Below, piece after piece: positions 1-64,000 of a stretch of 64,000 nt of DNA. The notes beneath the pieces were generated by a model. The model saw only the letters and a list, made by a program, of their open reading frames with translations. It did no database searches and was not told the DNA's origin. This DNA is from a virus. The stretch spans positions 26,535 to 90,534 of IMG/VR virus record IMGVR_UViG_3300025030_000067. One strand, given 5' to 3'. Position 1 is the stretch's first letter. Each line of letters starts with the position of its first letter. The translations under genes were made by a program, and so were the position numbers.

Positions 1-1095
1 AACCCAGCTCTGGAGTGCTCCGCCAACGAAGCAACGACGCTCTGATTTGCCGCTTGGACCACTCATATAGGCGCAATGCGCGTCTGCCATGGAATGGATT
101 GCCGCTGCAGACGTGATCGGCACAATCAGGTCTATCTTCATGGTTTTCAGCAGGTCGAAGGCTGCCTGCCAATCGTTGTTGGTGGTCGTGCCATTCGAGC
201 CACCATTCAGGAAAGTCCAGCCAACATTTGCCGGGATCGTGCCGGCGTCAGTGTTGCGTGAGGCAAGCACGTATCCTGACAGTTTGTTGATGCCATCCAC
301 GATCGCCTGCAGGTCGGATTTGGCTGTGAACGCTGCTGTCTTGACGTCCTGTGTGGTTACCGTATCAAGCTGAATGGATAGGTCAGTCTTTGGCTGTTTT
401 GTGGTTGCAACAGCTGTGTACTTCGCCACTCCGGCAACGTTGAAGCTGTTGATGGCGTCTACCAGTGCCTGAATGGTTGTGAAGGAGTTCAGGTCGAGAT
501 TCAGGTTGTCAGCGGCCACGGCTGTTGCATTGGTGGTCAGCAGGTGCGTGGCGGCAGAGATGTTTACGGTCATGGTGCAGGACGCGGCGGCTCCGGTGTA
601 CTGGATGCTGAACGAGTCCTTGGTCAGGTTGTCGAAAATTTCAGCATTGTCGACGTACTGAATTGTGACCTTCTTGCCTGTGGTCCCGGCTTCGATTTTG
701 GCTTTCACCTGGTTGGCTGTCTGGCCGAATAGGTAGCTGGTCAGCGTGAGCACGTCAGCAACCGCAGCATCTTTGAATGTCTTGCTCGATGCTGTCGCAG
801 GGTTTACCGGAATCAGATAGACTTCGCTGGCTCCCTGTGCGCCTGGCGATGGATCGAACAGCAACTGTGCGCCCAGCCGTGCCTCTGCCGAGTCGGGATG
901 AACCAGCTGGTTCACCAGCGATGGGCTGTTGATTTTGATGGCGGTTCCTGGCGGGATAAGCCCGACCATTTCCGCGAGAATCGCTACCTTGTTTGCCCCA
1001 CCAAGTGGACTGTTGGCCAGTGCCGACGAATCGATGCGGCTGGCAGCCTGGGGGATCAGGTAGTATTTACCGTTCCAGAGAACTCCTTTGCCCAT
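1..1095 (-). CDS. Contractile tail sheath protein (C-terminus beyond window)
   Basis: The reading frame is open from an ATG at 1095, preceded by the strong ribosome-binding site GGAGGTAAG, to the left edge, so at least 365 residues are present and the C-terminus is missing. The N-terminal third has the layout of phage sheath proteins: a hydrophobic strand (KVAILAEMVGLIPPGT), a segment matching 'inject at position' sheath domains (INSPSLVNQLVHPDSAEARLG) and GASEVYLIPVNPAT. In myoviruses the sheath polymerises round the tail tube and contracts on adsorption. Its place downstream of the head-tail connector genes fits. Family assignment is by pattern only; a related tail protein is possible. Confidence 0.72.
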   Translation of the reverse strand, partial: MGKGVLWNGKYYLIPQAASRIDSSALANSPLGGANKVAILAEMVGLIPPGTAIKINSPSLVNQLVHPDSAEARLGAQLLFDPSPGAQGASEVYLIPVNPATASSKTFKDAAVADVLTLTSYLFGQTANQVKAKIEAGTTGKKVTIQYVDNAEIFDNLTKDSFSIQYTGAAASCTMTVNISAATHLLTTNATAVAADNLNLDLNSFTTIQALVDAINSFNVAGVAKYTAVATTKQPKTDLSIQLDTVTTQDVKTAAFTAKSDLQAIVDGINKLSGYVLASRNTDAGTIPANVGWTFLNGGSNGTTTNNDWQAAFDLLKTMKIDLIVPITSAAAIHSMADAHCAYMSGPSGKSERRCFVGGALQSWV

Positions 1096-1097
1096 TG

Positions 1098-1364
1098 TTA
1101 CTTACCTCCTTTTATTTGCCATTCGGCCCATGTCAATGCTGTCGGCATGGTCTCGAACAGTCCGAGTAATGTTGCCCATTCGCTTCTGTATTTCCTGCCG
1201 TTGATCTTCTCTGCTTGGCACAGGTGGGTGAATGCCGCTTTTGTCTCGACCCGGGCTTTCGGTATTTCACTCAAAAACTCTTCCAGGGTTACCGGGAACT
1301 CAGATACTTCCGTGGCTGGTTCTTGCGTTGGAGCAGATTCTGTTGTTGCATCGGCTTTTGCCAT
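1098..1364 (-). CDS. Small conserved phage protein between tail genes (88 aa)
   Basis: No family recognised. The first 25 residues are Ala/Thr/Glu-rich and probably disordered; the rest (from EFPVTLEEFLSEI) looks like a compact helical domain with four Trp/Tyr-rich turns. It ends 2 bp before the sheath start, so the two are probably translated together. The start is supported by AAGGAGG 8 bases upstream, and a copy of the dispersed 13-bp operator lies 21 bases upstream of the start codon. A tail-assembly role is inferred from position. Confidence 0.7.
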   Translation of the reverse strand: MAKADATTESAPTQEPATEVSEFPVTLEEFLSEIPKARVETKAAFTHLCQAEKINGRKYRSEWATLLGLFETMPTALTWAEWQIKGGK

Positions 1365-1384
1365 GATGTTTCCTCCTTGATGTT

Positions 1385-1397
1385 GATATACGCTACA
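1385..1397 (-). promoter_or_regulatory. Dispersed 13-bp operator-like motif
   Basis: Exact copy of TGTAGCGTATATC read on the minus strand, sitting just upstream of the ribosome-binding site of the 88-residue gene. See the finding on the dispersed motif. Confidence 0.6.
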
Positions 1398-1403
1398 GTT
1401 AAT

Positions 1404-2048
1404 TTAAATCTGAACGTTGGTGCCGGTTGCGTAATTACCGATTGGCACACGCTTGGTCCACGAATTCTGTACTTTGCAGCTGATCTGCACTGCTCGGTTG
1501 AAGACTGTCTGAGGCAGGTGCTCCTGTTCCGGCTTGAGGTCTGCGACTGTGATATCAATCTCATATGCCCCTATGCCGGCCAGTGAATCTTGGGCTTCGC
1601 AGATGAATCTCTGTACCAATCGTGCCAGCCAAATCGCTTCGTCTATTGTTGCGGTCACCACATCGACCCGGTATATTGCTGATGCGACATATCCTTTCGG
1701 GATGTCCCAGTGGGTTTGAGTTCCGGTTGCAGGGTATGGCTGTGACTCGCCCAATAGATCGTTCAGAAACTTATCTGCTGTGTTCTCTTGACCAAGGCTG
1801 ATTCCGATCTGCGGGAGCGGCATATCCAGCAGCGGGAAGTGTGGAAGGATGTATACCTGTCCGTCGTCTCTTTTGCGGAGATCACCCGTAAAAGTCTTAC
1901 GGGTGATGTAGGCGGTTATTTCCGCAATCTCTCCTGCGTCCAAATCGTCGAAAGTGTCATTGATCGCAAACCCGCCATCCGCTTTCGCTGCCGCAAACTT
2001 TTCGAAGAACAGTTTCACCAGATATTTATCTACGTTCGGGAATCCCAT
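1404..2048 (-). CDS. Probable tail terminator/completion protein (214 aa)
   Basis: The order connector, neck protein, this gene, small protein, sheath is that of tail-terminator genes in contractile-tailed phages, and the length (214 aa) is suitable. No catalytic motif is seen. The middle (PKGYVASAIYRVDVVTATIDEAIWLARLVQ) predicts alternating strand and helix, as in the tail terminator fold. The start codon overlaps the stop of the upstream gene by one base (TAATG), which indicates coupled translation. Function rests on gene order. Confidence 0.55.
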   Translation of the reverse strand: MGFPNVDKYLVKLFFEKFAAAKADGGFAINDTFDDLDAGEIAEITAYITRKTFTGDLRKRDDGQVYILPHFPLLDMPLPQIGISLGQENTADKFLNDLLGESQPYPATGTQTHWDIPKGYVASAIYRVDVVTATIDEAIWLARLVQRFICEAQDSLAGIGAYEIDITVADLKPEQEHLPQTVFNRAVQISCKVQNSWTKRVPIGNYATGTNVQI

Positions 2049-2815
2049 TATATTGTTCCCATGCTTACTGTTGCGGTCTGGAGGTCAAGTACCGCTGCCT
2101 GCTGCACCATGGCTTCTACTGCTGGCTTGCAAAAAGCAGATACCGCTCCGGCAATATTATGCGGCTTGTATCCGGGGTGTATCCATGACCCGGGAGCTGA
2201 CTTGTCGCTGACAATTCGGAAAGTCATATACTTGTTTTGAGTGGCCTTGGCGTAGGTCTTCTCGATCCTTACCATCCCCTCGAATCTGCCGTTCTTGTGC
2301 TGATAACCGCTTGTCGGGTTCTTCCCTGGTGCGTGTTGAGTCTCGGTACCCGTGAGCCTGCCGCCCCACTTGATGGCGTTGCCCTGCTTGACGCTCGCTT
2401 TGAGTGCTCTTGCCTGTTTGTAGACGTCCTTCGGCATTGCCGGGAAGTTGCTGTTTGGCGAACTTCCGTTGCCTGTGCCTTGCCGAAACGGGATGATGTT
2501 GTATCTGCCGTTCTTCCCGATTCGTGCCTTTGGTCCGTTCAGGAGTGCCGGCTTCATGTCGAATGGAGCGCAACCGTTTTCCAGCTGCTCCGCAACTTTT
2601 GATGTCGCGACGACCTGCTGGCTGATGCTGTTGCCTTGGGTCAACTGATCTCTGGTGACGATGCTGTCGGAATAGATGCGTCGCAGACCGATATTATTTT
2701 GAACCGGGAGCATACCGGGGATGGTTTGTATCCCCATCACAGCCTGCTGCCATTGAGCCTGGACGAATCCTGCTGCTCTCTCAACGGCTGCTTCTATGTT
2801 TGGGGTATCGTTCAT
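2048..2815 (-). CDS. Probable neck/minor tail protein (255 aa)
   Basis: Not recognised with confidence. It is basic, with many Lys and Arg from residue 90 on, and has a Gly/Asn-rich stretch around residues 110-125. The section 'VRIEKTYAKATQNKYMTFRIVSDKSAPGSWIHPGY' resembles the C-terminal strand region of HK97-gp10-like tail completion proteins, which often carry a WIHPG motif. It overlaps the upstream connector gene by four bases (ATGA) and the downstream gene by one, so it belongs to one tightly coupled operon of neck proteins. Confidence 0.5.
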   Translation of the reverse strand: MNDTPNIEAAVERAAGFVQAQWQQAVMGIQTIPGMLPVQNNIGLRRIYSDSIVTRDQLTQGNSISQQVVATSKVAEQLENGCAPFDMKPALLNGPKARIGKNGRYNIIPFRQGTGNGSSPNSNFPAMPKDVYKQARALKASVKQGNAIKWGGRLTGTETQHAPGKNPTSGYQHKNGRFEGMVRIEKTYAKATQNKYMTFRIVSDKSAPGSWIHPGYKPHNIAGAVSAFCKPAVEAMVQQAAVLDLQTATVSMGTI

Positions 2816-3444
2816 CTCGACTCCATGAGGTGTTTCTTGCGCAACATGACCTTGCTGCCGAGGTCGTCTCCGTGGGTAATTCTCTCAATTGGTGGCACAA
2901 ATACCAGCCATTCGATGTATGCCCGGTACTTGATCGTATATCTGATGGCGGTTGCTGGTTTGATGCCGGTTTTGCCGGACCAGTCCCAGGCAATATTCTT
3001 GCCTGATAGTCTAAAGTCGGTTCCTTCAACGTACTTCTGTTTGTTTTCGTCAATACAGAATATGCCGCTGACTCCCTCGTAATAGAGTTTGTCGGATATT
3101 CCTGCTCCTCTTACCAGTGGATCGCCCTGGCCGTATGGCAGTGGCCACATAAAAATTATCTTGTCTCCCTCGCTCACGGTGTCTGATGTGAGTGGGGAAA
3201 AGACGCAATCTCCCGGCATGAATACTCCGGTTTCCATCAGCTCTCGCCGCTGGCTGATATCGGTCACCAATCCCGTGATAATCTTTTCTTCTGCATACAG
3301 CCAACCGCCTGTTTCGTGTTCCATGCAGTTCGGGTTTGGTTGGCCACTGGCATCATGGCAGAAACAGCGCAGGCCAATCAGGTGCCGGACCTGCTCTCCT
3401 TCTTCGGCTACAAAGTTATCAACGGCGTCGATTGGAATTGGCAT
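2812..3444 (-). CDS. Head-closure/neck protein (210 aa)
   Basis: Begins at an ATG that overlaps the stop of the upstream gene (TGATG), so translation is coupled; a longer frame reaching 3459 has no ribosome-binding site. Residues 20-45 hold a Cys-rich segment (CFCHDASGQPNPNC) followed by H, a probable metal site. The rest is strand-rich (KIIFMWPLPYGQGDP, IRYTIKYRAYIEWLVFV). Position between the connector-like protein and tail genes suggests a head-closure role. No sequence family named with certainty. Confidence 0.5.
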   Translation of the reverse strand: MPIPIDAVDNFVAEEGEQVRHLIGLRCFCHDASGQPNPNCMEHETGGWLYAEEKIITGLVTDISQRRELMETGVFMPGDCVFSPLTSDTVSEGDKIIFMWPLPYGQGDPLVRGAGISDKLYYEGVSGIFCIDENKQKYVEGTDFRLSGKNIAWDWSGKTGIKPATAIRYTIKYRAYIEWLVFVPPIERITHGDDLGSKVMLRKKHLMESR

Positions 3445-4799
3445 CACAGCACCACGCACGAGATACCGCGATACAGGTTGCGCAGTCGCGGCAGATTGGT
3501 TTTGTTCCAGTCTTTGTATTCCTGGATGGCGGTGTCGTAGACGCCTTTTGCGTTGTAGCTCTGGCTTCTACTGACACCGTCCTTGCTGATGCTTTCGCTG
3601 GTCATTCCTGATCGCCACGCTTGCTCTGCGGTAGTCAGGATCGATATGGCCGAGGTGTAGCCGACCATCTTGATTATCTCTGCCGGGATCTTCTCGTCTA
3701 TGCCGAGAATGGCTTTGTACCGCCAGAAATCGGCGATGAATTCGCGCACGCCCCAGAAGTTTATGCCCATGAAGAATGTCCAGTATTGTGCGTACTGGCT
3801 GTTGTACGGCAGGACATCCACGTTCCCGCTCTTGCGGTTGACGGTCAGTGCGCCTGATTTCAGTTCCATGGCCCTGGTGTTACCGATGTAACCCACGAGG
3901 TCTGTCACTTTGCCTACCTGATGATATGGAAGGTCGAGGTGCCACCCCATGCCGCGTTTGTTAAAATCCTTCTCGTAAAAAGTGAGCGGTACCGCTTTCG
4001 AGTCGAAATATTCCCCCTGTTCCGGATTGGAATAGTACGGCTCGGTTGCTACTCGGGTTGGCTCCAAGAATATCTTGAGCATGCTCTCGACTTCCTGAGT
4101 GGCCTTTTCAATTTCGCTCTGCAGGAAGCCATCGGCCAGTTCTTCTTGGTCGAGCAGGATCCCTTCGGCGGCATCAGCGGATGGTAGCGAGAAGAAATCC
4201 ACGTCCACCTCGCAATAATTGCCGGTGGCGTCCAACAGGATCTCGCTGGTGCTGTTTTTGGTGATAGGGATTGGTGTACCCTTGCCCCAAGTCAGTGTGT
4301 TGCCTGTGGCTTTATATTCAAGGCCAACGACGCCCTTCTTGGTGCCCTTGGATACGCCCGTGATGGTTACTCCGGTCACGACGGCAGGCTGCCGCTTCGG
4401 CATCAGTTTGTATCCGGACACCAGATGTAAACCCTGGCAGTAGGTCCGCCGCATTTCGTCTGCCGTGATGATGGACACTTTGAACGCAGCGACCGAAGTC
4501 AGATCGCCTTGTGTCGCTGTGATCTTGTAGTCGCCTCGGTTGATATGCGTTGTCCCGTCTGCATCATTGATGTTGGCCAGATCGAACTCTACGACAATCC
4601 CCTTGGCTGCGCTTCCGCTGAATACGATGGCCTGGGTAGCCAGCGGGACGCCTTTCTTTTCCAGGGAAATAACTACTGGCTCCGAGGCCAGGTCGATGGC
4701 GGGAGAGGGTACGATCCTCGCCTTCACCACCGACCTTGGAGCCTCGTATCGGGAATATTCATCTCGGTTGAGATATATGCCGACCCCGGTAAGTGCCAT
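3444..4799 (-). CDS. Head-tail connector/adaptor protein with N-terminal strand-rich domain (451 aa)
   Basis: Two parts can be seen. Residues 1 to about 205 are strand-rich with Ig-like composition. Residues from about 215 are helical (DQEELADGFLQSEIEKATQEVESMLKIFLE) and resemble gp6-type connector proteins that dock on the portal, where a long helix with 'tP..Y....F' follows. A Trp/Phe-rich segment (YAQYWTFFMGINFWG) and a terminal basic tail follow. It is preceded by a small gene ending with TAA directly before its ATG. Connector function is inferred from the helical signature and position. Confidence 0.5.
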   Translation of the reverse strand: MALTGVGIYLNRDEYSRYEAPRSVVKARIVPSPAIDLASEPVVISLEKKGVPLATQAIVFSGSAAKGIVVEFDLANINDADGTTHINRGDYKITATQGDLTSVAAFKVSIITADEMRRTYCQGLHLVSGYKLMPKRQPAVVTGVTITGVSKGTKKGVVGLEYKATGNTLTWGKGTPIPITKNSTSEILLDATGNYCEVDVDFFSLPSADAAEGILLDQEELADGFLQSEIEKATQEVESMLKIFLEPTRVATEPYYSNPEQGEYFDSKAVPLTFYEKDFNKRGMGWHLDLPYHQVGKVTDLVGYIGNTRAMELKSGALTVNRKSGNVDVLPYNSQYAQYWTFFMGINFWGVREFIADFWRYKAILGIDEKIPAEIIKMVGYTSAISILTTAEQAWRSGMTSESISKDGVSRSQSYNAKGVYDTAIQEYKDWNKTNLPRLRNLYRGISCVVL

Positions 4800-5027
4800 T
4801 TATGCGATCTTCTTGGCGTCAACAGCGACAAACGCTGGCGTGAAACCTGTACCAGAAGAACCGTCCGGGGCTTTTGTGGCGACAGCACTGTGTGTGTGGA
4901 CTGAATATGCTGCTTTCAGTTCTTCGACTTCATCCACCAGCTTGTTGAACTCTTCGCGCATAGCGACCAGTTCTGCTCCATATGCTGCCTTGTTTGATCC
5001 GAATGTCCGTGTTGTTCGTGTTGCCAT
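4800..5027 (-). CDS. Small helical phage protein (75 aa)
   Basis: Good ribosome-binding site (AGGAGGTG). Residues 15-42 form an amphipathic helix or short coiled coil (MREEFNKLVDEVEELKAAY), followed by a HTHSAVATKAPD segment of the kind found at the ends of fibre and decoration proteins. Could be a head decoration or fibre-like cement protein; no family is assigned. Confidence 0.6.
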   Translation of the reverse strand: MATRTTRTFGSNKAAYGAELVAMREEFNKLVDEVEELKAAYSVHTHSAVATKAPDGSSGTGFTPAFVAVDAKKIA

Positions 5028-5060
5028 TGCGACACCTCCTGGTTATATGGGTTACTTCAG

Positions 5061-5435
5061 TTACTTCGCGAGTGCTTTGCTGCGTTTTGCGGCTTCGTCC
5101 ATGACGCTCTTGCGAGGGTTTTCACTGATGCGTGCTTCTTCCGCAATCAGCTCTTCAATCTCTTCGACCGTGATGGCTGCCCTGATCTTCTCAATCATCT
5201 CGGCTGCTGTTGCGATTTTGGCATCTGATTCTTTGCCGCCGTCTGCATCGACCTTTGGCTTCCAATAGTCGGGCAGGCCGATTGAGAGAAATGCGCCGGC
5301 TTCGTCGTTGTCGCACATGGCCAGAAACACGTCGGGTGTGTCAGTCTCTTTGAATTCGACCGTTACGGATTCGCCTTTTACCTTTGTGGCAATTTTGCCT
5401 TTGTGGCGGGATGCTATTTCGATGGTCTTTGACAT
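5061..5435 (-). CDS. Small head-region protein, possible head completion (124 aa)
   Basis: Unrecognised. N-terminal 55 residues are strand-rich and polar; residues 75-124 are helical with acidic repeats (AAITVEEIEELIAEEARISE) ending in a Lys-rich tail. It lies just downstream of the major capsid gene, separated from it by a hairpin and one operator-like motif, so it may be expressed at a different level from the capsid protein. Confidence 0.6.
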   Translation of the reverse strand: MSKTIEIASRHKGKIATKVKGESVTVEFKETDTPDVFLAMCDNDEAGAFLSIGLPDYWKPKVDADGGKESDAKIATAAEMIEKIRAAITVEEIEELIAEEARISENPRKSVMDEAAKRSKALAK

Positions 5436-5461
5436 AAAAGCTCCTTGGAGTGATTTGATAA

Positions 5462-5485
5462 GCGGGAGGCCGTTAAGCCTCCCGC
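5462..5485. terminator. GC-rich hairpin after the major capsid gene
   Basis: A perfect 9-bp stem (GCGGGAGGC) with a 6-base loop lies downstream of the capsid gene on the minus strand. There is no T-run, so it may be a transcript-end stabiliser or weak terminator rather than a classical one. Confidence 0.5.
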
Positions 5486-5492
5486 CTTGTTA

Positions 5493-5505
5493 CATATACG
5501 CTACA
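5493..5505 (-). promoter_or_regulatory. Dispersed 13-bp operator-like motif (variant)
   Basis: TGTAGCGTATATG on the minus strand, 12 of 13 to consensus, directly after the capsid stop codon and before the hairpin. Confidence 0.55.
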
Positions 5506-5506
5506 C

Positions 5507-6946
5507 TTATGGCGCAGTGTATGTACCGCAGTTTTTGTAGATCATCACTCGTTCAGGAGCTTTGATCACGGAAACGATGTACAGCAGCAGCATGAACGGG
5601 AAGGTTGTGCCTACCTGTGGCAGCGGCATTTTGATAAGCGGTGTCATCTGAGCGATGGCGATGTCGCGTGCGTCCGGCTTGATCACCAGTGCGATGCCGT
5701 CAGAAGGTTTACCGGCTGCATCCACAGTGCTCCATTCGCCCTTGTCAACGAAGGTCAGGTCGCCGGAAGCGGTCTGCGCAACCTTGGCAATCCATTTCGC
5801 GTCAGAACCGTTTGCCAGCTTACCGCGATAGATGCGGTATCCAGTAGCGCCGGCCAGGCGGGTAACTACGATGGTCACCTTTGTGGTGGCATCAGGTACT
5901 GCAATGGCACTGGTAATGGTCCCGAGGGATTCGCCAGTGTCGTTGAACGCGGCCACTGTGTAGTAATATGTGGCGGCGAGGTGCTGACCGGCAGCGTCGT
6001 CGGCTGCTGCTGGCTGGGTTGTGATTGCTGGTGCGGCAGGAACGCCAGCCGGTGCGGCAGCCAAAGGTGCGGCAGCTTCGACTTCCTGGAGCAGAATGGA
6101 GTAGTCGAAATTGAACCGACCGAACTGCGTATCGTATCCGTCAAGGTTTTGTCCCAAGGAATACGTCGGCTGCTGTCCGCCGTCCTTGTTGAAGCGAACC
6201 ATGTTGCGGGATGCGAACTGCTGGTTCAATCCTGCGGTTACGTGTGCCGACTGCAGCACGTTGTACCCGTTGACACTGGCCTGCTTGCCGGTGGTTACCA
6301 GGGACTGGGCGGCAACGTCCAGTTCATTGAAAGTCAGGGGAGCGCCCTTCATATCAATTACGTTCGCCGAGTTGGCAGCGGTCAGTGCAGCCAAGAGCCC
6401 GTCGAAGTTTACTTCTTCGCCGTTCTCGTCCTTGATTGCAGACTGGCCGAACACCAATTCACGCTCTACTTTTTCGAGAAGCTCCAGCGTGCGGTCACGG
6501 TTCTCGCGGACGGTGGGGTCTTCGAAAGCGCCGCCATTCTGTCCAGTGATCAGCATCTGGTGAGTGATCCCGCCGAGTACGCCGAGGAACTTGTTGTAGA
6601 TACCTTTACGCTCAAACGTAGAGGTTCCGCCCTTTGGTGCCCCGCCCTGACGGAAGCCAGCGCCACCGCTGCGGTTGGAACCGAAGCCTTTGTGGACGTT
6701 GTACTCGTAGTAAGGCTGCGCACTGGGAACCTTGGGGAGCATGTTGAACAGCTTGAAGTGCTGCTCGGTGATGAGTACTTCTGTCATCACTGCATCCAGG
6801 TTTTCCAGCATGAGTGGTCCGGACTGAATGCCTCCGGGACCGCTGTTGGTGGTTGCGAGTGCTTTGCGCAGGTCGTCGACGATACCGTCACCGGTCTGGT
6901 TGTAGCCACCGCTTTTCAACATCTGATCGTAACTTTGTACTTCCAT
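5507..6946 (-). CDS. Major capsid protein with inserted Ig/Fn3-like domain
   Basis: 479 residues. It follows scaffold and prohead protease genes, the usual order for the shell protein. Residues 55-290 carry the shell core (FKLFNMLPKVPSAQPYYEYN; ERELVFGQSAIKDENGEEVNFDGLL; LDVAAQSLVTTGK). Residues about 300-415 are an Ala/Pro-rich linker and an Ig/Fn3-like domain (TYYYTVAAFNDTGES; GYRIYRGKLANGSDAKW) that would project from the capsid surface. The core resumes in the C-terminal 60 residues (IKMPLPQVGTTFPFMLLLY). The N-terminus holds LRKA (26-29) and SGPLMLENLD (42-51), a block also present in the protease, so the N-terminal arm is probably removed on maturation. Identification rests on context and pattern. 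Confidence 0.82.
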   Translation of the reverse strand: MEVQSYDQMLKSGGYNQTGDGIVDDLRKALATTNSGPGGIQSGPLMLENLDAVMTEVLITEQHFKLFNMLPKVPSAQPYYEYNVHKGFGSNRSGGAGFRQGGAPKGGTSTFERKGIYNKFLGVLGGITHQMLITGQNGGAFEDPTVRENRDRTLELLEKVERELVFGQSAIKDENGEEVNFDGLLAALTAANSANVIDMKGAPLTFNELDVAAQSLVTTGKQASVNGYNVLQSAHVTAGLNQQFASRNMVRFNKDGGQQPTYSLGQNLDGYDTQFGRFNFDYSILLQEVEAAAPLAAAPAGVPAAPAITTQPAAADDAAGQHLAATYYYTVAAFNDTGESLGTITSAIAVPDATTKVTIVVTRLAGATGYRIYRGKLANGSDAKWIAKVAQTASGDLTFVDKGEWSTVDAAGKPSDGIALVIKPDARDIAIAQMTPLIKMPLPQVGTTFPFMLLLYIVSVIKAPERVMIYKNCGTYTAP

Positions 6947-6977
6947 TTGGGTGTTCCTCCTTTTGTTGTACGGTGCT

Positions 6978-7664
6978 TTACAGACCGATTATTTTTTTGA
7001 CGTCGTCGGGGAGACGGCCAACGTCTTTGTAAGTGCCGAATATCGACAGGTGACGAGCGTCTACCTGCCCTGCCTGTACTGCTTTTGTCAGCGATTCTGA
7101 AATATCAGATATTGATTTGGTGAGTTCCTCCACCACTTCAACACCGCCGATGCCGAACTTAGCCTGGCCGGGAGATAGTGGTTTCGCTCCGAGTTCGGTT
7201 ACCGACTTCTCGATGCGTTCCATATCTTCATGGCGAGATTTGGCAAGGGATGCGATCACCTTGGCCTGCTTGATGTTCAAATTCAGCAGAGCAGCGACAG
7301 ACTTTTTCAGCGAGTCAACTTCGCCGGCAAGGCCTACCGTCATCTCCTGGACCGATTTTTCGAGAGACGCGAACGCATCGCTGGCTTTTACCAGCTCTTC
7401 ATCGTAGTTCTCGTCCTGCGTGGATTTGTCGAGGTCGGCTTCACCTTCGCCATCTCCCTCTTCTTCGCCAACGGGCTCTGCGCCTTTGTCGTCCTCGTCA
7501 CCGTCCGGCTCTTTGTGGCTTTTGGTCAACTCATCGCCGAGTTCTTCTTCCAGAGACTTGGTCAACTCGTCCAGTTCGTCTTTGGGCTCTTCTTTGACGG
7601 ACTTTTCAAGATCATCAAGCTCTTCCATCGCCTTATCTAAGGCTTCTTGATTCTCTACACTCAT
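6978..7664 (-). CDS. Acidic scaffold-like head assembly protein with L-x-K-S repeats
   Basis: 228 residues, very acidic in the first half, with a predicted coiled coil at about residues 105-150, as expected of a capsid scaffold encoded between protease and shell genes. It contains about nine evenly scattered copies of L-x-K-S/A (DLEKSV, ELTKSL, ELTKSH, DLDKST, SLEKSV, SLKKSV, RIEKSV, ELTKSI, SLTKAV). If the prohead protease cuts near this motif, the scaffold would be shredded for exit from the head. Strong ribosome-binding site AAAGGAGG. Scaffold role is inferred from position and composition. Confidence 0.68.
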   Translation of the reverse strand: MSVENQEALDKAMEELDDLEKSVKEEPKDELDELTKSLEEELGDELTKSHKEPDGDEDDKGAEPVGEEEGDGEGEADLDKSTQDENYDEELVKASDAFASLEKSVQEMTVGLAGEVDSLKKSVAALLNLNIKQAKVIASLAKSRHEDMERIEKSVTELGAKPLSPGQAKFGIGGVEVVEELTKSISDISESLTKAVQAGQVDARHLSIFGTYKDVGRLPDDVKKIIGL

Positions 7665-7691
7665 TCGCGTTTCCTCCTTTTGATTTGCTGC

Positions 7692-8648
7692 TTACGGTTT
7701 ATGTAAAATTCCCGCTGCCTTTACTAACGCTGCGAGGTCTGGCCTGTATTGGGCACCATGTATTGCTTTCCGCAGGAAGTTGATGCTCTGGCCTTTTGAA
7801 TATCCCTGACATTTTTGCATATGTTCGACGGCCCCGGTCAGACCACCGTTGAACTTCCCGGCTGAGTTAAAGCATCCGCAGTCCGTGTTGTTGCCGTACA
7901 GGATGCCGCTCATGCCTCTGTCGAGGTTTTCCAGCATGAGTGGTCCGGCTGACGTAGTGGACATCGCTTTATTCAGATCTTCGACGTCTTCTTTGCTCAT
8001 AGGTGCATGTGCTCCACAGCTGTGCCCTGGGGTATAGAGCGGGTGATCTGGTGAGCATTTGCCGCAGCAGAACGACTTACGGAAGAGCTCTATGGTGGCA
8101 TCCTCGTTAACCGGCTTGTGTGTCACTGCGAGATTGCAAACTACCGACCTCACGATCTTGTTGCCTTTGCGCTGCAGCACTCCGCCTTCTACCGAATACG
8201 CCAGTGCTCGTTTGCCTCCGGACTTTTGAAACGCGAGCCCCAGCTCCCACATCTCGTCGGCCAGCTTGGTCTGCTCGCTGGTGGTTTCTCCGGTGGGTTT
8301 GAGCAGTTCTCCTTCTACCCATAGGCCTTTGTCTCTGATCTCAGCTCTTGTGGGATAGCCGATGATGATCGGCATCTTGGCGCCTTTGACTACTCCGCAG
8401 CTCGGGCACTTGGACAGTGCATGGATGTGTCCGCATTTGAGGCACTTGGCGTAGTGGTCATAGTTCAGGTATCCGGATTTCATAAGCGGTCCGAAGTCGA
8501 TTCCGGATTGCAAGATAACTTCACCGTCCTGGTCCATGCTTTCGGTGGATGCGTATCCGCGAACGATACGGCGATCTCCACCTGCGCTCTTGCGTAGCTC
8601 CATCTCGATCGGTAACTCAAACAGGACTTGGTTGTCGGTTTCTTCCAT
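7692..8648 (-). CDS. Prohead maturation protease (S78/HK97-type) with zinc-ribbon insert and capsid-like tail
   Basis: 318 residues. Residues 25-180 match the HK97-family prohead protease core: RIVRGYASTESMDQDGEVI, then catalytic His in NYDHY (about 65) and catalytic Ser in ALAYSVEGG (about 152), and a strand ending AVTHKPVN. Right after the His is an inserted zinc ribbon (CLKCGHIHALSKCPSCG, about 69-88). The C-terminal half is not part of the family: it has Cys clusters (CCGKC, CGC) and a segment, LNKAMSTTSAGPLMLENLD, nearly identical to the capsid protein's N-terminal arm. It also carries LRKS at 18-21 and LRKA near the end. It processes capsid and internal proteins during head maturation. 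Confidence 0.85.
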   Translation of the reverse strand: MEETDNQVLFELPIEMELRKSAGGDRRIVRGYASTESMDQDGEVILQSGIDFGPLMKSGYLNYDHYAKCLKCGHIHALSKCPSCGVVKGAKMPIIIGYPTRAEIRDKGLWVEGELLKPTGETTSEQTKLADEMWELGLAFQKSGGKRALAYSVEGGVLQRKGNKIVRSVVCNLAVTHKPVNEDATIELFRKSFCCGKCSPDHPLYTPGHSCGAHAPMSKEDVEDLNKAMSTTSAGPLMLENLDRGMSGILYGNNTDCGCFNSAGKFNGGLTGAVEHMQKCQGYSKGQSINFLRKAIHGAQYRPDLAALVKAAGILHKP

Positions 8649-8666
8649 CTGCTGCCCCTAGAACAC

Positions 8667-8700
8667 AAAAAGACGGCTCCGGGTTTACCCAGATGCCGCC
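8667..8700 (-). terminator. Intrinsic terminator upstream of the protease gene
   Basis: On the minus strand a GC-rich stem (GGCGGC...CTGGGT / ACCCGG...GCCGTC, with a small internal bulge) is followed by TTTTT. It separates the protease-capsid genes from the upstream effector genes. Confidence 0.7.
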
Positions 8701-8725
8701 TATAACTGCGCTGACTCGTAGTTGC

Positions 8726-8920
8726 CTATTCGCCGTTTGCGCCTGTCAAGCGTTGTTTCGTAACTTCGATGTTGCCTTTTGGTGTTACCGTTATGTTTAT
8801 TTCCTGCCCTTTGAAGTAAAAACAGAGCGGGAAATCATCTCTTTTAAGCACTGGTATTGCCGCCGTTTCTGCCTGTTTGCTCTTTCGGAGCAGATATATC
8901 AGCTTCGGGGCTTTGTTCAT
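8726..8920 (-). CDS. Small protein with LLRKS signature (64 aa)
   Basis: Short basic protein with LLRKSKQ at residues 10-16, the same signature seen in the head and internal proteins around it; the rest is strand-like (FPLCFYFKGQEINITVTPKGNIEV). Possibly a small internal head protein. No family recognised. Confidence 0.6.
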   Translation of the reverse strand: MNKAPKLIYLLRKSKQAETAAIPVLKRDDFPLCFYFKGQEINITVTPKGNIEVTKQRLTGANGE

Positions 8921-8942
8921 TTGTTCTGATTCTAAATATCGC

Positions 8943-8955
8943 TGTAGCGTATGTC
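8943..8955 (+). promoter_or_regulatory. Dispersed operator-like motif, plus orientation
   Basis: TGTAGCGTATGTC followed by AAA, in the 46-bp gap between two minus-strand genes; orientation is opposite to the flanking genes. Confidence 0.55.
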
Positions 8956-8966
8956 AAACATTTTGC

Positions 8967-9287
8967 TTACGGTTTTCCACCATATCGCTTTTTGTCTTTA
9001 ATCCTTCTGTTTGGTCGCTTGCTGGTCATGTACGGTCGCTCGACTGTCATGATCTTTGTCACATCCTCGTCCGTGACGAACCGCCAGTACTCAGCGACGA
9101 AGTATCGGGCTGGCGTAAACCCGTTCTTGATGGTTCTGATGGCTGCTCCGTAGCCAAGGTCTACCTCTTCTGCTGTAGCTATGAGGCGGTCAAGTTCGGT
9201 CCGGTAGCATGGCGGTGGTTCGCTTTCCCATCTCTTCAGGAAGCGCAGCCAGGCATGCCTGGTGATTTCTGCTTTGCGTAGTGGCAT
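8967..9287 (-). CDS. Uncharacterised basic protein (106 aa)
   Basis: RHAWLRFLKRWESEPP near the start resembles the 'H...R...R' beginning of DUF4258-like or RelE-like folds (ITRHAWLRFLKR), and the C-terminus is very basic (KRPNRRIKDKKRYGGK). A small nuclease or interferase-like fold is possible but not shown. It is coupled with the upstream gene, overlapping it by one base. Confidence 0.55.
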   Translation of the reverse strand: MPLRKAEITRHAWLRFLKRWESEPPPCYRTELDRLIATAEEVDLGYGAAIRTIKNGFTPARYFVAEYWRFVTDEDVTKIMTVERPYMTSKRPNRRIKDKKRYGGKP

Positions 9288-10195
9288 TAGTAACGGATCC
9301 CGGCTCTAGCTTTGAGTAGGCCCATCTTCTTGACCTCTGCCATCTTGGAGTAGTAGTGCGGATCCTCGTCGAGATGTACCAATACGATTTTGGCGATCTT
9401 GGTCTCATCATGGTCCACAACGTCGGCATGCTCTTGCTCGTCGAACATGCCGTCACAGAATTCGTCCAGGTTGTACCGTTTCCAGTCAATGCCCATGCTG
9501 TCGCCCAACTGCTTACACATAGCTTCACCGGACTTTTTAAGTTCCTGCGGCATTCCTCGCCTTGCGGCAGCCAGCAGGTCTTCTGCCGTCAGAGGACGTC
9601 CGGCCTTCACCGATGCCTCGTCAATGGCTCGCTGGGCTCTGTCTCGGAGTTCGTCTTCTCTGAAAAGCCGTCCCGGACCTGTTTTGATGCCGTTGTCGGA
9701 TTCTGTAGGCGGAATATACTGGTTCCCACTCTGCAACTTTTTACCCTTCATGCTGGTCAGTGCTTCTTTGAATTCACCGAACGGCCAGATACTCATGCTG
9801 CCAAAGAACCGTGGCTCGCTGTAGGATGCGTGGAAGGCCCGGACAGCTTCTCCAGGCGTGTTCAGGCCGACGAAACACTTGTCTTCGTCGTACTCAGTGA
9901 AATCCGGGGCTCTGGTTGTATGGACTACATAGACCTCGGAATTTGCGGAGGGATCTGGCCCAACAAAGACGTCTACTGCATCTCCGTCTGTGGCCAGCGT
10001 GCCTCTTATGTAACCGTATGGTAGCGACATTCTGCTCATGCCCTGGCTGCCGTCCTGCGGATTGTGCCATTCGCGACATCGGCTGCGTCCGGTCTCGATG
10101 CTGATCGGGAGACCATTGAAGTTGACCCTGCCATGGAGCTGGCGGGATTTGATCAGTGATGGTAGGTGCTTGATACTTTTTTTGTCTTCTATCAT
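9287..10195 (-). CDS. Polyvalent-type protein: inorganic-pyrophosphatase fold plus DUF5661-like domain
   Basis: 302 residues. Residues about 25-150 match the pyrophosphatase-fold domain found in phage polyvalent proteins: GYIRGTLATDGDAVDVFVGP, then VYVVHTTRAPDFTEYDEDKC and FVGLNTPGEAVRAFHASY. The DGDAVDVFVG stretch carries the acidic metal-binding residues. Residues about 220-290 resemble DUF5661 (MCKQLGDSMGIDWKRYNLDEF ... HVD-type acidic segment ... EDPHYYSKM). LIKS (residues 14-17) and LKKS (about 218) are the head-protein signature, which suggests it is packaged in the virion. Exact substrate unknown. Confidence 0.7.
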   Translation of the reverse strand: MIEDKKSIKHLPSLIKSRQLHGRVNFNGLPISIETGRSRCREWHNPQDGSQGMSRMSLPYGYIRGTLATDGDAVDVFVGPDPSANSEVYVVHTTRAPDFTEYDEDKCFVGLNTPGEAVRAFHASYSEPRFFGSMSIWPFGEFKEALTSMKGKKLQSGNQYIPPTESDNGIKTGPGRLFREDELRDRAQRAIDEASVKAGRPLTAEDLLAAARRGMPQELKKSGEAMCKQLGDSMGIDWKRYNLDEFCDGMFDEQEHADVVDHDETKIAKIVLVHLDEDPHYYSKMAEVKKMGLLKARAGIRY

Positions 10196-10593
10196 GCGAT
10201 GTCTCCGCTTACCTTGCTGTAAAGTTCCCCTGGCGATACCTGTCTTGGGCTTAAGCCCATTGCTGCGGCTGCCAGCTCAGAGCAGTACCAGCGACTGGGG
10301 TCGTCGAATCCAAGCGTAATAAGTCCAAGGATTCCCAGCCAGTCGTAACCCTTGCCGACTTGATTGAGAAGCCATGGCGCATCTTTCTGTAATTCAACTT
10401 CAACCACATCCCAGTTGTCCCGGTTAAAAGTCGTTACTGGAGCGGTTCGGACTTTTCCTGACCAGGCGTCGGCGGCACAGGCTATCCCACCCACTACAAT
10501 CTCGACGTGGCTGTACCGGCTTTTCGTCCACCACCTGATCACCTTGTCAAAAAACTTGCCCGGAGCTTTATAAAACCAGAGCTGTGCTTCCAT
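10192..10593 (-). CDS. NlpC/P60-superfamily (YiiX/LRAT-like) peptidase or amidase
   Basis: 133 residues. The circularly permuted NlpC pattern is visible: RYSHVEIVVGG near the start supplies the conserved His, and RWYCSELAAAAMGL supplies the catalytic Cys in the typical 'yCSel' setting. LLNQVGKGYDWLGILGLI is the usual helix before the Cys. Such proteins act on peptide or acyl bonds, often in cell-wall contexts. It overlaps the next gene by four bases (ATGA). Confidence 0.72.
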   Translation of the reverse strand: MEAQLWFYKAPGKFFDKVIRWWTKSRYSHVEIVVGGIACAADAWSGKVRTAPVTTFNRDNWDVVEVELQKDAPWLLNQVGKGYDWLGILGLITLGFDDPSRWYCSELAAAAMGLSPRQVSPGELYSKVSGDIA

Positions 10594-10611
10594 GCGTCGC
10601 CTCCGTTATTT

Positions 10612-10734
10612 TCAGTCCCAGCATCCAACAGGGAAATGTTCGGGGCAGCAAAAGAAATCCTTGCAGCCTCGGCATTGTTCTCCGAAGCATGGGTTCTCAC
10701 TTACTTCGGTTGTCTCTTCCGTATCGCGTACCAA
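10612..10734 (-). CDS. Tiny Cys-rich protein (40 aa, TTG start)
   Basis: An open frame of 40 residues fills the gap between two peptidase-like genes: a TTG start with GGAG about 10 bases upstream, then NPCFGEQCRGCKDFFCCPEH, with six Cys and a His in a pattern that could bind one zinc or Fe-S. The start lies inside the upstream gene's 3' end. Support is compositional only. Confidence 0.42.
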   Translation of the reverse strand: MVRDTEETTEVSENPCFGEQCRGCKDFFCCPEHFPVGCWD

Positions 10735-11111
10735 TATTTTAATTCTCCGCTTTCCAATACGTTAATTCCCTGCCACAGCTTGTTCGGGTTTGGGTCGTGG
10801 ACCACTACGCCATTCTGGTCGATGATTATCGCGTGAGTGGCGTTCTCAAACGTCTTGCTTGCCACGCAGGCCTCGAAGTAACCGTCTACGCTGTCTGTCA
10901 GCTCCAACCGATCTTTGTCCGGCATTAAGCACCCGATGTATTCGTATCCCATGGCGTAGAGGAAGTACCAGTACACGTCAAACCAGCCGCGTTCCGGAAA
11001 CTTGCGGAAGTTCGGCACCTGGTCAATTTCGAGATCAAATAAGCTGGCAACTACCGCTCGCTGGCAGTCTCCGGTACCAACGCAGACGATTGTCTGGTAT
11101 ATGGGTGTCAT
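10701..11111 (-). CDS. Papain-like (C39-type) cysteine peptidase homologue (136 aa)
   Basis: Start chosen at the ATG following GGAGAAAAG; a longer frame begins upstream without a site. The order Q...DCQRAVVASLF (Cys about 14), then HAIII (His about 100), then G-VVVHDPNP (Asp/Asn) matches the catalytic Cys-His-Asp order of C39-like papain-fold peptidases in phage genomes. It may cleave host or virion peptides on entry. Start overlaps the small upstream Cys-rich gene (ATGA). Confidence 0.6.
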   Translation of the reverse strand: MTPIYQTIVCVGTGDCQRAVVASLFDLEIDQVPNFRKFPERGWFDVYWYFLYAMGYEYIGCLMPDKDRLELTDSVDGYFEACVASKTFENATHAIIIDQNGVVVHDPNPNKLWQGINVLESGELKYWYAIRKRQPK

Positions 11112-11206
11112 TGTTTCTTTTCTCCTGGGCAATTATTGCATCCGAGTCCGCAGGATCCGTCGCAACGCTTCTCTTTTGTAACTGGGCACCGAAAGCAGGT
11201 TGCCAT
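11108..11206 (-). CDS. Tiny Cys-rich protein (32 aa)
   Basis: ATG preceded by TTGGAGGC; 32 residues with seven Cys (TCFRCP, KRCDGSCGLGCNNCPG), ending in an ATGA overlap with the next gene. The tight overlaps on both sides and strong ribosome-binding site argue that it is a real zinc-binding micro-protein. Confidence 0.55.
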   Translation of the reverse strand: MATCFRCPVTKEKRCDGSCGLGCNNCPGEKKQ

Positions 11207-11207
11207 G

Positions 11208-14200
11208 CTATGCCTCCAACTGTTTAATGTGGCGTTCGAGCATGGCGCCGACTTCTGCCGAGCCTTGCTTGCCGAGCCGTTCATGACCTTTGTATTTAAG
11301 GATGTTTTTAGCTGTTTTGGCGTATTTTTCGGGGGTCGAATAATCCGGGTGGTCGGTGTTTATCCCCATGCCGCCGCGACCTTTTTTATCGTGCCGCTCG
11401 AATGCGTCGTGAAGTTCCTTGACCATCTCATGGTGAGGTTGCCCTTTTTGCGCGACATTCGCTGTTGCTCCGGATGCTGTGGTGCGAGTGTATGCAGCAT
11501 GATCGGAGTGCTGTGACTTGCGTAAGATATGCGCTACAGAGAGGGCACAACTTTTCCTGACTGGCTCCTGTACTGTTTTGGGGCTTCCGTCGCCCTTTGG
11601 TCGTTTCGACTTGATCAGGTACATTTCACGTCTCCTTCCCTTAAATAACCTCACTTGCAGTAGTCCTGAGTGATCACCCGGGAGATGATCGGCCATGGGC
11701 TCTTTGTTTTCTTTGGCCGGCATGTTTTCTTCTTTCCATTTTTCCCAATGGGTGTGGGCTCCGTGGACCTCTTCTTCTGCATCGAGTATCCGCTGCTTGG
11801 TGTGATCATCCAGTGTGCCCCAGTGGGGGAGGTGGGCGAACCGTTCCTGTCGCAGTTTATGGAGCTGGTGGCTGCTCTCGGTACGTGCCAGCTTGATTGC
11901 GTAACGCTTCACTCGGCTGTCTTCGTGGGCATCGATGTGTGCAAGTGCCCCGGATGCAGTCGTGCGGTCGTAGGCTGTGACGTGCGATTTCAGGAGCCGA
12001 ACGGCTGCGGTTTCGCTGCTGACTCGTCCTTGCCTGCCTGCTCTCGTTTGTTCTTGGGTTTCTTCTTTTTGGACTTTGCAGCTGCAGCTTTCTTCTTGTC
12101 CGCAACATCCATTGTGTCCGCATCCGCAAGAGCTTTTTTCAAGAGTTCCGACTTCTTCTTGTACTTTTCCTCGTCGCTTAATTCCGCCATTGCTTCCTCC
12201 GTGCGATTTTATCAGGTGTGTTAAGGCTGGCCGCTGTAATGACTTTTTCACACCATCATCGGAACTATTCACCTTGTCAAGAGCCTGCTTTACGACCTGC
12301 TCTTTGTTCTTTGGCTCCGCTGGTCCCGAGAACATGTCCACCTCGGGGTTTTCCCGGCTGGCAACCTCGTTTTTGATGCCGTTGCTGATGGCTCGGAAGA
12401 CGTTTTCCAACCTGTTGCGAGATCCGGCTCGGTCGCTGATCGCCAGTATCATGTCAACGGAGTGATCAGTTTTGAACTTCGGGGTGTCTCCGGTGAAGTC
12501 CAGCGAGCCAGCGTTTTTAAGAGTGTGCTCCAGCTCTGCCTTACTCTGGTTCTGGTGTGCCAGTGTGTACTCGATCGCTTCCATCATGTCCGGCACCACG
12601 TCCAGGTCGTCATGGCCTTTGATCTGGGCGAAGTCGCCGACGCACCCGTTCAGCGCCTTGAGTATGTTCCTGATCTTCGGCTTGGCGCTCTCGGCTTGCA
12701 GCTCGGTCAGCATGGAGCTGCCGTATACTTTCGTGAAGACCGCGTTCTGGATCCGCTCGATGCATTTCTTGTTCGGGTCGCCGTCAGCATCGCGCAGGCC
12801 GGCTGATTCGTTCTTGCCCAGCTTGTCGAGGAATCCATTGATGAAGTCCATATTTTCGTCGTTGTAGATTTCACCGTCTTCGTCGACCGCGAACTTCTTG
12901 AGCAGGCTGTCGTCGATTCTGGCCGAGTCATTCCATGCCTGTTCTGCTGGCGAAGAGCCGAGGTTGCCGGTGTCGTTGGCTTCTCTGGCAAACTCTGCCC
13001 GGTCGGTATTTTTGTCGTCATCGCTGCGGACTCTGACCAGTACCGGGTTTTTCATCTTCTCGACATCTTCCGGCTTTATGCCGAACGTGTCCGCTTCGCC
13101 TTTCAGCCATTCCTTGTAGTGATCCGCCAGTCCGCGCTTGTACGCTTCCGTCAGGGCGATGGTGCGACCATTGCCGCTTTCGACAGCTCCATCCTTGCCG
13201 ACGATTGGAGCGCCATGAGCAGCCATTGAACCGGCACCGAAAAGTTCCGGCTTGATATCGTTCATCATGTTTGCCATTTGCATCTGGCTCGATAGGCGTT
13301 CCCGTTCTCGGGGCTGTATCTCTTGAGGGTAAGCTCTGTTGATATGTCCCTGGATGGTGTGGGAGGTCGTCAAGTCGTCGGATTCCACCAGCGCATACTT
13401 ACTGCTGACCTCGTTCATCTTGGCCGTGTAGGCTTTGTTCTCTTTGCCCATGACGAACTTAGGCTCTTTCTTGCCGGTGTCCACGCTCTGGACTTCCTTC
13501 TTGCCCTGGAGGCTGGATATCTGCTCTTTGTCCTTGCTCGGGTCGCCACCGGCGAAGTGTACCGTGTGGCCGTCGCTATCCTTCGACATGATTATGGAGT
13601 GGCCGTCTTTCTCGTATTTCGTCGCGGTGCTGTCGCGATCGACCTGGTGACCGTAGTGCTTCAACAGCTTCTCGCGGTAGTCGTCAATGGCCGCCGTGTA
13701 GGTGTTGCTCCGGCTGGTGTTTATGTTCTTGAGTACTGAGACTGGGTCGTCGCTGGCTGCTGCGGCTTCGCGCATCTTCTTCATGCCGCGTTCGGCTGTC
13801 TGTAGAGCTCCGTTCTCCCGGTTCTTCGCCTTGATCTCTTCATGCTCCGGCATGTCTTCTTTTTTGCCGCCCTTGTGCCCTTCGATTGGCTTCACCTGAT
13901 GGACTTCGCGCTCTTTCCAGCCTCGGCTCTTGAGGTGTTCGGCCAGCTGATCGCCGTGTTTCAGTTTGGCTCCCGAGTGTATCTCTTCTCCATGCTCATT
14001 TTGGTGCTTGAGCACGTCCTGGTGCTTCTTGACACGTTTGTCGTCGTGCTCTTGCACTACCGAGCCGTCCTGCCTGGTATATTGCTTTACGTGGGACTTG
14101 ATCAGCATGGACCGATCCATGAGATTGTCGGCTCTCAGGCTCTTGGTGAATATGTCGATATCCATCAGCGCCTGTTCCCAATTATTGAACCGGATGGCCC

Positions 14201-15710
14201 GGTCGTCGAGATACACGTCCGCGATTGGCTTTCCGTCGTTGCTGTCTTCTGGTTGATCGGTTTTTTTGTTGATCTCGTCATATGGGATGTCGTTAAATCC
14301 GAGATAGCCTCGCAGTGCCGGTGTTTCCTGCCGAGTGGTGAAAATGATGATTTTCCATCCCGCTTGCTTAAGTGCCTGCATGGCTGCCGAGACTTGCGGC
14401 AACGGTTCTCCGAACGTCTCGGCCCCTTGCCATCCCTGCGAGTAATCGGCAATTACTCCGTCGAAGTCCACACAGATGGTCTTCTGGTGGATGCTTGCCG
14501 ACTTTCTGAGCGTGGTCTCTTCCCGCAGGCTTTTGAGGAAGCCGAGCAGCTCCTTGGCTCCCTTGGTCCTGGCTAGTCGTACCAGCGCCGTTTGCATATG
14601 CGACTTGACCGCCGCTGCGTCCCATCTGTCTACTGCTTCTGATCGAACACCTGTCCGGTTGAGCGCTGCCGCGATATCCTGTTCTTTGTATCCGTGGTCG
14701 AACCGACCAAGGCCGAATTTCATTTTGATTATGGCGGATGCAATCGGGTCGTCGAGTGCGTCCAGCTGCTCTGCGATACCGTTTGCGAGTCCTTCTTGTT
14801 TAGCTGCGTTCGATTCGTTGGCTGGTCCTACTGCGGCTTTTGCTGCGATATCGCGCATGCCTGTTTCGTAATCGTCTTCACCCTGGGTGTCGTATGACTG
14901 TTCTTCCTTCAGTCGGTCGTTGTTGGTGATCAGGTGGCGCATGGCCGCCGTCTTGCCGGTACGGGCTATCGTTTTGGCGACGTTGCTCTCTGATGCGGTG
15001 CCGGCCAGATAATTCTTGAACTCCTGTATGTCGGCATCGCTGGCGTTGGTTCCGGATGTTCTCAGGGCTCCGATCGCCGCCGTGATGTATTCGCTGTACA
15101 GTTCGTTCGCTGCCGGGTCATCGTTGTGGAGCACTCCGTTGGCGACAACGTAGTTCGGGTTATATCCGTTTCTGCTGGCCAGGTGTTTGAGCGTCCCTTT
15201 CATTCTGTCAACTATGGCCGGGTGCTGCAATATCTCCGCCTCTGGCATGCCAATGCGTTCCATCCCGACCAGCGCCCTGCGTGTGCTTTCCTCTGCCGTC
15301 ACACGGCCACCTGTGCCCTTTGGTGCTTTCTCCGCCGTATGCTCTTCTTCTGTCCAGATGTGGTCTCGGCTAATATCTTTTATATGCGGAGGGTTTAGTG
15401 TGTATCCTTCGCGTACTGGTTTAACTTCGTATCCGGTCTCGTGGCTGCCACCGACGATATGTCCGCGCTTTTTGCGGTTCATCTCCGGGGTGCGGTAGTA
15501 GATCTTTTCGCCATGTTTCGGCTCGGAGCTTTCTTTGCCTCGTACCTTCACCTTGCGTTGGTGTTCTGCGACTTGTGCGATGGCCCCTGACGCGAGGTGT
15601 CGTGTGCCTGCGTGTACCGTATGGACTTCTTCATGCTTGGGCGGCTGGTAGTCGAACAGGCTCATTTGTGATTTTCTGAGGTAGAAGAATTGCGTGATGT
15701 GTTTGATCAT
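11208..15710 (-). CDS. Giant polyvalent virion protein (1,500 aa): HAD and DdrB/ParB-like domains, repeated KS-HV-YTR modules
   Basis: Start chosen at the ATG five bases after GGAGG; a GTG four codons upstream overlaps that site. Domains, numbered from the GTG frame: 150-400 helical, with a region (about 325-390) resembling sigma-70 region 4 (weak); 415-510 HAD-type phosphatase (VDFDGVIADY, FTTR, DVYLDDR); 755-1140 DdrB/ParB-superfamily domain of phage polyvalent proteins (VESGNGRTIALTEAY). A Cys cluster (1199-1215) follows. L-x-K-S recurs at about 15, 405, 540, 1170, 1194, 1243, 1368 and 1400, several times followed by HV...Y-x-R-TTASGA. Polyvalent proteins are known to be carried with injected DNA and protect it; that role is inferred here. 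Confidence 0.75.
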   Translation of the reverse strand: MIKHITQFFYLRKSQMSLFDYQPPKHEEVHTVHAGTRHLASGAIAQVAEHQRKVKVRGKESSEPKHGEKIYYRTPEMNRKKRGHIVGGSHETGYEVKPVREGYTLNPPHIKDISRDHIWTEEEHTAEKAPKGTGGRVTAEESTRRALVGMERIGMPEAEILQHPAIVDRMKGTLKHLASRNGYNPNYVVANGVLHNDDPAANELYSEYITAAIGALRTSGTNASDADIQEFKNYLAGTASESNVAKTIARTGKTAAMRHLITNNDRLKEEQSYDTQGEDDYETGMRDIAAKAAVGPANESNAAKQEGLANGIAEQLDALDDPIASAIIKMKFGLGRFDHGYKEQDIAAALNRTGVRSEAVDRWDAAAVKSHMQTALVRLARTKGAKELLGFLKSLREETTLRKSASIHQKTICVDFDGVIADYSQGWQGAETFGEPLPQVSAAMQALKQAGWKIIIFTTRQETPALRGYLGFNDIPYDEINKKTDQPEDSNDGKPIADVYLDDRAIRFNNWEQALMDIDIFTKSLRADNLMDRSMLIKSHVKQYTRQDGSVVQEHDDKRVKKHQDVLKHQNEHGEEIHSGAKLKHGDQLAEHLKSRGWKEREVHQVKPIEGHKGGKKEDMPEHEEIKAKNRENGALQTAERGMKKMREAAAASDDPVSVLKNINTSRSNTYTAAIDDYREKLLKHYGHQVDRDSTATKYEKDGHSIIMSKDSDGHTVHFAGGDPSKDKEQISSLQGKKEVQSVDTGKKEPKFVMGKENKAYTAKMNEVSSKYALVESDDLTTSHTIQGHINRAYPQEIQPRERERLSSQMQMANMMNDIKPELFGAGSMAAHGAPIVGKDGAVESGNGRTIALTEAYKRGLADHYKEWLKGEADTFGIKPEDVEKMKNPVLVRVRSDDDKNTDRAEFAREANDTGNLGSSPAEQAWNDSARIDDSLLKKFAVDEDGEIYNDENMDFINGFLDKLGKNESAGLRDADGDPNKKCIERIQNAVFTKVYGSSMLTELQAESAKPKIRNILKALNGCVGDFAQIKGHDDLDVVPDMMEAIEYTLAHQNQSKAELEHTLKNAGSLDFTGDTPKFKTDHSVDMILAISDRAGSRNRLENVFRAISNGIKNEVASRENPEVDMFSGPAEPKNKEQVVKQALDKVNSSDDGVKKSLQRPALTHLIKSHGGSNGGIKRRGKVQEEVGTLEKSSCGCGHNGCCGQEESCSCKVQKEETQEQTRAGRQGRVSSETAAVRLLKSHVTAYDRTTASGALAHIDAHEDSRVKRYAIKLARTESSHQLHKLRQERFAHLPHWGTLDDHTKQRILDAEEEVHGAHTHWEKWKEENMPAKENKEPMADHLPGDHSGLLQVRLFKGRRREMYLIKSKRPKGDGSPKTVQEPVRKSCALSVAHILRKSQHSDHAAYTRTTASGATANVAQKGQPHHEMVKELHDAFERHDKKGRGGMGINTDHPDYSTPEKYAKTAKNILKYKGHERLGKQGSAEVGAMLERHIKQLEA

Positions 15711-15752
15711 CCTTGCCTCCACTGTGGTCGTAGCAATAATACTATGCTATGC

Positions 15753-15765
15753 TGTGGCGTATATC
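15753..15765 (+). promoter_or_regulatory. Dispersed operator-like motif (variant)
   Basis: TGTGGCGTATATC followed by AAATTGTTTGCCG. The extended sequence closely matches the copy at 27453, including the downstream GTTTGCCG. It lies in the divergent region between the giant protein gene and the candidate RNA. Confidence 0.55.
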
Positions 15766-15815
15766 AAATTGTTTGCCGTATCATTTCAGGTTTAACCCTT
15801 TGGGTATGTGTATTC

Positions 15816-16174
15816 TGATGGTTCTTTGAAAACTGCATAGGGAAGATGATGGTCGGAGCGGTATCTACGCGCAAAGAGTATATGTGACGAATCTGACGGT
15901 AGCTGGTCCCGAGAGGTGTAAAAACTCCAGCGGAAAACAGAATTGATCGAGAGCACAGCCACAAACTACATGATCAGGTGAAAGTCCGGTGGTAAGGGTA
16001 GATCTTGGGCAGTCCGGGTAAGGGTGGCGTTGAGGGTATGTGCTACATGGGGTATCGGGATGATCATCGGAGTCAGAAATGGAGGCCGACCAAGGCGACT
16101 TGGTTGGGTGCCCAACACTCATTGCGATGAGGGCTATGTGTAGCGATCCCTATGCAGTTTTGAATCAACCATCA
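15816..16174. ncRNA. Candidate structured RNA (or small non-autonomous element) bounded by 28-bp inverted repeat
   Basis: No gene is seen between 15722 and 16194. The stretch is flanked by an inverted repeat (15816-15843 and 16147-16174), 25 of 28 positions paired, including an unbroken 15-bp arm (AAAACTGCATAGGGA). Inside are further hairpins: CTCAT-TGCG-ATGAG, GTTGGG-TG-CCCAAC, CCAA...TTGG and GCTGG...CCAGC. Long-range closure with many inner stems is typical of large phage structured RNAs. Terminal repeats beginning TGATGG could also be those of a MITE, but no target-site duplication or transposase is seen. Strand is uncertain; the plus strand leads into the cargo operon. Confidence 0.55.
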
Positions 16175-16193
16175 CAGGTAAACGGGGGCATTT

Positions 16194-16418
16194 GTGGCTA
16201 AATCAACGGTAAATATTGGCAAGCGAACGGCAGAACAGCAGTTCTATGCCGAGGCAGAAATTTTGGTATCGACTCCTGCTGGAGAGGGTGTCTTTTATGG
16301 CATGACTCATAGTCGCAATTCCTCACAGGAAGTTCTGGCGAAGGTCTGTTACGTCGATAGCATTGTGCTGGTCCCGCTTTCTGATGTGAAGATCGTACGG
16401 TCTGGAGGTGTCGCATGA
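16194..16418 (+). CDS. Small cargo protein (74 aa, GTG start)
   Basis: GTG start with CGGGGGC upstream. First gene of the plus-strand island, overlapping the next by four bases. Residues 20-72 look like a small beta-barrel (AEILVSTPAGEGVFYGM, AKVCYVDSIVLVPLSDVKIV). No family recognised. Confidence 0.6.
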   Translation: MAKSTVNIGKRTAEQQFYAEAEILVSTPAGEGVFYGMTHSRNSSQEVLAKVCYVDSIVLVPLSDVKIVRSGGVA

Positions 16419-16723
16419 AAGGCTTGCGTTGTTCGATCTACCAGAATCCATCTGGTAATTTTTCTGCTGGTGGCATCTCGTCGCGGGTTCGTCAGGTTAC
16501 TTTGGTTGGAGAAGACATCGATGGTGTCTTTGAACCGTCTGACGATGCGCCTGCCGTGCATCTCTGCAAGCGTCAGCTTACCGAAGATCGGGAACATGTC
16601 TTCGCAAAGCCGGTGGAGTTTGGTGCCTCGCATTCTATGATGGGCGGTTGTTTCATCTGGACGTCCGATGGCCGTTTCCCGGCAAACTATCCCATCCCTT
16701 TGCATGATCGCGTTGAGTCGTAA
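16415..16723 (+). CDS. Uncharacterised cargo protein (102 aa)
   Basis: Starts in an ATGA overlap with the upstream gene. Strand-rich: CSIYQNPSGNFSAGGISSRV, VTLVGEDIDGVFEPSDDAPAVHL, and a C-terminal PANYPIPLHDRVE. Phage genomes often carry similar short proteins next to methylases; no function can be assigned. Confidence 0.62.
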   Translation: MKGLRCSIYQNPSGNFSAGGISSRVRQVTLVGEDIDGVFEPSDDAPAVHLCKRQLTEDREHVFAKPVEFGASHSMMGGCFIWTSDGRFPANYPIPLHDRVES

Positions 16724-16729
16724 TTGTAC

Positions 16730-16742
16730 TGTAGCGCATATC
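16730..16742 (+). promoter_or_regulatory. Dispersed operator-like motif (variant)
   Basis: TGTAGCGCATATC followed by TAA, 7 bases before the ribosome-binding site of the methylase gene. Confidence 0.6.
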
Positions 16743-16761
16743 TAATTTTGGAGGTTTTTTG

Positions 16762-18354
16762 ATGTTGTCTAACAAAAGTTTCTATCCTACACCGGCTGCA
16801 CTCGTACAGAAGATGGTTTTCAAGATTAAGGGCCATCCGCGCAAGGTGTTGGAGCCGTCTGCCGGCAAAGGAGACCTGGCGGAAGGCGTTTCTTCCCGCT
16901 GGAAATACTCCGGCAGTCATGCCGCCGAACTGTCTGTGATCGAGATCAATCCGGACTTACAGGCGACCCTCCGGGGTAAGGGGCTCAGTCTGATCGACTC
17001 CGATTTTCTAGCCTACTCGGGTGCTGACCAGTTTGATCTGATCATCGCCAATCCTCCGTTCGACGACGGCGACAAGCACTTGCTCAAGGCTCTCGATATT
17101 ATGTATCGAGGCCAGATCATCTTCCTTCTAAACGCCGAGACGCTCCGTAATCCTCACACCAATGACCGCAAGCTGCTCGTGCGCCGACTGGAAGAGTCTG
17201 GAGCCGAGATTGAATTTATTCAGAATGCCTTTCTTGCTGCCGAGCGTAAGACCTCTGTTGAGGTTGCCCTGATAAACATCGTAATCGACCGCAAGGTTGA
17301 GGATGATCTGTTTGCTGGCTGCGACGATCACTCGGCTCGGGCTCATCAGACGGTTGCGGATAAGCATGAGGTGTCCACGGGCAAAACGATCGCCGAGCTG
17401 GTCCTTGAGTACGACGATATCATCCGGGTTGGCACTGACACCGTAGTCGGGTTCTATCGCAATTACCGGAAGGTTGGCCAGTATCTCTCGCTAAACGATT
17501 GTGGCAAAAACGACAAGTCATATTCTTCGGACGACCTCACCACTCTCATGCAAAACCAGGTCAATGCTCTTCTAAAATCTGTCCGCACCTGCTTCTGGCG
17601 TCGGACGTTGGAACTTAAAGACTTCAAGGCCAAGTTGACTGAGAAAAAACGCCGAGAGTTTGAGGATGCTCTGGTGTCGCATTGCCATATGGACTTCACC
17701 GAGTCGAATATCCGCCAGTTCATGCTTAACCTGGTCGGCTCTTACGAGCAGACGCTGACGGACGCCGTCCTGGACCTATTCGATATGTTCACCGTTCGGC
17801 ACTGCTACGAGCGGGGTGTTCACGAGAAAAATGTTCATATGTTCAACGGCTGGAAGACGAACAGCGCCTTCAAGGTTGGGCGCCGAGTAGTTATCCCGGT
17901 CCGGTCCGGCTATGGGTCTCCGTTCCTCGGGTACCGGGGCTGGGAGTTGAATTATTCCGCTGCCTCTTTCCTGGACGACGTTGACAAGGTCATGAATTAC
18001 TTTGATGGCGGTACTCCGTATCGCTCTCTTTCCAATGCCATCACGGGTTCCTTTGCCAATGGCGACAGTTCGGGGCAGTCCACCTATTTCAAATTCATTT
18101 GTCACAAGAAGGGCACCATCCATCTCACGTTCATAAGCGAGGACATCCTGCGGCGCTTCAACGTTGTTGCCTGTCGCGGCAAGGGCTGGCTGCCGGGTGA
18201 CTTCGGGGCGAAGGGCTACGGCCAGCTGTCGGCTCCCGAGCGTGCCGTGGTGGATTCGTTCGAGGGCGAGAAGTCCTACGATGCCAACCGTACCGTTGCT
18301 TTGTTCGGCGGATCCGCTCTGCCGCAGATAGAATTGTTTCAGGAGGCCGCATGA
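16762..18354 (+). CDS. N6-adenine DNA methyltransferase with DUF4942-like C-terminus
   Basis: 530 residues, started at the ATG after TTGGAGG. The N-terminal Rossmann domain shows VLEPSAGKGDLAEG (SAM-binding motif I), then FDLIIANPPFDDGD (NPPF, motif IV of adenine methylases), about residues 30-100. After residue 180 the protein continues with a large domain like DUF4942 (YRNYRKVGQYLSL; FNGWKTNSAFKVGRRVVIP; YFDGG), often fused to phage methylases. It probably modifies phage DNA to evade restriction. It is the largest gene of the cargo island and ends in ATGA overlap with the next gene. Confidence 0.82.
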   Translation: MLSNKSFYPTPAALVQKMVFKIKGHPRKVLEPSAGKGDLAEGVSSRWKYSGSHAAELSVIEINPDLQATLRGKGLSLIDSDFLAYSGADQFDLIIANPPFDDGDKHLLKALDIMYRGQIIFLLNAETLRNPHTNDRKLLVRRLEESGAEIEFIQNAFLAAERKTSVEVALINIVIDRKVEDDLFAGCDDHSARAHQTVADKHEVSTGKTIAELVLEYDDIIRVGTDTVVGFYRNYRKVGQYLSLNDCGKNDKSYSSDDLTTLMQNQVNALLKSVRTCFWRRTLELKDFKAKLTEKKRREFEDALVSHCHMDFTESNIRQFMLNLVGSYEQTLTDAVLDLFDMFTVRHCYERGVHEKNVHMFNGWKTNSAFKVGRRVVIPVRSGYGSPFLGYRGWELNYSAASFLDDVDKVMNYFDGGTPYRSLSNAITGSFANGDSSGQSTYFKFICHKKGTIHLTFISEDILRRFNVVACRGKGWLPGDFGAKGYGQLSAPERAVVDSFEGEKSYDANRTVALFGGSALPQIELFQEAA

Positions 18355-18557
18355 AACCGCAAGAGGTAGTCACTCGTCTGATGGAGATGCGCACGGAAGT
18401 CCTGCGCACGATGCCGCATGTTGGCTGTAGCCCGTTATTCAATCCGGAGACCGACCCTTTTTCTCCGTTTTGTAATTGCTACAAGCGTGACCTGCTTCGT
18501 GCTCTTTTGGCTGCCGAGGGCGATGTCCGTGTTGCTCTTGGCCTGGAGCCGTTCTGA
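18351..18557 (+). CDS. Small protein with Cys-rich centre (68 aa)
   Basis: Coupled to the methylase gene (ATGA). It has a helical N-terminus (EVVTRLMEMRTEVLRTM), a central VGCSP...FSPFCNCYKRDL with three Cys, and a helical C-terminus. No family recognised. Confidence 0.6.
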   Translation: MKPQEVVTRLMEMRTEVLRTMPHVGCSPLFNPETDPFSPFCNCYKRDLLRALLAAEGDVRVALGLEPF

Positions 18558-18608
18558 TGTCATTCCACCGTCCCGGCTTTTACCCGGTGAATGAAGGAGG
18601 TAATTGTA

Positions 18609-18788
18609 ATGGTTGATCCGCGCATAAAACTGATGGTCGATAAGCTCTGGCTGGAGTGTGAGTATGGCCGTATCGATGATGATTGGACGTGTGGCTTCCT
18701 CATGGACATGAAGGCCCGTATCAAGCTTGACCGTCCCTTTTCTGACAAACAGATTGAGAAAATTGAGCAGCTCTTCGAGAGGTACTAA
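18609..18788 (+). CDS. Small helical protein (59 aa)
   Basis: Start chosen at the ATG seven bases after GAAGGAGG; a frame starting at 18591 lacks a site. Entirely helical (RIKLMVDKLWLECEYGRIDDDW ... FSDKQIEKIEQLFERY); the last part resembles the 'fS.kQ...ie.lfeRy' ends of phage and DNA-primase-associated proteins. Function unknown. Confidence 0.6.
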   Translation: MVDPRIKLMVDKLWLECEYGRIDDDWTCGFLMDMKARIKLDRPFSDKQIEKIEQLFERY

Positions 18789-18790
18789 AA

Positions 18791-19027
18791 ATGAGCAATT
18801 CACTTATTGAATATGATCATGCGGTAAAAGAGGCACGGGCTGGGCGTGGTCGGTCGGTTTCAGATGAAGAGCTGTATAACCACATGCTGAAAAACTATCC
18901 CGAGTTTTCCCGCCTACCGTCGCTGCAGGACGTTATAAAACAGGCAATTGGTGGTGGGTACGCCGTGCGCCATGATTCTGGTCGGCTGTTCCTACTGCCT
19001 GACCATACCAAGGGGGTTTTGATATGA
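18791..19027 (+). CDS. Uncharacterised cargo protein (78 aa)
   Basis: Follows the previous gene by two bases and overlaps the next (ATGA). Helical with EARAGRGRSVSDEELYNHMLKNYPEF, then a short strand pair ending in a DHTKGVL segment. No family recognised. Confidence 0.58.
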   Translation: MSNSLIEYDHAVKEARAGRGRSVSDEELYNHMLKNYPEFSRLPSLQDVIKQAIGGGYAVRHDSGRLFLLPDHTKGVLI

Positions 19028-19503
19028 GTCGCACACCTGGCTCGTGGTCTGTTCGTGAAGCTTATTCCAATGGAGAGCCATGTGGCTTTGTAGTCCATTC
19101 CGGAGCCATTGATATCTGTGAAGTTGCATCTCGGGATGATGCTGATTTATTGGCTGCTGCTCCAGATCTTTATGCGGCTTGTGACGAAGCTGACACTGCT
19201 TTGGCGGTTATCGGTATTTCCGAACTTACTCCGCAGGCTCGGGGCTGCGTTCGTGAGGCTTGGCCGATGGTCCAGGCTGCGAGAGCGAAGGCTAGGCCGG
19301 GGAGCGTTTACGCCGAGGTCATTGACGAGGCTCACAAGTCGGAGATATCGCGGCTCGATGCTGTCAATTCCGATCTGCAGGCGGCACTGAAAATGATGCT
19401 GGATTATGTCAATGGCCTTCCAACAATGCCTTGCATCAGTAAGGCTATGGTGGTAGTGGGGGCTGCGCGTAGCGCCTTGTCCAAGGCCGGGGGTTCCGTA
19501 TGA
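19024..19503 (+). CDS. PGxW-type phage protein, long paralogue (159 aa)
   Basis: Begins MSRTPGSWSV and contains DDADLLAAAPDLYAACDEA, the signature of a common family of small phage proteins that start with (T/S)PGPW and carry DA.LIA.APDLL. The C-terminal part (residues 100-159) is a separate helical region ending with ...LPTMPCISKAMVVVGAARSAL. It is a paralogue of the following gene. Function is unknown in the family. Confidence 0.66.
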   Translation: MSRTPGSWSVREAYSNGEPCGFVVHSGAIDICEVASRDDADLLAAAPDLYAACDEADTALAVIGISELTPQARGCVREAWPMVQAARAKARPGSVYAEVIDEAHKSEISRLDAVNSDLQAALKMMLDYVNGLPTMPCISKAMVVVGAARSALSKAGGSV

Positions 19504-19796
19504 GCAAGCATAGTCCTGGACCGTGGGAGTATCGCCATTTTGCCGCATGTTCGACCGGGAACCATATTGAATCGGCGTCCGACATGGTGAAAATTGGCAG
19601 CAAAATGATTCATATTTACAACAAGCACGATGCCGTCCTTATCTCCGAGGCACCAAATATGCTTGGCATGCTGGAGCTTGCCTTGAAGTATCTGGAACAT
19701 CCAGACGTGCAGGCCATTCCTTTTGCTGCTCCAGCCGAGTGTGTTGCTGACCGTATGCGTGCTCTCATTGCAAAGGCAAAAGGCGGAAAGTCATGA
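19500..19796 (+). CDS. PGPW-type phage protein, short paralogue (98 aa)
   Basis: Starts MSKHSPGPWEYRHF and carries NKHDAVLISEAPNMLGMLELALKYLEHPD, the same family pattern as the upstream gene, and ends with CVADRMRALIAKAKG as is usual for it. Both overlaps are ATGA. It suggests an in situ duplication within the cargo operon. Confidence 0.68.
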   Translation: MSKHSPGPWEYRHFAACSTGNHIESASDMVKIGSKMIHIYNKHDAVLISEAPNMLGMLELALKYLEHPDVQAIPFAAPAECVADRMRALIAKAKGGKS

Positions 19797-19981
19797 TTGC
19801 CGCACGCTTCCGCAATGGTCGACTGTCGTTGGCAGTGCCTTCTCGTGGTGAGTTTGGTGATTGCATTTGCGAGCACATGCTGACTTATGACGAATTATTA
19901 GATATCCAGCAGAGTATAGATTCGGCTTTGTCGGAATATTTGGTTTATAAACTCTCTGATGGCGACGCCGATGTTGCCTGA
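19793..19981 (+). CDS. Small uncharacterised protein (62 aa)
   Basis: ATGA overlap with the previous gene. N-terminal strands (ARFRNGRLSLAVPSRGE), then CICEHMLTYDELLDIQQSIDSAL, a helix with a possible CxC site. No family recognised. Confidence 0.52.
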   Translation: MIAARFRNGRLSLAVPSRGEFGDCICEHMLTYDELLDIQQSIDSALSEYLVYKLSDGDADVA

Positions 19982-20150
19982 TCCTTTTGATCCGTTTGTC
20001 AACGTTGCCGGCTTCGTCAGAGAGTGTTGGCGGTGTGGTCATGTCTTGACCCGGGAGAATGACCATCTGCACAAGTGTCCTGTATGTGATGATTCTCGGC
20101 TTGTCCCGTACGGCAGTAGATTTGAGCTAACGGCGGATTTCCTTTATTGA
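19959..20150 (+). CDS. Small zinc-finger protein (63 aa)
   Basis: Contains CWRCGHVLTRENDHLHKCPVC, two CxxC knuckles spaced as a zinc ribbon. The start is uncertain: ATG 19959 lies inside the upstream gene, and an ATG at 19971 overlaps its stop. Likely a nucleic-acid-binding micro-protein. Confidence 0.58.
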   Translation: MATPMLPDPFDPFVNVAGFVRECWRCGHVLTRENDHLHKCPVCDDSRLVPYGSRFELTADFLY

Positions 20151-20155
20151 TCTGA

Positions 20156-20184
20156 TAGACAGCAGTAAATAGTCCTGATATAAT
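20156..20184 (+). promoter_or_regulatory. Sigma-70-type promoter
   Basis: TAGACA (5 of 6 to TTGACA), 17-bp spacer, TATAAT (6 of 6), ending 24 bases before the start codon of the zinc-ribbon gene. It is the best consensus promoter found by eye in the window. Confidence 0.75.
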
Positions 20185-20208
20185 TGCGGCATATTCCCTG
20201 GAGGGTGT

Positions 20209-20589
20209 ATGCCGCTTTTGTGTCCGGACTGTGCATATTCTGCTGACGAAGACGAACCTTACTGCTCCCGCTGCGGTCATGATCTTGTGCGTTCGCTCCG
20301 GCAGCGCAGTGTCCCTGTTGTGGTTCCTCGACAGGAGGTGGTAGTTGATCGCTTCAAGGTCAACTGCGTCTGCTATGGAGAGGTTCTTCGGTTTGATCCG
20401 GTTGACGAAGCGATGTCGTCTGTATTTCGCTGCGCCAAGTTCCAGCAGCGTGTTGATTGCATCGGTTGCCCGATCTGCACCAAGTGTGGGCAGCTCAAGT
20501 GTACTTGCGGTTTTGTCGGCATATCCATCGATGTGAAAATAAAAGGCACCGTCATCGAGACAGTGCCTTTGCGTGATCGGCTGGAATAG
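20209..20589 (+). CDS. Zinc-ribbon protein (126 aa)
   Basis: Begins MPLLCPDCAYSADEDEPYCSRCG, a classic zinc-ribbon start, and has a second metal cluster (CIGCPICTKCGQLKCTC). The middle is strand-rich. It has its own strong promoter and ends 6 bp before the convergent HNH gene, so it closes the plus-strand island. Role unknown. Confidence 0.68.
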   Translation: MPLLCPDCAYSADEDEPYCSRCGHDLVRSLRQRSVPVVVPRQEVVVDRFKVNCVCYGEVLRFDPVDEAMSSVFRCAKFQQRVDCIGCPICTKCGQLKCTCGFVGISIDVKIKGTVIETVPLRDRLE

Positions 20590-20595
20590 CTTTAG

Positions 20596-21156
20596 TTATG
20601 CGTTTTTCTTTGCTGCCCATTCCCTGTGGTATTTATTGTAACAATCCGCATGATAATAATTTTTCTTGTGTTTTTTCATATTAGCAACGTCATCGTACTC
20701 GTGACACCCACTACATTTTCTCCAGTCTTCGTTTCCGCACTCTTTTAATGCAATCATCTTTCGATGTATCGTTTGATGTTCTGCCCGGTTCTTGCAAATC
20801 ACTATTCCATACTTGTCGGTTCTTCCTTTGTTGTTATCCGTATGGTGAACCACTGCTCCAGGAGGCAATGGGCCACCTATCATTTTTTCTGCGATAACAA
20901 TATGTTCAAGCACATATCCATTGGAGCACGAACGCGGATGTTCTGGCATCAGGATCGTATTGTAACCTTTTGCTGTTTTGCGGTTGCCGCCTTTCCATTG
21001 GCTATGTTTTTCTCCATGTTGAGGTGGATTGTGCCCTGGACAATACTTGTTTGGGTCTCCTTTTTTGATGCCGAGCCTGGCATTGCTTCTGCTTTGGAAT
21101 TTCGTCTTTCCTCCGCATCCACAGTGACACTCTCCGTATGAAATATCTTTTTCCAT
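20596..21156 (-). CDS. HNH homing-type endonuclease (186 aa)
   Basis: Start chosen at the ATG after GAGGTGG, so the gene begins 6 bases inside the stop region of the MuF-like gene; the frame is open further upstream but without a start site. It has an N-terminal zinc cluster (GECHCGCGGKT), a HNH core (VVHHTDNNKGRTDKYGIVICKNRAEHQTIHRK) and a C-terminal CSGCHEYDDV...HKKNYYHADC zinc finger. Free-standing HNH genes of this kind are mobile in phages and spread by cutting alleles that lack them. It follows a head gene, as is usual. Confidence 0.82.
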   Translation of the reverse strand: MEKDISYGECHCGCGGKTKFQSRSNARLGIKKGDPNKYCPGHNPPQHGEKHSQWKGGNRKTAKGYNTILMPEHPRSCSNGYVLEHIVIAEKMIGGPLPPGAVVHHTDNNKGRTDKYGIVICKNRAEHQTIHRKMIALKECGNEDWRKCSGCHEYDDVANMKKHKKNYYHADCYNKYHREWAAKKNA

Positions 21157-21160
21157 CTTA

Positions 21161-22393
21161 TTAACCACCTCTGTTTCTGTGTTTTGCCCACGTCTCATGC
21201 CCGGTGTACTCATACGGCCCAGCACAGGCACACCAAGGGTGGACAAGTCCAGCAACGGCCTTGAGTGTTTCGGCACCATCGCTTCTCCCGCCTGGTACTG
21301 TTTTGCCCCCACGGACGGGGTGCGGCTTACGACCTATATTTGTTCCGTTATTGATCAGGCGCGACAGCTTAAACAGCCGGGGTGTTTTCCCGTCTTTCTG
21401 TAAAAAAAGGTGTTTGCATTGAGCGCAGGCATCCGGCATCGGTCTCTTGTAGACCAGTTTATCAATGTTGCCGTCCTGCAGCAGCTTGTGCGCCATGCCT
21501 TGTTTCTGTGCGTCCGTCAGCTCATAAAACGCCACTCGGTCCCAGTCTCTTGCCTTGTCGGTCATGGTATGGTGCAGCTCGCTCGAAAACTGTCGCCACG
21601 TCTCGACCGGCCTGTCTGGTGTCGCTATCCCCTGCATCTGCTTCTCGTCGCGGTCCAGCACCTTCCTGTTGAGTTTCCTCGCGTGGAAGTCGATTGCCAT
21701 ACTGCGCACTGTTTCGGCCTGCTTCTTCGCCCACAGTTTCCCGGCTTCCGTCGCAAGATCGGCTGCATTGTTGGTGATGAAGTTCGCTGTCTGTTGTTCG
21801 GCCACGGCGATCGCGTGTAGGTCGGGTGCCAGTATCGGCGCATGAAGTGCCAGCTGCATGACCTCCTGGTATGTCTTGCCGGCTTCCACCGCCTCGATAA
21901 ATTTACCCATCAAGAAAGCGTTGCGAACGAAGTACATCTCTGCCGGTACCGAGGCAGCGAAGGTTTCCGGGGTAATCCCGGCATCCACGAGTCCGAGTTG
22001 CTTCCATCGTTCGAGCAGATCGGGTGCTGGCTGATAATCCACCGACTGGATCTGGCCGGCGACGAATGCGAACCGGTCGTTGATTGCCTGTTGTAATTGT
22101 CTCAACTGATCGGCGGTCAGCGGGGAATGGGAGACCGCCTTTTCCAGCTCTCCCTTGTTGATCATCCTGGCGTACCGTTCGATATCCCTTGCCGCCTGCC
22201 AGTACTCCTGCTGCATCATGTGGAACAGGATTCTCATGGCCTTGGTCCGGGGCTCCTTCGGGGTGTTGTCACAGGCGCAGGCCTTGGTCAGTGTATCGAT
22301 TACTTCTGGTTCGATACCGCTGGCCACTGCCATGCCTGAGAGCGCCTTACGGAGCTGGTCGTCGGTGAGGTTGTGTTCGACGGTCAGGTTCAT
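21161..22393 (-). CDS. MuF-like minor head protein
   Basis: 410 residues. The C-terminal 110 residues show the phage Mu gpF/SPP1 gp7 pattern: PMPDACAQCKHLFLQKDGKTPRLF, then a closing HPWCACAGPY motif with conserved His and Cys. The N-terminal 300 residues are helical. In relatives the protein binds the portal and is needed for early head assembly or DNA ejection. It follows the portal and two internal proteins, and starts in a TAATG overlap with the upstream gene. Confidence 0.78.
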   Translation of the reverse strand: MNLTVEHNLTDDQLRKALSGMAVASGIEPEVIDTLTKACACDNTPKEPRTKAMRILFHMMQQEYWQAARDIERYARMINKGELEKAVSHSPLTADQLRQLQQAINDRFAFVAGQIQSVDYQPAPDLLERWKQLGLVDAGITPETFAASVPAEMYFVRNAFLMGKFIEAVEAGKTYQEVMQLALHAPILAPDLHAIAVAEQQTANFITNNAADLATEAGKLWAKKQAETVRSMAIDFHARKLNRKVLDRDEKQMQGIATPDRPVETWRQFSSELHHTMTDKARDWDRVAFYELTDAQKQGMAHKLLQDGNIDKLVYKRPMPDACAQCKHLFLQKDGKTPRLFKLSRLINNGTNIGRKPHPVRGGKTVPGGRSDGAETLKAVAGLVHPWCACAGPYEYTGHETWAKHRNRGG

Positions 22394-23751
22394 TATTTCG
22401 CCGATCTGTTGTGCTCTTTGACCATATTCATGTGCAGGTCTTCGTCGGCTGAGTCTTTTTCGGCGTGCCCTGCGGCTTTCAGGTGGAGTGCCGCCGCTTT
22501 TGCGTGGTCCTCTTTTGTTTTCGCCTTGTCGCCGACCTCGAACGCCTCTTTATCGGCTGCCTGGTATTCTGCGGATCCAGATCGGAACTTGCTGCCTGCT
22601 GGCTTCTCGGGTGCTTTGGCTTTTTTATCATGCTCTGCAGCCAACTCGTGCTTAACTGCAATCTTGGAGTGGACATCGAAAGCCGCATCGTCATGTTCGT
22701 TTTTAGCCATTTCCATGGCTTTGTTGTTGAGTTTGGCGGCTTCTTGGTGGTCTTCTTTGTTCCCGGATGCAGTCGCTTTTTTACTGGCAGAGAGTGCAAC
22801 CTGTCGCATGCCGTCTTTGCCACCTTTTTTGTAATAGTGTTCCGGTTCTGACGATTTGTTTGACTCTGTCGCCTTTTTCTCGTGCTCTGCAGCCTTGGCT
22901 TCATGCTCGGCACTTCCCTCGCTGTCGTAGTCCAATTTTGCCGCTTCCTTGTGGGCATCGGCTGCGGCCTTGTGGTCGTCGGTTGTACCGCTCTTCTTGG
23001 CTTTGTCGCTGGCTGCGTATGCCTTATCGGTGGCGCTGATGGCAATACCAGACAGTCTCTGAACTTCCTTTCCGTGGGTTCTGGCTTCACCCGTGTGAAA
23101 ATCAGCCTTTTTCTGGGCTTCTTTCTCTCCTGGCTTACCGTAATGCTTATTTGCAAGCGCCATGTATGCGGTTGACGCTCTCATGTGCTGTTCCATCGCC
23201 AGCATATGCAGGCTGCTGCGTTTATTCAGCGTTGCGCTGTCGTGTGATGGCAGTTCGTTCCCTTTATCGTCATGGGACTCGCTGAATGCATGCCTGGTGA
23301 TTTCGTTTGCGTGGTTGCCAGAGTTTTCTGCATGATTTTCTTCATTGCCGCGATGGTAGCTCGCCATGCTGTGATTGGCCTGCAGGTGTCGGCTGGCTGC
23401 GTGCATGTGTTCGTTGATCTGTTCGTTGGTTGATGCGTGTCGAAGTGCCTCTACGTGAGCGTGAGCAGCGTCTGCATGGTTGGCGGCGACTACCTTCGTA
23501 TCTCTTGGGTCGTCCCAGTTATGTTTTGCCTGAGTTTCTTCAGCAAGTTTGCTGGCTTTCTGTGCTGCCTGCCGCTTGTCGTCATGTTCTTTTACCTGGA
23601 CGCTGGCCCCCGACGCCGTCGTGCGGGTGTATTCCTTGACGTGGCTTTTTCGGAGTGCCTCGGTATGGATGCTTCCGCCGACTTCGCTCTTTTTCAATTG
23701 TTCCACGGCTTCTGATGCCTGATCGATGGCTTGTTTAAGTTCGGTGTTCAT
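22393..23751 (-). CDS. Ala/Lys/His-rich internal head protein with KS-HV-YTRTTASGA module
   Basis: 452 residues, strongly helical and biased to Ala, Lys, Glu and His, with imperfect repeats around A-A-D-A-H-K-E-A-A-K and A-E-H-E-A-K-A-A-E-H. Residues 33-60 hold LRKSHVKEYTRTTASG, the module that recurs in the giant polyvalent protein. The composition suits a DNA-binding or compressible internal protein. Lies between MuF and a second internal protein. Good ribosome-binding site (AAGGAGAG). Confidence 0.68.
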   Translation of the reverse strand: MNTELKQAIDQASEAVEQLKKSEVGGSIHTEALRKSHVKEYTRTTASGASVQVKEHDDKRQAAQKASKLAEETQAKHNWDDPRDTKVVAANHADAAHAHVEALRHASTNEQINEHMHAASRHLQANHSMASYHRGNEENHAENSGNHANEITRHAFSESHDDKGNELPSHDSATLNKRSSLHMLAMEQHMRASTAYMALANKHYGKPGEKEAQKKADFHTGEARTHGKEVQRLSGIAISATDKAYAASDKAKKSGTTDDHKAAADAHKEAAKLDYDSEGSAEHEAKAAEHEKKATESNKSSEPEHYYKKGGKDGMRQVALSASKKATASGNKEDHQEAAKLNNKAMEMAKNEHDDAAFDVHSKIAVKHELAAEHDKKAKAPEKPAGSKFRSGSAEYQAADKEAFEVGDKAKTKEDHAKAAALHLKAAGHAEKDSADEDLHMNMVKEHNRSAK

Positions 23752-23764
23752 TGAGTATCTCTCC

Positions 23765-25075
23765 TTATGGCATAGTCCAGATTAGGCCGTGGCCTTTTGA
23801 TGCTGCCCATTGCTTGGCGTGTTTCTTGGCTTCGGCATATGGCATGTTCGGTGTCACGATGTAGTCTTCGCCTTCCTTGTGGTTTGCGAAGTCAATCTTT
23901 CTATTCTGGCTGAACATCCATCTGCCTGTTCCCTTCGGTGTCTTACCGTGGGACATTTCGTGTTCAGTAGTTTCTACCGTTACTCGCGAGGTTGGAATGG
24001 CTGGTTTGCTCTGCGTTGCGGAGGGAGCCGGGGTTTCTGCTTTCGGTTCTTCCTTGATCTTGGAGATGTACCGTGCGTAGTCGTATCCTTGCGAGTCCAC
24101 CAGATACCGGTTGCCGTTCGTATGCTTCAGGATGAATGATTTGTGGCCGTTGGCTTCTTGCTTCTTCATGAACTCTTTGCTGAATGAGGTTCCGCCTGGC
24201 ACGATCTCACCTTTGTATGTTCTCGGGTGTGTACCGTATACTTCGCCCATGGTGTGATGCCTGGCCTCGGTGCCTTCGACTTCTTTGGCTGGTATATGTG
24301 GCGGGTGCCCGTTTCTGGCATCGTCGCTGTCGGCATGACTAAATTTTTCCAGTTTTGAGTGCATCCTTTTCACGTACCGGTTTGACACCTGCTGCAGGTG
24401 CTCGCTTGCTTCCGTTTCGGTCATGTCGGCTTTCGGAGCTGCTGCTTTCTCTGCCATCATCTTCACATCGGACAGGACATCGTGAGCTGCTTTGGCTGTT
24501 GGGTTGGCTTTGAGGGCTTCCAGCTTGTGGTCGATGAATGGTTTGTATTCGGCCATCTTCGGGTCGGCGGCTATCTTGGCTACCGCTTCGTGGGTCATAC
24601 TCACCAGTTTGGCGACGTGCTGTTCATGCTCGGTTTGCTCTGGATTGGCTGCGAGCTTGTCTTGGCGATTTTGCTCACGCTCGTGCTCTAAAGACGTTTC
24701 AAAGTGGTGTTGGTTTTTTCGCATGTGGTATGTGTATGGCGATGAATCTTCTTTATAAAGTTTTGCTGCTTGATGGTGGAGGTTCATGGCGTGCTGATGG
24801 GCTGCAGCAGCCTCGGCGTGCGTGTGGGTGCTGAGTCCATTAGTGGCAAGATCGTAGCTGATATTGTCGGCGTGGTGGCTGGCTTCCATGTGGTGTTCGG
24901 GAAGCCCTTGCGCTCCCTTTGCCTGAATGTGGCTCACGGTGCCGCTGGCATTCGTTCTTTCGTACCCGACGTGGTGCGGATCCCCAAACAAGCTCATTTG
25001 GCTCTTCTTGAGGATTTCTGCCATCTGCTGGCCGAGGTCGATCGCTTTCGCGAGGTCTTCAATTTCTTTACTCAT
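23765..25075 (-). CDS. His-rich internal head protein with LKKSQMSLF module (436 aa)
   Basis: Start chosen at the ATG after AAGGAGCC; an ATG six codons upstream overlaps that site. LKKSQMSLFG (about 23-32) is nearly the same as LRKSQMSLFD at the start of the giant polyvalent protein, and is followed by YERTNASG. The centre is helical and His-rich; residues 275-330 form a strand domain (HKSFILKHTNGNRYLVDSQGYDYARYI), and the last 70 residues a small domain ending GHGLIWTMP. Probably packaged with the genome. Confidence 0.66.
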   Translation of the reverse strand: MSKEIEDLAKAIDLGQQMAEILKKSQMSLFGDPHHVGYERTNASGTVSHIQAKGAQGLPEHHMEASHHADNISYDLATNGLSTHTHAEAAAAHQHAMNLHHQAAKLYKEDSSPYTYHMRKNQHHFETSLEHEREQNRQDKLAANPEQTEHEQHVAKLVSMTHEAVAKIAADPKMAEYKPFIDHKLEALKANPTAKAAHDVLSDVKMMAEKAAAPKADMTETEASEHLQQVSNRYVKRMHSKLEKFSHADSDDARNGHPPHIPAKEVEGTEARHHTMGEVYGTHPRTYKGEIVPGGTSFSKEFMKKQEANGHKSFILKHTNGNRYLVDSQGYDYARYISKIKEEPKAETPAPSATQSKPAIPTSRVTVETTEHEMSHGKTPKGTGRWMFSQNRKIDFANHKEGEDYIVTPNMPYAEAKKHAKQWAASKGHGLIWTMP

Positions 25076-25131
25076 GGTGGCTGGCTCCTTCATCGTTTCG
25101 TTATATTGGTTAAGCCATGTGTCTTGAATGA

Positions 25132-26865
25132 TCAGTCGAGTGTGATCTTGAGGAACTTCGTCTCGGGCTGTGACTTCCGCATTGACTTGTAATACTGGTC
25201 ACTGTCGCCGCCCTGTTGATCGTCTCCCTGGTCTTCGTCCTGATCCGGTTCTTCTTCTGCCTGTTGCTGCTGTGCGAATGTGTTCAGGTAGTTCGGGATC
25301 GGCACGTCTGCAGGGTAATTCCATGGGTTCTTGTCGTACTTCTCTTTGTTCTCGTCGCCCTCCTGGAGCTTGCTGTACTGCTCTGGCGGCAGGTAGAATC
25401 CGATGGGGGCTCCGCCTTCTTCCATGCGACATTCGTTCTTGGTGATCCATTTGGAGACTCGGCTGGTGCGGATATCGACCGCCTGTTTCTCGTCTTCCGG
25501 GTTCAGGCCAACAACTATCAGCTTGAGGTCGTCATATCTAGGTTTAATGAGTGCGTCGGTGAGCCATTCCGCCATGTCGGTGATGGAAGGGATGAGTCCG
25601 TGTTCTTTCGAGAACTCAATTTCTCCGGAGGCATTACCGGCAAAGATGCTACCGCCGCCTGCGCCACTGTCGGTCTCCATGTTCAGTGTGCTGGGGTGGG
25701 CTCCGTAGGCCGAGCATTTGAACATGACCATCATCCTGATCATCTGGTCGAACAGCATGTCCTTTGGAGACTCGCGGAGCTTCACGCTTTCGATCTTGAA
25801 GTTCTCCATGTCGCCGGCAGGGATTACCGGCAGGCGCCAGTTGTTGCCGACTCCACCAGCCTCGCCAAGTATCTGCTGCTTGAACGCGGCCAAGCCTTCT
25901 TTGTCGTAGTCGCCGGAGACCGTCAGCACCTGCTCGGGATAGTTGGTCTTGAACATCTCGCGGTTGTATGTGAATGCCATGAGCAGGCTGGTGGTGATGT
26001 CCAGTGACTCTTCCAAGCGGGATGTACCGTATCCCCATCGGTTGAGCCGGTCGCTCGGGTTACTGATGTGGACGCTGATTTCGTCGTCGGTGAATGCAGC
26101 TGTGATCATACCGTCGATCATCTGGACATAGCTGGCACGGGCGAGGTCAAACCCGGTGGAGTACGACATCTTGTTTATCGTGTCTCGGCCTACCTTGCCG
26201 TTGCTCTCGTTCTTTTGAGCCCATGCCCGAATTGACTCATCCACGTTCTTGATCGTCTCTCCTGGCAGCCAGTGGAATGCTGCGTAGCCTTGGCCGTCTC
26301 GGCGTTTGTATCGGAGGATGCATTTGCGGTCGATGATCAGCTCCGTGCGGGTCAGAACGCCGACGAGGTCTTTCAATCGGGTATGTGGCCGGACGTTGTG
26401 CGGGTAGAGGTAGATGTGTTCGGTGGGCGTCGGGTCGCTGATGAATTTCTCCATCTCGTGGCAGCGTTCTTTATCCTGTCTGGTGACCTTGTAGTCGGGA
26501 TCATCTGCGCGGTCGTGAACAACTCTGAATCCAATCTCCTTGTTCTTGCCCTCATTGGCCTTCTGCCAGATGCGTTTCTGCTGGTCGGTCCGGGCTCTGA
26601 TCAGGATGCGGTCGAGGGTGGATTTTTCTGCGGCTTCGTACAGGATGGAAAACTGCGGGGTGCCTATTGGCTTTTCTCGGGCTCCCATTACTATTGAGTT
26701 GTTTAATGCGAATTTGGAGAAGAAAGACGCTTTATTTTCGTCTCTTCGCATTTTATTAGCTTCTGATTTTATCAGGTCGTCCGCTGAATGTTTTGGCACC
26801 AATAATCCTGATGAAAGTTGCACTGACTCTTCAAACACTCTGTTCAGGAATAATTTGTTATGCAT
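25132..26865 (-). CDS. Portal protein
   Basis: 577 residues. The mid-protein segments NRWGYGTSRLEESLDITTSLLMAFTYNREMFKTNYPEQ and VSGDYDKEGLAAFKQQ match the stem and crown helices of phage portals, followed by a loop and the phrase GAHPSTLNMETDSG seen in SPP1/HK97-class portals. The C-terminus is acidic and glutamine-rich (EEEPDQDEDQGDDQQGG) and ends YYKSMRKSQPE, again the K-S signature. Twelve copies form the DNA entry ring. The next gene upstream is a HNH endonuclease that overlaps its start by 8 bases. Confidence 0.88.
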   Translation of the reverse strand: MHNKLFLNRVFEESVQLSSGLLVPKHSADDLIKSEANKMRRDENKASFFSKFALNNSIVMGAREKPIGTPQFSILYEAAEKSTLDRILIRARTDQQKRIWQKANEGKNKEIGFRVVHDRADDPDYKVTRQDKERCHEMEKFISDPTPTEHIYLYPHNVRPHTRLKDLVGVLTRTELIIDRKCILRYKRRDGQGYAAFHWLPGETIKNVDESIRAWAQKNESNGKVGRDTINKMSYSTGFDLARASYVQMIDGMITAAFTDDEISVHISNPSDRLNRWGYGTSRLEESLDITTSLLMAFTYNREMFKTNYPEQVLTVSGDYDKEGLAAFKQQILGEAGGVGNNWRLPVIPAGDMENFKIESVKLRESPKDMLFDQMIRMMVMFKCSAYGAHPSTLNMETDSGAGGGSIFAGNASGEIEFSKEHGLIPSITDMAEWLTDALIKPRYDDLKLIVVGLNPEDEKQAVDIRTSRVSKWITKNECRMEEGGAPIGFYLPPEQYSKLQEGDENKEKYDKNPWNYPADVPIPNYLNTFAQQQQAEEEPDQDEDQGDDQQGGDSDQYYKSMRKSQPETKFLKITLD

Positions 26866-27334
26866 TGGCCGTCTCCTGATAATTCTTCCAAGACTGGTTG
26901 TTTAATATTTTAGCGGTCTGAGCGATTGATAGTCCGTATCTCTGGCCGATTGATTTATATGTTCCGGTTTTCCCGTTTCGTCGCATTTCCTGCACTTGCT
27001 TGAGTGTTACCTTTGCTTCGTTGTGACGTTCTCCGTCTGGTTGACGCCGCTTCTTGGTCCTGTCTGCTACGTTTTCTATGTTTGTTCCGACGAACAGGTG
27101 GTCGGGTCGGATGCATCTGGGGTTGTCGCATTTATGCAGGACTTGCAATCCTTCTGGTATCGGGCCGTTGTGCATCTCCCAAGAGAATCGGTGCGCTTTC
27201 CCCATTTTCCCGTGGTGGTGAAAGAACCCGTATCCGTCTTTATCTCTTGCTGCCTGCCACTCCCAGCACTCTTTGCTCTTGTCTACTTTCTCCCAGAAGT
27301 TTTCTTCCGGCGTTCTGACTGGCCATCTTGGCAT
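26858..27334 (-). CDS. HNH homing endonuclease with C-terminal helix-turn-helix
   Basis: 158 residues. ECWEWQAARDKDGYGFF and AHRFSWEMHNGPIPEGLQVLHKCDNPRCIRPDHLFVGT form a complete HNH_3-type domain with the H-N-H residues and structural CxxC. Residues 115-155 (VTLKQVQEMRRNGKTG...SIGQRYGLSIAQTAKILNNQSW) are a DNA-binding helix-turn-helix as in AP2/HTH homing enzymes. It overlaps the portal gene start, so it sits exactly at a conserved gene boundary. Confidence 0.86.
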   Translation of the reverse strand: MPRWPVRTPEENFWEKVDKSKECWEWQAARDKDGYGFFHHHGKMGKAHRFSWEMHNGPIPEGLQVLHKCDNPRCIRPDHLFVGTNIENVADRTKKRRQPDGERHNEAKVTLKQVQEMRRNGKTGTYKSIGQRYGLSIAQTAKILNNQSWKNYQETANA

Positions 27335-27411
27335 TTCACATCTCCGTGTGCGTCCCGATTATTCTCTGTGCCCAGGACGGTCGGAGTTCCGTCTTTTCTC
27401 CCGCTAAAGAT

Positions 27412-27448
27412 AGGGCACAGCATGTCTTGTTAGACAATACTGTGCCCT
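27412..27448. promoter_or_regulatory. Long double-stem hairpin next to an operator motif
   Basis: AGGGCACAG (27412-27420) pairs with CTGTGCCCT (27440-27448), and inside it TGTCT pairs with AGACA across a TGTT loop. There is no T-run on the minus strand after it. The operator motif follows five bases later. It could terminate or process the transcript from the gene at 27483-27725. Confidence 0.5.
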
Positions 27449-27452
27449 AATT

Positions 27453-27465
27453 TGTAGCGTATATC
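27453..27465 (+). promoter_or_regulatory. Dispersed 13-bp operator-like motif
   Basis: Exact TGTAGCGTATATC followed by AAACTGTTTGCCG, closely matching the extended copy at 15753. Orientation is opposite to the neighbouring minus-strand genes. Confidence 0.6.
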
Positions 27466-27482
27466 AAACTGTTTGCCGCTGG

Positions 27483-27725
27483 TTAGCCTTTAACCATATA
27501 CAGAGTTTTACCTCTTATAATTGCAAGAAGTTCTGCATCTGTCTTCTCTTGGACCGGTCCATATACCGTCTCTGCAACACCGTGAATCCAATTAAGGAGC
27601 TTCTCTGCATCCGCGATCACGTCATCGCTATTTATCCCTCGTCCATGGCTGTCCGCACTTTCCAATATTTCTTTACTCATCTTCAAACACGTTAATCTTA
27701 ATTTTCGTTGGTTCATTGGTTTCAT
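27483..27725 (-). CDS. Small helical protein next to the TIGR array (80 aa)
   Basis: Helical (CLKMSKEILESADSHGRGIN; DAEKLLNWIHGVAETVYG), no family recognised. It lies directly after the left TIGR array on the minus strand, downstream of tas, so it could be cotranscribed with the system. The first MKP is preceded by AAAGGGAG. Confidence 0.55.
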   Translation of the reverse strand: MKPMNQRKLRLTCLKMSKEILESADSHGRGINSDDVIADAEKLLNWIHGVAETVYGPVQEKTDAELLAIIRGKTLYMVKG

Positions 27726-27728
27726 CTC

Positions 27729-27872
27729 CCTTTTGGGTTTAATGTTTGGGCGCTTTGTAGATCTGGTTTTCTAATTATGCTTGGCACGCTTCCTTGTATT
27801 GGTGTTCTTATGTGGAGTGGCTCGCTACGTCAACGTGGTTTTCTTTTGCACCTTGGCTATGCTGCTTGCTTC
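27729..27872. repeat. TIGR array, tas-distal part: four 36-bp units
   Basis: Units begin at 27729 (degenerate), 27765, 27801 and 27837. Each has a 9-bp box A (GGTTTTCTT type), 8 variable bases, a 9-bp box B (TGGCTCGCT type) and 10 variable bases. Variable pairs are ATTATGCT/TCCTTGTATT, ATGTGGAG/ACGTCAACGT and TTGCACCT/TGCTTGCTTC. The last unit overlaps the tas stop codon and its box B has decayed. The period is exactly 36 bp with constant segment lengths. This is the structure reported for TIGR arrays, which yield 36-nt dual-spacer guide RNAs. Not a CRISPR: repeats are too short and alternate with two spacers. Confidence 0.85.
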
Positions 27873-28864
27873 TCCCCGCCATGGACGTATCCCAGCTTCG
27901 CCTCGTGGTAGGGTAGCGACACCGGCAGACCCTCAATGGTCCTCCAAGCTGTGTAGAGGTCGATCAGGAACATCTTGACCATGTAGCGCATCGCGGCGTT
28001 GTGTCGGTGCCCCTTCTCGCTCACGGTTTTCTCTTTGCCCTTGTCGTTGGTTTCGGTTCGGTCCTTCCAGTTGGTGTGATTTTCCAGACGGTTCTTGTAG
28101 TCGTCATATATCGTCCGGTATTTGCTCTCACCGGCTCTCAGGAAGCTGCTGGCGAGCACTCCCATCAGTTTTGTTTTGAGGAATGGGTTGAATGTGATTC
28201 CGTTCCTGATCGCTGAGTTACCTTCTTTGTCGATATACGCTACAGTCTGGAGATGCTCTTTCCTTCGTGATCGGCCTTTGCCATCATCTGCGCAGTCGAG
28301 TCCTGCATACTTCCAGATGCTGCTCGGGTGTCTGGACTTGGTGATGTCGATCTCGCTGATGATCACTCCTGCCATGGCTGGGCCTATGCCTCTGACGCCT
28401 TCGAGGAATTCGACGTATATCGGGTAATCTTCGAGTATCTTGCCGAGCATCCGGAAGTGCCGGTTCTCTTGGGATTCGAGGTCTTTGTATTGCGATATCA
28501 GGCAGAGCTCCGTGTAGTCACTGATCACTGGATTTCCCTTGAATTTCTTTTTGCTGGGCAGGCCGTCTGCCGTCAGTAGTGAGTAGTGTTTATCGAGCAG
28601 TTGGGACACAAGCCCTGCGATCTTCTTTTCTTCTTTTTCCGTCTGTTCCAGCTCCGCGACTGCTCCGGTGGTGACCAGTTTGTTGGCATTCCGTATCCGT
28701 GCCAGCAGTTGCTGCGATTCGGCGTCGAGTCCTTCTTCTGGTTCGCTTGGTGCCTGGCCGAGTTTGGCCTTGAAGTTGCCGACTATCCTGTTTCCGGTTT
28801 GGATGCGGAGCTTCTGGATGTCGTAGCTCCCTCTTACGATGGTTTTCAGATTTCCTGCTGACAT
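27857..28864 (-). CDS. tas: Tas protein: Nop/IS110-C-terminal-like guide-RNA-binding protein without nuclease domain (TasA-like)
   Basis: 335 residues. Residues 60-150 are helical with a coiled coil. Residues 152-190 carry FLEGVRGIGPAMAGVIISEI and SSIWKYAGLD, the Transposase_20 signature of IS110 C-terminal domains, which is related to the Nop domain of box C/D RNP proteins. The N-terminal DEDD/RuvC catalytic domain of IS110 transposases is absent, and no HNH motif is seen, so this is not an active transposase. Flanking 36-bp dual-spacer arrays on both sides identify it as a TIGR-associated protein. With no fused nuclease it matches the TasA type and would bind DNA under RNA guidance. Ribosome-binding site AAGGAGG at the edge of the right array. 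An operator-like motif copy (28232-28244) lies inside the gene. Confidence 0.85.
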   Translation of the reverse strand: MSAGNLKTIVRGSYDIQKLRIQTGNRIVGNFKAKLGQAPSEPEEGLDAESQQLLARIRNANKLVTTGAVAELEQTEKEEKKIAGLVSQLLDKHYSLLTADGLPSKKKFKGNPVISDYTELCLISQYKDLESQENRHFRMLGKILEDYPIYVEFLEGVRGIGPAMAGVIISEIDITKSRHPSSIWKYAGLDCADDGKGRSRRKEHLQTVAYIDKEGNSAIRNGITFNPFLKTKLMGVLASSFLRAGESKYRTIYDDYKNRLENHTNWKDRTETNDKGKEKTVSEKGHRHNAAMRYMVKMFLIDLYTAWRTIEGLPVSLPYHEAKLGYVHGGEKQAA

Positions 28865-28870
28865 GATGCC

Positions 28871-29302
28871 TCCTTGGTTGGTTTGGTGGTTCCTCTCTTT
28901 AGTAGTGGTTTTCTTAAACCGAATGGCTCGCTATTGTCTGTTGGTTTTCTTAATGTTAATGACTCGCTCTACGTATCTGTGTTTCTTTTGATGAATGGCT
29001 CGCTTCGTTATGCTGGTTTTATCTTCTTTATCGGCTCGCTCACTACATTTGGGTTTCTTTTCTGGAATGACTCGCTTCGGTCGTTTGGGTTTCTCCCATT
29101 TCTTGGCACGCTCAATATTGCTGGGTATCTCTTTTTTTCTGGCTCACTTCGTCAGGATGGGTTTCTTCTGCGTTTTGGTTCGCTCTTTCATCATGGTGTT
29201 ATTACAAGTGCTGGCTCGCTGTCTTCACTTGGGTTTCTTTTTGAATTTGGCTCGCTATGAAAAGATGGTTTCCTTTCTCATTATGGCTTCTCTTTCTATA
29301 AG
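28871..29302. repeat. TIGR array, main part: 10 good 36-bp units plus degenerate ends
   Basis: Units start at 28907, 28943, 28979, 29015, 29051, 29087, 29123, 29159, 29195 and 29231; those at 28871 and 29267 are decayed. Consensus: GGKTTTCTT, 8 variable, TGGCTCGCT, 10 variable. Spacer pairs in order: AAACCGAA/ATTGTCTGTT, AATGTTAA/CTACGTATCT, TTGATGAA/TCGTTATGCT, TTCTTTAT/CACTACATTT, TTCTGGAA/TCGGTCGTTT, CCATTTCT/CAATATTGCT, TTTTTTTC/TCGTCAGGAT, CTGCGTTT/CTTTCATCAT, ACAAGTGC/GTCTTCACTT, TTTGAATT/ATGAAAAGAT. All differ, while boxes and lengths hold. Open frames seen across it give a 12-residue pseudo-repeat and are judged non-coding. The transcribed strand is not settled. Confidence 0.88.
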
Positions 29303-29327
29303 TCTCCGTCACAGAATGATGCCGATG

Positions 29328-30068
29328 CTACGGAATCGTTATTTTGTGCTTGCCAAATACCGGGTTGATCTTAATCGCGCACCATGCGATTGCGTATAGC
29401 AGCTTCGATGTAATCCACCAGCAGCGGTCAGTAGTGTCGTTCAAGTTGATTGCCCATTGTTGGTATTCTTCCCGATTGACGATGCCGTTGTATCCGCCGC
29501 CATTGTTGTTTATCCCTGGGCCTTGCCAAATGAAAACGGCGTGATCGTCGGAACGGAAGTATGACCGAAACTTTCTGGCGAATGGCTGTATCTCCGGGGT
29601 GTAGACGAATGGGCTTGTGTCGTCGTATAGGCCGATGATCGGGAGTATCTTCTTGCCCTTGTACAGCACTTTGATGAAGTGCGACGATATCGCGATGTTC
29701 AGGTAATTCTTGAACTTCGTCATTTTATCCGAGTAATAGATGTCCATCATGTACCAGTCGAAGTTGGTGGAGCACTGCTGTTCTATTTCTTCGATCAGTG
29801 CGATCGCCAGCGGCTTGTTTGTTCTGGCTCTGTACCAATTGATCTTGTCGTCCTGGTCGCGTATGGAAATCTTCTGTACGTCCGGTTCGTCAAAGAGGTA
29901 GTAGGCAATGATCGTGCGGTGTTCTTTGTATTCGCTTGAGACCACTGCCATGCCGATCTTCGCCATGAGCTCCATTTCTTCCACCGTGAAGTCGCCCAGC
30001 ACGGTGTTGAAGCCCAGTCTCTTGATTTCCAGAAAATCCGCTCCGGATGATGCGTACACAATTTTCAT
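29328..30068 (-). CDS. Glycoside-hydrolase-like TIM-barrel protein (246 aa)
   Basis: LEIKRLGFNTVLGDFTVEEMELM, AYYLFDEPDVQ and NFDWYMMDIYYSD are the first strands of a (beta/alpha)8 barrel; DEPD has the position of the acid in GH-A-like hydrolases, and FIWQGPG is a late-barrel strand with Trp. Similar proteins are found in phages and may trim surface glycans or peptidoglycan, but the exact family is not named. Separated from the TIGR array by 26 bp. Confidence 0.55.
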   Translation of the reverse strand: MKIVYASSGADFLEIKRLGFNTVLGDFTVEEMELMAKIGMAVVSSEYKEHRTIIAYYLFDEPDVQKISIRDQDDKINWYRARTNKPLAIALIEEIEQQCSTNFDWYMMDIYYSDKMTKFKNYLNIAISSHFIKVLYKGKKILPIIGLYDDTSPFVYTPEIQPFARKFRSYFRSDDHAVFIWQGPGINNNGGGYNGIVNREEYQQWAINLNDTTDRCWWITSKLLYAIAWCAIKINPVFGKHKITIP

Positions 30069-30069
30069 G

Positions 30070-30399
30070 TCACTGTTCTCCGTGGTAGAAGATTGGTATG
30101 CCGCGAGTGCTTGCGTGCTGATGCTCCATGACGCTGCCGGGGCTGTCTCTCCACCCTGGCACCATCACTACGGCGTCGCATTTGTCGAGTAGCGGGATGC
30201 AGACCTTGCGCATCCAGTCGCCATGCTGCATGTGGGCGAACTGCGGGTCTTCATCCCAGAAGGCGGTTATTCTGTGAGGGATGATCGGGGCGAATCCAAG
30301 GTGCATCATGTGCTTGCCGACTACTTCGGCGGCGTCAATGTTGGCTTGGACTTCTTCTCTGGTGGGGGCTGTGTACTTTCCTGCGACGTAGCAAATCAT
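30070..30399 (-). CDS. DUF4406 / nucleoside 2-deoxyribosyltransferase-like protein
   Basis: 109 residues, started at the ATG after AGGAGAAAG. MICYVAGKYTAPTREEVQANIDAAEVVGKHMMHLGFAPIIPH and LLDKCDAVVMVPGWRDSPGSVMEHQHASTRGIPIF fit the fold: a nucleotide-binding N-terminus, and the gW..S.G...E motif with catalytic-type Glu near residue 90. Members remodel nucleosides or bind nucleotides. Coupled (ATGA) to the upstream zinc-finger gene. Confidence 0.75.
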   Translation of the reverse strand: MICYVAGKYTAPTREEVQANIDAAEVVGKHMMHLGFAPIIPHRITAFWDEDPQFAHMQHGDWMRKVCIPLLDKCDAVVMVPGWRDSPGSVMEHQHASTRGIPIFYHGEQ

Positions 30400-30545
30400 T
30401 TCTTTCTCCTGGATCGTTTTTCGTTGCTGTGGAGTGCTGCGTGGGATTTGTTGCAATGTTCTCGTTTTTCCCAGTTGTGGTCCAGTTCTTGTTCTCCTTG
30501 AACCAGTTCAGTGCCGCACCATAGGCAGACCTTTTGATTGGTCAC
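30396..30545 (-). CDS. Tiny zinc-finger protein (49 aa, GTG start)
   Basis: GTG start after AGGAGAG, with residues VCLWCGTEL...HNWEKREHCNKSHAALH: CxxC plus C/H pairs forming one zinc site, and a basic tail. Four-base overlaps on both sides support it. Confidence 0.55.
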   Translation of the reverse strand: MTNQKVCLWCGTELVQGEQELDHNWEKREHCNKSHAALHSNEKRSRRKK

Positions 30546-30667
30546 TTATCTCTCCTGATGGTTCCGGTCTTTTTTAGTTTCCGCCGTTCGTGCCGGTTGG
30601 CCGGTGCAGTCGGTGCCGGCACAACAAGCAATAGGTTGTTGAATCCTCCAAGGCACACCGTCAGCAT
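30542..30667 (-). CDS. Tiny basic protein (41 aa)
   Basis: ATG five bases after GGAGG, beginning inside the end of the upstream gene; ends with NRHERRKLKKTGTIRRDK, a basic tail. Overlaps the next gene's GTG by four bases. Function unknown. Confidence 0.45.
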   Translation of the reverse strand: MLTVCLGGFNNLLLVVPAPTAPANRHERRKLKKTGTIRRDK

Positions 30668-31182
30668 AATTTCCTCCGAATGGCACTATGTATTTTTGGG
30701 TCGTATGTTTCTCCTATTGCTTCTGCGTATTCGGTCAGAAGGAACCAGCTGCCCAGCGCCTGCCCTTCGTCTCCCGCCTGAATTATTTCTCCCGGTAAAA
30801 GGTAGTGGTGACCATCGGGTTGCAGTCTTCCTACTGAGAATTCCCTGGCCTCTTCTTGTGATTGATGCAGATACATCTCCACCTGCTGGCCGATTGGTTT
30901 CTCTTCGTCTCTGACCATCCCGAGTATCCCGTAACCGGATATGTCCCGGTATGGCGATTCTCCGAGCGCATGTTTGTCTGTGGCAATCCGGAACAGCTTG
31001 TCGATGATCCTGGTCACTAGCTGCATATCGCCGTACTGCTCCGGCTGGACTCCGTTCGGGTAGAGGATGCGGAGGATGTCGCCACTTTTACCGACGCTGT
31101 CGCCGTATGCCGTGTTCTTGACGTCCACTTCTTTACCGCTGGCTTGGCCGGCGTTCTCGTATTTACCGATTTCTTTCCGCAT
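30661..31182 (-). CDS. DUF6378/DUF1599-like nucleotide-metabolism-type protein (173 aa)
   Basis: Residues 20-95 read DVKNTAYGDSVGKSGDILRILYPNGVQPEQYGDMQLVTRIIDKLFRIA and SPYRDISGYGILGMV. This 'YGDS...iLriLYP...Y.d...v.RI.DKl.Ri...E.p..DiaGY' pattern is common in phages and belongs to the MazG-like alpha-helical superfamily or a sister group. Residues 96-173 form an extra C-terminal part. A nucleotide house-cleaning role is inferred only from the fold. Confidence 0.6.
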   Translation of the reverse strand: MRKEIGKYENAGQASGKEVDVKNTAYGDSVGKSGDILRILYPNGVQPEQYGDMQLVTRIIDKLFRIATDKHALGESPYRDISGYGILGMVRDEEKPIGQQVEMYLHQSQEEAREFSVGRLQPDGHHYLLPGEIIQAGDEGQALGSWFLLTEYAEAIGETYDPKIHSAIRRKLC

Positions 31183-31447
31183 TGGTGACCTGCTCCTTTT
31201 TCTTTATTCTCCAGCGTCTGCCGGCCACGTTTGCCAGTTGCGGCAGCTCTGCCAGTTCCCCGTGCGGTCCAGTCACGTCATTCGCTTCTCTAGCTGCATC
31301 CCATTCCTCATATTCGCCTCTTACAGCGTCGGCTTGTTCCTGCTCTGTCAATGCTGACCATCTGCCGTGTTTTGCCCTGCCTCGGTTATATTCCTTGGCG
31401 ACCTCTTGAAAAAATCCTGTCAGCGGGTGGTTGGTGATGTCGGGCAT
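31163..31447 (-). CDS. MazG-like helical phage protein (94 aa)
   Basis: EVAKEYNRGRAKHGRWSALTEQEQADAVRGEYEEWDAAREANDVTGPHGELAELPQLANVAGRRW contains the E..E/E..D pattern of MazG-like pyrophosphatases (EYEEW ... ELAEL). Overlaps both neighbours. Possibly limits host nucleotide signals or non-canonical dNTPs. Confidence 0.58.
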   Translation of the reverse strand: MPDITNHPLTGFFQEVAKEYNRGRAKHGRWSALTEQEQADAVRGEYEEWDAAREANDVTGPHGELAELPQLANVAGRRWRIKKKEQVTNAERNR

Positions 31448-31620
31448 GCGGCTTCTCCGGTACTTCTTGTTGATATTGATATTTCGATGTTGGTGCGACA
31501 GTTCGGGCAGATCACGATGGCTGCCAGCTTGGTTTCGTCGGGTCCGCAGACCACGTCCTTATGGGTGAGGTCGGCGTTGATTGCTTTGTTGCAGTTCGGG
31601 CATCCCGTGAACAGTGTCAT
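31420..31620 (-). CDS. Small zinc-ribbon protein (66 aa)
   Basis: Start taken at the MTLFTGCPNC ATG, which overlaps the upstream gene (ATGA); the frame is open further upstream. Two CxxC pairs (CPNC, CPNC) about 31 residues apart form a zinc ribbon. Confidence 0.6.
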   Translation of the reverse strand: MTLFTGCPNCNKAINADLTHKDVVCGPDETKLAAIVICPNCRTNIEISISTRSTGEAACPTSPTTR

Positions 31621-31814
31621 AGTCGGTCCTTTCCGTATCTGATGCCGTTGCTCTTTTTGCATGTGATGCGGTGGTAGTATGTTTTCCCGTTAACCTCGAT
31701 CAGCACATGCTCCTTGCACTTGTCGCATTTTTCCCAACGGCGACCGGTGTTGCCTGCGGTCTTCTTGAAGTCTGGCACCTGGACTTCTTTGGGTGGCGTG
31801 GTGGCTTCTTTCAC
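31617..31814 (-). CDS. Small zinc-binding protein (65 aa)
   Basis: WEKCDKCKEHVLIEVNGKTYYHRITCKK holds a CxxC and a further H/C pair. Coupled by ATGA overlaps with both neighbours. No family recognised. Confidence 0.58.
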   Translation of the reverse strand: MKEATTPPKEVQVPDFKKTAGNTGRRWEKCDKCKEHVLIEVNGKTYYHRITCKKSNGIRYGKDRL

Positions 31815-32206
31815 TGCTTCCTCCCGTTTGCTTCGAGTAGTGCCGCCTTACACATGGCTTCTGGAAATGTTGAGGCGACCACTCGGTATCGTTTGCTGTC
31901 AATATCTGTGGCGTGTTGTATGACGACGGTCACGTCCTCGGGAGTCACGAATATATCAACATCGTTGCCATGCGACTTGATCGCTTCAAGGACTTGCCAT
32001 GCCTGGCTGTTGTTGGCCGATGGTCGCCAGTCATCTACGTGCGCTGGGCACGAAGTCATGGCCTTGTTCTTTTCCTCTGCTTGGCAGTAGCAGGCGGTAT
32101 TCCGAAAGTGTACTGCCCATCCCATGATCTTCTCGGCCACCAGCTTATTCAGGTCTTCGTCTGGCTCCATCTGGTTGACGTATTGTGGGTATTCGTCGGT
32201 GGTCAT
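31811..32206 (-). CDS. ABA-sandwich-type phage protein (131 aa)
   Basis: Start at MTTDEY, which overlaps the upstream stop (ATGA). LNKLVAEKIMGWAVHF ... DDWRPSANNSQAWQVLEAIKSHG ... KRYRVVASTFPEAMCKAALLEANG is the pattern of the small phage ABA-sandwich domain (W.PS.d...A..v.e; a...S...A...A.L.A). An inserted CYC...SC segment is unusual. Function unknown. Confidence 0.65.
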   Translation of the reverse strand: MTTDEYPQYVNQMEPDEDLNKLVAEKIMGWAVHFRNTACYCQAEEKNKAMTSCPAHVDDWRPSANNSQAWQVLEAIKSHGNDVDIFVTPEDVTVVIQHATDIDSKRYRVVASTFPEAMCKAALLEANGRKQ

Positions 32207-32400
32207 GGTTTCTTTGGTCTCCGATAGCTGCCAAGCCTGTCCTCGCATTGGCCGATTATTGATTTCAGGGTGCGCCGGTATTCCTGGCGTCCTCGTGTTG
32301 ATTCTTTGCTTCGTGCCAGCCTTATGACGATGGTGTACATCTGGTCAGTGTCCTCGATGGTTTCCATCCCTTGGCCGTGTCGATTTGGTGCTTTTTTCAT
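32203..32400 (-). CDS. Small basic protein (65 aa)
   Basis: First gene after the tandem operator copies. Basic, helical (MYTIVIRLARSKESTRGRQEYRRTLKSIIGQ). ATGA-coupled with the next gene. No family recognised. Confidence 0.55.
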   Translation of the reverse strand: MKKAPNRHGQGMETIEDTDQMYTIVIRLARSKESTRGRQEYRRTLKSIIGQCEDRLGSYRRPKKP

Positions 32401-32457
32401 TGGTTGCCTTGTAGCGGAATGTGTCTATTTACTCGACGCTTGTATCACATTATCTGT

Positions 32458-32491
32458 GGTATACGCTACAGCTTTTTAGATATGCGCTACA
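32458..32491 (-). promoter_or_regulatory. Tandem pair of operator-like motifs
   Basis: Two minus-oriented copies (32458-32470 TGTAGCGTATACC; 32479-32491 TGTAGCGCATATC) repeat every 21 bp, that is two helical turns, upstream of the 32400-start operon. This is the only tandem pair noticed. Confidence 0.65.
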
Positions 32492-32502
32492 CTATAGGCT
32501 CA

Positions 32503-32520
32503 CAGGGGCTTTCGCCCCTG
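32503..32520. promoter_or_regulatory. GAAA-loop hairpin downstream of the variable region
   Basis: On the minus strand CAGGGGC-GAAA-GCCCCTG: a perfect 7-bp stem with a GRNA-type tetraloop, 36 bp after the stop codon of the variable gene. Hairpins or cruciforms with GRNA loops just after the variable region are a known feature of DGR targets and assist retrohoming. It could alternatively be a terminator. Confidence 0.7.
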
Positions 32521-32556
32521 CTAACCCATCAGATAACCAGAGAGTCAGATTGCAGA

Positions 32557-33531
32557 TTATCCTATAAAAGCGGGACGGAAGCCGACGTAGCTGTACACGT
32601 TGGAGCGCTGATTGATCAAGCTCAAGGCAGCCAGGCCAGCATTCGAGGAGTAGCTCCAACCGCCACCCCGGAGCGGCATGGCCTCGAAGTTTTCGGTGTT
32701 ATCGGCCCATACGTGGCCTGGTATGCCGAGGCTGCCGTCGCAGGGACACAGCAGCGCCTGGTAGATGGATGCCGGGAGGGGTTGATCTGCCTTGGCGGTG
32801 ATTTCGGCGAATGGCGTGCTCAACCAGTCTCTGTCGGTGATCTTGTTGGAGATCTCAATGTCGCTCTTTCCGTTGATGACTGCACCGGTTTCCGCCCATG
32901 CTGATTCTTTGGCTGTGAATTCGTTGTTTCTCGGCATGATGATCTTGCCACTGGCCAGCTTCAGTCCGTCCACCCATTCCCAGACGTTGCCCACCAGATC
33001 GGCAATCCCGTGCATTGTGCCATCGTGGCGCCATGTATCCGGTCCTGATCCGGTCAGGGTCTTGCCGCCGTCGCCCGATGGCATGCCGGACTCTTCTTCA
33101 TTCTTGTGCGACTTGCCATAATCGGTGTTGCCGTGCGCGTCTCCGTATCCGTTTTTTGCCATCCAGAGTGCGACTGCTGCCCACTCCCAGTTGGTGAGCA
33201 TGTGGAAGCCTGGGCCAGCGGCTATGCAGGCCGCTCGTGCGTTGTCGAAGTTGATGCCGGTTTTAGGGGTCTGGTAGGGGAGTGAGATCGCTTGGCCGTT
33301 GCTGATGATGGCCTGGTAGGTGCCGATGTGGATCTCGCTCTTTTCGACGCCGTTGACGATGAAGGCCGGGTGCAGTCCAGTTCCCATGCTTTCGCTGATG
33401 TCCTCGCACTTGAACGCTGGTATCACGTTGAAGTATGACGGGTAGCCCTTGGTGGTCCGCCTGACGGTTTGCTTGCCCTCTGATGCTCTTTCTACCTGTT
33501 CCCTCAGTGAATCCTTGATGATGATGTTCAT
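32557..33531 (-). CDS. DGR-type variable protein with FGE-sulfatase/C-type-lectin fold
   Basis: 324 residues. Residues 80-324 show the formylglycine-generating-enzyme (C-type lectin) fold: FHMLTNWEWAAVALW, HGIADLVGNVWEWVDGL and the ending LRGGGWSYSSNAGLAALSL ... SNVYSYVGFRPAF. This C-terminus is the canonical variable region of diversity-generating-retroelement targets. The Asn, Ser and Tyr codons (AAT, AAC, TAC, AGC) fall where adenine-templated changes occur. A GAAA hairpin follows. Such proteins are usually receptor-binding tips. No reverse transcriptase, Avd or template repeat is seen in the window. Start has AAAAGGAGG. Confidence 0.85.
   Translation of the reverse strand: MNIIIKDSLREQVERASEGKQTVRRTTKGYPSYFNVIPAFKCEDISESMGTGLHPAFIVNGVEKSEIHIGTYQAIISNGQAISLPYQTPKTGINFDNARAACIAAGPGFHMLTNWEWAAVALWMAKNGYGDAHGNTDYGKSHKNEEESGMPSGDGGKTLTGSGPDTWRHDGTMHGIADLVGNVWEWVDGLKLASGKIIMPRNNEFTAKESAWAETGAVINGKSDIEISNKITDRDWLSTPFAEITAKADQPLPASIYQALLCPCDGSLGIPGHVWADNTENFEAMPLRGGGWSYSSNAGLAALSLINQRSNVYSYVGFRPAFIG
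32566..32670 (-). other. Presumed DGR variable region (VR)
   Basis: Covers the codons from LRGGGW to GFRPA at the end of the variable protein gene. Boundaries are approximate, since the template repeat needed to set them is not in the window. Confidence 0.65.
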
Positions 33532-33594
33532 GTAAACCTCCTTTTAGTGGTGTTGCTTGGTATAAGCCTGGTGGCTAAAATGATGCTGGACGCT

Positions 33595-33921
33595 CTATCT
33601 GCCTTGCAGCCGTCTCAGGGCGCTTACCAGCATCGCTTGTTCTGCCTGCATATTCTTTTCGGGAAAATGGAACTCCTGTTGGCTGCTCCAGATGTTGCCT
33701 TTCGGTCCGATCTGCTGTCTCGGCTTCCCGTTTTCCATTATCCAGATCAATCCCCATTTTTCCGGCAGGTCTTTTGCCGTGATGATTCCAGCGGGGCAGA
33801 GGTAGAATCGGTATGTTCCCATTCCCATCCATGGGTTGCGGCGGAACAGTTTTTTTGCGTCGGCCAGAAAGTCGGAACGGCTTGTCTTGCATTCGATCAG
33901 GGTGGAGGTGCCATCGACAAA
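33595..33921 (-). pseudogene. MmcB/VRR-NUC-like nuclease, N-terminally truncated
   Basis: The frame is open for 109 codons from just after an in-frame TGA at 33922-33924. It reads DGTSTLIECKTSRSDFLAD...KKLFRRNP, then MGMGTYRFYLCPAGIITAKDLPEKWGLIW: the ECK.SR.DF catalytic strand and the RYYL.P.G...LP.GWGL end of PD-(D/E)XK nucleases of this type. The residues before ECK, with the conserved acid, are missing, and no start codon with a site precedes it. The upstream sequence encodes another intact protein. Either a remnant or a product of frameshifting from that gene. Confidence 0.6.
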
Positions 33922-34238
33922 TCAATTGGCTTGTACCATCCGTCTATTTGCAGTGTGACCGCTACTCGGCCAAGCGGTTTGTGTTCCGGACCACCAACTC
34001 TCCTTGCATTGAGCCCTTTACAGAGGTGGTCTACCAGGGCGGCATTGCCTACTGCACCGTCTGTCCATGGTGCGGCAATCAGATCAAAGTCCCGCTTGAG
34101 CGAACCATGGACTCCTACGGCGTACCCGACTTCTCGCGCCAGCTTCCAGATAAGTCGAATGTCCGGCAGCTTTGGGTCTTCCCATCCAGGCGCTGGTTTA
34201 TCATGCTGTGGTGGTGCTACTAAATCCGGCCATGCCAT
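33897..34238 (-). CDS. Conserved phage protein with nucleotidyltransferase-like motif (113 aa)
   Basis: LPDIRLIWKLAREVGYAVGVHGSLKRDFDLIAAPWTDGAVGNAALVDHLCKGLNARRVG followed by KPLGRVAVTLQIDGWYKPIDLS. This is a widespread phage family; HGSLKRDFDLI resembles the GS...D.D motif of nucleotidyltransferases. Its last codons overlap the truncated nuclease frame. Function unknown. Confidence 0.65.
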   Translation of the reverse strand: MAWPDLVAPPQHDKPAPGWEDPKLPDIRLIWKLAREVGYAVGVHGSLKRDFDLIAAPWTDGAVGNAALVDHLCKGLNARRVGGPEHKPLGRVAVTLQIDGWYKPIDLSMAPPP

Positions 34239-34251
34239 TGTCCTGCCTCCG

Positions 34252-34458
34252 TTATCCGATGCTGTACCCGTCCGGCACAGCCGTTGTTCGGGTTTCGATG
34301 TTGTCGTATTCCTCTACTTCCCATGAGGCCAAGTTGAGGTCTACGTTGCAGGTGATGTTTTCCTCGCTACTCAGTAGCTCTTCGACTTCATCGTCTGGCA
34401 CGTCAATGTGCTGCCGGAACGTGATTGTCATCTTCCCGGTGATGTGGATCCGCTTCAT
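34252..34458 (-). CDS. Small strand-rich protein (68 aa)
   Basis: KRIHITGKMTITFRQHIDVPDDEVEELLSSEENITC... a strand-helix arrangement with acidic centre; ATGA-coupled with the upstream coiled-coil gene. No family recognised. Confidence 0.58.
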   Translation of the reverse strand: MKRIHITGKMTITFRQHIDVPDDEVEELLSSEENITCNVDLNLASWEVEEYDNIETRTTAVPDGYSIG

Positions 34459-35789
34459 GGTTGCTCCGGGTCATACTCACTGGGCTCGCCCTTCGCCAGC
34501 TTGACTAGTTCGACGATCTGCTTTTCAATATTTGCGTCCGCTAGAGTGGATCCGTCCAGGCTGCCGTCGTATGGCGGTTCTTGTGTTGGGAAGTACAGTA
34601 TGGCTTCCCCGTATCCATTTTCCATGTGGATGTGTATCTGGTAGTTTTCCGGCAGCTCGCCGCAGACCAGCTGTGTCATGCCGTGGATGGTCATTCCGAG
34701 TGGGACTATCTCGATCGGCATCTGTGTGTTCATTGCGGCCTTTAGTCGGACCATGTCTTCCTCGCTGAGTTCGACTGGCGATACCACGAAGAGGGGGCTG
34801 CTGCGCTCTTTGATGTACTGTTCGAGTGCCCTGATCTTGTCCAGATGCTTTTTGCTGATCTCGAATTCTTTTTCGAATAGATCTCTGTAATAATTCGCGG
34901 AATCGTTGCCCCAATCCGTCGATCGGTTCCAGCGGATTGTCTTTTCCGCAGTTTCGCACCTCAGTTCGTACTTTTGAATGTTCGTTTCCAGCTCCGCGAT
35001 GCGGTCCATTTGCCGGTCGATCACCACCGCTGCTTCTTTGAGCTGTGTGTGGGCGCCTTGTACCGCTTGCGCTTGCACCGCGACCACGTTGGCCTGCTCT
35101 GCGATGCGATGCACCAGTATTTCGGAGTCGATCAGCCTTGACACCTCTTCCGGCGTGTACTGGCTGTTGTTGTCTCGTATCCGGGCGAACATCACGTCGT
35201 GCTCGATCTGTAGGTTCTCGTTTTCCGACTCCAGGTCTTCGACGCTTTCCTGCAACTTGTCGTACTTGTCTGTTACGCACTTGATGATGTCGATGTCTGC
35301 TGGATCTGTTGGCGTGTTGTATGCGCCGACGTGGTCCCTTATCGACATGATCATGCCATGCATTCGCTTATTGGCGTCTTCCAGCTCGGCCATGCGTGCT
35401 ACTCTCTCCCTACTCCGCGCTGCCCCATTACGAGCCTCGCCTGGCGTTACTCCGAGATCATCCAGGGCTCTTTTGAAATCGTCACGTTCGGACTCCAGTT
35501 CGGTGACCCGTGTCCGCAGCTTCTGGCGTTCCATGGCGGTACAGTTGCAGCCGGCGTGGCCTGCTCCGTTCAGGAGGTTGCAGTCGCCGTCATGATCGAC
35601 TGTGGTGCTTTCCAGTAGGATGCTGGCTGGCATGCTCTTTGCCCAATCGAGCGCGGCTTTATGCAGCTGTTCTTCGCGTTGCAGGTGCGACATTATGGAC
35701 TCGTGATGCTGGCGTCTGGTTAACAGTCCTCCGCCTTGGCTGTTTGCTGCGTCTTCCAGTAAGGATATTGCTGCTTCTCTCGGCGTCAT
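34455..35789 (-). CDS. Coiled-coil protein with C-terminal globular domain (444 aa)
   Basis: Residues 85-330 are a long coiled coil in several segments (RQKLRTRVTELESERDDFKR; ESVEDLESENENLQ; MDRIAELETNIQKYE), with a short Cys-rich stretch (CNLLNGAGHAGCNC) before it. Residues 345-444 are globular and strand-rich (VSPVELSEEDMVRLKAAM...). Coiled-coil proteins of this kind occur in phage early regions; no function is assigned. Confidence 0.6.
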   Translation of the reverse strand: MTPREAAISLLEDAANSQGGGLLTRRQHHESIMSHLQREEQLHKAALDWAKSMPASILLESTTVDHDGDCNLLNGAGHAGCNCTAMERQKLRTRVTELESERDDFKRALDDLGVTPGEARNGAARSRERVARMAELEDANKRMHGMIMSIRDHVGAYNTPTDPADIDIIKCVTDKYDKLQESVEDLESENENLQIEHDVMFARIRDNNSQYTPEEVSRLIDSEILVHRIAEQANVVAVQAQAVQGAHTQLKEAAVVIDRQMDRIAELETNIQKYELRCETAEKTIRWNRSTDWGNDSANYYRDLFEKEFEISKKHLDKIRALEQYIKERSSPLFVVSPVELSEEDMVRLKAAMNTQMPIEIVPLGMTIHGMTQLVCGELPENYQIHIHMENGYGEAILYFPTQEPPYDGSLDGSTLADANIEKQIVELVKLAKGEPSEYDPEQP

Positions 35790-35811
35790 GATTCCTCCTT
35801 TGAGGTTGTGG

Positions 35812-35997
35812 TTAATCTACGTCGATATTGAGTATTGCGACGTCAGCCACAACCTTGTGCTCGTGAGCGCCGACCCGTTTCCAGACTTGACAGAGTCCGT
35901 TTCTATCGTTGCATCCGATTTGCAGCGTCTTCGGCCAGGTCTTAGCCAATTCTTGCAGTGCTGTGATGGCCTGTTTTTCCTTTAGTGTTGGCGTCAT
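35812..35997 (-). CDS. Small uncharacterised protein (61 aa)
   Basis: LKEKQAITALQELAKTWPKTLQIGCNDRNGLCQVWKRV: helix followed by a two-strand unit with two Cys. Coupled by ATGA with the upstream 45-residue gene. Confidence 0.55.
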   Translation of the reverse strand: MTPTLKEKQAITALQELAKTWPKTLQIGCNDRNGLCQVWKRVGAHEHKVVADVAILNIDVD

Positions 35998-36131
35998 GAT
36001 TCCTCCTTGGGTTTATTGTTGAAGTTTCTGCTTTGGTATTTGTATTCGGCTATCTCGATCATCTGCTCTTGCTTGGACATCCGCTGGAACTTCCGTGACC
36101 GCATAAGTTTGAGCAGCAGCTGATCTTTCAT
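35994..36131 (-). CDS. Tiny helical protein (45 aa)
   Basis: ATG preceded by GGAGGAAA; MKDQLLLKLMRSRKFQRMSK...MIEIAEYKYQSRNF, basic and helical, ending in an ATGA overlap. Overlaps at the 3' end and the tight gap after the upstream gene support it. Confidence 0.5.
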   Translation of the reverse strand: MKDQLLLKLMRSRKFQRMSKQEQMIEIAEYKYQSRNFNNKPKEES

Positions 36132-36133
36132 GG

Positions 36134-36373
36134 CTATTTTCCTCCGGTTGCAGGTGCTTCTATGTCTGCCCAGTGGCTGGGGTGACTATTTCTCATGGCT
36201 GGTTTGCCACTCAGCCTGTCCTTGTCGTGTTCCCAGTGCGGCTGCGGTTTTTTGTAGAACTCATCCTCATCCCATCTTCCAAATACCATGTTTATTCCGT
36301 TAAAAATTGGTTCTGGGTAGTAGAGCAGTATCCGTCTATCTTTTGGAGCGGTTTCTATTGGCTGCCAGTTCAT
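36134..36373 (-). CDS. DUF551-like phage protein (79 aa)
   Basis: Begins MNWQPIETAPKDRRILLYYPEP and ends PSHWADIEAP, the conserved 'W.pi.taPkd..ill...' and 'THWmplP' ends of DUF551, a family common in phage accessory regions. Confidence 0.75.
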   Translation of the reverse strand: MNWQPIETAPKDRRILLYYPEPIFNGINMVFGRWDEDEFYKKPQPHWEHDKDRLSGKPAMRNSHPSHWADIEAPATGGK

Positions 36374-36385
36374 TGTAATTCTCCT

Positions 36386-36425
36386 TTGTAGTGGCCTTCC
36401 CCTGCTGTAAGCCGGTCCACTACAA
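36386..36425. terminator. Hairpin after the large terminase gene
   Basis: TTGTAGTGG pairs with CCACTACAA around a GC-rich interior. There is no T-run; it lies between the terminase stop and the ribosome-binding site of the DUF551-like gene and may set the transcript end. Confidence 0.45.
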
Positions 36426-36448
36426 TGACGTTGGTAGGGTTTCGGCGT

Positions 36449-38515
36449 CTATTGCGGTTCGCATTTCGCCCATCCTCTCTTTTCCGCTACGTGTTGAGCA
36501 TTGTCGCTTGGTGGTACCTTAACAGTGATGCCGCACTGCTCGCAGCGGTAGTGCTCGGGGTTGGCCTGCTGCGTCCAGTCGTGGACACCTTTAGCAGTGG
36601 CCTTCTTGGCCTCTGTCGCGAAATCTCCGAACGCTATGTTTCTGCCTTCGAGCTTGATGCGAGACAGTGCCAGCTCGCAGTACAGATCGGCATGCAGGAA
36701 GTGAGGGTCGAGACCGATGTTCTCGAAGACCATCCGGAACTTGCCCTGGCTCTCGTCGATCATCTCTTTGCGCCTGGCTACCTTCTGCAGGTGTACCCAG
36801 AACATCTGCTCACACAGAAACATAGTCACCGGGCGTCCGACGTTGTCCTGTACCGTTGCCTCGATGCCGCGTTCGTGCGGCTGTTCTTTGAGGCGGTGGA
36901 CATACTTCATCAGGTTCCACTCGATGCCGTGATACCGGGATATTTTCACGGTGTATTTGTTCTTGGTTTCTTCGCTACTTCTCTTTTCGCTTTGGTTGTC
37001 TTTTGGTCGGTCTCCCCAGATACAGATGTCATCGTCTCCCTTCTTGTCGTAGGAGTAGTCGGCCAGCCATACGCGACCTTTGTGGCGTTTTGCGAATCGT
37101 CGGGCTTCATTGATGTTCGGGAGTGCATCGACTACCGCAACATTGACGTCATACTGTTCCATGAGTTCGTCGCAGCGGTCCCATGGGTCGTCGGCGTAGA
37201 TCACTTCGATGTGAACGAGACGCGACTTACTCAGGCCGTTGTCGGTCTTCGGACCCCAGCAGCGTATGGTCACCACGTTAAATCCCCCCATCTGGTCAAC
37301 TCCCATGGCGCAGTTGCCTGCTTTGTTCAGCCATTTGAGGTCTGCGTTGACGGTGGCTCGGAGGATATCTTCGTTGACTATCTGGGATTCCGGCGCAAGG
37401 TATGCAATGCCGAGCTTGCTGTTGAAAAATTCTTGCAGGTCGGATGCTTCTTGGTATGCAGTCAGTAGCTTCTCTGCGTTCTGTCGGCATGAGAGTGTCT
37501 GCGGTATGTGGTAACCGATCACCTTGGAGGTCGGGTTATGCGGGATCCAGATTCCTTCCCTGGGGTTGTCGATTACTTCCTTGCAGACGGGGCAGATGTA
37601 GAACACGTTCGGGAGGTGGCGCAGGCTCGGAGTGACGCCGGCTGACTTCTCGCCGATGCAGTTCGGGAACACGTCGGCCAGCACCACTCCGTCGCTGCCT
37701 TTGCATTTGCACTTGCTGTGGAATCGGTGCTGGTTACTGCGCTTGTAGTATTTGTCGATGTTCGCGTCCGGGTAGCCTGCCGTGCTGAACTTGAAATCGA
37801 TAGGGTAGGGGCTGTGGCTGATACGCTCCATAGCTCGGTCGATGTCGCCTTCCATCATGCGGCGTACTTCGTCGAACAGGACGCCGAGCATTGGTATTGA
37901 TTCGGTCGATGTCTTTCCTTGCATGTAGGAGAAAAATACCTGCGAGGCTCCGAGCGATCGCACTCGTTTCTGGTCGGTACGGCGCTTCTCTCCCTCGTCA
38001 GCGGTTGGGTCCTCTCCCCATAGCGGCTTGATCTCCGGTATCGATCGCACGGTTGGTTTGAACCGGACGTCGGAGAAGATCATCGCCATTGCCTGGTCGG
38101 GCAGGAAGTAGCCGAAGTATTTCCCCCAGAACCGCATCGCCAGCCAGACGAGCAGCAGGAATCCGCCGATGGTCTTTCCTACCTGGGCGCCACACATCCA
38201 AACCGCCTGCAGTCCTTCCTCGTTCTTGTCGCCGGTCAGCTGAAATGCCTTGTATGGCTCCAGCAGGTATTCGTGGCCTTCCCATGTGAACGGCTCGTTG
38301 TCTACCTTGAGCGTCGGGCGTATCTTCTCGACGAAGCTGTACAGATCGTCCGGGCAGTCCTTGGCGATAGATGGCATTGTTGAAAATCGGCTATCATCTG
38401 ATATCAGTGCCCGTTGCCGAGCCACCTTCCGGAGTTCCAGATGGTGGGCGAGCATTTGTAAATACTCGTCGGGGTATGTGCCTTTTTTATTCGATCTGTT
38501 TGCCGTTGAGCGCAT
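36449..38515 (-). CDS. Terminase large subunit, GpA family
   Basis: 688 residues. The ATPase domain has Walker A CGAQVGKTIG (about 129-138), Walker B GVLFDEVRR with the catalytic Asp-Glu, and a motif III segment STAGYPDANIDKYY. A zinc site (CKCKGSD ... CPVCKEV) separates it from the nuclease half, where MGVDQMGGFNVV and the later VVDALPN supply acidic residues. It ends with a Cys pair (YRCEQCGI). The length and zinc cluster are those of GpA-type motor proteins, which cut and package concatemers into the head. Confidence 0.93.
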   Translation of the reverse strand: MRSTANRSNKKGTYPDEYLQMLAHHLELRKVARQRALISDDSRFSTMPSIAKDCPDDLYSFVEKIRPTLKVDNEPFTWEGHEYLLEPYKAFQLTGDKNEEGLQAVWMCGAQVGKTIGGFLLLVWLAMRFWGKYFGYFLPDQAMAMIFSDVRFKPTVRSIPEIKPLWGEDPTADEGEKRRTDQKRVRSLGASQVFFSYMQGKTSTESIPMLGVLFDEVRRMMEGDIDRAMERISHSPYPIDFKFSTAGYPDANIDKYYKRSNQHRFHSKCKCKGSDGVVLADVFPNCIGEKSAGVTPSLRHLPNVFYICPVCKEVIDNPREGIWIPHNPTSKVIGYHIPQTLSCRQNAEKLLTAYQEASDLQEFFNSKLGIAYLAPESQIVNEDILRATVNADLKWLNKAGNCAMGVDQMGGFNVVTIRCWGPKTDNGLSKSRLVHIEVIYADDPWDRCDELMEQYDVNVAVVDALPNINEARRFAKRHKGRVWLADYSYDKKGDDDICIWGDRPKDNQSEKRSSEETKNKYTVKISRYHGIEWNLMKYVHRLKEQPHERGIEATVQDNVGRPVTMFLCEQMFWVHLQKVARRKEMIDESQGKFRMVFENIGLDPHFLHADLYCELALSRIKLEGRNIAFGDFATEAKKATAKGVHDWTQQANPEHYRCEQCGITVKVPPSDNAQHVAEKRGWAKCEPQ

Positions 38516-38993
38516 CTTCGATTTCCTGATCTGTCATTTCGTGGATTGGTTTCTTTGGAATCTCAAGCGTGAGCGTATTCTTGCGCCCACTGATCCGTTC
38601 GAGGTAGAAGTGGAGTGATCTTTCGCTACCTGCAAGTGCCAACGACAACAACTTTTGGCTGCATGCTGCGGTGCCTTTTGCCCTCCCAACCTCCAACGCC
38701 GTAACCAATTCAGGTAATTCATTTTTCTTTTGGCAGAAAACTTGATGCGTGATACCCGATAGGGCGGCGATTTCCTTGTCCCATAATCCCTGTGTTGCCC
38801 AGCTCTCTATCTTTCCATAGTCAGGTATCCATGGTTTTCGTCCGCCGCCTTTACCCTGTCTGCTTTTCTTTTTAATGTCCGGTTTTTTGTCTTGCTTTTT
38901 CTTTTGTTTTTCAGGTACTTGTGCCTTGACTGTTGTTTTCTTTGTCGAAGTCTTTGGCGCTTCTTTCGCTGGTGTTGTTTTCTTCTTTTCCAT
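38487..38993 (-). CDS. Terminase small subunit-like DNA-binding protein
   Basis: 168 residues. The first 50 are Lys-rich and disordered. IESWATQGLWDKEIAALSGITHQVFCQKKNELPELVTALEVGRAKG is the helix-turn-helix and following helix of phage small terminases. It overlaps the large-subunit gene by 29 bases. It recognises the packaging start and recruits the large subunit. An operator motif lies just before its ribosome-binding site. Confidence 0.75.
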   Translation of the reverse strand: MEKKKTTPAKEAPKTSTKKTTVKAQVPEKQKKKQDKKPDIKKKSRQGKGGGRKPWIPDYGKIESWATQGLWDKEIAALSGITHQVFCQKKNELPELVTALEVGRAKGTAACSQKLLSLALAGSERSLHFYLERISGRKNTLTLEIPKKPIHEMTDQEIEDALNGKQIE

Positions 38994-39008
38994 GGCTTAC
39001 TCCTGTTA

Positions 39009-39021
39009 CGTATACGCTACA
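39009..39021 (-). promoter_or_regulatory. Dispersed operator-like motif (variant)
   Basis: TGTAGCGTATACG on the minus strand, just upstream of the small terminase ribosome-binding site CAGGAG, and within 10 bases of the end of the methylase frame. Confidence 0.6.
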
Positions 39022-39027
39022 GCGATA

Positions 39028-40499
39028 TCACTTCTTTGCTCTCTGCTTCTCAACCTCAGAGAAAGGTATCAGCTTCCCCTTGTCGCCCATCAGCATCGGT
39101 TCCTCGCCGCAGTAGTCGAAGTATCGCTTGAGGGATGCTTGTGCATACCCTGGACTGAACTCCATGCCTCTGCCTTTGCGGCCTGATTTGCGGCAGGTGA
39201 CGATGGTGGTGCAGAGCCCGAAAAGAGGTCGAGCACGATCTCTCCGGGGCGGCTGCTTGATCTCACGTTCCGCTCCACGAGTCTGACTGGCTTCATGGTC
39301 GGGTGTATTTCGCTCTTGCCTGGCTTGTCGATTCTGATGATTGTTGTGGGCTGTGCGTTACGGACTTCTGTCAGGTGTGCAATGAGCTGTTTCTTGTCGA
39401 GCTTGGAGAGATCGAGGTCATCGTCGATCACGGTGGTCTGCGTGAAGTCTCCGGCGAAGTAGTGAGCTGCCCCTGACTTCCATCCGTACAGGATTGGCTC
39501 GTGCTTGTTGTTGTAGTCGCTGCGTGCGAGTACTGCTGCGTTCTTTACCCATATCAGGCATTGCTTCCACATGATGCCTGGTGTGTTGCAGATCGCGTTG
39601 CGGAAAACGTCTCCGACCCCGCCACCTTCGGCATGAGCTACGTAGAAGCATCCACCTGCCTTGAGAGCGTGGTGCATGGACGAGAATACCGCCATGAGGA
39701 ACTTGCGGAAATCTTCCTCGTTGAGGTTGTCGTTGTCTATTTTTCCTGCCTTGGTTTCGTAGGCAATGTTGTAGGGTGGATCCATCCAGACGCAATCGGC
39801 CTTATCTCCCATCATCAGCTTGTCGATGTCAGCGATGCTTGTGGAGTCGCCACAGAGCAGGCGGTTCTCCCCGAGTACCCAGAGGTCTCCGAGTTTGACG
39901 AATGGTTCTGGCACCGGTTCCACGTCAGGGTCTTCTTCGCCGAGCGTTTCTTTCTTGCCAGCGTCCAGTAGGTCTTTCAGTTCCTGTTCGTCGAATCCGG
40001 TCAGGCTCATGTCGTATCCGCTGTCGTTCAACTCCTGGAGTAGTTGCGCCAGCAGGTCATCGTCGAATTCTCCACCGTGTTGGTTGGCTGCAATGTTGGC
40101 CGCACGTTCCTTTGGTTCGTCCCAGGCTACTTCTCTGTATGAGAATTTGCCGTCTGGGGTTTCGATATAACCGATTGCGACGGTTCCGGTGTTGTCGGAG
40201 TGTTCTTCTTTGGTGATCGGCCATGACGAGTCAAGATTTTTCCCGCGCTGGTGTCCTGATACCAATCGTCCGGTTGTGCGGTTGAATACTACCCCTCCCA
40301 GATCGCCGAATTCCTTCATTGCCGCATTGAGCATCTCAAGCTTTTGTGGGGTGATCGTTCTGGGGTTGTATCCGCTGGAGCGAAGGTCAGCCGCAGTCGT
40401 TGGTGACATCTCTGTTGCCGGGGTCGCGAGGTTGCCCACGGTTTTATCTGGATCTTTCTTGCGTTTTACTTTGCTGCGTATCTTGGCTGTTACTGTCAT
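39028..40499 (-). pseudogene. ParB-domain / adenine or cytosine-N4 DNA methyltransferase, broken by a 1-base deletion near 39212
   Basis: Residues 1-165 are a ParB-like nuclease domain (GVVFNRTTGRLVSGHQR). From about 215 it is a beta-class methylase: DCVWMDPPYNIAYE (DPPY), WVKNAAVLARSDY, and EIVLDLFSGS (SAM motif I). The frame then changes to nonsense (APPSSPAANQ). The other frame continues correctly with TTIVTCRKSGRKGRGMEFSP and GYAQASLKRYFDYCGEEPM, ending at a TGA at 39028. One G missing in GGCTCT-GCACC explains it. Either a sequencing error or a true frameshift removes the last 60 residues and motif X. Confidence 0.85.
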
Positions 40500-41086
40500 G
40501 GTGATGGCTCCTTTGATATGTCTGCTGCAAATGTGAGGTCTGACAGGTATATTCCTTTGGTGGCGTTGCTGTATCTGCCTTGCAGGTACAGCCTGACCAT
40601 TTCAAGGCTTATTTCGAGCTCCTCTGAGATGCTTTTATTGCTTTTGCCTGCTTCCTTCATTTCAGCGATCTGCACTTTCTTGATCACCGCCTCTTCTGCG
40701 TAATACTGCCCCTTAAACTCGTCTGACCTGAAAGTGCGGCATTGTTTTATGTCGCCCTGTCTCATGTATCCAATGGTTTTCCTGTCCAGGGCTACGAGAG
40801 CGAATATATCGACGTCTTGAGAGGTGTATCTCTTCTGTTTGTTTTTGCCGTTGGTCTTGATGTGGAAGAAGTAGGCGGGTGTGCTTTCGCAAACTCGGTT
40901 GGCTGATGGATTCTTTTTTGCGGCCAGCGTGGTCTTAACTTGGATCTTGAGCAGTCTGCTATCTACATCTACCACCACGTCGTACGGGAGCCCTTGCTCT
41001 GACGGGTAGGCCACATATCCTTGCAGGATCAGGTCTGCGCATACGAGGTATTCACCTGCTTTGCCGATTTGTAATGCGTTTTCCAT
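40496..41086 (-). CDS. PD-(D/E)XK endonuclease-like protein (196 aa)
   Basis: IGKAGEYLVCADLILQGYVAYPSEQGLPYDVVVDVDSRLLKIQVKTT shows the E...D...Q-x-K catalytic pattern (Glu about 12, Asp about 36, QVK about 49-51) of the group-I-intron-associated PD-(D/E)XK family. Residues 140-175 (VQIAEMKEAGKSNKSISEELEISLEMVRLYL) form a C-terminal helix-turn-helix. Together with the adjacent GIY-YIG gene it suggests a homing hot-spot. ATGA overlap with the methylase gene. Confidence 0.75.
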   Translation of the reverse strand: MENALQIGKAGEYLVCADLILQGYVAYPSEQGLPYDVVVDVDSRLLKIQVKTTLAAKKNPSANRVCESTPAYFFHIKTNGKNKQKRYTSQDVDIFALVALDRKTIGYMRQGDIKQCRTFRSDEFKGQYYAEEAVIKKVQIAEMKEAGKSNKSISEELEISLEMVRLYLQGRYSNATKGIYLSDLTFAADISKEPSP

Positions 41087-41107
41087 CCGCTTCTTCCTTT
41101 GTGGTTT

Positions 41108-41120
41108 AGTATACGCTACA
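41108..41120 (-). promoter_or_regulatory. Dispersed operator-like motif (variant)
   Basis: TGTAGCGTATACT on the minus strand directly upstream of the PD-(D/E)XK gene's ribosome-binding site AAAGGAAG; it overlaps the stop region of the GIY-YIG gene. Confidence 0.6.
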
Positions 41121-41823
41121 CACTGGCCGCAGCGGTATCACATTGTCCTTGCTTTGGCTGGAATCCGTTCTTGTGGCGACCTTGTGAATGAGCCTTTATC
41201 ATGCTTATTCTGATTTTCTCTCGGTGTTCTGGAGAATTAGTTTTCCCTTTATGTGCAATCCGCAATTTGTTTTTTTGTTCTTCGCTCATTGGGTTGTAAA
41301 TCCTGTTTTTTAATCCTTTTGCGCCTTTTTCTCTCATCGTCTCGCTAGTACATCGTTTCTTTGCGGCAATGCTCTGTTTTTCTCTTGTAGCTGCGGTCAC
41401 TGTTTTACCTTTTTGTGCTTTGCTGATTTGCATTTTTTGTTCATCTGAAATTGGTCCCATTGGATTCTTTTGGAACCTTATTTTCTGTGATGTTGCCATC
41501 TGGCTTCGGGTTTGTTCCCCGTGGGTTAATACTCCGCACCGGTTACTGGCTTGCATATTATTAAATGTTACGTCCGCTTTTAAAAGCCACACCCTTTCCC
41601 GTTCTCTCAAGTCATCCAGAGTTTTTACGGTTTCCAGTAAGAGGAACTCGAAGTCAGTGGCTCCATGCTTTGTCCATGACCTTTGCAGCCATGGGGCGTG
41701 ATGTTTTCCGCTGTTCAGATCAGATATGTGTTTGTTCCATCTCCTGCTAATGTTGACGGAGCTACCGATATATTGGATTCCAGTCGATATTTGTTTTATC
41801 GCGTAAATCCCAGCGATCTTCAT
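41116..41823 (-). CDS. GIY-YIG homing endonuclease with NUMOD3 repeats
   Basis: Started at the ATG overlapping the upstream stop (ATGA). GIYAIKQISTGIQYIGSS is the GIY-YIG catalytic motif, with Arg in RRWNKH and Glu in LLLETV. From residue 110 several NUMOD3-type repeats follow (QKIRFQKNPMGP; SDEQKMQISKAQKGK; EKIRISMIKAHSQG), which bind DNA. It lies between a DUF7694-like gene and the PD-(D/E)XK gene. Confidence 0.9.
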   Translation of the reverse strand: MKIAGIYAIKQISTGIQYIGSSVNISRRWNKHISDLNSGKHHAPWLQRSWTKHGATDFEFLLLETVKTLDDLRERERVWLLKADVTFNNMQASNRCGVLTHGEQTRSQMATSQKIRFQKNPMGPISDEQKMQISKAQKGKTVTAATREKQSIAAKKRCTSETMREKGAKGLKNRIYNPMSEEQKNKLRIAHKGKTNSPEHREKIRISMIKAHSQGRHKNGFQPKQGQCDTAAASV

Positions 41824-42218
41824 GCGTTTCTCCATCCTACTAACGGCTCTGGCAGAATCCAGAAGTGCCGCATCGATGCGACGTTCACAATATCCTTATC
41901 CATCGGCAGCACCTCTACCGCGTAAGCGTCACCGAGGCCGATTTCCCTTTTGATTTGCATCAATTCTTCCCAGCTGATGTCTTCTTCCCATGATCCGTAT
42001 TTCGACAGCATTGTGCGGCACACGGAGACGCGGATCACATCCGGGCTTTCTTGGTATACCTGTGCAAGGAACTTGTTGCTGCGCCATACCTCGATGATTC
42101 CTGGAGGTGTGTTTGCCGGCCAACCGTCTTTTGGTTGCACGGTCATTGTGGCGGGGTGTCTGCGGTTCTCGATTCTCATGGCGAGTCGTATCTGCTGGAC
42201 GCGTTTCTGGTTTTTCAT
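41820..42218 (-). CDS. DUF7694-like phage protein (132 aa)
   Basis: MRIENRRHPATMT ... EVWRSNKFLAQVYQESPDVIRVSVCRTML ... ISWEELMQIKREIGLGDAYAVEVLPMDKDIVNVASMRHFWILPE. This 'fLaQ.y.e...rlsv.r....W.eLq.iK...G..AvEvyP...vVn.anmRHlwvl' pattern is a common conserved family next to phage early genes. Function unknown. Confidence 0.7.
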   Translation of the reverse strand: MKNQKRVQQIRLAMRIENRRHPATMTVQPKDGWPANTPPGIIEVWRSNKFLAQVYQESPDVIRVSVCRTMLSKYGSWEEDISWEELMQIKREIGLGDAYAVEVLPMDKDIVNVASMRHFWILPEPLVGWRNA

Positions 42219-43006
42219 TTAGGGAACTCCTTGTATTCTTTGCCGTCGATTATCTCTGTCTTTGATTTCCCTCCCCATGATTTGAAGAAGAAGGCGGTGT
42301 TTGCTTGTTCGCACTGCTCTTTGATATCCATCACCCATTCCGGCTGCATCTGCCTGGCGTTGTGCCCCGTCTCGCCTCCGACTATTACCCAGTCCAGCAT
42401 GTCTGCCAATTTGGTTCGGTGTTGGTCTTCCAGTCCTCTGAATGGGTATCTCTTGAGCCCAGCGGCCAGTGTTATATATTCTTTGCCGAGGTCTAGTGGC
42501 CCCAGCAGTGGCTCTACGCTGATGAAGTGTTTGCCGGCGTATGTCTTGACCAACGGCACTATACGCTCGTCGGCATCCTGCTGGTTGGTGACCGTGACTC
42601 CCAGCCATACGAAGTCCGGCGTTTTGTCGAAAAACTTCCACTTATGCTGATCGAAGAATTCCTTCATTCGCTCTGGTTGCTTCGTCAGTATCTGGTAAAT
42701 GTGTTGTTGGTGGTGTTCAATTATGTCCATCACCCGGGAGACGAACTCGAACGGGATGGCCGGATCGAACAGATCGCCCATACTGTTGACGAATATCCGC
42801 TTTGGATTCTTCCATTGGCTGGGAATGTTCAGGCGCTCTTCGTGGCATGTGGGCTCGAAGCCGTTGCGGTATTGATGCTTTATTTTTGGGTTTGGGTGGC
42901 ACTTCATGCGTGTTGCGAAGGATTTTGCATAACAGTAACTGCAATCTTTGCTGCATCCTGTTATTGGGTTCCATGTGTGGTCTGTCCAGCTGATGCTGGT
43001 TGACAT
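42215..43006 (-). CDS. Gp37/Gp68 (DUF5131) radical-SAM-like protein
   Basis: 263 residues. Starts SISWTDHTWNPITGCSKDCSYCYAKSFATRM: the CxxxCxxC cluster (C19-C23-C26 region) typical of this family and similar to the Fe-S motif of radical SAM enzymes. Continues with IFVNSMGDLFDPAIPFEFV, ILTKQPERM and FISVEPLLGPLDL, then VIVGGETGHNARQM, all conserved in DUF5131. A nucleotide or amino-acid modifying role is suspected for the family but unproven. Good site AGGAGGCG. Confidence 0.88.
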   Translation of the reverse strand: MSTSISWTDHTWNPITGCSKDCSYCYAKSFATRMKCHPNPKIKHQYRNGFEPTCHEERLNIPSQWKNPKRIFVNSMGDLFDPAIPFEFVSRVMDIIEHHQQHIYQILTKQPERMKEFFDQHKWKFFDKTPDFVWLGVTVTNQQDADERIVPLVKTYAGKHFISVEPLLGPLDLGKEYITLAAGLKRYPFRGLEDQHRTKLADMLDWVIVGGETGHNARQMQPEWVMDIKEQCEQANTAFFFKSWGGKSKTEIIDGKEYKEFPK

Positions 43007-43030
43007 ATCGCCTCCTGGTAATTTATTAGC

Positions 43031-43062
43031 GCCGGGAGGGTAGTGCTGGTTACCCTCCCGGC
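43031..43062. terminator. Strong GC-rich hairpin between HU and Gp37/68 genes
   Basis: GCCGGGAGGGTA pairs perfectly (12 bp) with TACCCTCCCGGC across an 8-base loop. No T-run on the minus strand; a further 100 bp up to the HU stop has no gene and several small stems, so this may be a structured 3' untranslated region. Confidence 0.55.
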
Positions 43063-43163
43063 AAGCCCGATGCTGTTGCGATTGTACAGGCAGCGTGGGC
43101 TTCCACCGGCCAGTTAGACTGTCCAGCTGCCCATCACCTCCCCAGCAGAGCGGGTACTCTCGA

Positions 43164-43403
43164 TTACTTTGAAGCCTTGAATGTCAGTCCTGTTTTGGCA
43201 GCGATCTGGATCTCTGCGCCGGTCTGGGGATTGCGCCCCTTACGTGCTGCTCGGGTGGTCTGTTTGAATGTACCGAAACCTACCAGTGTCACCTTGTCGG
43301 CTGCCTGGATAGTTTTGGTAAATGCAGCTATCGTTGCTGCTGTGTCTTTCTTTGACTGTCCCGTCTCTTCTGCAATTGCATCAATCAGTTCTGCTTTTGT
43401 CAT
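43164..43403 (-). CDS. HU-family DNA-binding protein
   Basis: 79 residues from the ATG after AAGGAGAAG (the frame is open upstream but without a start site). MTKAELIDAIAEETGQSKKD... and VTLVGFGTFKQTTRAARKGRNPQTGAEIQI are the complete HU fold, with the GFGTF core and the RNPQTG DNA-bending arm. A phage HU could compact DNA or aid packaging, integration or recombination. Confidence 0.95.
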   Translation of the reverse strand: MTKAELIDAIAEETGQSKKDTAATIAAFTKTIQAADKVTLVGFGTFKQTTRAARKGRNPQTGAEIQIAAKTGLTFKASK

Positions 43404-43440
43404 GGCCTTCTCCTTTTGCTGTGTTTTTTGATCCTGCTTT

Positions 43441-43671
43441 TTACGAGTGGCTGTTGATATAATCGATTGCTTCCTGCACGGTTGTGATCTTTTCAGCGTC
43501 TTCATCGGATATGACGATGTCGAACTTTTCTTCCAGTCCCATTATGAGCTCTACCTGGTCGAGTGAATCTGCGCCGAGGTCATCCATGAGGTTTGCTTCC
43601 GGAGTGAGCAGGGCTGCTTCTACGCCCAGCTGTTCTGAGATTACTTCTTTCACCTGCTCCGCTTTTGGCAT
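43441..43671 (-). CDS. Acyl carrier protein
   Basis: 76 residues from the ATG after AGGAGAAAA; an upstream extension ([10 protein letters not shown]) has no site. [57 protein letters not shown] is a complete ACP: the Ser of DSLD receives 4'-phosphopantetheine, and the acidic helix II that binds FAS enzymes is present. It lies between DUF2303 and HU genes. ACP genes are unusual in phages; it may redirect lipid synthesis, acylate a product or bind a host ACP partner. Confidence 0.93.
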
Positions 43672-43792
43672 TCGTTTTCTCCTGATGGGTTTATTTACGT
43701 CCGGGTCCGGCCTTTTCCTATCAGCCATTCGTACTGCGGTCCTACCCGGCTCTCTCTGGCGGGGCTGCCTGGCTGGCCCCTCTGGGTTTTTG

Positions 43793-44512
43793 TTACTGCA
43801 GGATGGTCGTGCCTTTCGGTAATTCTTCTTCCATCCAATCCTTGATGTTGAAGATGGCGGTGTTCTGCCAGTTTCCTCCGTCGGCTTCGAAGAGTGCTGC
43901 GGTTGTCCCTGCTCTGTCGCTGGACTTATTTACCCTGAACACGAAGGCTGCGGGTGGCTGCTCTACCTGAGTGAATGTCCGGTATGGCGCCAGGAGGATA
44001 GGGTTGGGAAGGATGGCGTTTTCTATCCTGGGGCCAGCCTTCACCGTTACCTGTTGCGATATACCGTCATCTACTGCCTTAACCGATGATTCGTCGGTGA
44101 TATTCCCGACCATTTTCAGCAGCGCTGCCGTGGTCTCGTCCTGCACGAAGTATGTCTGGAGCGCGATCATGAATTCATCCAGCGGCATGAATTGGCCGTA
44201 CCTGAATGTTTTGTGATCTATCTCTGCCGTGAGGTACGAGTGGCGCTGTATCCATGGGCCTTCGACCGTGGATACGACTTCGACCCGTTTGTGGCTGGCG
44301 ATGTGTACCACCGCGTTTGTTAGATCGATATTGTCCGGGTTCTGTCGGAAGTAGTCCGCGATACCTGTCAGTGTCGCGATTTTGATCTCTTCCTGGACTG
44401 GTGGCTTGATGGGCGACATTGATGAAAGAGTGTATTTACGACCGTCCACTTCTCTCGTTTCTGCGTTGCCTATCACTAGTTGCTGGATCTTCTCGATTGC
44501 TGCTTTAATCAT
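43793..44512 (-). CDS. DUF2303 (YfdQ-like) phage protein
   Basis: 239 residues. [51 protein letters not shown], then [25 protein letters not shown] and [25 protein letters not shown] are the conserved parts of DUF2303, often near phage early and recombination genes. Function is unknown. Confidence 0.88.
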
Positions 44513-44515
44513 GGC

Positions 44516-44872
44516 TTAGTTGCCTCCTGCTGTTTTGAGGTGAACTACCTTACTTGGGGCTGTGTCCATCGGCAGCGACTGCTGTGCTGGGTTGTACTCG
44601 GTGGCGACCGGGCCGTCTTTGGTCATTGCGAGGAAGACCTGTGTTTCTTGCGGCAGGTCTTTGGCGAGTTTGGTGGTCATGATCGTTGTAATCGTGCCGA
44701 AGTCGCGGTTTGCGTTGGGCTTGATTTTGATCTTGATGGTGAGCTCTCTGGTCTCACCGGTTTTATTCGGATCCTGAATGTCCGCGTACAACTCTTTCAG
44801 TTTGAAGTCGGCCATCCCGACTACTTCACCGTTTTTAAGGTTTGCCAAGCTTACGTCTTCTTGTTCGTGCAT
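44516..44872 (-). CDS. Conserved phage protein upstream of the DUF2303 gene (118 aa)
   Basis: Strand-rich (KNGEVVGMADFKLKELYADIQDPN; RELTIKIKIKPNANRDFGTITTIMTTKLA). In phages with DUF2303 the gene beside it often has this layout, but no name is given. Good site GGAGGTAAC. Confidence 0.6.
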   Translation of the reverse strand: MHEQEDVSLANLKNGEVVGMADFKLKELYADIQDPNKTGETRELTIKIKIKPNANRDFGTITTIMTTKLAKDLPQETQVFLAMTKDGPVATEYNPAQQSLPMDTAPSKVVHLKTAGGN

Positions 44873-44908
44873 GTTGTTACCTCCGTTTTTATTTGTCTGC
44901 TGACCGGC

Positions 44909-45091
44909 TCAAGCCTTGTCCTCAGAATGATACTGGGCAGTCCACAGATCGGTGCAATTGTCGCTGCAGCAATATGCTTTGATTTTACCTTTGTGATTGA
45001 TGGCGACCGTTGCTGTGTATCCGTGGTGCATTTTCTTTCCGCATTGGCTGCATGGTTTGCTGCTGGTGAGTGCGACGTCTTTGCGTGTCAT
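44909..45091 (-). CDS. Small zinc-binding protein (60 aa)
   Basis: Start at the ATG overlapping the upstream stop (ATGA). CSQCGKKMHHGYTATVAINHKGKIKAYCCSDNCTDL holds a CxxC...C..C treble-clef-like site. Confidence 0.6.
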   Translation of the reverse strand: MTRKDVALTSSKPCSQCGKKMHHGYTATVAINHKGKIKAYCCSDNCTDLWTAQYHSEDKA

Positions 45092-45663
45092 GGTTTCCGT
45101 TTTCCTTGTTTCATCTCGTAGTCTGGGTTGTCGTACAACCGTCCAGTGATTACGACCAGCGGGACGTGTTCTATCCCTTTGCCGGCGTGTAGGCGCCATG
45201 TTTTAATTCGGCGCTTGTGGGTGAGGCAGATCGTGAATGCTTCGTTTTGCGCATGGAGTTCGTCGGTCCTGTACCCTTCGAATGCCGTGTGTGTGCATCC
45301 CTCTACCTGACACTGGTTCTCTTTGTTGCTTTCTCTTTTTGCCTGGCTGGCCATCACGTAGTGTTCTTCGATATACGCTCCACAGAGGGTACAGCTCTTC
45401 GAGTGGGTGATATAAATGTGATTCCTGTTTTGGTCCTTCCTTAACCGGTAGGTGTACATCATGCCGCCACAGTTGGGGCAGGTCATGCATCCGGAGCAGG
45501 TTTTCTTAGTGCTATTGTGTTTGGCGCATGCGAACGTCCTGTCTCCGTTTTTCTTGTAGTGTCGGCAGTTCGGGTAATGGCCTCGGTCTTGGAGCATCCT
45601 TGCCATTCGTGCCTGTTCGTGTTCGTTGGGCCACCATCTGCGACCAGGAGTATCATCAAACAC
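45088..45663 (-). CDS. Multi-zinc-finger protein (191 aa)
   Basis: Has at least four Cys clusters: HYPNCRHYKK...FACAKHNS, KKTCSGCMTCPNCGG, SCTLCGAYIEEH and CQVEGCTHTAF...C..H. Such multi-ribbon proteins bind nucleic acid; no family is named. A degenerate operator motif (45370-45382) lies within the codons for GAYIE. Confidence 0.6.
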   Translation of the reverse strand: MFDDTPGRRWWPNEHEQARMARMLQDRGHYPNCRHYKKNGDRTFACAKHNSTKKTCSGCMTCPNCGGMMYTYRLRKDQNRNHIYITHSKSCTLCGAYIEEHYVMASQAKRESNKENQCQVEGCTHTAFEGYRTDELHAQNEAFTICLTHKRRIKTWRLHAGKGIEHVPLVVITGRLYDNPDYEMKQGKRKP

Positions 45664-46237
45664 TTTTAGCTCCGTTCAGCCAGTCATTGAATTCTCTGAG
45701 TATTGTGTCAAAATCCTCCTGGTTAATTTCAGTGCAGCTTTCTACTCCCATGAGTTTTTTGAACGCATCTTTGCATTCCTGATCACATTTGATATACGCT
45801 CCAGTCTTCTCGGAAAGAAACGCGCTGAACCTCTGATTCTTGAAAAACGCTACGTGCAGTCCCTTGAGTGCCTTTGCATCTATTGTTCCTCGTTTGACCT
45901 CGACAGGCGCTTGTTGGCCTTCTGGCCGGATTGTCACAGTAACGAGTTGTCCTGTCATGGCCGTGAGCACAGGACCGTGTGATGCCTGGTGTTCGAATAC
46001 CGTTTCAACTACTAGAGAGAATCTCTTGCCTTTGCTCGGCACATCCACGATGAACGCCGGGTCTATGGTCAGGGTTGCGTCTTTTGTAACGAAGTCGACA
46101 ATCACCTTGCGATCTATCAGTGACGTGATGGCGGCTGCAAGCACCGAGTTGTCGGGGAGTTCTATGGTGCATCGCCATGCTTTGGCGGCTCTCATCCATT
46201 TACGCTCGATAAATGTGCAGGGGATATTGTTGGTCAT
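45656..46237 (-). CDS. Uncharacterised early protein (193 aa)
   Basis: Start at MTNNIP, overlapping the upstream stop (ATGA). Strand-rich with an alternating basic and hydrophobic pattern (KAWRCTIELPDNSVLAAAITSLIDRKVIVDFV) and a helical C-terminus. A degenerate operator copy (45791-45803) lies in the coding sequence. No family recognised. Confidence 0.6.
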   Translation of the reverse strand: MTNNIPCTFIERKWMRAAKAWRCTIELPDNSVLAAAITSLIDRKVIVDFVTKDATLTIDPAFIVDVPSKGKRFSLVVETVFEHQASHGPVLTAMTGQLVTVTIRPEGQQAPVEVKRGTIDAKALKGLHVAFFKNQRFSAFLSEKTGAYIKCDQECKDAFKKLMGVESCTEINQEDFDTILREFNDWLNGAKSV

Positions 46238-46494
46238 GGGGCTGGATGACAAAGTGTGTTGCGGTCACAGTGTGTGCAGATGGTACTGCGCAGGGTGGTG
46301 TTCTGGGCTGCAGTTATCGCGGCCAGATACAAGTCGTCCAGCAGGGTTATTTGCTCGTGCATGGCGGGGCAATTCTTTTTGAGTGTTTCCTGTATTTCGA
46401 GGATTTGTTTTTCGATCGGTTCTTTGCCACTGTCTGCGCATTGCGCTAAGTGGTCGGTGTCTTCAAATGGGCATAGGGTTACTTTTGAAATCAC
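46234..46494 (-). CDS. Small early protein with Cys pairs (86 aa)
   Basis: Helical centre (EKQILEIQETLKKNCPAMHEQITLLDDLYLAAITA) and a C-terminal CTHCDRNTLCH. No family recognised; second gene of the early minus-strand operon. Confidence 0.58.
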   Translation of the reverse strand: MISKVTLCPFEDTDHLAQCADSGKEPIEKQILEIQETLKKNCPAMHEQITLLDDLYLAAITAAQNTTLRSTICTHCDRNTLCHPAP

Positions 46495-46512
46495 TTTTGT
46501 TCCTCCGGGGTT

Positions 46513-46755
46513 TTATGCAGCTAGTTTTGTTTTTTTAGCTTTTCTGCGTCCATATTGTCCGCCGACCTGCATTTGCGTCAGAGCCTTTTTGACTTCCGCC
46601 TCAATAAACTTGTGAGGCTTGCCCGGAATATACGGTAAACGCCCACTGGTACAGAGGTTAGAGACGTACGTTCTGCCCCATCCGGTGAACCTCATAACGT
46701 CGTCGGTGTCCCAGAGCCTTTCAATTGATGCCTTGTTATTTTCACAATCGTTCAT
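46513..46755 (-). CDS. Helix-turn-helix protein: excisionase- or Cro-like (80 aa)
   Basis: IERLWDTDDVMRFTGWGRTYVSNLCTSGRLPYIPGKPHKFIEAEVKKAL is a winged helix-turn-helix of the excisionase/MerR-like HTH_17 type (recognition helix RTYVSNLC, then PYI...HKF). It is the first minus-strand gene, divergent from the repressor, the position of Cro or an early regulator; an excisionase role also fits. Confidence 0.75.
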   Translation of the reverse strand: MNDCENNKASIERLWDTDDVMRFTGWGRTYVSNLCTSGRLPYIPGKPHKFIEAEVKKALTQMQVGGQYGRRKAKKTKLAA

Positions 46756-46772
46756 AATATTACACTTTCACC

Positions 46773-46800
46773 TTTATTTTTTTATTAGCCGTGATATAAT
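46773..46800 (+). promoter_or_regulatory. Possible repressor-gene promoter
   Basis: A perfect TATAAT (46795-46800) lies about 108 bp upstream of the repressor start; TTTATT 16 bp before it is a weak -35. The same GATATAATTGCG decamer context occurs in the strong promoter at 20179. Confidence 0.5.
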
Positions 46801-46907
46801 TGCGTAAAGTTGAAACTTATTCGTGTTTTATAGCATTAAAAATAATGTGTCAACAGTTATTTATATGTCTCTCTCTTTTCTTTATTTACGGTTGGAGGGG
46901 AGGTGGT

Positions 46908-47552
46908 ATGGGGATTGGAGAGAGATTTAAAAAAGTCAGGGTGTGTTTGGGGTTATCTCAACCTGAAATGTCAGAGCGAATCAGTCTGTCACGTAATGCC
47001 TGGCAGACGTATGAACTTGAGCGTTCTACTCCTGGGACGGCTGTATATCAATCGTTGCTGAATTTGGGTTTCTCTGTTGATTGGATTCTAAACGGTGTTG
47101 GGACGATGAAAATAAATGAGGCTGAACATGCTTTACAAGGTTATTCATTTTTGCCGTTATACGCGACGGTCGGCAGCATGGGACCAGGCAGCGTCGGTGA
47201 TGATCGAGTTATTGATTGGCTTGCATTCAAGGATGAATGGTTACGCCTTGAATTGCGGACGTCTGCCGTGAACTTGGCTCTTATTGTCGCCGAGGGCGAT
47301 TCCATGTTACCGACCATTAACCCGGGAGATATGTTGGTTGTTGATCACTCCCGCAGCGCTTTATCTGGTGATGGTGTCTATGTGCTCAGTCTGTTTGGAA
47401 ATTGCCTTGTGAAGCGTGTTCAGGTTCTTGTCGATGGCTCAGTAACCATTGTTTCCGACAATCCGGCATATGCTCCGCAGATCGTTAAGAGTGCCGAACT
47501 TGATGGGTTGCATATCGCTGGCCGTGTTGTCTGGCACGGAAAGAGGGTATAA
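46908..47552 (+). CDS. cI: CI-type phage repressor with S24 peptidase domain
   Basis: 214 residues from the ATG after GGAGGGGAGG; the frame extends 36 codons upstream but is unlikely. Residues 1-65 are an XRE helix-turn-helix (KKVRVCLGLSQPEMSERISLSRNAWQTYE). The C-terminal part is a LexA/CI S24 fold: EGDSMLPTINPGD (nucleophile Ser about 128), LVKRVQ (general-base Lys about 166) and a likely cleavage region near TVGSMGPGS. It would maintain lysogeny and be cut on RecA activation. It overlaps the integrase gene by one base. Confidence 0.92.
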   Translation: MGIGERFKKVRVCLGLSQPEMSERISLSRNAWQTYELERSTPGTAVYQSLLNLGFSVDWILNGVGTMKINEAEHALQGYSFLPLYATVGSMGPGSVGDDRVIDWLAFKDEWLRLELRTSAVNLALIVAEGDSMLPTINPGDMLVVDHSRSALSGDGVYVLSLFGNCLVKRVQVLVDGSVTIVSDNPAYAPQIVKSAELDGLHIAGRVVWHGKRV

Positions 47553-48727
47553 TGGCGAAGGTGTACGTTCATAAAAAAAGAGGGTTTCAGGTCAGGTTCA
47601 CTCTCTATTTTCCGGATGGCTCATCCATTGAGAGATATCGATATTTTCCGACAAAGCCGGAGGCTGAATCGGTCAGGCGCAATTGCGAGTTTCTGGAAAG
47701 TGGCAGCCGTTCCGGGAATTTATCCCACCGTGAAGTGATACTGGCTCGGCACGATGGCTTGATAAATGAGGAAGAGGCTCGTTTGTTAACTGGGGGAAAG
47801 CTCGCTGTTGATTATGATCTCGATCGTATTATGGAGGCGCACCGCGTAACTATTGCGATATCTCACACTCCGGTGGCATTCGACAAGGCACACGCAAAAG
47901 CAAAGCTGATTTCTGACTGGCTCGCTTTACATCCTATTCCATCTCTGACGGATTCTGATGTGAAGGGGTATGTTTTAGATAGGCGGGAGGGTCGCCTAAA
48001 GTTCGTTAATGCCAAGACAAATTTCGTCCGAGTTGGTGTTCGGGATAAAACCATTTCCAACGAGATCCAGATTATGTGCGGCATCATCGACGAGGCCGTA
48101 AAGCTGAAAATGGTGGAGATCAATGTGGCCAGACTGGTGTCTGTCCCAGTGAAATCATCCAAGGTCAGACGATCTCTCACGCTGCTCGAAATATCCGCTT
48201 TGCTCAAGGCTGCTGACGCCAATCACCATCTCATGCATGGCCAGGTTCGCGAGTTCATATTGTTTGCTCTTTTTACTGGGTGGCGCCGGTCAGAACTTCG
48301 AACTATTACGTGGGATGATATAAATTTTGAATCGAAGAAGTTAATCGTACAGTCAAAGTTGATTGAGGGAGAAGAGGAATTTAACGCCAAGGCTGGAGTT
48401 GCTCGGTCGATGACCATCCCGGACAAGCTGATGCCGATCATCGAGGGCATGGAGCGCAAGGGGAGGTTTCTTTTTGGCGGCGATGCCCCTCGGGACATTG
48501 ATTCAATTTCGCAGGTCGTGAAACTGGTTATGCGGCGTGCTGGTATAGAGGGTGTTTCTTTGCATACCTGCCGGCACACGTTTGGTTCTTGGATCCTGCG
48601 GAAGACGGGCGGAGATCTCAAGGCTACGCAGGAATTGCTCGGCCATCTGGATATAAATACGACTGCTCTCTACATGCACAACATTCTCGACGGCAACGAT
48701 CCTTCGCAATCGCTTTCCTATGAGTAA
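47552..48727 (+). CDS. int: Tyrosine-family integrase
   Basis: 391 residues. It has an N-terminal arm-binding domain, a core-binding helical domain (about 95-190), and a catalytic domain with Arg in FTGWRRSELRTITWDDI, HTCRHTFGSWI (H-x-x-R), the GHLDINTTALYMH block and nucleophile Tyr in ALYMH (about 374). Its start overlaps the repressor stop (TAATG), so repressor and integrase are coexpressed. The tRNA-His-like attP lies just downstream. Confidence 0.95.
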   Translation: MAKVYVHKKRGFQVRFTLYFPDGSSIERYRYFPTKPEAESVRRNCEFLESGSRSGNLSHREVILARHDGLINEEEARLLTGGKLAVDYDLDRIMEAHRVTIAISHTPVAFDKAHAKAKLISDWLALHPIPSLTDSDVKGYVLDRREGRLKFVNAKTNFVRVGVRDKTISNEIQIMCGIIDEAVKLKMVEINVARLVSVPVKSSKVRRSLTLLEISALLKAADANHHLMHGQVREFILFALFTGWRRSELRTITWDDINFESKKLIVQSKLIEGEEEFNAKAGVARSMTIPDKLMPIIEGMERKGRFLFGGDAPRDIDSISQVVKLVMRRAGIEGVSLHTCRHTFGSWILRKTGGDLKATQELLGHLDINTTALYMHNILDGNDPSQSLSYE

Positions 48728-48731
48728 TTTT

Positions 48732-48744
48732 CGTATGCGCTACA
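48732..48744 (-). promoter_or_regulatory. Dispersed operator-like motif (variant)
   Basis: TGTAGCGCATACG on the minus strand, just after the integrase stop; orientation is against the integrase gene. Confidence 0.55.
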
Positions 48745-48826
48745 GTATTTTTGTCTTTTCTTTGTCTATTTTTACTGTTGCACTGACAAACGCAGTATTT
48801 GTGGGCACTGGCGGGGTTTCGCTCTC

Positions 48827-48852
48827 GGGTTCAAATCCCTCTGGCCACCCCA
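48827..48852 (+). other. tRNA-His 3'-end-like repeat, copy 1 (attP candidate)
   Basis: GGGTTCAAATCCCTCTGGCC then ACCCCA. The CCA end with a C before it (discriminator C, specific to tRNA-His) and a T-arm identify the 3' end of a tRNA; there is no full tRNA upstream. Phage integrases commonly use such tRNA ends. Confidence 0.65.
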
Positions 48853-49002
48853 AAAACTCCGTTACCCTTTTTGGGTTTCTTGCTGAATAAGTTTTTTCTG
48901 GTTTTGTTGGTTTTTGCTTTTTTTCTTTGTCATTCCGTTGTCTACTTTTTTTGTCAAACCCGCAGAACTAGAGCCTTTGCGGTCTGGCTGGTTTCAAAAT
49001 GA

Positions 49003-49028
49003 GGGTTCGATACCCTCCAGCCACCCCA
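49003..49028 (+). other. tRNA-His 3'-end-like repeat, copy 2 (attP candidate)
   Basis: GGGTTCGATACCCTCCAGCC then ACCCCA, 21 of 26 identical to copy 1, 176 bp downstream. Here the T-stem is perfect (GAGGG/CCCTC) and AGCCACCCCA equals the usual tRNA-His terminus. Either copy may be the crossover core. Confidence 0.7.
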
Positions 49029-49100
49029 AAAATTTCGGCCCATAAAACCTAGTATTGCAGCGCTGCTGCCGGTTTAATGGGCTTTCTTTTTCGAGACAAG

Positions 49101-49141
49101 TTTCAGTATACGCTACAATCGTTCACCATTTTATACTGAAA
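49101..49141. promoter_or_regulatory. Inverted repeat enclosing an operator motif, upstream of the tandem-HTH gene
   Basis: TTTCAGTATA (49101-49110) and TATACTGAAA (49132-49141) form a perfect 10-bp inverted repeat. A minus-oriented motif copy (49105-49117, TGTAGCGTATACT) overlaps its left arm. The site lies 33 bp before the next gene and looks like a combined operator. Confidence 0.6.
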
Positions 49142-49173
49142 AGTTTGTCAATCCTTTGTCAAGGGAGGTCGTT

Positions 49174-49752
49174 ATGGAATTCGCCGAAGTCTTGCGTAGC
49201 CGTCGTGAGGAATTAAAGCTGGGTGTTCGTGAGTTAGCTCGTGCCACCGAGAAGCCCTGGGTGCCCCAACCGATCAAGTCAGCCATTTATATCAGCCGTC
49301 TCGAAAACAAGGTGGTTGAGGAGATGCGTGCCGAAGCGATCTCTATCGACAAGCTTTGGGCACTTGGTGTTGCTCTACAGGTGTCGCCATTGGTGTTGTT
49401 GGCTTCGAGTCGGAACATGCCATCGCTGCTGGATGTTGTCTCTACGTTTGCATTGCGAGATTGCGCACCTGTTCCGTTCTCGTCTTTTTTGAAGGACAGG
49501 CGGAATGGGCTCGATCTCACGCTGTTGGGTGTAGAGGAAATGTCCCTGTCGGTATCTCCCTGGTCTATTTCAACTGGATATCTGTCGCAGCTTGAGACCA
49601 ACGTCGACGATCTGTCGGAGCGGTTGTCCGCCGAGAAGCTGTGGACGCTTGGCCGAGTATTCGACGTGGATCCTTTGTTGATGTATGTCCTCTCTCGTGG
49701 GATTGATCCAATGTATTTGTCGTCGGCTTCTCGCGACCGGCTATTTTCCTGA
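49174..49752 (+). CDS. Protein with two tandem XRE-like helix-turn-helix domains (192 aa)
   Basis: Start at the ATG after GGGAGG. Residues 1-75 and 98-175 are two similar domains: FAEVLRSRREELKLGVRELARATEK...YISRLEN and FSSFLKDRRNGLDLTLLGVEEMSL...YLSQLET, each ending in a 'W.LG..L.V.PL' helix. An internal duplication of an XRE fold is evident. It may be the regulator that reads the nearby operators, for example a second repressor or antirepressor. Confidence 0.72.
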   Translation: MEFAEVLRSRREELKLGVRELARATEKPWVPQPIKSAIYISRLENKVVEEMRAEAISIDKLWALGVALQVSPLVLLASSRNMPSLLDVVSTFALRDCAPVPFSSFLKDRRNGLDLTLLGVEEMSLSVSPWSISTGYLSQLETNVDDLSERLSAEKLWTLGRVFDVDPLLMYVLSRGIDPMYLSSASRDRLFS

Positions 49753-49775
49753 TATCATTTTGGTTTGTCGTCTTA

Positions 49776-49804
49776 CCCGAACTCGTAGCCATTACGAGTT
49801 CGGG
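49776..49804. terminator. Perfect 12-bp hairpin after the tandem-HTH gene
   Basis: CCCGAACTCGTA pairs with TACGAGTTCGGG across a 5-base loop. It is followed by GG and not by T, and ends 8 bases before the GTG of the next gene, so it might regulate translation instead of terminating transcription. Confidence 0.6.
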
Positions 49805-49811
49805 GGGTTAT

Positions 49812-50210
49812 GTGAGCGGCAATCAGTTTGACATACGCCACAGCGGTGTGTATGCTTCCCCAATGCTAGATATTGACGACCCGTGGGTGAATCCTGCCCC
49901 TGCGTTATTCATACCAAAGCAAAAACCGGAACGGGACGAGGATTATTTAGCGTTCATCCGGACTCTGCCTTGTTCAAAATGTGGTCGCCCAGCTCCTTCT
50001 TGTGCTCATCACCATCCCCTCGCTGGTCATTCATCCACTGGTTCAAAAACTTCTGACTACAGGAGCGTTCCGCTCTGCTGTGAGTGCCACATTCCTGGAG
50101 TTCACCAGTATGGCAAGCTCACCTTTTGGGGTAATTTGGAAGCTGTCGAGGATCTTATCGCCAGGCTTAACATTCGCTATTTTTTTGGCGCTAATGTAGC
50201 GCATATCTAA
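49812..50210 (+). CDS. HNH/DUF968-like protein (132 aa, GTG start)
   Basis: [53 protein letters not shown] has the CxxC...HH...CCxCH arrangement of small HNH-like phage nucleases (DUF968/NinG-like), between recombination genes. GTG 49812 has GGGGGG upstream; ATG 49863 is an alternative. A motif copy (49830-49842) lies in the first codons, and another overlaps its final codons. Confidence 0.65.
50195..50207 (+). promoter_or_regulatory. Dispersed operator-like motif (variant)
   Basis: TGTAGCGCATATC overlaps the end of the HNH-like gene and lies just before the SSB ribosome-binding site AGGAGG. Confidence 0.6.
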
Positions 50211-50224
50211 CACAGGAGGTAATT

Positions 50225-50647
50225 ATGTCATCGCTTAACAAGGTTATGCTGATCGGTCGGCTGGGCAAGGATCCAGAGGTAAAATTCACCAGTTCCGGCA
50301 CCGCTGTCTGTAATTTCAGTCTCGCTACTTCGGAGACGTTTAAGGACAAGTCCGGCGAGAAGCAGGAAAAAACGGAGTGGCACAACGTGCAACTCTGGCA
50401 GAAGCTTGCGGAGATTGCTGGTGAGTATCTGATTAAAGGTTCCCTGGTGTACATCGAGGGGCGTCTGCAGACTCGTAAATGGCAGGACAAAGAGGGTAAC
50501 GATCGCTACACAACTGAGATTGTCGGTGAGCGCATGCAGATGCTGGGCAGCAAAGGTGATGGCGGGAGGTCTGATCGCGCCGCTTCCGGTTCTCAGTCTT
50601 CTGGTTATGAGAATAGCTCTATGCCGGATGATGACGTCCCGTTTTGA
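50225..50647 (+). CDS. ssb: Single-stranded DNA-binding protein
   Basis: 140 residues. [35 protein letters not shown]...[51 protein letters not shown] is a complete OB-fold SSB, followed by a Gly/Ser tail and the acidic tip DDDVPF that docks on repair proteins. Strong site AGGAGGTAA. Confidence 0.97.
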
Positions 50648-50678
50648 CCACTTTTTATTAAATTATTGGAGGTAACAC

Positions 50679-51191
50679 TTGAACAGATTAATTGTGATTA
50701 TCGCAGCTGTTGCGCTGCTACCGAAGTTGGCCGGCTCGGCGGAATATTCCCGCACCGTTTCCGCCGAGAATGTGATTGAAAACCGTGGCGGGAAGGTCTT
50801 GCTCGTACCTCGTTCTGGCCTTTCCAAAAGAATCGAACGTTTTGCTGTTACCTATGGCGCCAAGCCGGATATTGCTCCAGAGTTGGCTGAATTGATTTCG
50901 GTGCATGAGCATCCTCGTGTCCTTGCGGCCATTGCGGCCAAGGAGTCCGGATTTAATTTATCGGCTCGTGGATCCGCTGGAGAGGTTGGCGCCTATCAGA
51001 TTATTCCAAAGCTGCACGGACATCCTGGCCGCACATGGGATTCCCAGACCAAGGCTGCCGAGCGGTTGTTGAATGAGCTGGTTTCTGACGCCAATGGAAA
51101 GCTTGAACCTGCTGTCCGTCATTATAATGGTGCCGGTCCGAAGGCGGTAAAATATGCCAAGCATGTTCTGGCGCTGGCTAAATCTATTTAA
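50679..51191 (+). CDS. SLT-type lytic transglycosylase with signal peptide
   Basis: 170 residues, TTG start 6 bases after GGAGG. NRLIVIIAAVALLPKLAGSAEYS is a signal peptide. The catalytic domain has AAIAAKESGFNLSARGSAGEVGAYQIIP (Glu of KESGF, GAYQI strand) and AVRHYNGAGPKAVKYAKHVL. It would cut peptidoglycan from the periplasm, at lysis or as a wall-penetrating enzyme. Confidence 0.88.
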   Translation: MNRLIVIIAAVALLPKLAGSAEYSRTVSAENVIENRGGKVLLVPRSGLSKRIERFAVTYGAKPDIAPELAELISVHEHPRVLAAIAAKESGFNLSARGSAGEVGAYQIIPKLHGHPGRTWDSQTKAAERLLNELVSDANGKLEPAVRHYNGAGPKAVKYAKHVLALAKSI

Positions 51192-51193
51192 AG

Positions 51194-51331
51194 TGTAGCG
51201 TATATCTAACTATTTGCTTGACGTTCTGGTTTTCGTATCGTAAGTATCCTGAAAATTAAATATGACTATGCTGTATGCAGACAGCTTGTTCAACCTTTCC
51301 CTTAGTCGGGTTTTCTCGGCTGTTGGATGAA
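51194..51331 (+). promoter_or_regulatory. Leader element A: operator motif, promoter-like boxes and leader RNA
   Basis: Exact TGTAGCGTATATC, then TTGACG 11 bases later, TAAGTA 17 bp after it, then TCCTGAAAATTAAATA. The first 70 bp align without gaps with the element at 54704. It ends in the terminator at 51332-51370, so transcripts may be short unless read-through occurs. The next gene is the replication initiator. Confidence 0.65.
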
Positions 51332-51370
51332 ACCCTCATCAGGATCTGCATATCCTGGTGGGGGTTTTTT
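51332..51370 (+). terminator. Intrinsic terminator before the replication genes
   Basis: ACCCTCATCAGGAT pairs over 14 bp (two G-T pairs) with ATCCTGGTGGGGGT, followed by TTTTTT. A strong attenuator-type terminator in the leader of the replication operon. Confidence 0.9.
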
Positions 51371-51392
51371 ATTTGGCTATTAAGGAGCATTC

Positions 51393-52139
51393 ATGGCTCG
51401 CATCAGGACGATAAAACCGGAATTTCCACAGTCTGAGAGCATGGGGCGTGTTTCTCGTGATGCCCGGTTGCTCTTTATCATGCTTTGGACACTTGCTGAC
51501 GATGCCGGGAGGCTTCGAGGAAATTCGCGAATGCTCGCGAGCCTTCTTTTCCCTTACGACGAACTCTCAGCGGAAACTATCGATGAGTGGATGAACACTC
51601 TCGAATCCGAGGGGTGTGCGCTCCGGTACTCTGTTGATGGAACGCATTATGTTCAGATATGTAACTGGCTGGATCATCAGAAGATTGACAAGCCGAGCAA
51701 GTCAAAAATTCCATTGCCTCCTGATAATTCGCGAACAGTCGCGAACACTCTCGACGATTCGCGAGGTGTCGTGACAGGAAAGGACCAAGGAGAGGATCGA
51801 GGACTGGATCATGGAGAGGATCGAGGACCAGGGGAAGGTGAGGTTGTCGTAGATATTCATTCTCCTACTCGGTTGACTTGTACTGACGTTCGGTTTCTCT
51901 TTCAGGCTTCTTTTGGAATACAAATGCCGGCTGGGGCAAATAACGTTGCTGTTGAAATCTGCGAGCGATACACCGCCGCTGCCATTAAAGACGCCTTTGA
52001 AATTGCTTCCGTTCAGAACAAACCTAATCTGGCGTATGTCCGGGGAGTTCTTGTGGGTGTTTCGCAGCCATCACCTAAAGCCGGTCTGGGCGTGATGAAG
52101 GTCGTTGCCAGCTCCGACCCCGAGTATTACAAATCATGA
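51393..52139 (+). CDS. Phage replication initiator-like protein (248 aa)
   Basis: MARIRTIKPEFPQSESMGRVSRDARLLFIMLWTLADDAGRLRGNSRMLASLLFPYDELSAETIDEWMNTLE is the winged-helix N-terminal domain of phage replication proteins of the O/DnaD-like kind. A flexible Gly/Asp/Glu linker (about 105-150) and a helical C-terminal domain follow. It is coupled (ATGA) to a DnaC-like loader, the usual pair for origin melting and helicase loading. Confidence 0.82.
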   Translation: MARIRTIKPEFPQSESMGRVSRDARLLFIMLWTLADDAGRLRGNSRMLASLLFPYDELSAETIDEWMNTLESEGCALRYSVDGTHYVQICNWLDHQKIDKPSKSKIPLPPDNSRTVANTLDDSRGVVTGKDQGEDRGLDHGEDRGPGEGEVVVDIHSPTRLTCTDVRFLFQASFGIQMPAGANNVAVEICERYTAAAIKDAFEIASVQNKPNLAYVRGVLVGVSQPSPKAGLGVMKVVASSDPEYYKS

Positions 52140-52822
52140 GTGCCTCTTGTTCCATCCATAATGAAAATATACCTTGCGTGGTGTGTGAGCTGCTTCGTTC
52201 TGACCGTGAACGTATCGAAGTTTTAAGAGCCGCGAATGAGGCTACTATTTTGGCCGACCGGTTCAAGTCTGTTGGTATTGGCCTACGTTTTCAACACTCC
52301 GTCTGGTCTGATTACAAGTTGGTGGCTCCTGCTGCTGGCACCGCTATCGCTGCGTGCCAGAAATATGCTACGGACGACTCCTTGGATGTTGGTCGTAATC
52401 TGCTACTGCTTGGGGCTCCTGGCACTGGAAAGAATATGCTTGCTGCCCTGGTGTGCAAAGACTTGGTGGCTGGTGGTCGTATCGTGCTCCATACCACCGT
52501 TGCCAAGCTGGTCCGGCGCATTCGGGACTCCTGGCGTGGTGGTACGTTCGGAGATGGTGAGACGGCGGCGTTCGAGATATTTACGACGCCTGACTTATTG
52601 GTGCTTGACGAGATCGGAGTGCAGCGAGGCAGCGAGGATGAGGCCCGGATTGTCTTCGACGTTCTCAATGATCGATACGATGCCATGAAGTCCACCGTAC
52701 TCATATCGAATGAGCGGCTGTCGGATATTGAGTCGTATCTTGGAAAGCGCACCATGTCTCGGATTTTAGAACAGCACGTCCTGGTTCCGTTTACTTGGGC
52801 GGATTATCGGTGCCGGCCATGA
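52136..52822 (+). CDS. DnaC-like helicase loader ATPase
   Basis: 228 residues. Walker A GAPGTGKN (about 98-105), Walker B LLVLDEIG, sensor I STVLISNER, and an Arg-finger region GKRTMSRILEQH make up an AAA+ ATPase of the DnaC/IstB type. An N-terminal Cys/His segment (CSIHNENIPCVVC) may bind zinc. Acts with the upstream initiator to load the replicative helicase. Confidence 0.92.
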   Translation: MSASCSIHNENIPCVVCELLRSDRERIEVLRAANEATILADRFKSVGIGLRFQHSVWSDYKLVAPAAGTAIAACQKYATDDSLDVGRNLLLLGAPGTGKNMLAALVCKDLVAGGRIVLHTTVAKLVRRIRDSWRGGTFGDGETAAFEIFTTPDLLVLDEIGVQRGSEDEARIVFDVLNDRYDAMKSTVLISNERLSDIESYLGKRTMSRILEQHVLVPFTWADYRCRP

Positions 52823-52983
52823 AAGTAATCACTCTCTCGGATCAGCTCGAATGGAGCCGGTCTTGTTTGAAAAAAATGCAGGACACTCGCAGGCCGCAGG
52901 AAGAGGTGGACCTTCAGGAGTCTGTCTGCTGGACGCTAGAAGCGAGAATTCAGGAAAAGACAGCGGTTGCTGGTGTTTTGTAA
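52819..52983 (+). CDS. Small helical protein (54 aa)
   Basis: ATGA overlap with the loader gene. SDQLEWSRSCLKKMQDTRRPQEEVDLQESVCWTLEARI: helical, no family. Overlaps the next frame. Confidence 0.5.
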   Translation: MKVITLSDQLEWSRSCLKKMQDTRRPQEEVDLQESVCWTLEARIQEKTAVAGVL

Positions 52984-53407
52984 AGCTGGCCGTTCATACG
53001 ATGCTCTCCATCCTACGTGCAAGAGCTGCGAGCGACAGGCTGCCATGGTGTGCCGTGGGTCTCTGCAGGCCAAGGCCAGCAAGCATGGCAACACGAAGAT
53101 TGAAGTTGATGGAATAAAGTTTGATTCGAAGCGGGAGGCCGCTCGGCACCTTCACCTACTGATGTTGTTGCGAGCGGGGATGATCAGCGATTTGAAGCTT
53201 CAGGTTCCTTTTGTGCTGCAGCCGGCAGTGGTCTTGGATGGCAGAAAAAAACCGGCTTTACGGTATTTTGCCGACTTCACTTATCTGGAGCGTGGTCGCC
53301 TGGTGATCGAGGATGCAAAGTCGCCGCACCTTCGGAAGCATCCAGTGTACCGGAATAAAAAACACCTGATGATGTCGGTTCTTGGTCTGGCTATCACGGA
53401 AGTTTGA
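52967..53407 (+). CDS. DUF1064 phage endonuclease-like protein (TTG start)
   Basis: Residues 36-146: SKHGNTKIEVDGIKFDSKREAARHLHLLMLLRAGMISDLKLQVPFVL ... RYFADFTYLERGRLVIEDAKSPHLRKHPVYRNKKHLM are the DUF1064 core, with the PD-(D/E)XK-like D-F...E-D-x-K residues. An N-terminal HPTCKSCERQA zinc knuckle precedes it. The start is uncertain: TTG 52967 or further in. Confidence 0.78.
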   Translation: MLVFCKAGRSYDALHPTCKSCERQAAMVCRGSLQAKASKHGNTKIEVDGIKFDSKREAARHLHLLMLLRAGMISDLKLQVPFVLQPAVVLDGRKKPALRYFADFTYLERGRLVIEDAKSPHLRKHPVYRNKKHLMMSVLGLAITEV

Positions 53408-53435
53408 TCATTGTGGCGTCTGGTCTTGTGCCGTG

Positions 53436-53448
53436 TGTAGCGTATGTC
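53436..53448 (+). promoter_or_regulatory. Dispersed operator-like motif (variant)
   Basis: TGTAGCGTATGTC, five bases before the ribosome-binding site TTGGAGG of the 38-residue gene. Confidence 0.6.
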
Positions 53449-53464
53449 GATCTTGGAGGTTTTT

Positions 53465-53581
53465 ATGGTATGGGTATCTGATTCTGGTAACAGGCTGTCA
53501 AAAATAGAGATCGAAGCGGCGCATGCCGAGGGGCTGTTTACCGATGCCGAGTACCTGTTTTATCTCTCGGAGGTGGTGTAA
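53465..53581 (+). CDS. Micro-protein (38 aa)
   Basis: ATG after TTGGAGG; sequence ends AEGLFTDAEYLFYLSEVV, helical and acidic. Overlaps the next start by one base (TAATG). Confidence 0.5.
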   Translation: MVWVSDSGNRLSKIEIEAAHAEGLFTDAEYLFYLSEVV

Positions 53582-53652
53582 TGGCCTTTGTAACGTTGGG
53601 TGGCTTGGCATGTTTGCTCTTCTGCCTCTGGGAAATTGCACATGGGAGATAG
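53581..53652 (+). CDS. Single-span membrane micro-protein (23 aa)
   Basis: MAFVTLGGLACLLFCLWEIA is one hydrophobic helix; GGAGG lies 6 bases before the ATG. Possibly a small lysis or signalling peptide, but too short to be sure. Confidence 0.4.
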   Translation: MAFVTLGGLACLLFCLWEIAHGR

Positions 53653-53659
53653 AGCTTTG

Positions 53660-53851
53660 ATGATGCCGATCGCTGGGCTTTCGTTTGCTGATGTCTCTCT
53701 TGCTGCAATGGAGTGCCATGGGAACAGGGTACGCACTGCCAAACGTCTCGGAGTTGGCACGCGGTCCCTTGATGCTGCAATCGATCGAGAAGGTTTGCAG
53801 CGGTGGTTCGTGTCAGGCCGTGGCCGGGGTGTTCGACCCCGTTCGATATGA
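53660..53851 (+). CDS. Fis-type helix-turn-helix protein (63 aa)
   Basis: Start at the ATG 9 bases after GGGAGAT. FADVSLAAMECHGNRVRTAKRLGVGTRSLDAAIDREGL is the Fis/NtrC C-terminal helix-turn-helix. It is followed directly by a second small DNA-binding gene. Confidence 0.75.
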   Translation: MMPIAGLSFADVSLAAMECHGNRVRTAKRLGVGTRSLDAAIDREGLQRWFVSGRGRGVRPRSI

Positions 53852-54031
53852 GTGACTCGTGAGCAGATTGTCGAACAGGCACTCGCTGGGTATTTGCGCG
53901 AAGACGCTGCCGAAATTCTTGGAATCTCCAAGGGCTATCTGCGGGATTTATGCGAGCGGTTCAGTATTACGGAATTTTCCGAAAATCGCGGCTATCGTGT
54001 CCGGGTTGGGTTGAGAGGTTATTGTGGGTAA
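53852..54031 (+). CDS. Small helix-turn-helix protein (59 aa, GTG start)
   Basis: IVEQALAGYLREDAAEILGISKGYLRDLCERFSITEF: a helix-turn-helix (AAEILGISKGYLRDL) with wing-like tail. GTG immediately follows the upstream TGA; overlaps the next gene's GTG. Confidence 0.6.
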   Translation: MTREQIVEQALAGYLREDAAEILGISKGYLRDLCERFSITEFSENRGYRVRVGLRGYCG

Positions 54032-54200
54032 ATACAAAGGGACTGAGGCTCGGTACAACGTATTGAGCGTGCGCTTGGATGATGATCTGGCGGAGTCGGT
54101 TCGTTCGCTGGTCCCGGTCGGCGTAACTTTAAGCGACTACTTGCGGGAGCTTTTTCGCCGCGAATGTAGCGCATGTCAAAATATCAAGGAGGCGGTATGA
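54024..54200 (+). CDS. Ribbon-helix-helix-like protein (58 aa, GTG start)
   Basis: YNVLSVRLDDDLAESVRSLVPVGVTLSDYLRELFRREC: a beta-strand with alternating residues then two helices, the CopG/Arc layout. A motif copy (54165-54177) lies in its last codons. ATGA overlap with the next gene. Confidence 0.62.
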   Translation: MGKYKGTEARYNVLSVRLDDDLAESVRSLVPVGVTLSDYLRELFRRECSACQNIKEAV

Positions 54201-54532
54201 CACAAATTGGTCTTGATTTTTCTGCTGGCGAATCGTTGAAAGAGTCGGGTATTTCAGCTGTTCTTGCGAGCGCTGACGCCGCGAATTTTAACTGGACCGA
54301 CTATGCCTTGTCTCTCCTGGAATACTTCGCAAAAAGCGTCCGACAGTTTTCTTCTGATGAGTTTCGGGCGCACTTTGTTAACCAGTTACCGGAACCTCCG
54401 CATCCGAACGCCTTTGGAGCGCTTTTCAATCGTGCCGCCAAGGCAGGCATCATCCGTCACGTCGGATATATAAAATCCGTTCGGGCTTCCGCTCATCGAC
54501 GGGTAGTTGGTGTCTGGCAGGTGGCAGTATGA
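54197..54532 (+). CDS. Winged-helix phage protein (111 aa)
   Basis: Start at ATG after AAGGAGGC. FRAHFVNQLPEPPHPNAFGALFNRAAKAGIIRHVGYIKSVRASAHRRVVGVW resembles phage winged-helix proteins ('P.d.rA.G.....A.r.GlI...g...s.r...H......W.'), common next to replication genes. Confidence 0.65.
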   Translation: MTQIGLDFSAGESLKESGISAVLASADAANFNWTDYALSLLEYFAKSVRQFSSDEFRAHFVNQLPEPPHPNAFGALFNRAAKAGIIRHVGYIKSVRASAHRRVVGVWQVAV

Positions 54533-54696
54533 ATCCGGTCTGGGTGGCTTTTTGTTGTGGACTTTTCCTTGGATCGATCGCTGGTATAATGGTGATTGCG
54601 CTCTGCATGGCTGCGAAGCGTGGCGACGATCTTCCTCTTTGTCATTGCGACGATGCGGAACAAGGAAGGGCTTGCGGATCGTGTGATCGTCCATAG
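54529..54696 (+). CDS. Small membrane protein with Cys-rich tail (55 aa)
   Basis: VWVAFCCGLFLGSIAGIMVIALCMAA is one membrane helix; the cytosolic tail CHCDDAEQGRACGSCD holds five Cys. ATGA overlap with the upstream gene. Confidence 0.55.
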   Translation: MNPVWVAFCCGLFLGSIAGIMVIALCMAAKRGDDLPLCHCDDAEQGRACGSCDRP

Positions 54697-54703
54697 GGTA
54701 ATC

Positions 54704-54832
54704 TGTAGCGTATGCCTAAATTATCACTTGCATCTGTTTTGCCGATATGGCACTGTTCCTGAAAATTAAATAGCAACCGCTGGTCCAGAGCGTGTTTAAA
54801 TTATGGTGGATCCGGGAAACCGGTTGCACCCG
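54704..54832 (+). promoter_or_regulatory. Leader element B, homologue of the one at 51194
   Basis: TGTAGCGTATGCC, then CACTTGCAT in the register of TTGACG, and TCCTGAAAATTAAATA at the same distance, with no gaps against element A over 70 bp. It ends in a terminator before the cytosine methylase gene. Confidence 0.65.
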
Positions 54833-54869
54833 CCCCTGAGGAAGCTGGACCCTTCCGATGGGGTTTTTT
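54833..54869 (+). terminator. Intrinsic terminator before the cytosine methylase gene
   Basis: CCCC...GGAAG pairs with CTTCC...GGGG (with a 3-base internal loop), followed by TTTTTT. Parallels the terminator at 51332. Confidence 0.8.
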
Positions 54870-54880
54870 ATTGTCTTTTG

Positions 54881-54893
54881 TGTAGCGTATATC
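54881..54893 (+). promoter_or_regulatory. Dispersed 13-bp operator-like motif
   Basis: Exact TGTAGCGTATATC followed by AAT, between the terminator and the methylase ribosome-binding site AAGGAA. Confidence 0.6.
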
Positions 54894-54922
54894 AATTTAA
54901 TTATTTTACAAGGAACGTGCTG

Positions 54923-56611
54923 ATGACTCCTTTAATCCTGAAATACCGTGACCGGTTTCGTAAATTTCCCCAGCTGGACATGAATTTTGGGGAGCTGATT
55001 ATTGACAACTTTGCTGGAGGCGGTGGTGCCTCCACCGGTATCGAGAAAGCTATTGGCCGTCCGGTCGATATCGCTATTAATCATGATCCAGGTGCTGTGG
55101 CTATGCACGAGACCAACCATCCTCAGACTCGGCATTTTTGCGAGTCTGTGTGGGATATTGATCCGCGAGAAGTATGTGCTGGCCGTCCGGTAGGCCTGGC
55201 GTGGTTTTCTCCGGACTGCAAGCATTTCAGTAAAGCAAAGGGTCGGAAGCCAGTCGAGAAGAAGATACGGGGGTTGGCTTGGGTTGTGTTGCGCTGGGCT
55301 GCTACGGTTCGCCCCAGGGTAATTATGCTGGAAAACGTGGAAGAGTTTGTCACGTGGGGTCCGCTGGTTACCGATCCTAATGGCGATTGCTACCCGTGCC
55401 CCAAAAACAGGGGTCGCACGTTTCAGTCTTTTGTGAATGCTTTGCGCCGGCAAGGTTACAAGGTTGAGCACAAGGAACTCCGTGCCTGTGATTATGGGGC
55501 TCCAACGATCCGAAAACGGTTGTTTCTGATTGCTCGTTGCGACGGGCAGTCAATTGTCTGGCCGGAACCAACTCACGGTGACCCGAAGGGTGAGCCAGTG
55601 AAGAGTGGGCAACTTGCGCCCTGGCGTACTGCCGCCGAATGTATTGACTGGAGCATCCCGGCGCCATCCATTTTTGAACGCAAAAAGCCGTTGGCAGATG
55701 CCACGTTGCGGCGGATTGCCAAGGGTATCATGCGTTACGTGGTGAATAACCCTGATCCGTACATTGTGACCTACTATGGCTCGAAAGGACCGGACTTTCG
55801 TGGGCAGCCGTTGGACGAGCCGTTAAAAACTCAGACGACGGAAAATAGGCATGCTTTGATTGTTCCCTCCATTATTCCAATCGCCAATTACAACGGCAGC
55901 AACACTGCGCATCCCGCTGACGACCCATTGCGAACAATAACAGCTTGGCCTAAGGGTGGCCACTTCGCTCTCTGTTCTGCTTTCCTCGCCAAGCACTACG
56001 GTGGCGTAGTGGGGCATGGGGTAGAACAACCGACTGGCACGGTAACGACCGCCGATCACCATTCAGTCGTAACAGCCTCGCTTATCCGCCAATTCGGTCA
56101 GAGTGTCGGCTCGTCTCCCTCGGCACCGGTAGGTACTATCACCTCGGGTGGTCTTGGAAAGACCGGATTGATTGCGTCGCACCTGGTTAAGCTGCGGGGA
56201 ACTTGCAGGGACGGCCAGCGCGTGACCTCTCCGATGCCCACCTGCACCGCCTCCGGAACCCATGTTGGTGAGGTGCGCACTTTCCTGCTGAAATATTATG
56301 GCAGCGACCAAGACCCTAAAATGGGCGACCCGCTCCACACCATCACCACTCGTGATCGTTTTGGCTTGGTAACTGTCCGTGGCGAGGAATATCAGATAGT
56401 AGATATCGGAATGAGAATGCTGGCGCCTCGCGAATTGTTCCGTGCCCAGGGCTTCCCTGAGAATTACATAATCGACCGGGACTCGCATGGAAAACCAATC
56501 ACTAAAACGGAGCAGGTTGCTCGTTGTGGGAATTCGGTTTGCCCTCCAATGTCCGAGGTATTGGTACGGGCAAACATGGTCGAAGCGGAAGTGTTAAGGA
56601 AGAAAGCCTGA
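54923..56611 (+). CDS. C5-cytosine DNA methyltransferase
   Basis: 562 residues from the ATG after AAGGAAC. LIIDNFAGGGGASTGIEKAIG (SAM motif I), WFSPDCKHFSKAKG (catalytic Cys; SPDC replaces the usual PPCQ), MLENVEEFVTWG (ENV, motif IV), DYGAPTIRKRLFLIAR (motif VIII) and the late M-L-A-P-R-E-L-F-R-A-Q-G-F-P plus GNSV motif X are all present. The centre is an unusually long target-recognition region with repeated 'T.T....GHF/GLV' phrases. Protects phage DNA or modifies it. Confidence 0.93.
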   Translation: MTPLILKYRDRFRKFPQLDMNFGELIIDNFAGGGGASTGIEKAIGRPVDIAINHDPGAVAMHETNHPQTRHFCESVWDIDPREVCAGRPVGLAWFSPDCKHFSKAKGRKPVEKKIRGLAWVVLRWAATVRPRVIMLENVEEFVTWGPLVTDPNGDCYPCPKNRGRTFQSFVNALRRQGYKVEHKELRACDYGAPTIRKRLFLIARCDGQSIVWPEPTHGDPKGEPVKSGQLAPWRTAAECIDWSIPAPSIFERKKPLADATLRRIAKGIMRYVVNNPDPYIVTYYGSKGPDFRGQPLDEPLKTQTTENRHALIVPSIIPIANYNGSNTAHPADDPLRTITAWPKGGHFALCSAFLAKHYGGVVGHGVEQPTGTVTTADHHSVVTASLIRQFGQSVGSSPSAPVGTITSGGLGKTGLIASHLVKLRGTCRDGQRVTSPMPTCTASGTHVGEVRTFLLKYYGSDQDPKMGDPLHTITTRDRFGLVTVRGEEYQIVDIGMRMLAPRELFRAQGFPENYIIDRDSHGKPITKTEQVARCGNSVCPPMSEVLVRANMVEAEVLRKKA

Positions 56612-56672
56612 TCATCATTCTGTTTATTTGGCTTTGTGAAGGTGTAGTCAATTCTTTTCGGAGGTTTTTTAT

Positions 56673-57041
56673 ATGTCAACACGGGCTTTAATCGCAGTAC
56701 CCAAAGAGGACGGCATTCATTACGTCTATTGCCATCATGACGGCTATCCGTCCGGGCTTGGTGCCGTTCTCCACGATCATTACAATTCATTTGAGGCTGC
56801 TTGTTCCATTCTGGATTTGGGCAACCTGTCTGGCTTGGAGGCAACCTTAGAAGCAAGCGATTTTTATCATCGCGATCGCGAAGAACCGATGGAGGATAAC
56901 TGCTCGATTGTTGTTGCTGATACCGACGAGCTGTTCGAAGTTGTACGCGATTACGACGCTGAGTATTGCTACCTCTGGGATGCTGTGAATAACCGCTGGA
57001 TTTGCCGTGACACTAAAACATGTATCGAAAGGAGTTTGTAA
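56673..57041 (+). CDS. Conserved phage protein (STR-AL-A/GYP family, 122 aa)
   Basis: STRALIAVPKEDGIHYVYCHHDGYPSGLGAVLHDHYNSFEAACSILDLGNLSGLE is a widespread phage family with fixed 'STR..I...........YCH.DGYP.g.G..L..hY'. Function unknown. TAATG overlap with the next gene. Confidence 0.8.
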   Translation: MSTRALIAVPKEDGIHYVYCHHDGYPSGLGAVLHDHYNSFEAACSILDLGNLSGLEATLEASDFYHRDREEPMEDNCSIVVADTDELFEVVRDYDAEYCYLWDAVNNRWICRDTKTCIERSL

Positions 57042-57712
57042 TGTCTTTGTTGTTTCTCGATATCGAAACCATCCCTTCTCAAAAACCTGGCATGCTGGAA
57101 GAGTTCCGCGCCGTTGTTGAGCCTCCCGGAAACATCACCAAGCCAGAATCCATAGCAAAATGGATGGAAGAAAACGCCGCTGACAAGGCGCAGGAGTCGT
57201 ACCTCAAGACCTCATTTGATGGCGCTTTGGGAGAAGTTGTCTGCATTGGCTATGCCTTCGAAGATGAACCGGCTAACGTCTGCTGGCGGTCTTCACTGGG
57301 CACCTCGGAAGAGGTGATACTTTCCGAATTCTTCTGTGCGGTGACCGAGAACGCTGTTCGCACGAAGTCGCACCCTACCTATGTCGGCCACAATGTGCTG
57401 CAGTTCGATCTCCGGTTTCTGTTTCAACGTGCCGTGATAAATGGCGTAAAGCCTCCATATCCGCTGCGCCAAGATTCTCGCTACAACGGCGATGGAACCT
57501 ACGACACGATGTTGGCCTGGGCTGGCTGGGGTAATCGCGTCAAGCTCTCAAAGCTTTGCGACGCTCTTGGTGTTCCAGTTAAGACCGGTGGCATTGATGG
57601 CTCGCAGGTGTGGCTGTATGTGCAGGCTGGTCGCTTCCGTGAGGTAGCCGATTACTGCATTGAGGATGTTGAGGCAGTTCGTGAAGTTCATCGTCGCATG
57701 ACTTTTTACTAA
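57041..57712 (+). CDS. DnaQ-like 3'-5' exonuclease
   Basis: 223 residues from the ATG of the TAATG overlap. LLFLDIETIPS (ExoI, D-x-E), VGHNVLQFDLRFLFQRAV (ExoII, with N-x-x-x-F-D), and ADYCIEDVEAVREVHRRM (ExoIII, Y-x-x-x-D) are the motifs of DEDDy exonucleases, near to PolB-type exonuclease modules. It may proofread or process ends during replication or recombination. Confidence 0.86.
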   Translation: MSLLFLDIETIPSQKPGMLEEFRAVVEPPGNITKPESIAKWMEENAADKAQESYLKTSFDGALGEVVCIGYAFEDEPANVCWRSSLGTSEEVILSEFFCAVTENAVRTKSHPTYVGHNVLQFDLRFLFQRAVINGVKPPYPLRQDSRYNGDGTYDTMLAWAGWGNRVKLSKLCDALGVPVKTGGIDGSQVWLYVQAGRFREVADYCIEDVEAVREVHRRMTFY

Positions 57713-57721
57713 GGGGGATTT

Positions 57722-59041
57722 ATGTCGGAAGAATTGGTTGATGATGTTGTGGAGGCTGACGGTCGGTATTCCATGACTGATCTGATAGAAAACGGTGATG
57801 ATCGTGATATCCGAATGATTCTCGGTAGTCGGGATCGCATCCGTCCTGCTGGTAAAATTCGCCCTGGTATCAAGGCTCCAGTAGGGACTTGTTCTGCTGC
57901 CCAAAAAGCATTGTACGAGAAGATGTTGGCCGAAAACATTGGTTTCGACGCTATCGACGCCGAGATGTTGAAGCTTGAAGGCAAGGGCTCCACTCGCAAG
58001 TCCTGCCTTCGTCCTTCCAATTGTGATTATTTCGTTATTCGCGACGAGGACTTTTCCCGCGCTTCGGATGCCGAGCTGATTCGCTCGAAATACGCCGATC
58101 CTGACGGCAAGGTGCGGCGAATCCCAGTCTGGTTCCTGATGTCGGAGCGACACCGTGCTATCCCTCATGCTTTTACCGCGTTTGATGGCGGTGGGAACCT
58201 GCGCTGCGTCTCCTTTTATGATGGCGACAAGCTGAAATTCCGGTATCTCCCTCGTGAAATAAAAGCAGCGAAGCCCGAGGACTGGAAAGTCCTGGATTCG
58301 GAAAACGAAGACGATGCCACCAAGGCTTGCGGTCTGAAAGTGTCTTTGACTGGTGCGTACCATATTCAGATACCTGGTGTCCGCTCTGTCGGTGGAGTGC
58401 TGGTGAACACCAAGTCCTGGTATGGGCTCTCTGATGCTATGGCCGTCATAAACGAGGTCAGGAAGGTTATGGGGCGCTTCGACGGTCTGTTCCACGGCGA
58501 ACCGTTTTTTGAGCTGGTGAAGGTCGTGCAGACCATGAAGGTCGAAGGCAAGACCACTAAGCAGTGGATTGTGACTCTTGAGCTCTCCGTTGACATGATG
58601 GAGCTTGCCCGGTATGCCGAGCCGCAGGCTGTCGCTGCCCGGTCTGTGTCTGCTCTCTCACTGCTCACTGGCCGTCAGCCTGGCGCCATGTCGCCAGCCG
58701 TGTCACAGCCTGTTTCTGATGTGCCTGTTGCGGTGCCCGGACCAGAGCCTTTTGCTGGGTCCGAAAGTGCCGGAGCCGAGGTGAAGCCTGATTATGATCA
58801 TGCTGCAGCAGCGAAAGCTCTCTCTGATCTCATTTCACCACATGGGCTTACACTGGAAGAGGTGGAGATTTATTCCGCCAGTCAGGGGCTCGGTCAGGTT
58901 TTCGAGGATATGAGCAAAGCTGAAATGACGGATTTGTACAAGATAGTCCGTGCTGCGCTGAAAGAAGATGCGGAGAACTTTGTCGGGATGGTTCGGGAAA
59001 TCGCTGGGACCGTACCACCAGACGAGGCGGATCCGTTTTAA
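57722..59041 (+). CDS. Gp3-like / recombination-directionality-factor-type protein (439 aa)
   Basis: GSRDRIRPAGKIRPGIKAPV...LYEKMLAENIGFDAIDAEM and IPGVRSVGGVLVNTKSWYGLSDAMAVINEVRKVMGRFDG match proteins labelled 'hydrolase or metal-binding' or RDF-like in phages, where the middle strand domain is shared with recombination directionality factors. The four-Cys site common in relatives is reduced to CLRPSNC. Residues 300-345 are a Pro/Ala linker and 360-439 a helical tail. Function inferred. Confidence 0.55.
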   Translation: MSEELVDDVVEADGRYSMTDLIENGDDRDIRMILGSRDRIRPAGKIRPGIKAPVGTCSAAQKALYEKMLAENIGFDAIDAEMLKLEGKGSTRKSCLRPSNCDYFVIRDEDFSRASDAELIRSKYADPDGKVRRIPVWFLMSERHRAIPHAFTAFDGGGNLRCVSFYDGDKLKFRYLPREIKAAKPEDWKVLDSENEDDATKACGLKVSLTGAYHIQIPGVRSVGGVLVNTKSWYGLSDAMAVINEVRKVMGRFDGLFHGEPFFELVKVVQTMKVEGKTTKQWIVTLELSVDMMELARYAEPQAVAARSVSALSLLTGRQPGAMSPAVSQPVSDVPVAVPGPEPFAGSESAGAEVKPDYDHAAAAKALSDLISPHGLTLEEVEIYSASQGLGQVFEDMSKAEMTDLYKIVRAALKEDAENFVGMVREIAGTVPPDEADPF

Positions 59042-59044
59042 CGA

Positions 59045-59340
59045 ACTGACGGGTGGGTCGCTGCCCTCCCTTAACCGGTGAGCCCAATAGTTGGGGAACT
59101 TCTGCTGATTGGCCAAGCCCTCGGGGTAGCAGATGCAAATACGGGTCGAACAGTGGGTGGCGTGACAGCTCGGAAAGACGAGCCTTGATTTTTACAGTTT
59201 GCAGCGTGGCCCAAGGACACCGAAACGGGCTTCTATCCGTGGCGTAAGCCCCGCTCTGCCGGGAGTCATGACCTCGTATCGGGCATTACCGGAATTCTGG
59301 TCCAAGTTGTGTTGGTATAAGCCACGCTGCAATTCATTAT
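59045..59340 (+). ncRNA. Candidate structured RNA in a 320-bp gene-free gap
   Basis: No credible gene. A 12-bp perfect inverted repeat (TTGCAGCGTGGC at 59199-59210, its complement at 59321-59332) closes a 110-base interior with GC-rich inner stems. Before it, TCTGCT...AGCAGA and GCTCG-GAAAGA-CGAGC followed by TTGATTTTT form more hairpins; the latter could be the terminator of the upstream operon. Downstream come AT-rich bases and TATGGAGG for the next gene. It resembles the candidate RNA at 15816 in style, not in sequence. Confidence 0.5.
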
Positions 59341-59361
59341 TCAAATAAATATGGAGGTTTT

Positions 59362-59811
59362 ATGTCTGGTTACAGTGGTTGCAAATTCTGTCAGGGCAAG
59401 GGTTGTCTCGCCTGCCCTGGTGAAAAGATGAAGGCGGAGGCAAAAGAGGCGGAACGGCGACTGAATAAAAACCCTCTATCCGAATCTGGCGCACGGTTTG
59501 CGGGGCTTGTGCTAGATGCAATCAACAGTCAGCCGGATCATTTGGGGCACAAAACAGAGCCGGTCAGCTTCACCCAGCCGAATCAGCCTCGCTATGAAAA
59601 CGGCATCTACCGCGACTGCCCAAAGTGCCGTGGCATTGGCTGTGTCTCGTGCCCGGAAGAGGCCGACAAGGAATATAAAAGGCAGTTCCCGGATGGTCCG
59701 CAGCCTATCGCGACGTTTAAAATTGATCCTAATGATCCTAATGATCCTCATGCAGCTGCGAAGGCTGTACGTGGTTTTCTTGAGTCCACCATAAAACATG
59801 GGGAGGTTTGA
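59362..59811 (+). CDS. Protein with two DnaJ-like zinc knuckles (149 aa)
   Basis: CKFCQGKGCLACPGE (N-terminus) and CPKCRGIGCVSCPEE (about 92-106) are duplicate CxxCxGxGCxxCP knuckles; the linker is helical. NDPNDPNDP is a short repeat near the end, at DNA level GATCCTAAT. Overlap is absent; the next gene follows by one base. Confidence 0.65.
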   Translation: MSGYSGCKFCQGKGCLACPGEKMKAEAKEAERRLNKNPLSESGARFAGLVLDAINSQPDHLGHKTEPVSFTQPNQPRYENGIYRDCPKCRGIGCVSCPEEADKEYKRQFPDGPQPIATFKIDPNDPNDPHAAAKAVRGFLESTIKHGEV

Positions 59812-59812
59812 A

Positions 59813-61159
59813 ATGTGCAAAGTCCTTCATACTGCTGATCTTCATTTCAGTATCAACACCGATAAGCTTGTCGAGGTCGTTCGCACCACGGATTTTCTGC
59901 TTGAGCGTGCCGTGATTGAACGTCCTGATGTGATCGTCCTCGCAGGGGATTCTGTAGACGAGTATGACGGCAGGATTCGACTCGATTCCGAGTGTGCTCG
60001 TGCCGCCATCTCTTTTGTGGAGCGTGCCGCTGATGTCGCTCCAGTGATAATCATCCGGGGCACTAAGAGCCACGACAGGGAGTCTCCGGCCATCTTCTCC
60101 CATCTACGCGCAAAACATCCTATTCATGTTGCTACCGAAATTGAGCAGATATGTCTCTGGTCTGACGGCCATTTCTATTCTGCAGATCCTGTCTGCGGTG
60201 AGTCTGTCGTATGCGCTTTCACTCTGGTTCCGTCTCTGGACAAGTCGTATTTGATGGCTGCCGACGACAGTTCTATCCGCTCCGGGAACATGGCTTTCAA
60301 GGAGGCGGTTCATGATCTCTTCGCCGGTTTCGGCATCGTAAATGACCAGTTCACGGCTCACAATATCCCGACCATCCTTGTGACGCACGGCATGCTGACC
60401 GGTGCCTGCTTTTCTTCCGGTCAGACCGCAATTGGTGAAGACCTGGAGTTCGGTCTCAATGACCTACATGCAGCCAAGGCAACCTATACCGCTCTTGGTC
60501 ATGTCCACAAGCACCAGGTCTTTCCCGGTAACGTAGTGTACTGCGGATCCCCTGGCCGTTTGAATTTTGGTGAGGCAGAGGATAAGGGTTTTGTGATTGC
60601 CGAGTTCTCTGATGCCGAGTGTGTTGATGTTCGGTTTGAGCAGACTCCCGCCAGGCGCTTCTGTTTTGGCGAGGTGCCGGAGTACACCGATGCGCAGGAC
60701 GTCTATGTTCGGGCAAATGCTCTTGCGGTTGATTGCCGTGGTGCTGATGTCCGCTTTCGCCTGCAGCTGCCAGAGGAATGCCGTGCTGATGTTGATCGTG
60801 ATCGTCTCGAGCAGATATTCTTGTTGGCCGGCGCAAACAAGGTCAAGCTTGAGATATCAATTATTCCGAAGCAGCGGTCGCGGTCGGAGGGCATCTCTCG
60901 CGTGGATTCGTTGCCGGAGAAGGTGTTGCGCTGGGGTGCTGTGGTTGGTGAGTCTATTCCTGACAGCGTCCTTGCGCTTGCCAGTGTTATTGAAGGCATC
61001 ACTGCCGAGGAACTGCTGGTGCAGGCGCAGGTTGCAGCTGATCCGCCTTTGGAGGCCGTGCCTGCCGTTCCTGTGGCTCAGTCTCGCATCGCTGGTGTCC
61101 ATGCTGCGTGTGATCGGTTCTTTGTGAATCAGGGTGGCCAGGCTGGGTTATTCGGGTAG
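59813..61159 (+). CDS. SbcD/Mre11-like metallophosphoesterase (448 aa)
   Basis: Start at the ATG after GGGGAGG. KVLHTADLHFSINTDKL (D-x-H), VIVLAGDSVDEYDG (GD), IIIRGTKSHD (GNHD variant with Thr-Lys-Ser in place of Asn), VTHGMLTG (GH) and YTALGHVHKHQ (GHxH) are the metal-binding motifs in order. The C-terminal part has an SbcD-like cap. It may act as a nuclease in recombination. The missing Asn of GNHD is unusual. Confidence 0.85.
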   Translation: MCKVLHTADLHFSINTDKLVEVVRTTDFLLERAVIERPDVIVLAGDSVDEYDGRIRLDSECARAAISFVERAADVAPVIIIRGTKSHDRESPAIFSHLRAKHPIHVATEIEQICLWSDGHFYSADPVCGESVVCAFTLVPSLDKSYLMAADDSSIRSGNMAFKEAVHDLFAGFGIVNDQFTAHNIPTILVTHGMLTGACFSSGQTAIGEDLEFGLNDLHAAKATYTALGHVHKHQVFPGNVVYCGSPGRLNFGEAEDKGFVIAEFSDAECVDVRFEQTPARRFCFGEVPEYTDAQDVYVRANALAVDCRGADVRFRLQLPEECRADVDRDRLEQIFLLAGANKVKLEISIIPKQRSRSEGISRVDSLPEKVLRWGAVVGESIPDSVLALASVIEGITAEELLVQAQVAADPPLEAVPAVPVAQSRIAGVHAACDRFFVNQGGQAGLFG

Positions 61160-61182
61160 GTTGTCAAATTGACGGGGATGAA

Positions 61183-61692
61183 ATGAGCGGTATGTTCGGG
61201 GAAAACATAGAGAGGCCGAAATATAAGAGCGTTGAGTGGTACACGCCATCATGGGTGTTCAGTACTCTCGGACTTACGTTCGATCTTGATCCGGCCAGTC
61301 CGCACGACATGGAAACGATGGTGCCAGCCTGTACCAAGTACACTTTGTTCGATAATGGCCTAAAGAAGCCGTGGTTTGGTCGTGTATGGCTGAACCCACC
61401 GTATGGCCCGGACACAGGGACGTGGGTTCGGCGAATGGCGCAGCACGGGAATGGAATAGCACTGGTGTTCAGCCGGACGGATGCAAGCTGGTGTCAAGAT
61501 GCTATGCGATCGGCGCAGGCGATGTTGTTTGTTTCTGGCCGGATAGAGTTTGTCCCTGGACGCGAGAATGCCCATAAAAAAAGCCGGTGCGGTGCCGGTA
61601 CTGTGCTCTTTGCCTGGGGAAGCGATTGCGTCGACGCATTGAGGAAACTCAGTGATCGTGGCGTGTTTATTGATGCAGCACAACGTACTTAG
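61183..61692 (+). CDS. Phage-type N6-adenine DNA methyltransferase (Dam)
   Basis: 169 residues. VEWYTPSWVFSTLGLTFDLDPASPHDMET, FGRVWLNPPYGPDTGTWVRRMAQHGNGIALVFSRTDASWCQD and AMLFVSGRIEFVPG are the core of phage Dam (DNA N6-adenine methyltransferase) family proteins. NPPY is the catalytic motif. Probably modifies GATC sites in phage DNA. Confidence 0.92.
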   Translation: MSGMFGENIERPKYKSVEWYTPSWVFSTLGLTFDLDPASPHDMETMVPACTKYTLFDNGLKKPWFGRVWLNPPYGPDTGTWVRRMAQHGNGIALVFSRTDASWCQDAMRSAQAMLFVSGRIEFVPGRENAHKKSRCGAGTVLFAWGSDCVDALRKLSDRGVFIDAAQRT

Positions 61693-61718
61693 CGTTTGTT
61701 TTGAAAGGAGAAAACAGC

Positions 61719-62042
61719 ATGTTGCCAAGAAAAATCGAAGAAATCGTAACTCCTGTCGTTGAAAAATTCATTGCGAGTCAAAATGGTAGATACCGGCAGC
61801 ATTGCAGCGATGAAATGCTGCTGGCGTTGATTGTATTTCGGCTTGGCGATCCGTCTCGTCGCGACGAGAAAAAATGTGTTGCCGAGGCGATGCTCGATGG
61901 TGATCGGAACGCTGCTTACGATGCTACCTGCTGGCTGTTTGAGCATATTCTAGAGCACAAATGCCGAGCTGGTGGAAACGGGCATCATGTAGCACAGGCG
62001 TTTTCAGAGGCCATGTCGGTTTTGCTGGAACCAGATCATTGA
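61719..62042 (+). CDS. Uncharacterised helical protein (107 aa)
   Basis: ATG after AAAGGAG. EEIVTPVVEKFIASQNGRYRQHCSDEMLLALIVFRLGD ... YDATCWLFEHILEHKCRAGG: all helical with a few Cys/His. No family recognised. Confidence 0.58.
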   Translation: MLPRKIEEIVTPVVEKFIASQNGRYRQHCSDEMLLALIVFRLGDPSRRDEKKCVAEAMLDGDRNAAYDATCWLFEHILEHKCRAGGNGHHVAQAFSEAMSVLLEPDH

Positions 62043-62098
62043 TGGCTTCCGGGCTCACGGATACGGATTGTGTGGTTCGACTGCACGAAGGAGGGGTT

Positions 62099-62428
62099 AT
62101 GCCTAAATTTGAACGCGAAAATAGATATTTGGTGTTGAAGCGTCGTGATATTTCCAATTCTTTGACCGAGTTGGAACAGCAGATATTGCGTGAAATCACA
62201 ACCAAAGTGCGGCTCTACCGAGAGGGCGCTATGCAAAAACAGCCTCTGAAATGCGTTGTAGTAGAGCACGACTGGCCGGAATACGAGCCAACATGTAAGG
62301 CTATTGAACAGCGCATGACAGCCAAGTGCACTTGCTGCGCGAGGGGTGGTGAATACAACGGGTTTGGTAGTGATGGTCCACTACTATTTCACTGCGATTT
62401 ACCAAACGGGTGCAGTTGCCACGACTAA
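62099..62428 (+). CDS. Phage protein with DUF551/'LK.rD' pattern and Cys cluster (109 aa)
   Basis: ATG after GGAGGGG. FERENRYLVLKRRDISNSLTELEQQILREI is shared with a common phage small-protein family ('ryivlK..D'), then VVEHDWPEYEPTCKAIEQR and a C-terminal CTCCARGG ... CDLPNGCSC. No function known. Confidence 0.62.
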   Translation: MPKFERENRYLVLKRRDISNSLTELEQQILREITTKVRLYREGAMQKQPLKCVVVEHDWPEYEPTCKAIEQRMTAKCTCCARGGEYNGFGSDGPLLFHCDLPNGCSCHD

Positions 62429-62445
62429 GGCACAACAAGGGGCTG

Positions 62446-62718
62446 ATGAGCATGAGTTTTGATACTTCCGTTGTAGAGCGAATTCATCCCGACTACTGGC
62501 GCAACAGTCAGCTTTCGGTCGCTCGTTTCAGCTCGGGATGCAAGATCAATGGCATCTCGTATATTCTGGATCCCGACACGGATCATCTCGTCCGGTTCGA
62601 TGTCTGGCAGGTCGAAATAAAGGACAAGGCGAAGCAGAAGCGTGTCGCTGCAGCCGAAAAAAAGAAATGGGATGCTGCCGCTCAGTCAGGGCTATTTGAA
62701 TCTTTGGGGGCTGCGTAG
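62446..62718 (+). CDS. Uncharacterised basic protein (90 aa)
   Basis: ATG after AAGGGGC. VARFSSGCKINGISYILDPDTDHLVRFDVWQVEIKDKAKQKRVAAAEKKKWDAAAQSGLFESL. The basic helix and 'qsGLFesl' tail recall replication-associated or clamp-binding motifs (Q..L.F.), though uncertain. Confidence 0.55.
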   Translation: MSMSFDTSVVERIHPDYWRNSQLSVARFSSGCKINGISYILDPDTDHLVRFDVWQVEIKDKAKQKRVAAAEKKKWDAAAQSGLFESLGAA

Positions 62719-62726
62719 CGTATGCC
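62714..62726 (+). promoter_or_regulatory. Dispersed operator-like motif (variant)
   Basis: CGTAGCGTATGCC followed by AAA, overlapping the stop of the previous gene and the ATG of the next small frame. Confidence 0.5.
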
Positions 62727-62862
62727 AAACTTTGTTGCTTTGTTGGTCATGGTCGTAGGAATGGCGCTGGACCACTATGGGGTTATTACTGCTCCTGCTT
62801 ATTGGACTGCTTATGGCTTTTGTGGTGGCCTTCTTTCATTCTGGGTGTCTTCTCGTGGCTGA
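62722..62862 (+). CDS. Small membrane protein (46 aa)
   Basis: MPNFVALLVMVVGMALDHYG then TAPAYWTAYGFCGGLLSFWVS: two hydrophobic segments, a possible holin-like or pinholin-like peptide. No clear ribosome-binding site, and it overlaps the next gene in another frame. Confidence 0.35.
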   Translation: MPNFVALLVMVVGMALDHYGVITAPAYWTAYGFCGGLLSFWVSSRG

Positions 62863-63040
62863 TCGTTGTTTGCGCTGTGGTCGTCGCCTTAAAGATCCGG
62901 TCAGCATGGCTCGCGGGTATGGAGCTGTATGTTTCCGTAAGTTGCGCCTCAGGAAGTCCAGGCGGAGGAAGCGCATGGTTGATTTTGACTGGCGGCAGCT
63001 TGATCTGTTTCGCGGACCAATGCAGCAAGAGTTGTTTTAG
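62777..63040 (+). CDS. Membrane protein with DUF6011-like zinc domain (87 aa)
   Basis: Residues 1-22 are hydrophobic (LLLLLLIGLLMAFVVAFF). Residues 29-55 read DRCLRCGRRLKDPVSMARGYGAVCFRKL, the small treble-clef pattern of DUF6011 (CxxCGR.L.dp.S...G.G..C). A membrane-anchored DUF6011 is unusual. Confidence 0.6.
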   Translation: MGLLLLLLIGLLMAFVVAFFHSGCLLVADRCLRCGRRLKDPVSMARGYGAVCFRKLRLRKSRRRKRMVDFDWRQLDLFRGPMQQELF

Positions 63041-63101
63041 ACATCATTGTGTTTGTTGGCCTTTGGATGCTTGGAAGTAAAAACGAAGCACAGGAGTTGA
63101 T

Positions 63102-63221
63102 ATGACCTTTTACCAAATTACATTCAAAAATGGAAAGACCATGGAGTTTGCGTCTTTTGATGTCGCCAGCGGGTACGCTGATTCCTTCGGGTTAAAACCA
63201 CCTGTTGAAGTGATGCTTTAG
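63102..63221 (+). CDS. Micro-protein (39 aa)
   Basis: ATG after CAGGAG. ITFKNGKTMEFASFDVASGYADSFGLKPP. A compact strand-helix fold; ends 1 base before the next gene start. No family recognised. Confidence 0.5.
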   Translation: MTFYQITFKNGKTMEFASFDVASGYADSFGLKPPVEVML

Positions 63222-63222
63222 T

Positions 63223-64000
63223 ATGGAAAAAGTAATAACTGAACAACAGCTCAAGACTCTATTTCTTCGGCAGCGGCAATCGCTGCCGTTGCACATATTG
63301 AAGCAAATGACGTTAAGGAGAGTTGCTGCATGGCGTGATTACTGGCAGGGGCGAAACATGGATGTCTATGTATCTCTGGGCGGGAAGGATTCTCATGCCT
63401 TACTGCACCTGGTGCGCACCATGTTCCCTGATGTGCCTGGCGTCTTTGTTGATACCGGTCTTGAGTATCCGGAGGTAAGGGAGCTTAATTTGCGAACTCC
63501 GAACGTGATCGTTCTCAAGCCAAAAATGAATTTCAAGCAGGTGATTGATAAATATGGCTGGCCGGTTATCTCAAAGAAAATGGCGCAATATATTCATGAA
63601 ATACAGACTCCAACGGAGAAGAATAAAAACGTAGTGCGGTTGCGGACTACTGGATTTCGGGCGAACGGCACTCACAGTCCTATGTCGAAAATCAGCGATA
63701 AATGGCTGTACCTCAAGGACGCTCCCTTCAAAATCAGCAACGCCTGTTGTCACGTCATGAAAGTAAATCCATTGCGATCCTTTGCAGCCAAATCAAGGCT
63801 GGTGCCAATTATCGGGACCACCTCTGATGAATCGAAAGCGAGAGAGCATAATTTCATTCGGCACGGATGTAATGCCTATGGAAACAAGTTCCCGGTATCG
63901 ACTCCGATCATCTTTTGGACTGAGCAGCATGTGCTCCAGTACATTCGCGACAACCAGATCGAAGTAGCTGGCTGTTACGGCGATTTACATGAGGTTGCGG
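63223..64000 (+). CDS. PAPS-reductase-family ATP pyrophosphatase (C-terminus beyond window)
   Basis: 259 residues seen. DVYVSLGGKDSHALLHLV is the PP-loop (SGGKDS-type), PGVFVDTGLEYPEV and NACCHVMKVNPL follow as in phosphoadenosine phosphosulfate reductase-like proteins, and IIGTTSDESKAREHNFI is the R-stretch. Phage copies act in sulfur metabolism or DNA/RNA thiolation-type chemistry; which is not known. The frame reaches the right edge. Confidence 0.85.
   Translation, partial: MEKVITEQQLKTLFLRQRQSLPLHILKQMTLRRVAAWRDYWQGRNMDVYVSLGGKDSHALLHLVRTMFPDVPGVFVDTGLEYPEVRELNLRTPNVIVLKPKMNFKQVIDKYGWPVISKKMAQYIHEIQTPTEKNKNVVRLRTTGFRANGTHSPMSKISDKWLYLKDAPFKISNACCHVMKVNPLRSFAAKSRLVPIIGTTSDESKAREHNFIRHGCNAYGNKFPVSTPIIFWTEQHVLQYIRDNQIEVAGCYGDLHEVA

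Follow-up and report, generated by a model that had tools for sequence, protein, structure and literature searches.

Paired phage leaders whose terminator loop complements an upstream hairpin loop: candidate repressor-gated attenuators

Twin leaders at a replication and a methylase gene

The window analysed here, a stretch of 64,000 nucleotides, is part of the 90,534-bp record of a temperate phage (G000), which we compared with three other phages (G001, the related phage G002, and G003). Two similar elements in it each precede a major gene: leader 1 lies ahead of a gene for a replication initiation protein (the rep leader), and leader 2 lies ahead of a C5 cytosine DNA methylase gene (the methylase leader). 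An SSB gene is upstream of leader 1, and one is likewise found 5' of each of the leaders of G001, G002 and G003. A promoter at 49828..49856 stands ahead of the HNH-SSB-transglycosylase genes that run up to leader 1. The features are as follows:

49828..49856, plus strand: promoter, TTGACA-17-TATGCT, with the -35 inside a reverse-oriented copy of the 13-bp motif described below
50225..50647, plus strand: SSB gene (PF00436, E 5.6e-43)
51194..51206, plus strand: 13-bp asymmetric motif TGTAGCGTATATC, putative repressor site ahead of the promoter of the rep leader (0 mismatches)
51218..51246, plus strand: promoter-like boxes TTGACG-N17-TAAGTA of the rep leader (predicted; -35 at offset 24, -10 weak)
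51247..51262, plus strand: 16-bp block TCCTGAAAATTAAATA of the rep leader, predicted to span the transcription start
51270..51285, plus strand: hairpin H1 of the rep leader (MFE fold), loop AUGCAG (51275-51280)
51298..51327, plus strand: hairpin H2 of the rep leader (MFE fold); G002 keeps 11 pairs, 3 with compatible changes
51329..51370, plus strand: intrinsic terminator and U-tract of the rep leader (17 pairs, -25.6 kcal/mol), loop CUGCAU (51346-51351); covaries with G002
51393..52139, plus strand: replication initiation protein gene (phrog_1408, E 3.7e-33; phrog_2149, E 1.4e-32)
54704..54716, plus strand: motif copy TGTAGCGTATGCC ahead of the promoter of the methylase leader (2 mismatches)
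54728..54756, plus strand: promoter-like boxes TTGCAT-N17-CACTGT of the methylase leader, at the offsets of leader 1 (-10 poor)
54757..54772, plus strand: second copy of the 16-bp block, identical to the first
54778..54792, plus strand: hairpin H1 of the methylase leader, loop GGUCCAG (54782-54788)
54805..54830, plus strand: hairpin H2 of the methylase leader (MFE fold)
54832..54869, plus strand: intrinsic terminator and U-tract of the methylase leader (-14.9 kcal/mol), loop CUGGACC (54845-54851)
54881..54893, plus strand: exact motif copy, past the terminator and ahead of the methylase start (sequence match)
54923..56611, plus strand: C5 cytosine DNA methylase gene (PF00145, E 3e-28)

A sequence-only reading of this DNA had aligned the sequences starting at 51194 and 54704 without gaps over 70 bp, and that alignment holds, with 44/70 positions identical; 11 of these identities fall within the 13-bp motif and 16 within the block. 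Once motif and block are set aside 17/40 positions match, a score that 71/2000 dinucleotide shuffles equal, so that the alignment outside these two stretches is marginal. The spacing described in that reading is also common to the twins: counted from the start of the motif, the -35-like box lies at offset 24, the -10 box at offset 47 and the identical 16-mer at offset 53. The -35 offset is again 24 in both leaders of G002, and is 23 in that of G001, where a -10 box is not recognisable.

The 16-bp block had been the main hook of the sequence-only reading. A search of the whole 90,534-bp record finds it at these two places only, even allowing 2 mismatches, and two of the 29 motif sites have it at one and the same offset, which is well beyond chance (the maximum in 60 shuffles is 10 nt). 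As a key element it nevertheless fails, for it is absent at that offset in G002; judged from its position, it lies at the predicted transcription start, outside the regulatory core. The spaced pattern of motif and block occurs in 3 contigs only. We rejected a role for the block in antitermination or as a conserved RNA (its 15 exact IMG/VR matches are about the chance expectation, and G002 lacks it at the offset). Prefix folds also show the block paired with the terminator arm; we dropped this because the predicted start falls inside the block.

Both twins do carry, by sequence, the strong terminator that had been reported ahead of each major gene, with hairpins at 51329-51368 and 54832-54864, each with its U-tract. 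The intervening leader had been called poorly conserved over 60-90 bases: sequence conservation from block to terminator is indeed low, but the architecture is common to both twins, namely H1, H2, the terminator and the loop complement presented below. Sequence and folds thus display the layout of an attenuator: a predicted promoter, a leader, an intrinsic terminator and then the gene. When 120 nt upstream were refolded freely, H1 was missing from the MFE fold of the G000 methylase leader; the H1 of the G002 rep and G001 leaders folds with a loop of 4 nt, GGCA, and the shape of H2 varies among leaders. Two further candidates were discarded: a leader peptide (a 22-codon open reading frame runs from 51262 to the terminator in G000, and the other leaders have no counterpart), and a competing antiterminator stem, GGGUUUUC/GAAACCC, which is possible in G000 and G002 and by eye weaker than H2.

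Complementary loops and their conservation

The main feature of these leaders, by our analysis, had gone unnoticed in the earlier reading: the loop of H1 complements the loop of the terminator. In the rep leader AUGCAG is the exact complement of CUGCAU, and in the methylase leader GGUCCAG is the exact 7-nt complement of CUGGACC; the partners are 60-70 nt apart in cis, and the loops of the twins do not cross-pair. Six leaders have a whole-loop complement: the rep and methylase leaders of both G000 and G002, the G001 leader and the G003 rep leader, in which it covers 7/8 loop bases. Matched loop-loop energies range from -6.2 to -11.3 kcal/mol, and mismatched combinations reach at most -4.9, with the exception of the G001 and G002 rep leaders, which share loops. 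Complementarity is limited to the loops and does not extend to the stems, and this speaks against an inverted duplication as well as against pairing that is mutually exclusive.

We scanned 1937 terminator-like hairpins from 2.1 Mb for a complement of at least 6 nt in an upstream hairpin. The scan gave 9 rows (7 distinct terminators); 8 rows (6 terminators) are these leaders, 1 is elsewhere, and the G002 methylase leader was recovered blind, at the predicted place. The scan-wide excess is modest (9 rows versus a permutation mean of 3.1 and maximum of 11; 500 permutations); among strong terminators only, 8/801 rows compare with a permutation mean of 1.5 and maximum of 6. Fewer leaders were recovered under strict stem rules.

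Another key observation concerns the rep leaders of G000 and G002: 39/39 pairs are kept, 14 of them changed and 6 changed on both sides, 2 of these 6 being in the loop-loop helix; slid alignments pair at 42-51%. The H1-H2-terminator architecture is found again in G002, ahead of a replication gene and a methylase gene as in G000; there the replication gene is dissimilar (BLASTP E 16) and the C5 methylase very divergent (a 24-aa match).

These data bear on a simpler explanation, plain insulation, in which strong terminators merely block read-through between operons and the H1 complementarity is coincidental. It is usual for phage early operons to be separated by terminators, and the motif copies described below already suggest read-through barriers; we nonetheless consider insulation quite improbable, given six leaders with whole-loop complements (two changes being compensated in one alignable pair), the retention of both leaders with swapped genes and the conserved promoter spacing ahead of each leader. 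It is very improbable indeed that the hairpins function at the DNA level, as single-strand structures for replication initiation with no RNA leader: one copy does adjoin the replication initiator gene, but the other sits before the methylase, promoter boxes precede both, and U-tracts follow the terminator hairpins on the coding strand only.

The methylase genes of G001 and G003 lack a leader of this kind, and among 80 rep loci in IMG/VR a comparable leader was seen in G003 only. Terminator-like hairpins occur in 9 of those 80 upstream regions and 4 known leaders taken together; the hairpins upstream of rep in L005, L007, L011 and L021 have no loop complement of 6 nt. A search by leader pattern returned G002 only, and one by transglycosylase protein returned no relatives. 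The operator-promoter pattern was sought in genomes and in viruses; the genome search gave 3 loci, and the motif counts of these genomes resemble background. Sequence alignment fails for most pairs of leaders, so that common descent of all six is not established.

A dispersed, oriented motif and its candidate binder

The 13-bp motif had been described as an operator of the twins. A putative site is indeed there, but it is not specific to them: the 90.5-kb record of G000 contains 29 such sites, dispersed and oriented, when up to 2 mismatches are allowed; G002 has 20 and G001 has 21, and control searches give 0-2 sites for the reversed pattern and 0-4 for shuffles. By our assignment, 20/29 sites in G000 are co-oriented with transcription (16 in gene gaps, 4 within genes), and of the rest 8 are reversed upstream of gene starts and 1 is reversed within a gene. 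A -10 box matching at least 4/6 positions at 16-18 bp accompanies 11/13 of the reversed promoter sites of G000 and G002 combined, as against 1/16 of the co-oriented gap sites in G000 and 3/15 of the other G002 sites. A motif-like sequence, TGTAGCGCATAATG, was also noted at the methylase start in G002. Two further features are relevant:

49105..49117, minus strand: motif copy upstream of the tandem-XRE gene (2 mismatches), overlapping a promoter-like -10, TACAAT
49174..49752, plus strand: tandem-XRE protein (two helix-turn-helix domains), candidate motif binder; weak HTH_31 and HTH_3 matches

From its sequence and distribution, the motif is a separate, dispersed and oriented operator, a putative binding site resembling the stoperators of L5. 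L5 operators overlap the -35 box at promoters, as do the promoter copies here, and the likeness extends to copy number, to an asymmetric site some 13 bp long and to orientation with transcription. Cluster A mycobacteriophages of the L5 type carry, according to PMC9283540 and PMC6550527, a 13-bp asymmetric site in ~20-30 copies that follow the direction of transcription in gene gaps, together with a small repressor that has two DNA-binding domains. Unlike in L5, the motif here is different, the phage is unrelated and the tandem-XRE profile matches no solved repressor: searched against solved structures at E up to 1, it gave only 2 weak, unrelated rows. No TipsytheTRex chain was among those listed by the structure look-up. 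The C1 operators of P1 offer a second parallel, drawn from the sites in the P1 record annotation: P1 is of similar size (94.8 kb) and its monovalent sites are scattered, including at ssb, c4 and kilA/repL; the site sequence here differs.

We regard the tandem-XRE protein as probably the binder of the motif, a view that draws on sequence and a structural model. It is 192 aa long and 51% identical in G001 and G002, which are the two other motif-carrying phages; its AlphaFold model (pLDDT 83) has a predicted tandem XRE fold, with VIA rows mainly in residues 98-183. Its profile found G001 and G002 only among viruses and nothing in 398 Pseudomonadota genomes, a search run without a positive control. 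We rejected an ops/RfaH-like reading of the motif, which rested on a presumed hallmark, GTAGCG: G000-G002 have no NusG domain, and the motif copies at promoters are in the untranscribed orientation.

Proposed attenuation by a kissing loop

We hypothesize that each element works on its own as a cassette controlling an early gene. The sequence shows its anatomy: a putative 13-bp repressor site, one of the stoperator-like set, placed 24 bp ahead of the -35 in a weak sigma70-like promoter. The tandem-XRE protein (49174-49752) would probably bind this site. Transcription would start ~7 nt past the -10, near 51253 and 54763, and produce a leader of ~110-120 nt with H1, H2 and the terminator, the three hairpins that the folds show. 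The terminator loop would leave RNA polymerase at about the U-tract and pair full length with the H1 loop, and the resulting cis kissing-loop pseudoknot would clamp the terminator; complementarity, covariation and recurrence all support this pairing, and from them we infer that the kissing forms, favours termination and so controls it. By default, most transcripts would end at the terminator as released RNAs of compact structure; the replication initiator or the methylase would be made only upon failure of clamp or terminator, or upon modification of the polymerase, any of which might provide relief. The loop sequences differ between the twins, and each terminator would therefore be gated privately. 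In a lysogen, both genes would be doubly locked, by bound repressor and by the clamped terminator.

Repressor-gated transcription attenuators with a terminator clamped by a cis kissing loop are our best reading of these sequences, at roughly even odds (about 0.5). The rep terminator is strong alone (-25.6 kcal/mol), so the clamp may be unnecessary for termination, and the loop-loop structure may serve the released RNA instead. Plasmid rep attenuation of the pT181/pIP501 type uses a counter-transcribed antisense RNA and a competing antiterminator stem; the leaders here resemble it in having an intrinsic terminator in a replication-initiator leader, and potential kissing loops.

The sequence-only reading had proposed paralogous attenuators or small RNAs under antitermination. 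The class is right; the antitermination finds no backing, since a search of G000, G001 and G002 gave no NusG paralogue, the leaders have no Rfam match and complementarity confined to the loop would tighten the terminator, not compete with it. A form of antitermination close to that of HK022 put deserves consideration all the same: RNA comprising H1 and H2 would load on RNA polymerase and carry it past adjacent and downstream terminators, the twins corresponding to putL and putR. These are, as described in PMC9378689, two paralogous short structured RNAs of ~70 nt with two stem-loops, located near early promoters of a temperate phage and acting on termination; the twins are likened to them by description, being two copies with two hairpins each. 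The SSB-to-rep operons must traverse the terminator, and no NusG paralogue turned up that might act in its place. We nevertheless judge this unlikely: here each element includes a terminator, the loop of which would pair with H1, a kissing terminator loop is not described for put RNAs in PMC9378689 ('kissing' has 0 occurrences there), HK022 has no comparable leader in the same scan, and H2 is inconsistent in shape.

Returning to the kissing-loop attenuator, it is possible, though we would put it somewhat short of even odds, that these leaders represent an undescribed phage class, the 'self-kissing terminator', in which an upstream hairpin loop exactly complements the terminator loop and gates termination in cis. 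It would come in paired, insulated copies before replication and DNA-modification genes, be kept as a module while the genes are exchanged, and occur across different dispersed operator motifs (G000-G002 versus G003); no match appeared among the papers listed in our literature search on kissing loops and terminators. If kissing alters termination, the element would be a compact RNA logic element that takes the terminator's own loop as input, with a specificity re-settable by changing 6-7 nt, as these phages seem to have done, and it would show a temperate phage double-locking its replication and methylation genes through dispersed repressor sites and attenuation. The tandem-XRE protein and its oriented 13-bp sites would in turn add, in a phage group unrelated to that of L5, a second and apparently independent stoperator system of the L5 kind.

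The released RNA is central to one more explanation, in which the terminated leader is itself a small regulatory RNA in the style of P4 CI/seqA or IsrK: the loop of H1 or of the terminator would pair in trans with a nascent leader or other transcripts and set immunity or copy number, the gene being expressed by read-through. These leaders precede replication genes and their loops are exposed complements. P4 CI/seqA and Gifsy-1 IsrK, according to PMC4825925, are prophage leader RNAs with premature termination before replication or antirepressor genes and RNA-RNA complementarity: P4 silences its replication genes by pairing-dependent termination, and IsrK has terminated and read-through forms. 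The pairing described there is with a processed trans RNA, whereas here the complement is in the terminator loop, in cis, and differs between the twins (for the comparison with P4-type immunity, exact loop-sequence occurrences within G000 were counted). Every loop has its cis complement 60-70 nt away, which would outcompete pairing in trans; the loops of one twin do not pair with those of the other, the same scan shows no kissing terminator in P4, and we find this explanation doubtful, no more probable than put-like antitermination. Neither G000 leader matched an Rfam covariance model at E up to 10; the sole match above the gathering threshold within the window is int-alpA, at 27353-27420.

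Twin leaders and their predicted promoters

The record to which the window belongs (G000; 90,534 bases, of which the window covers 26535-90534) has a gene content that reads as that of a temperate phage: a portal-like protein, a terminase-like ATPase, an integrase, an S24/CI-like repressor, SSB, a lytic transglycosylase, a replication initiation (rep) protein, a DnaC-like loader and a C5 methylase. Two related phages, G001 (95,051 bp) and G002 (89,819 bp), share its 13-bp motif, TGTAGCGTATATC. The elements at issue, in window positions, are:

51194: motif copy upstream of the rep leader promoter
51329-51368: intrinsic terminator of the rep leader (17 pairs, -25.6 kcal/mol)
54704: motif copy upstream of the methylase leader promoter
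54832-54864: intrinsic terminator of the methylase leader (-14.9 kcal/mol)

The sequence-only reading had described these as twin elements that align without gaps over 70 bp, share a 16-bp block and each end in a terminator; at the level of sequence, all three observations are confirmed. Of the 44 identical positions in the alignment, the motif accounts for 11 and the block TCCTGAAAATTAAATA for 16; elsewhere only 17 of 40 positions match, a figure equalled by 71 of 2000 shuffles. A shared 16-nt block at one offset is beyond chance for two of 29 motif sites (maximum 10 nt in 60 shuffles); it overlaps the predicted transcription start and is peculiar to G000, identical in its two copies.

In four leaders the -35 begins 24 bp after the motif start; in that of G001 the spacing is 23 bp. 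The five -35 boxes are TTGACG, TTGCAT, TTGCTA, TTGATA and TTGCTA, followed at 17 bp by -10 boxes TAAGTA, CACTGT, TAAGTT and TATTGT; G001 lacks a convincing -10. The rep leaders of G001 and G002 carry an additional motif copy, in reverse, over the -35 and spacer, which makes an inverted pair of copies about 13 bp apart (28730-28767 in G001, about 87655-87693 in G002); in G000 the upstream copy alone remains.

Complementary loops in the leader hairpins

The key observation is that the loop of the first leader hairpin (H1) is complementary to that of the terminator hairpin (T). In the G000 rep leader, H1 (GCUGU-AUGCAG-ACAGC) and the terminator apex (AGGAU-CUGCAU-AUCCU) have exactly complementary 6-nt loops; in the methylase leader (CGCU-GGUCCAG-AGCG and GGAAG-CUGGACC-CUUCC) the complement is 7 nt, the entire loops. 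UGGCAG/CUGCCA are the loops of both the G002 rep leader, which occupies the corresponding position behind SSB and the transglycosylase, and the G001 leader after SSB. G003, a phage that lacks the TGTAGCGTATATC motif and is 75% identical in the N-terminus of rep, has loops AGUGACGG/UCCGUCAC (7 pairs). A second G002 leader (UGUCGG/CCGACA) came out of an unbiased scan covering 1937 terminator-like hairpins: 5' of it lies a motif copy, with TTGATA 24 bp from the motif start, and 3' of it a C5 methylase, so that G002, with leaders before its replication gene and its methylase, has the same twin arrangement as G000. The methylases of G001 and G003, and G001 motif site 36283, are without such a leader. 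Scanned in the same way, HK022, P4 and P1 bases 1-50000 showed no comparable leader; the single HK022 match (31553, among 67 terminators) is in a helicase gene.

The scan of the 1937 hairpins gave nine rows, representing seven distinct terminators: six are these leaders and one (locus L170) is elsewhere. Since 500 permutations gave a mean of 3.1 rows and a maximum of 11, the scan-wide excess is modest; what is striking is the clustering in rep and methylase leaders. Stricter rule-based scans recovered part of the leaders. A further scan, in which the upstream fold was set at 120 nt, recovered the G000 rep and G003 leaders alone, plus two low-complexity matches. Loop-loop energies were -6.2 to -11.3 kcal/mol for matched loops and at most -4.9 for mismatched ones, except between the G001 and G002 rep leaders, which share their loops.

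The rep leaders of G000 and G002 align well (score 85; shuffle maximum 36), and the G002 rep and G000 methylase leaders do so more weakly (36 versus 29). Most remaining pairs gave no alignment in pairwise comparison, and their common architecture is therefore not an echo of sequence similarity. Across the two rep leaders, H1, the kissing (loop-loop) helix, the second hairpin and T comprise 39 pairs, and all 78 of 78 cells hold a standard pair; 14 pairs have changed, six on both sides, and the kissing helix contains two of these six. In slid structures 42-51% of cells pair; shuffling within the sequences, a weak control, did as well in 9 of 500 trials. Judging from protein comparisons, the genes behind these leaders have been exchanged for others: BLASTP found no similarity between the G000 and G002 rep proteins (E 16), whose best families differ (phrog_1408 and phrog_1701), and the methylases have PF00145 in common with a BLASTP match spanning only 24 aa. 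In G001 a DUF559-like gene comes directly after the leader, and next to it a homologue of replication protein O.

The complement ends at the loop edges (with one extra pair on each side in the G000 rep leader) and the stems are otherwise unrelated, which excludes H1 as an inverted copy of T. It also means that kissing and the terminator hairpin can coexist, favouring a clamp over a competitor. Assuming that about 14 nt are hidden in the polymerase, the T loop would exit roughly as the U-tract is reached. We therefore prefer, with a probability of about one half, a reading in which the loops would kiss in cis to attenuate transcription, termination being the default. Leaders that promote antitermination in the manner of put seem unlikely by comparison, as does, to a shade greater degree, a small RNA acting in trans. 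Each of the three ingredients (attenuators, kissing loops, twin phage RNAs) is already known; our literature search found no paper combining them in this way. The rep leaders at two other loci, L015 and L021, contain an element resembling a hairpin; its apical part, GGGCUUGCAACC, complements a 12-mer lying further 5', which may represent a different attenuator design.

The dispersed motif and its candidate binder

Allowing up to two mismatches, G000 has 29 copies of TGTAGCGTATATC, G001 has 21 and G002 has 20, against 0 to 2 occurrences of the reversed pattern and 0-4 in dinucleotide shuffles of G000 and G002. By assignment from the gene map, partly by hand, the G000 copies comprise 16 oriented with transcription in gene gaps, mostly immediately 5' of a ribosome-binding site; four co-directional and one reversed inside genes; and eight reversed, upstream of gene starts. 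Reversed copies provide a -35 (TTGACA or TTGATA), and a -10 matching at least 4 of 6 positions follows at 16-18 bp in 11 of 13 promoter-type copies (G000 and G002) versus 1 of 16 co-oriented gap copies (G000). Individual sites, in window positions unless a genome or locus is named, include:

11208-15710 (-): protein of 1500 aa that contains a ddrB-like ParB domain (PF18763) and is reminiscent of P1 DdrB; promoter with reversed motif at 15753
27353-27465: int-alpA RNA (RF02996, 38.8 bits) directly 3' of a reversed copy (27453; -35 TTGATA), preceding an HNH endonuclease gene as another structured leader behind an operator-promoter
28232-28244 (-): exact copy within an IS110-like transposase gene, nearly retained (1 mismatch) in the homologous gene at G002 18119
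32458-32491 (-): tandem pair, 21 bp apart, between co-directional genes, retained in the close relative L106 (5417-5449)

Two proteins are candidates for binding the motif:

49174-49752: 192-aa tandem-XRE protein, between the integrase and the SSB operon
46800-47549: S24/CI-like protein

Co-occurrence suggests that the former is probably the binder, with the latter as the alternative. G001 and G002 have counterparts of the 192-aa protein at 51% identity, and a profile search of IMG/VR confirmed relatives in these two genomes only. A motif copy lies over a promoter-like site 5' of the protein's own gene. Its structure model (pLDDT 83) has two alike helical halves: P22 c2 and 434 Cro are among the XRE domains that the C-terminal half resembles (Z about 7), and for the N-terminal half there is a weak match to HTH_31.

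G003, the record of locus L056, has its own dispersed asymmetric 13-mer, AACCACCAGTTAA, with nine sites at up to two mismatches (among them 3303, 6836, 14924, 37462 and 84708), all on one strand, against two for the reversed control. It is also found 5' of the G003 rep leader and methylase, and seems to be a system of the same type that has a different specificity.
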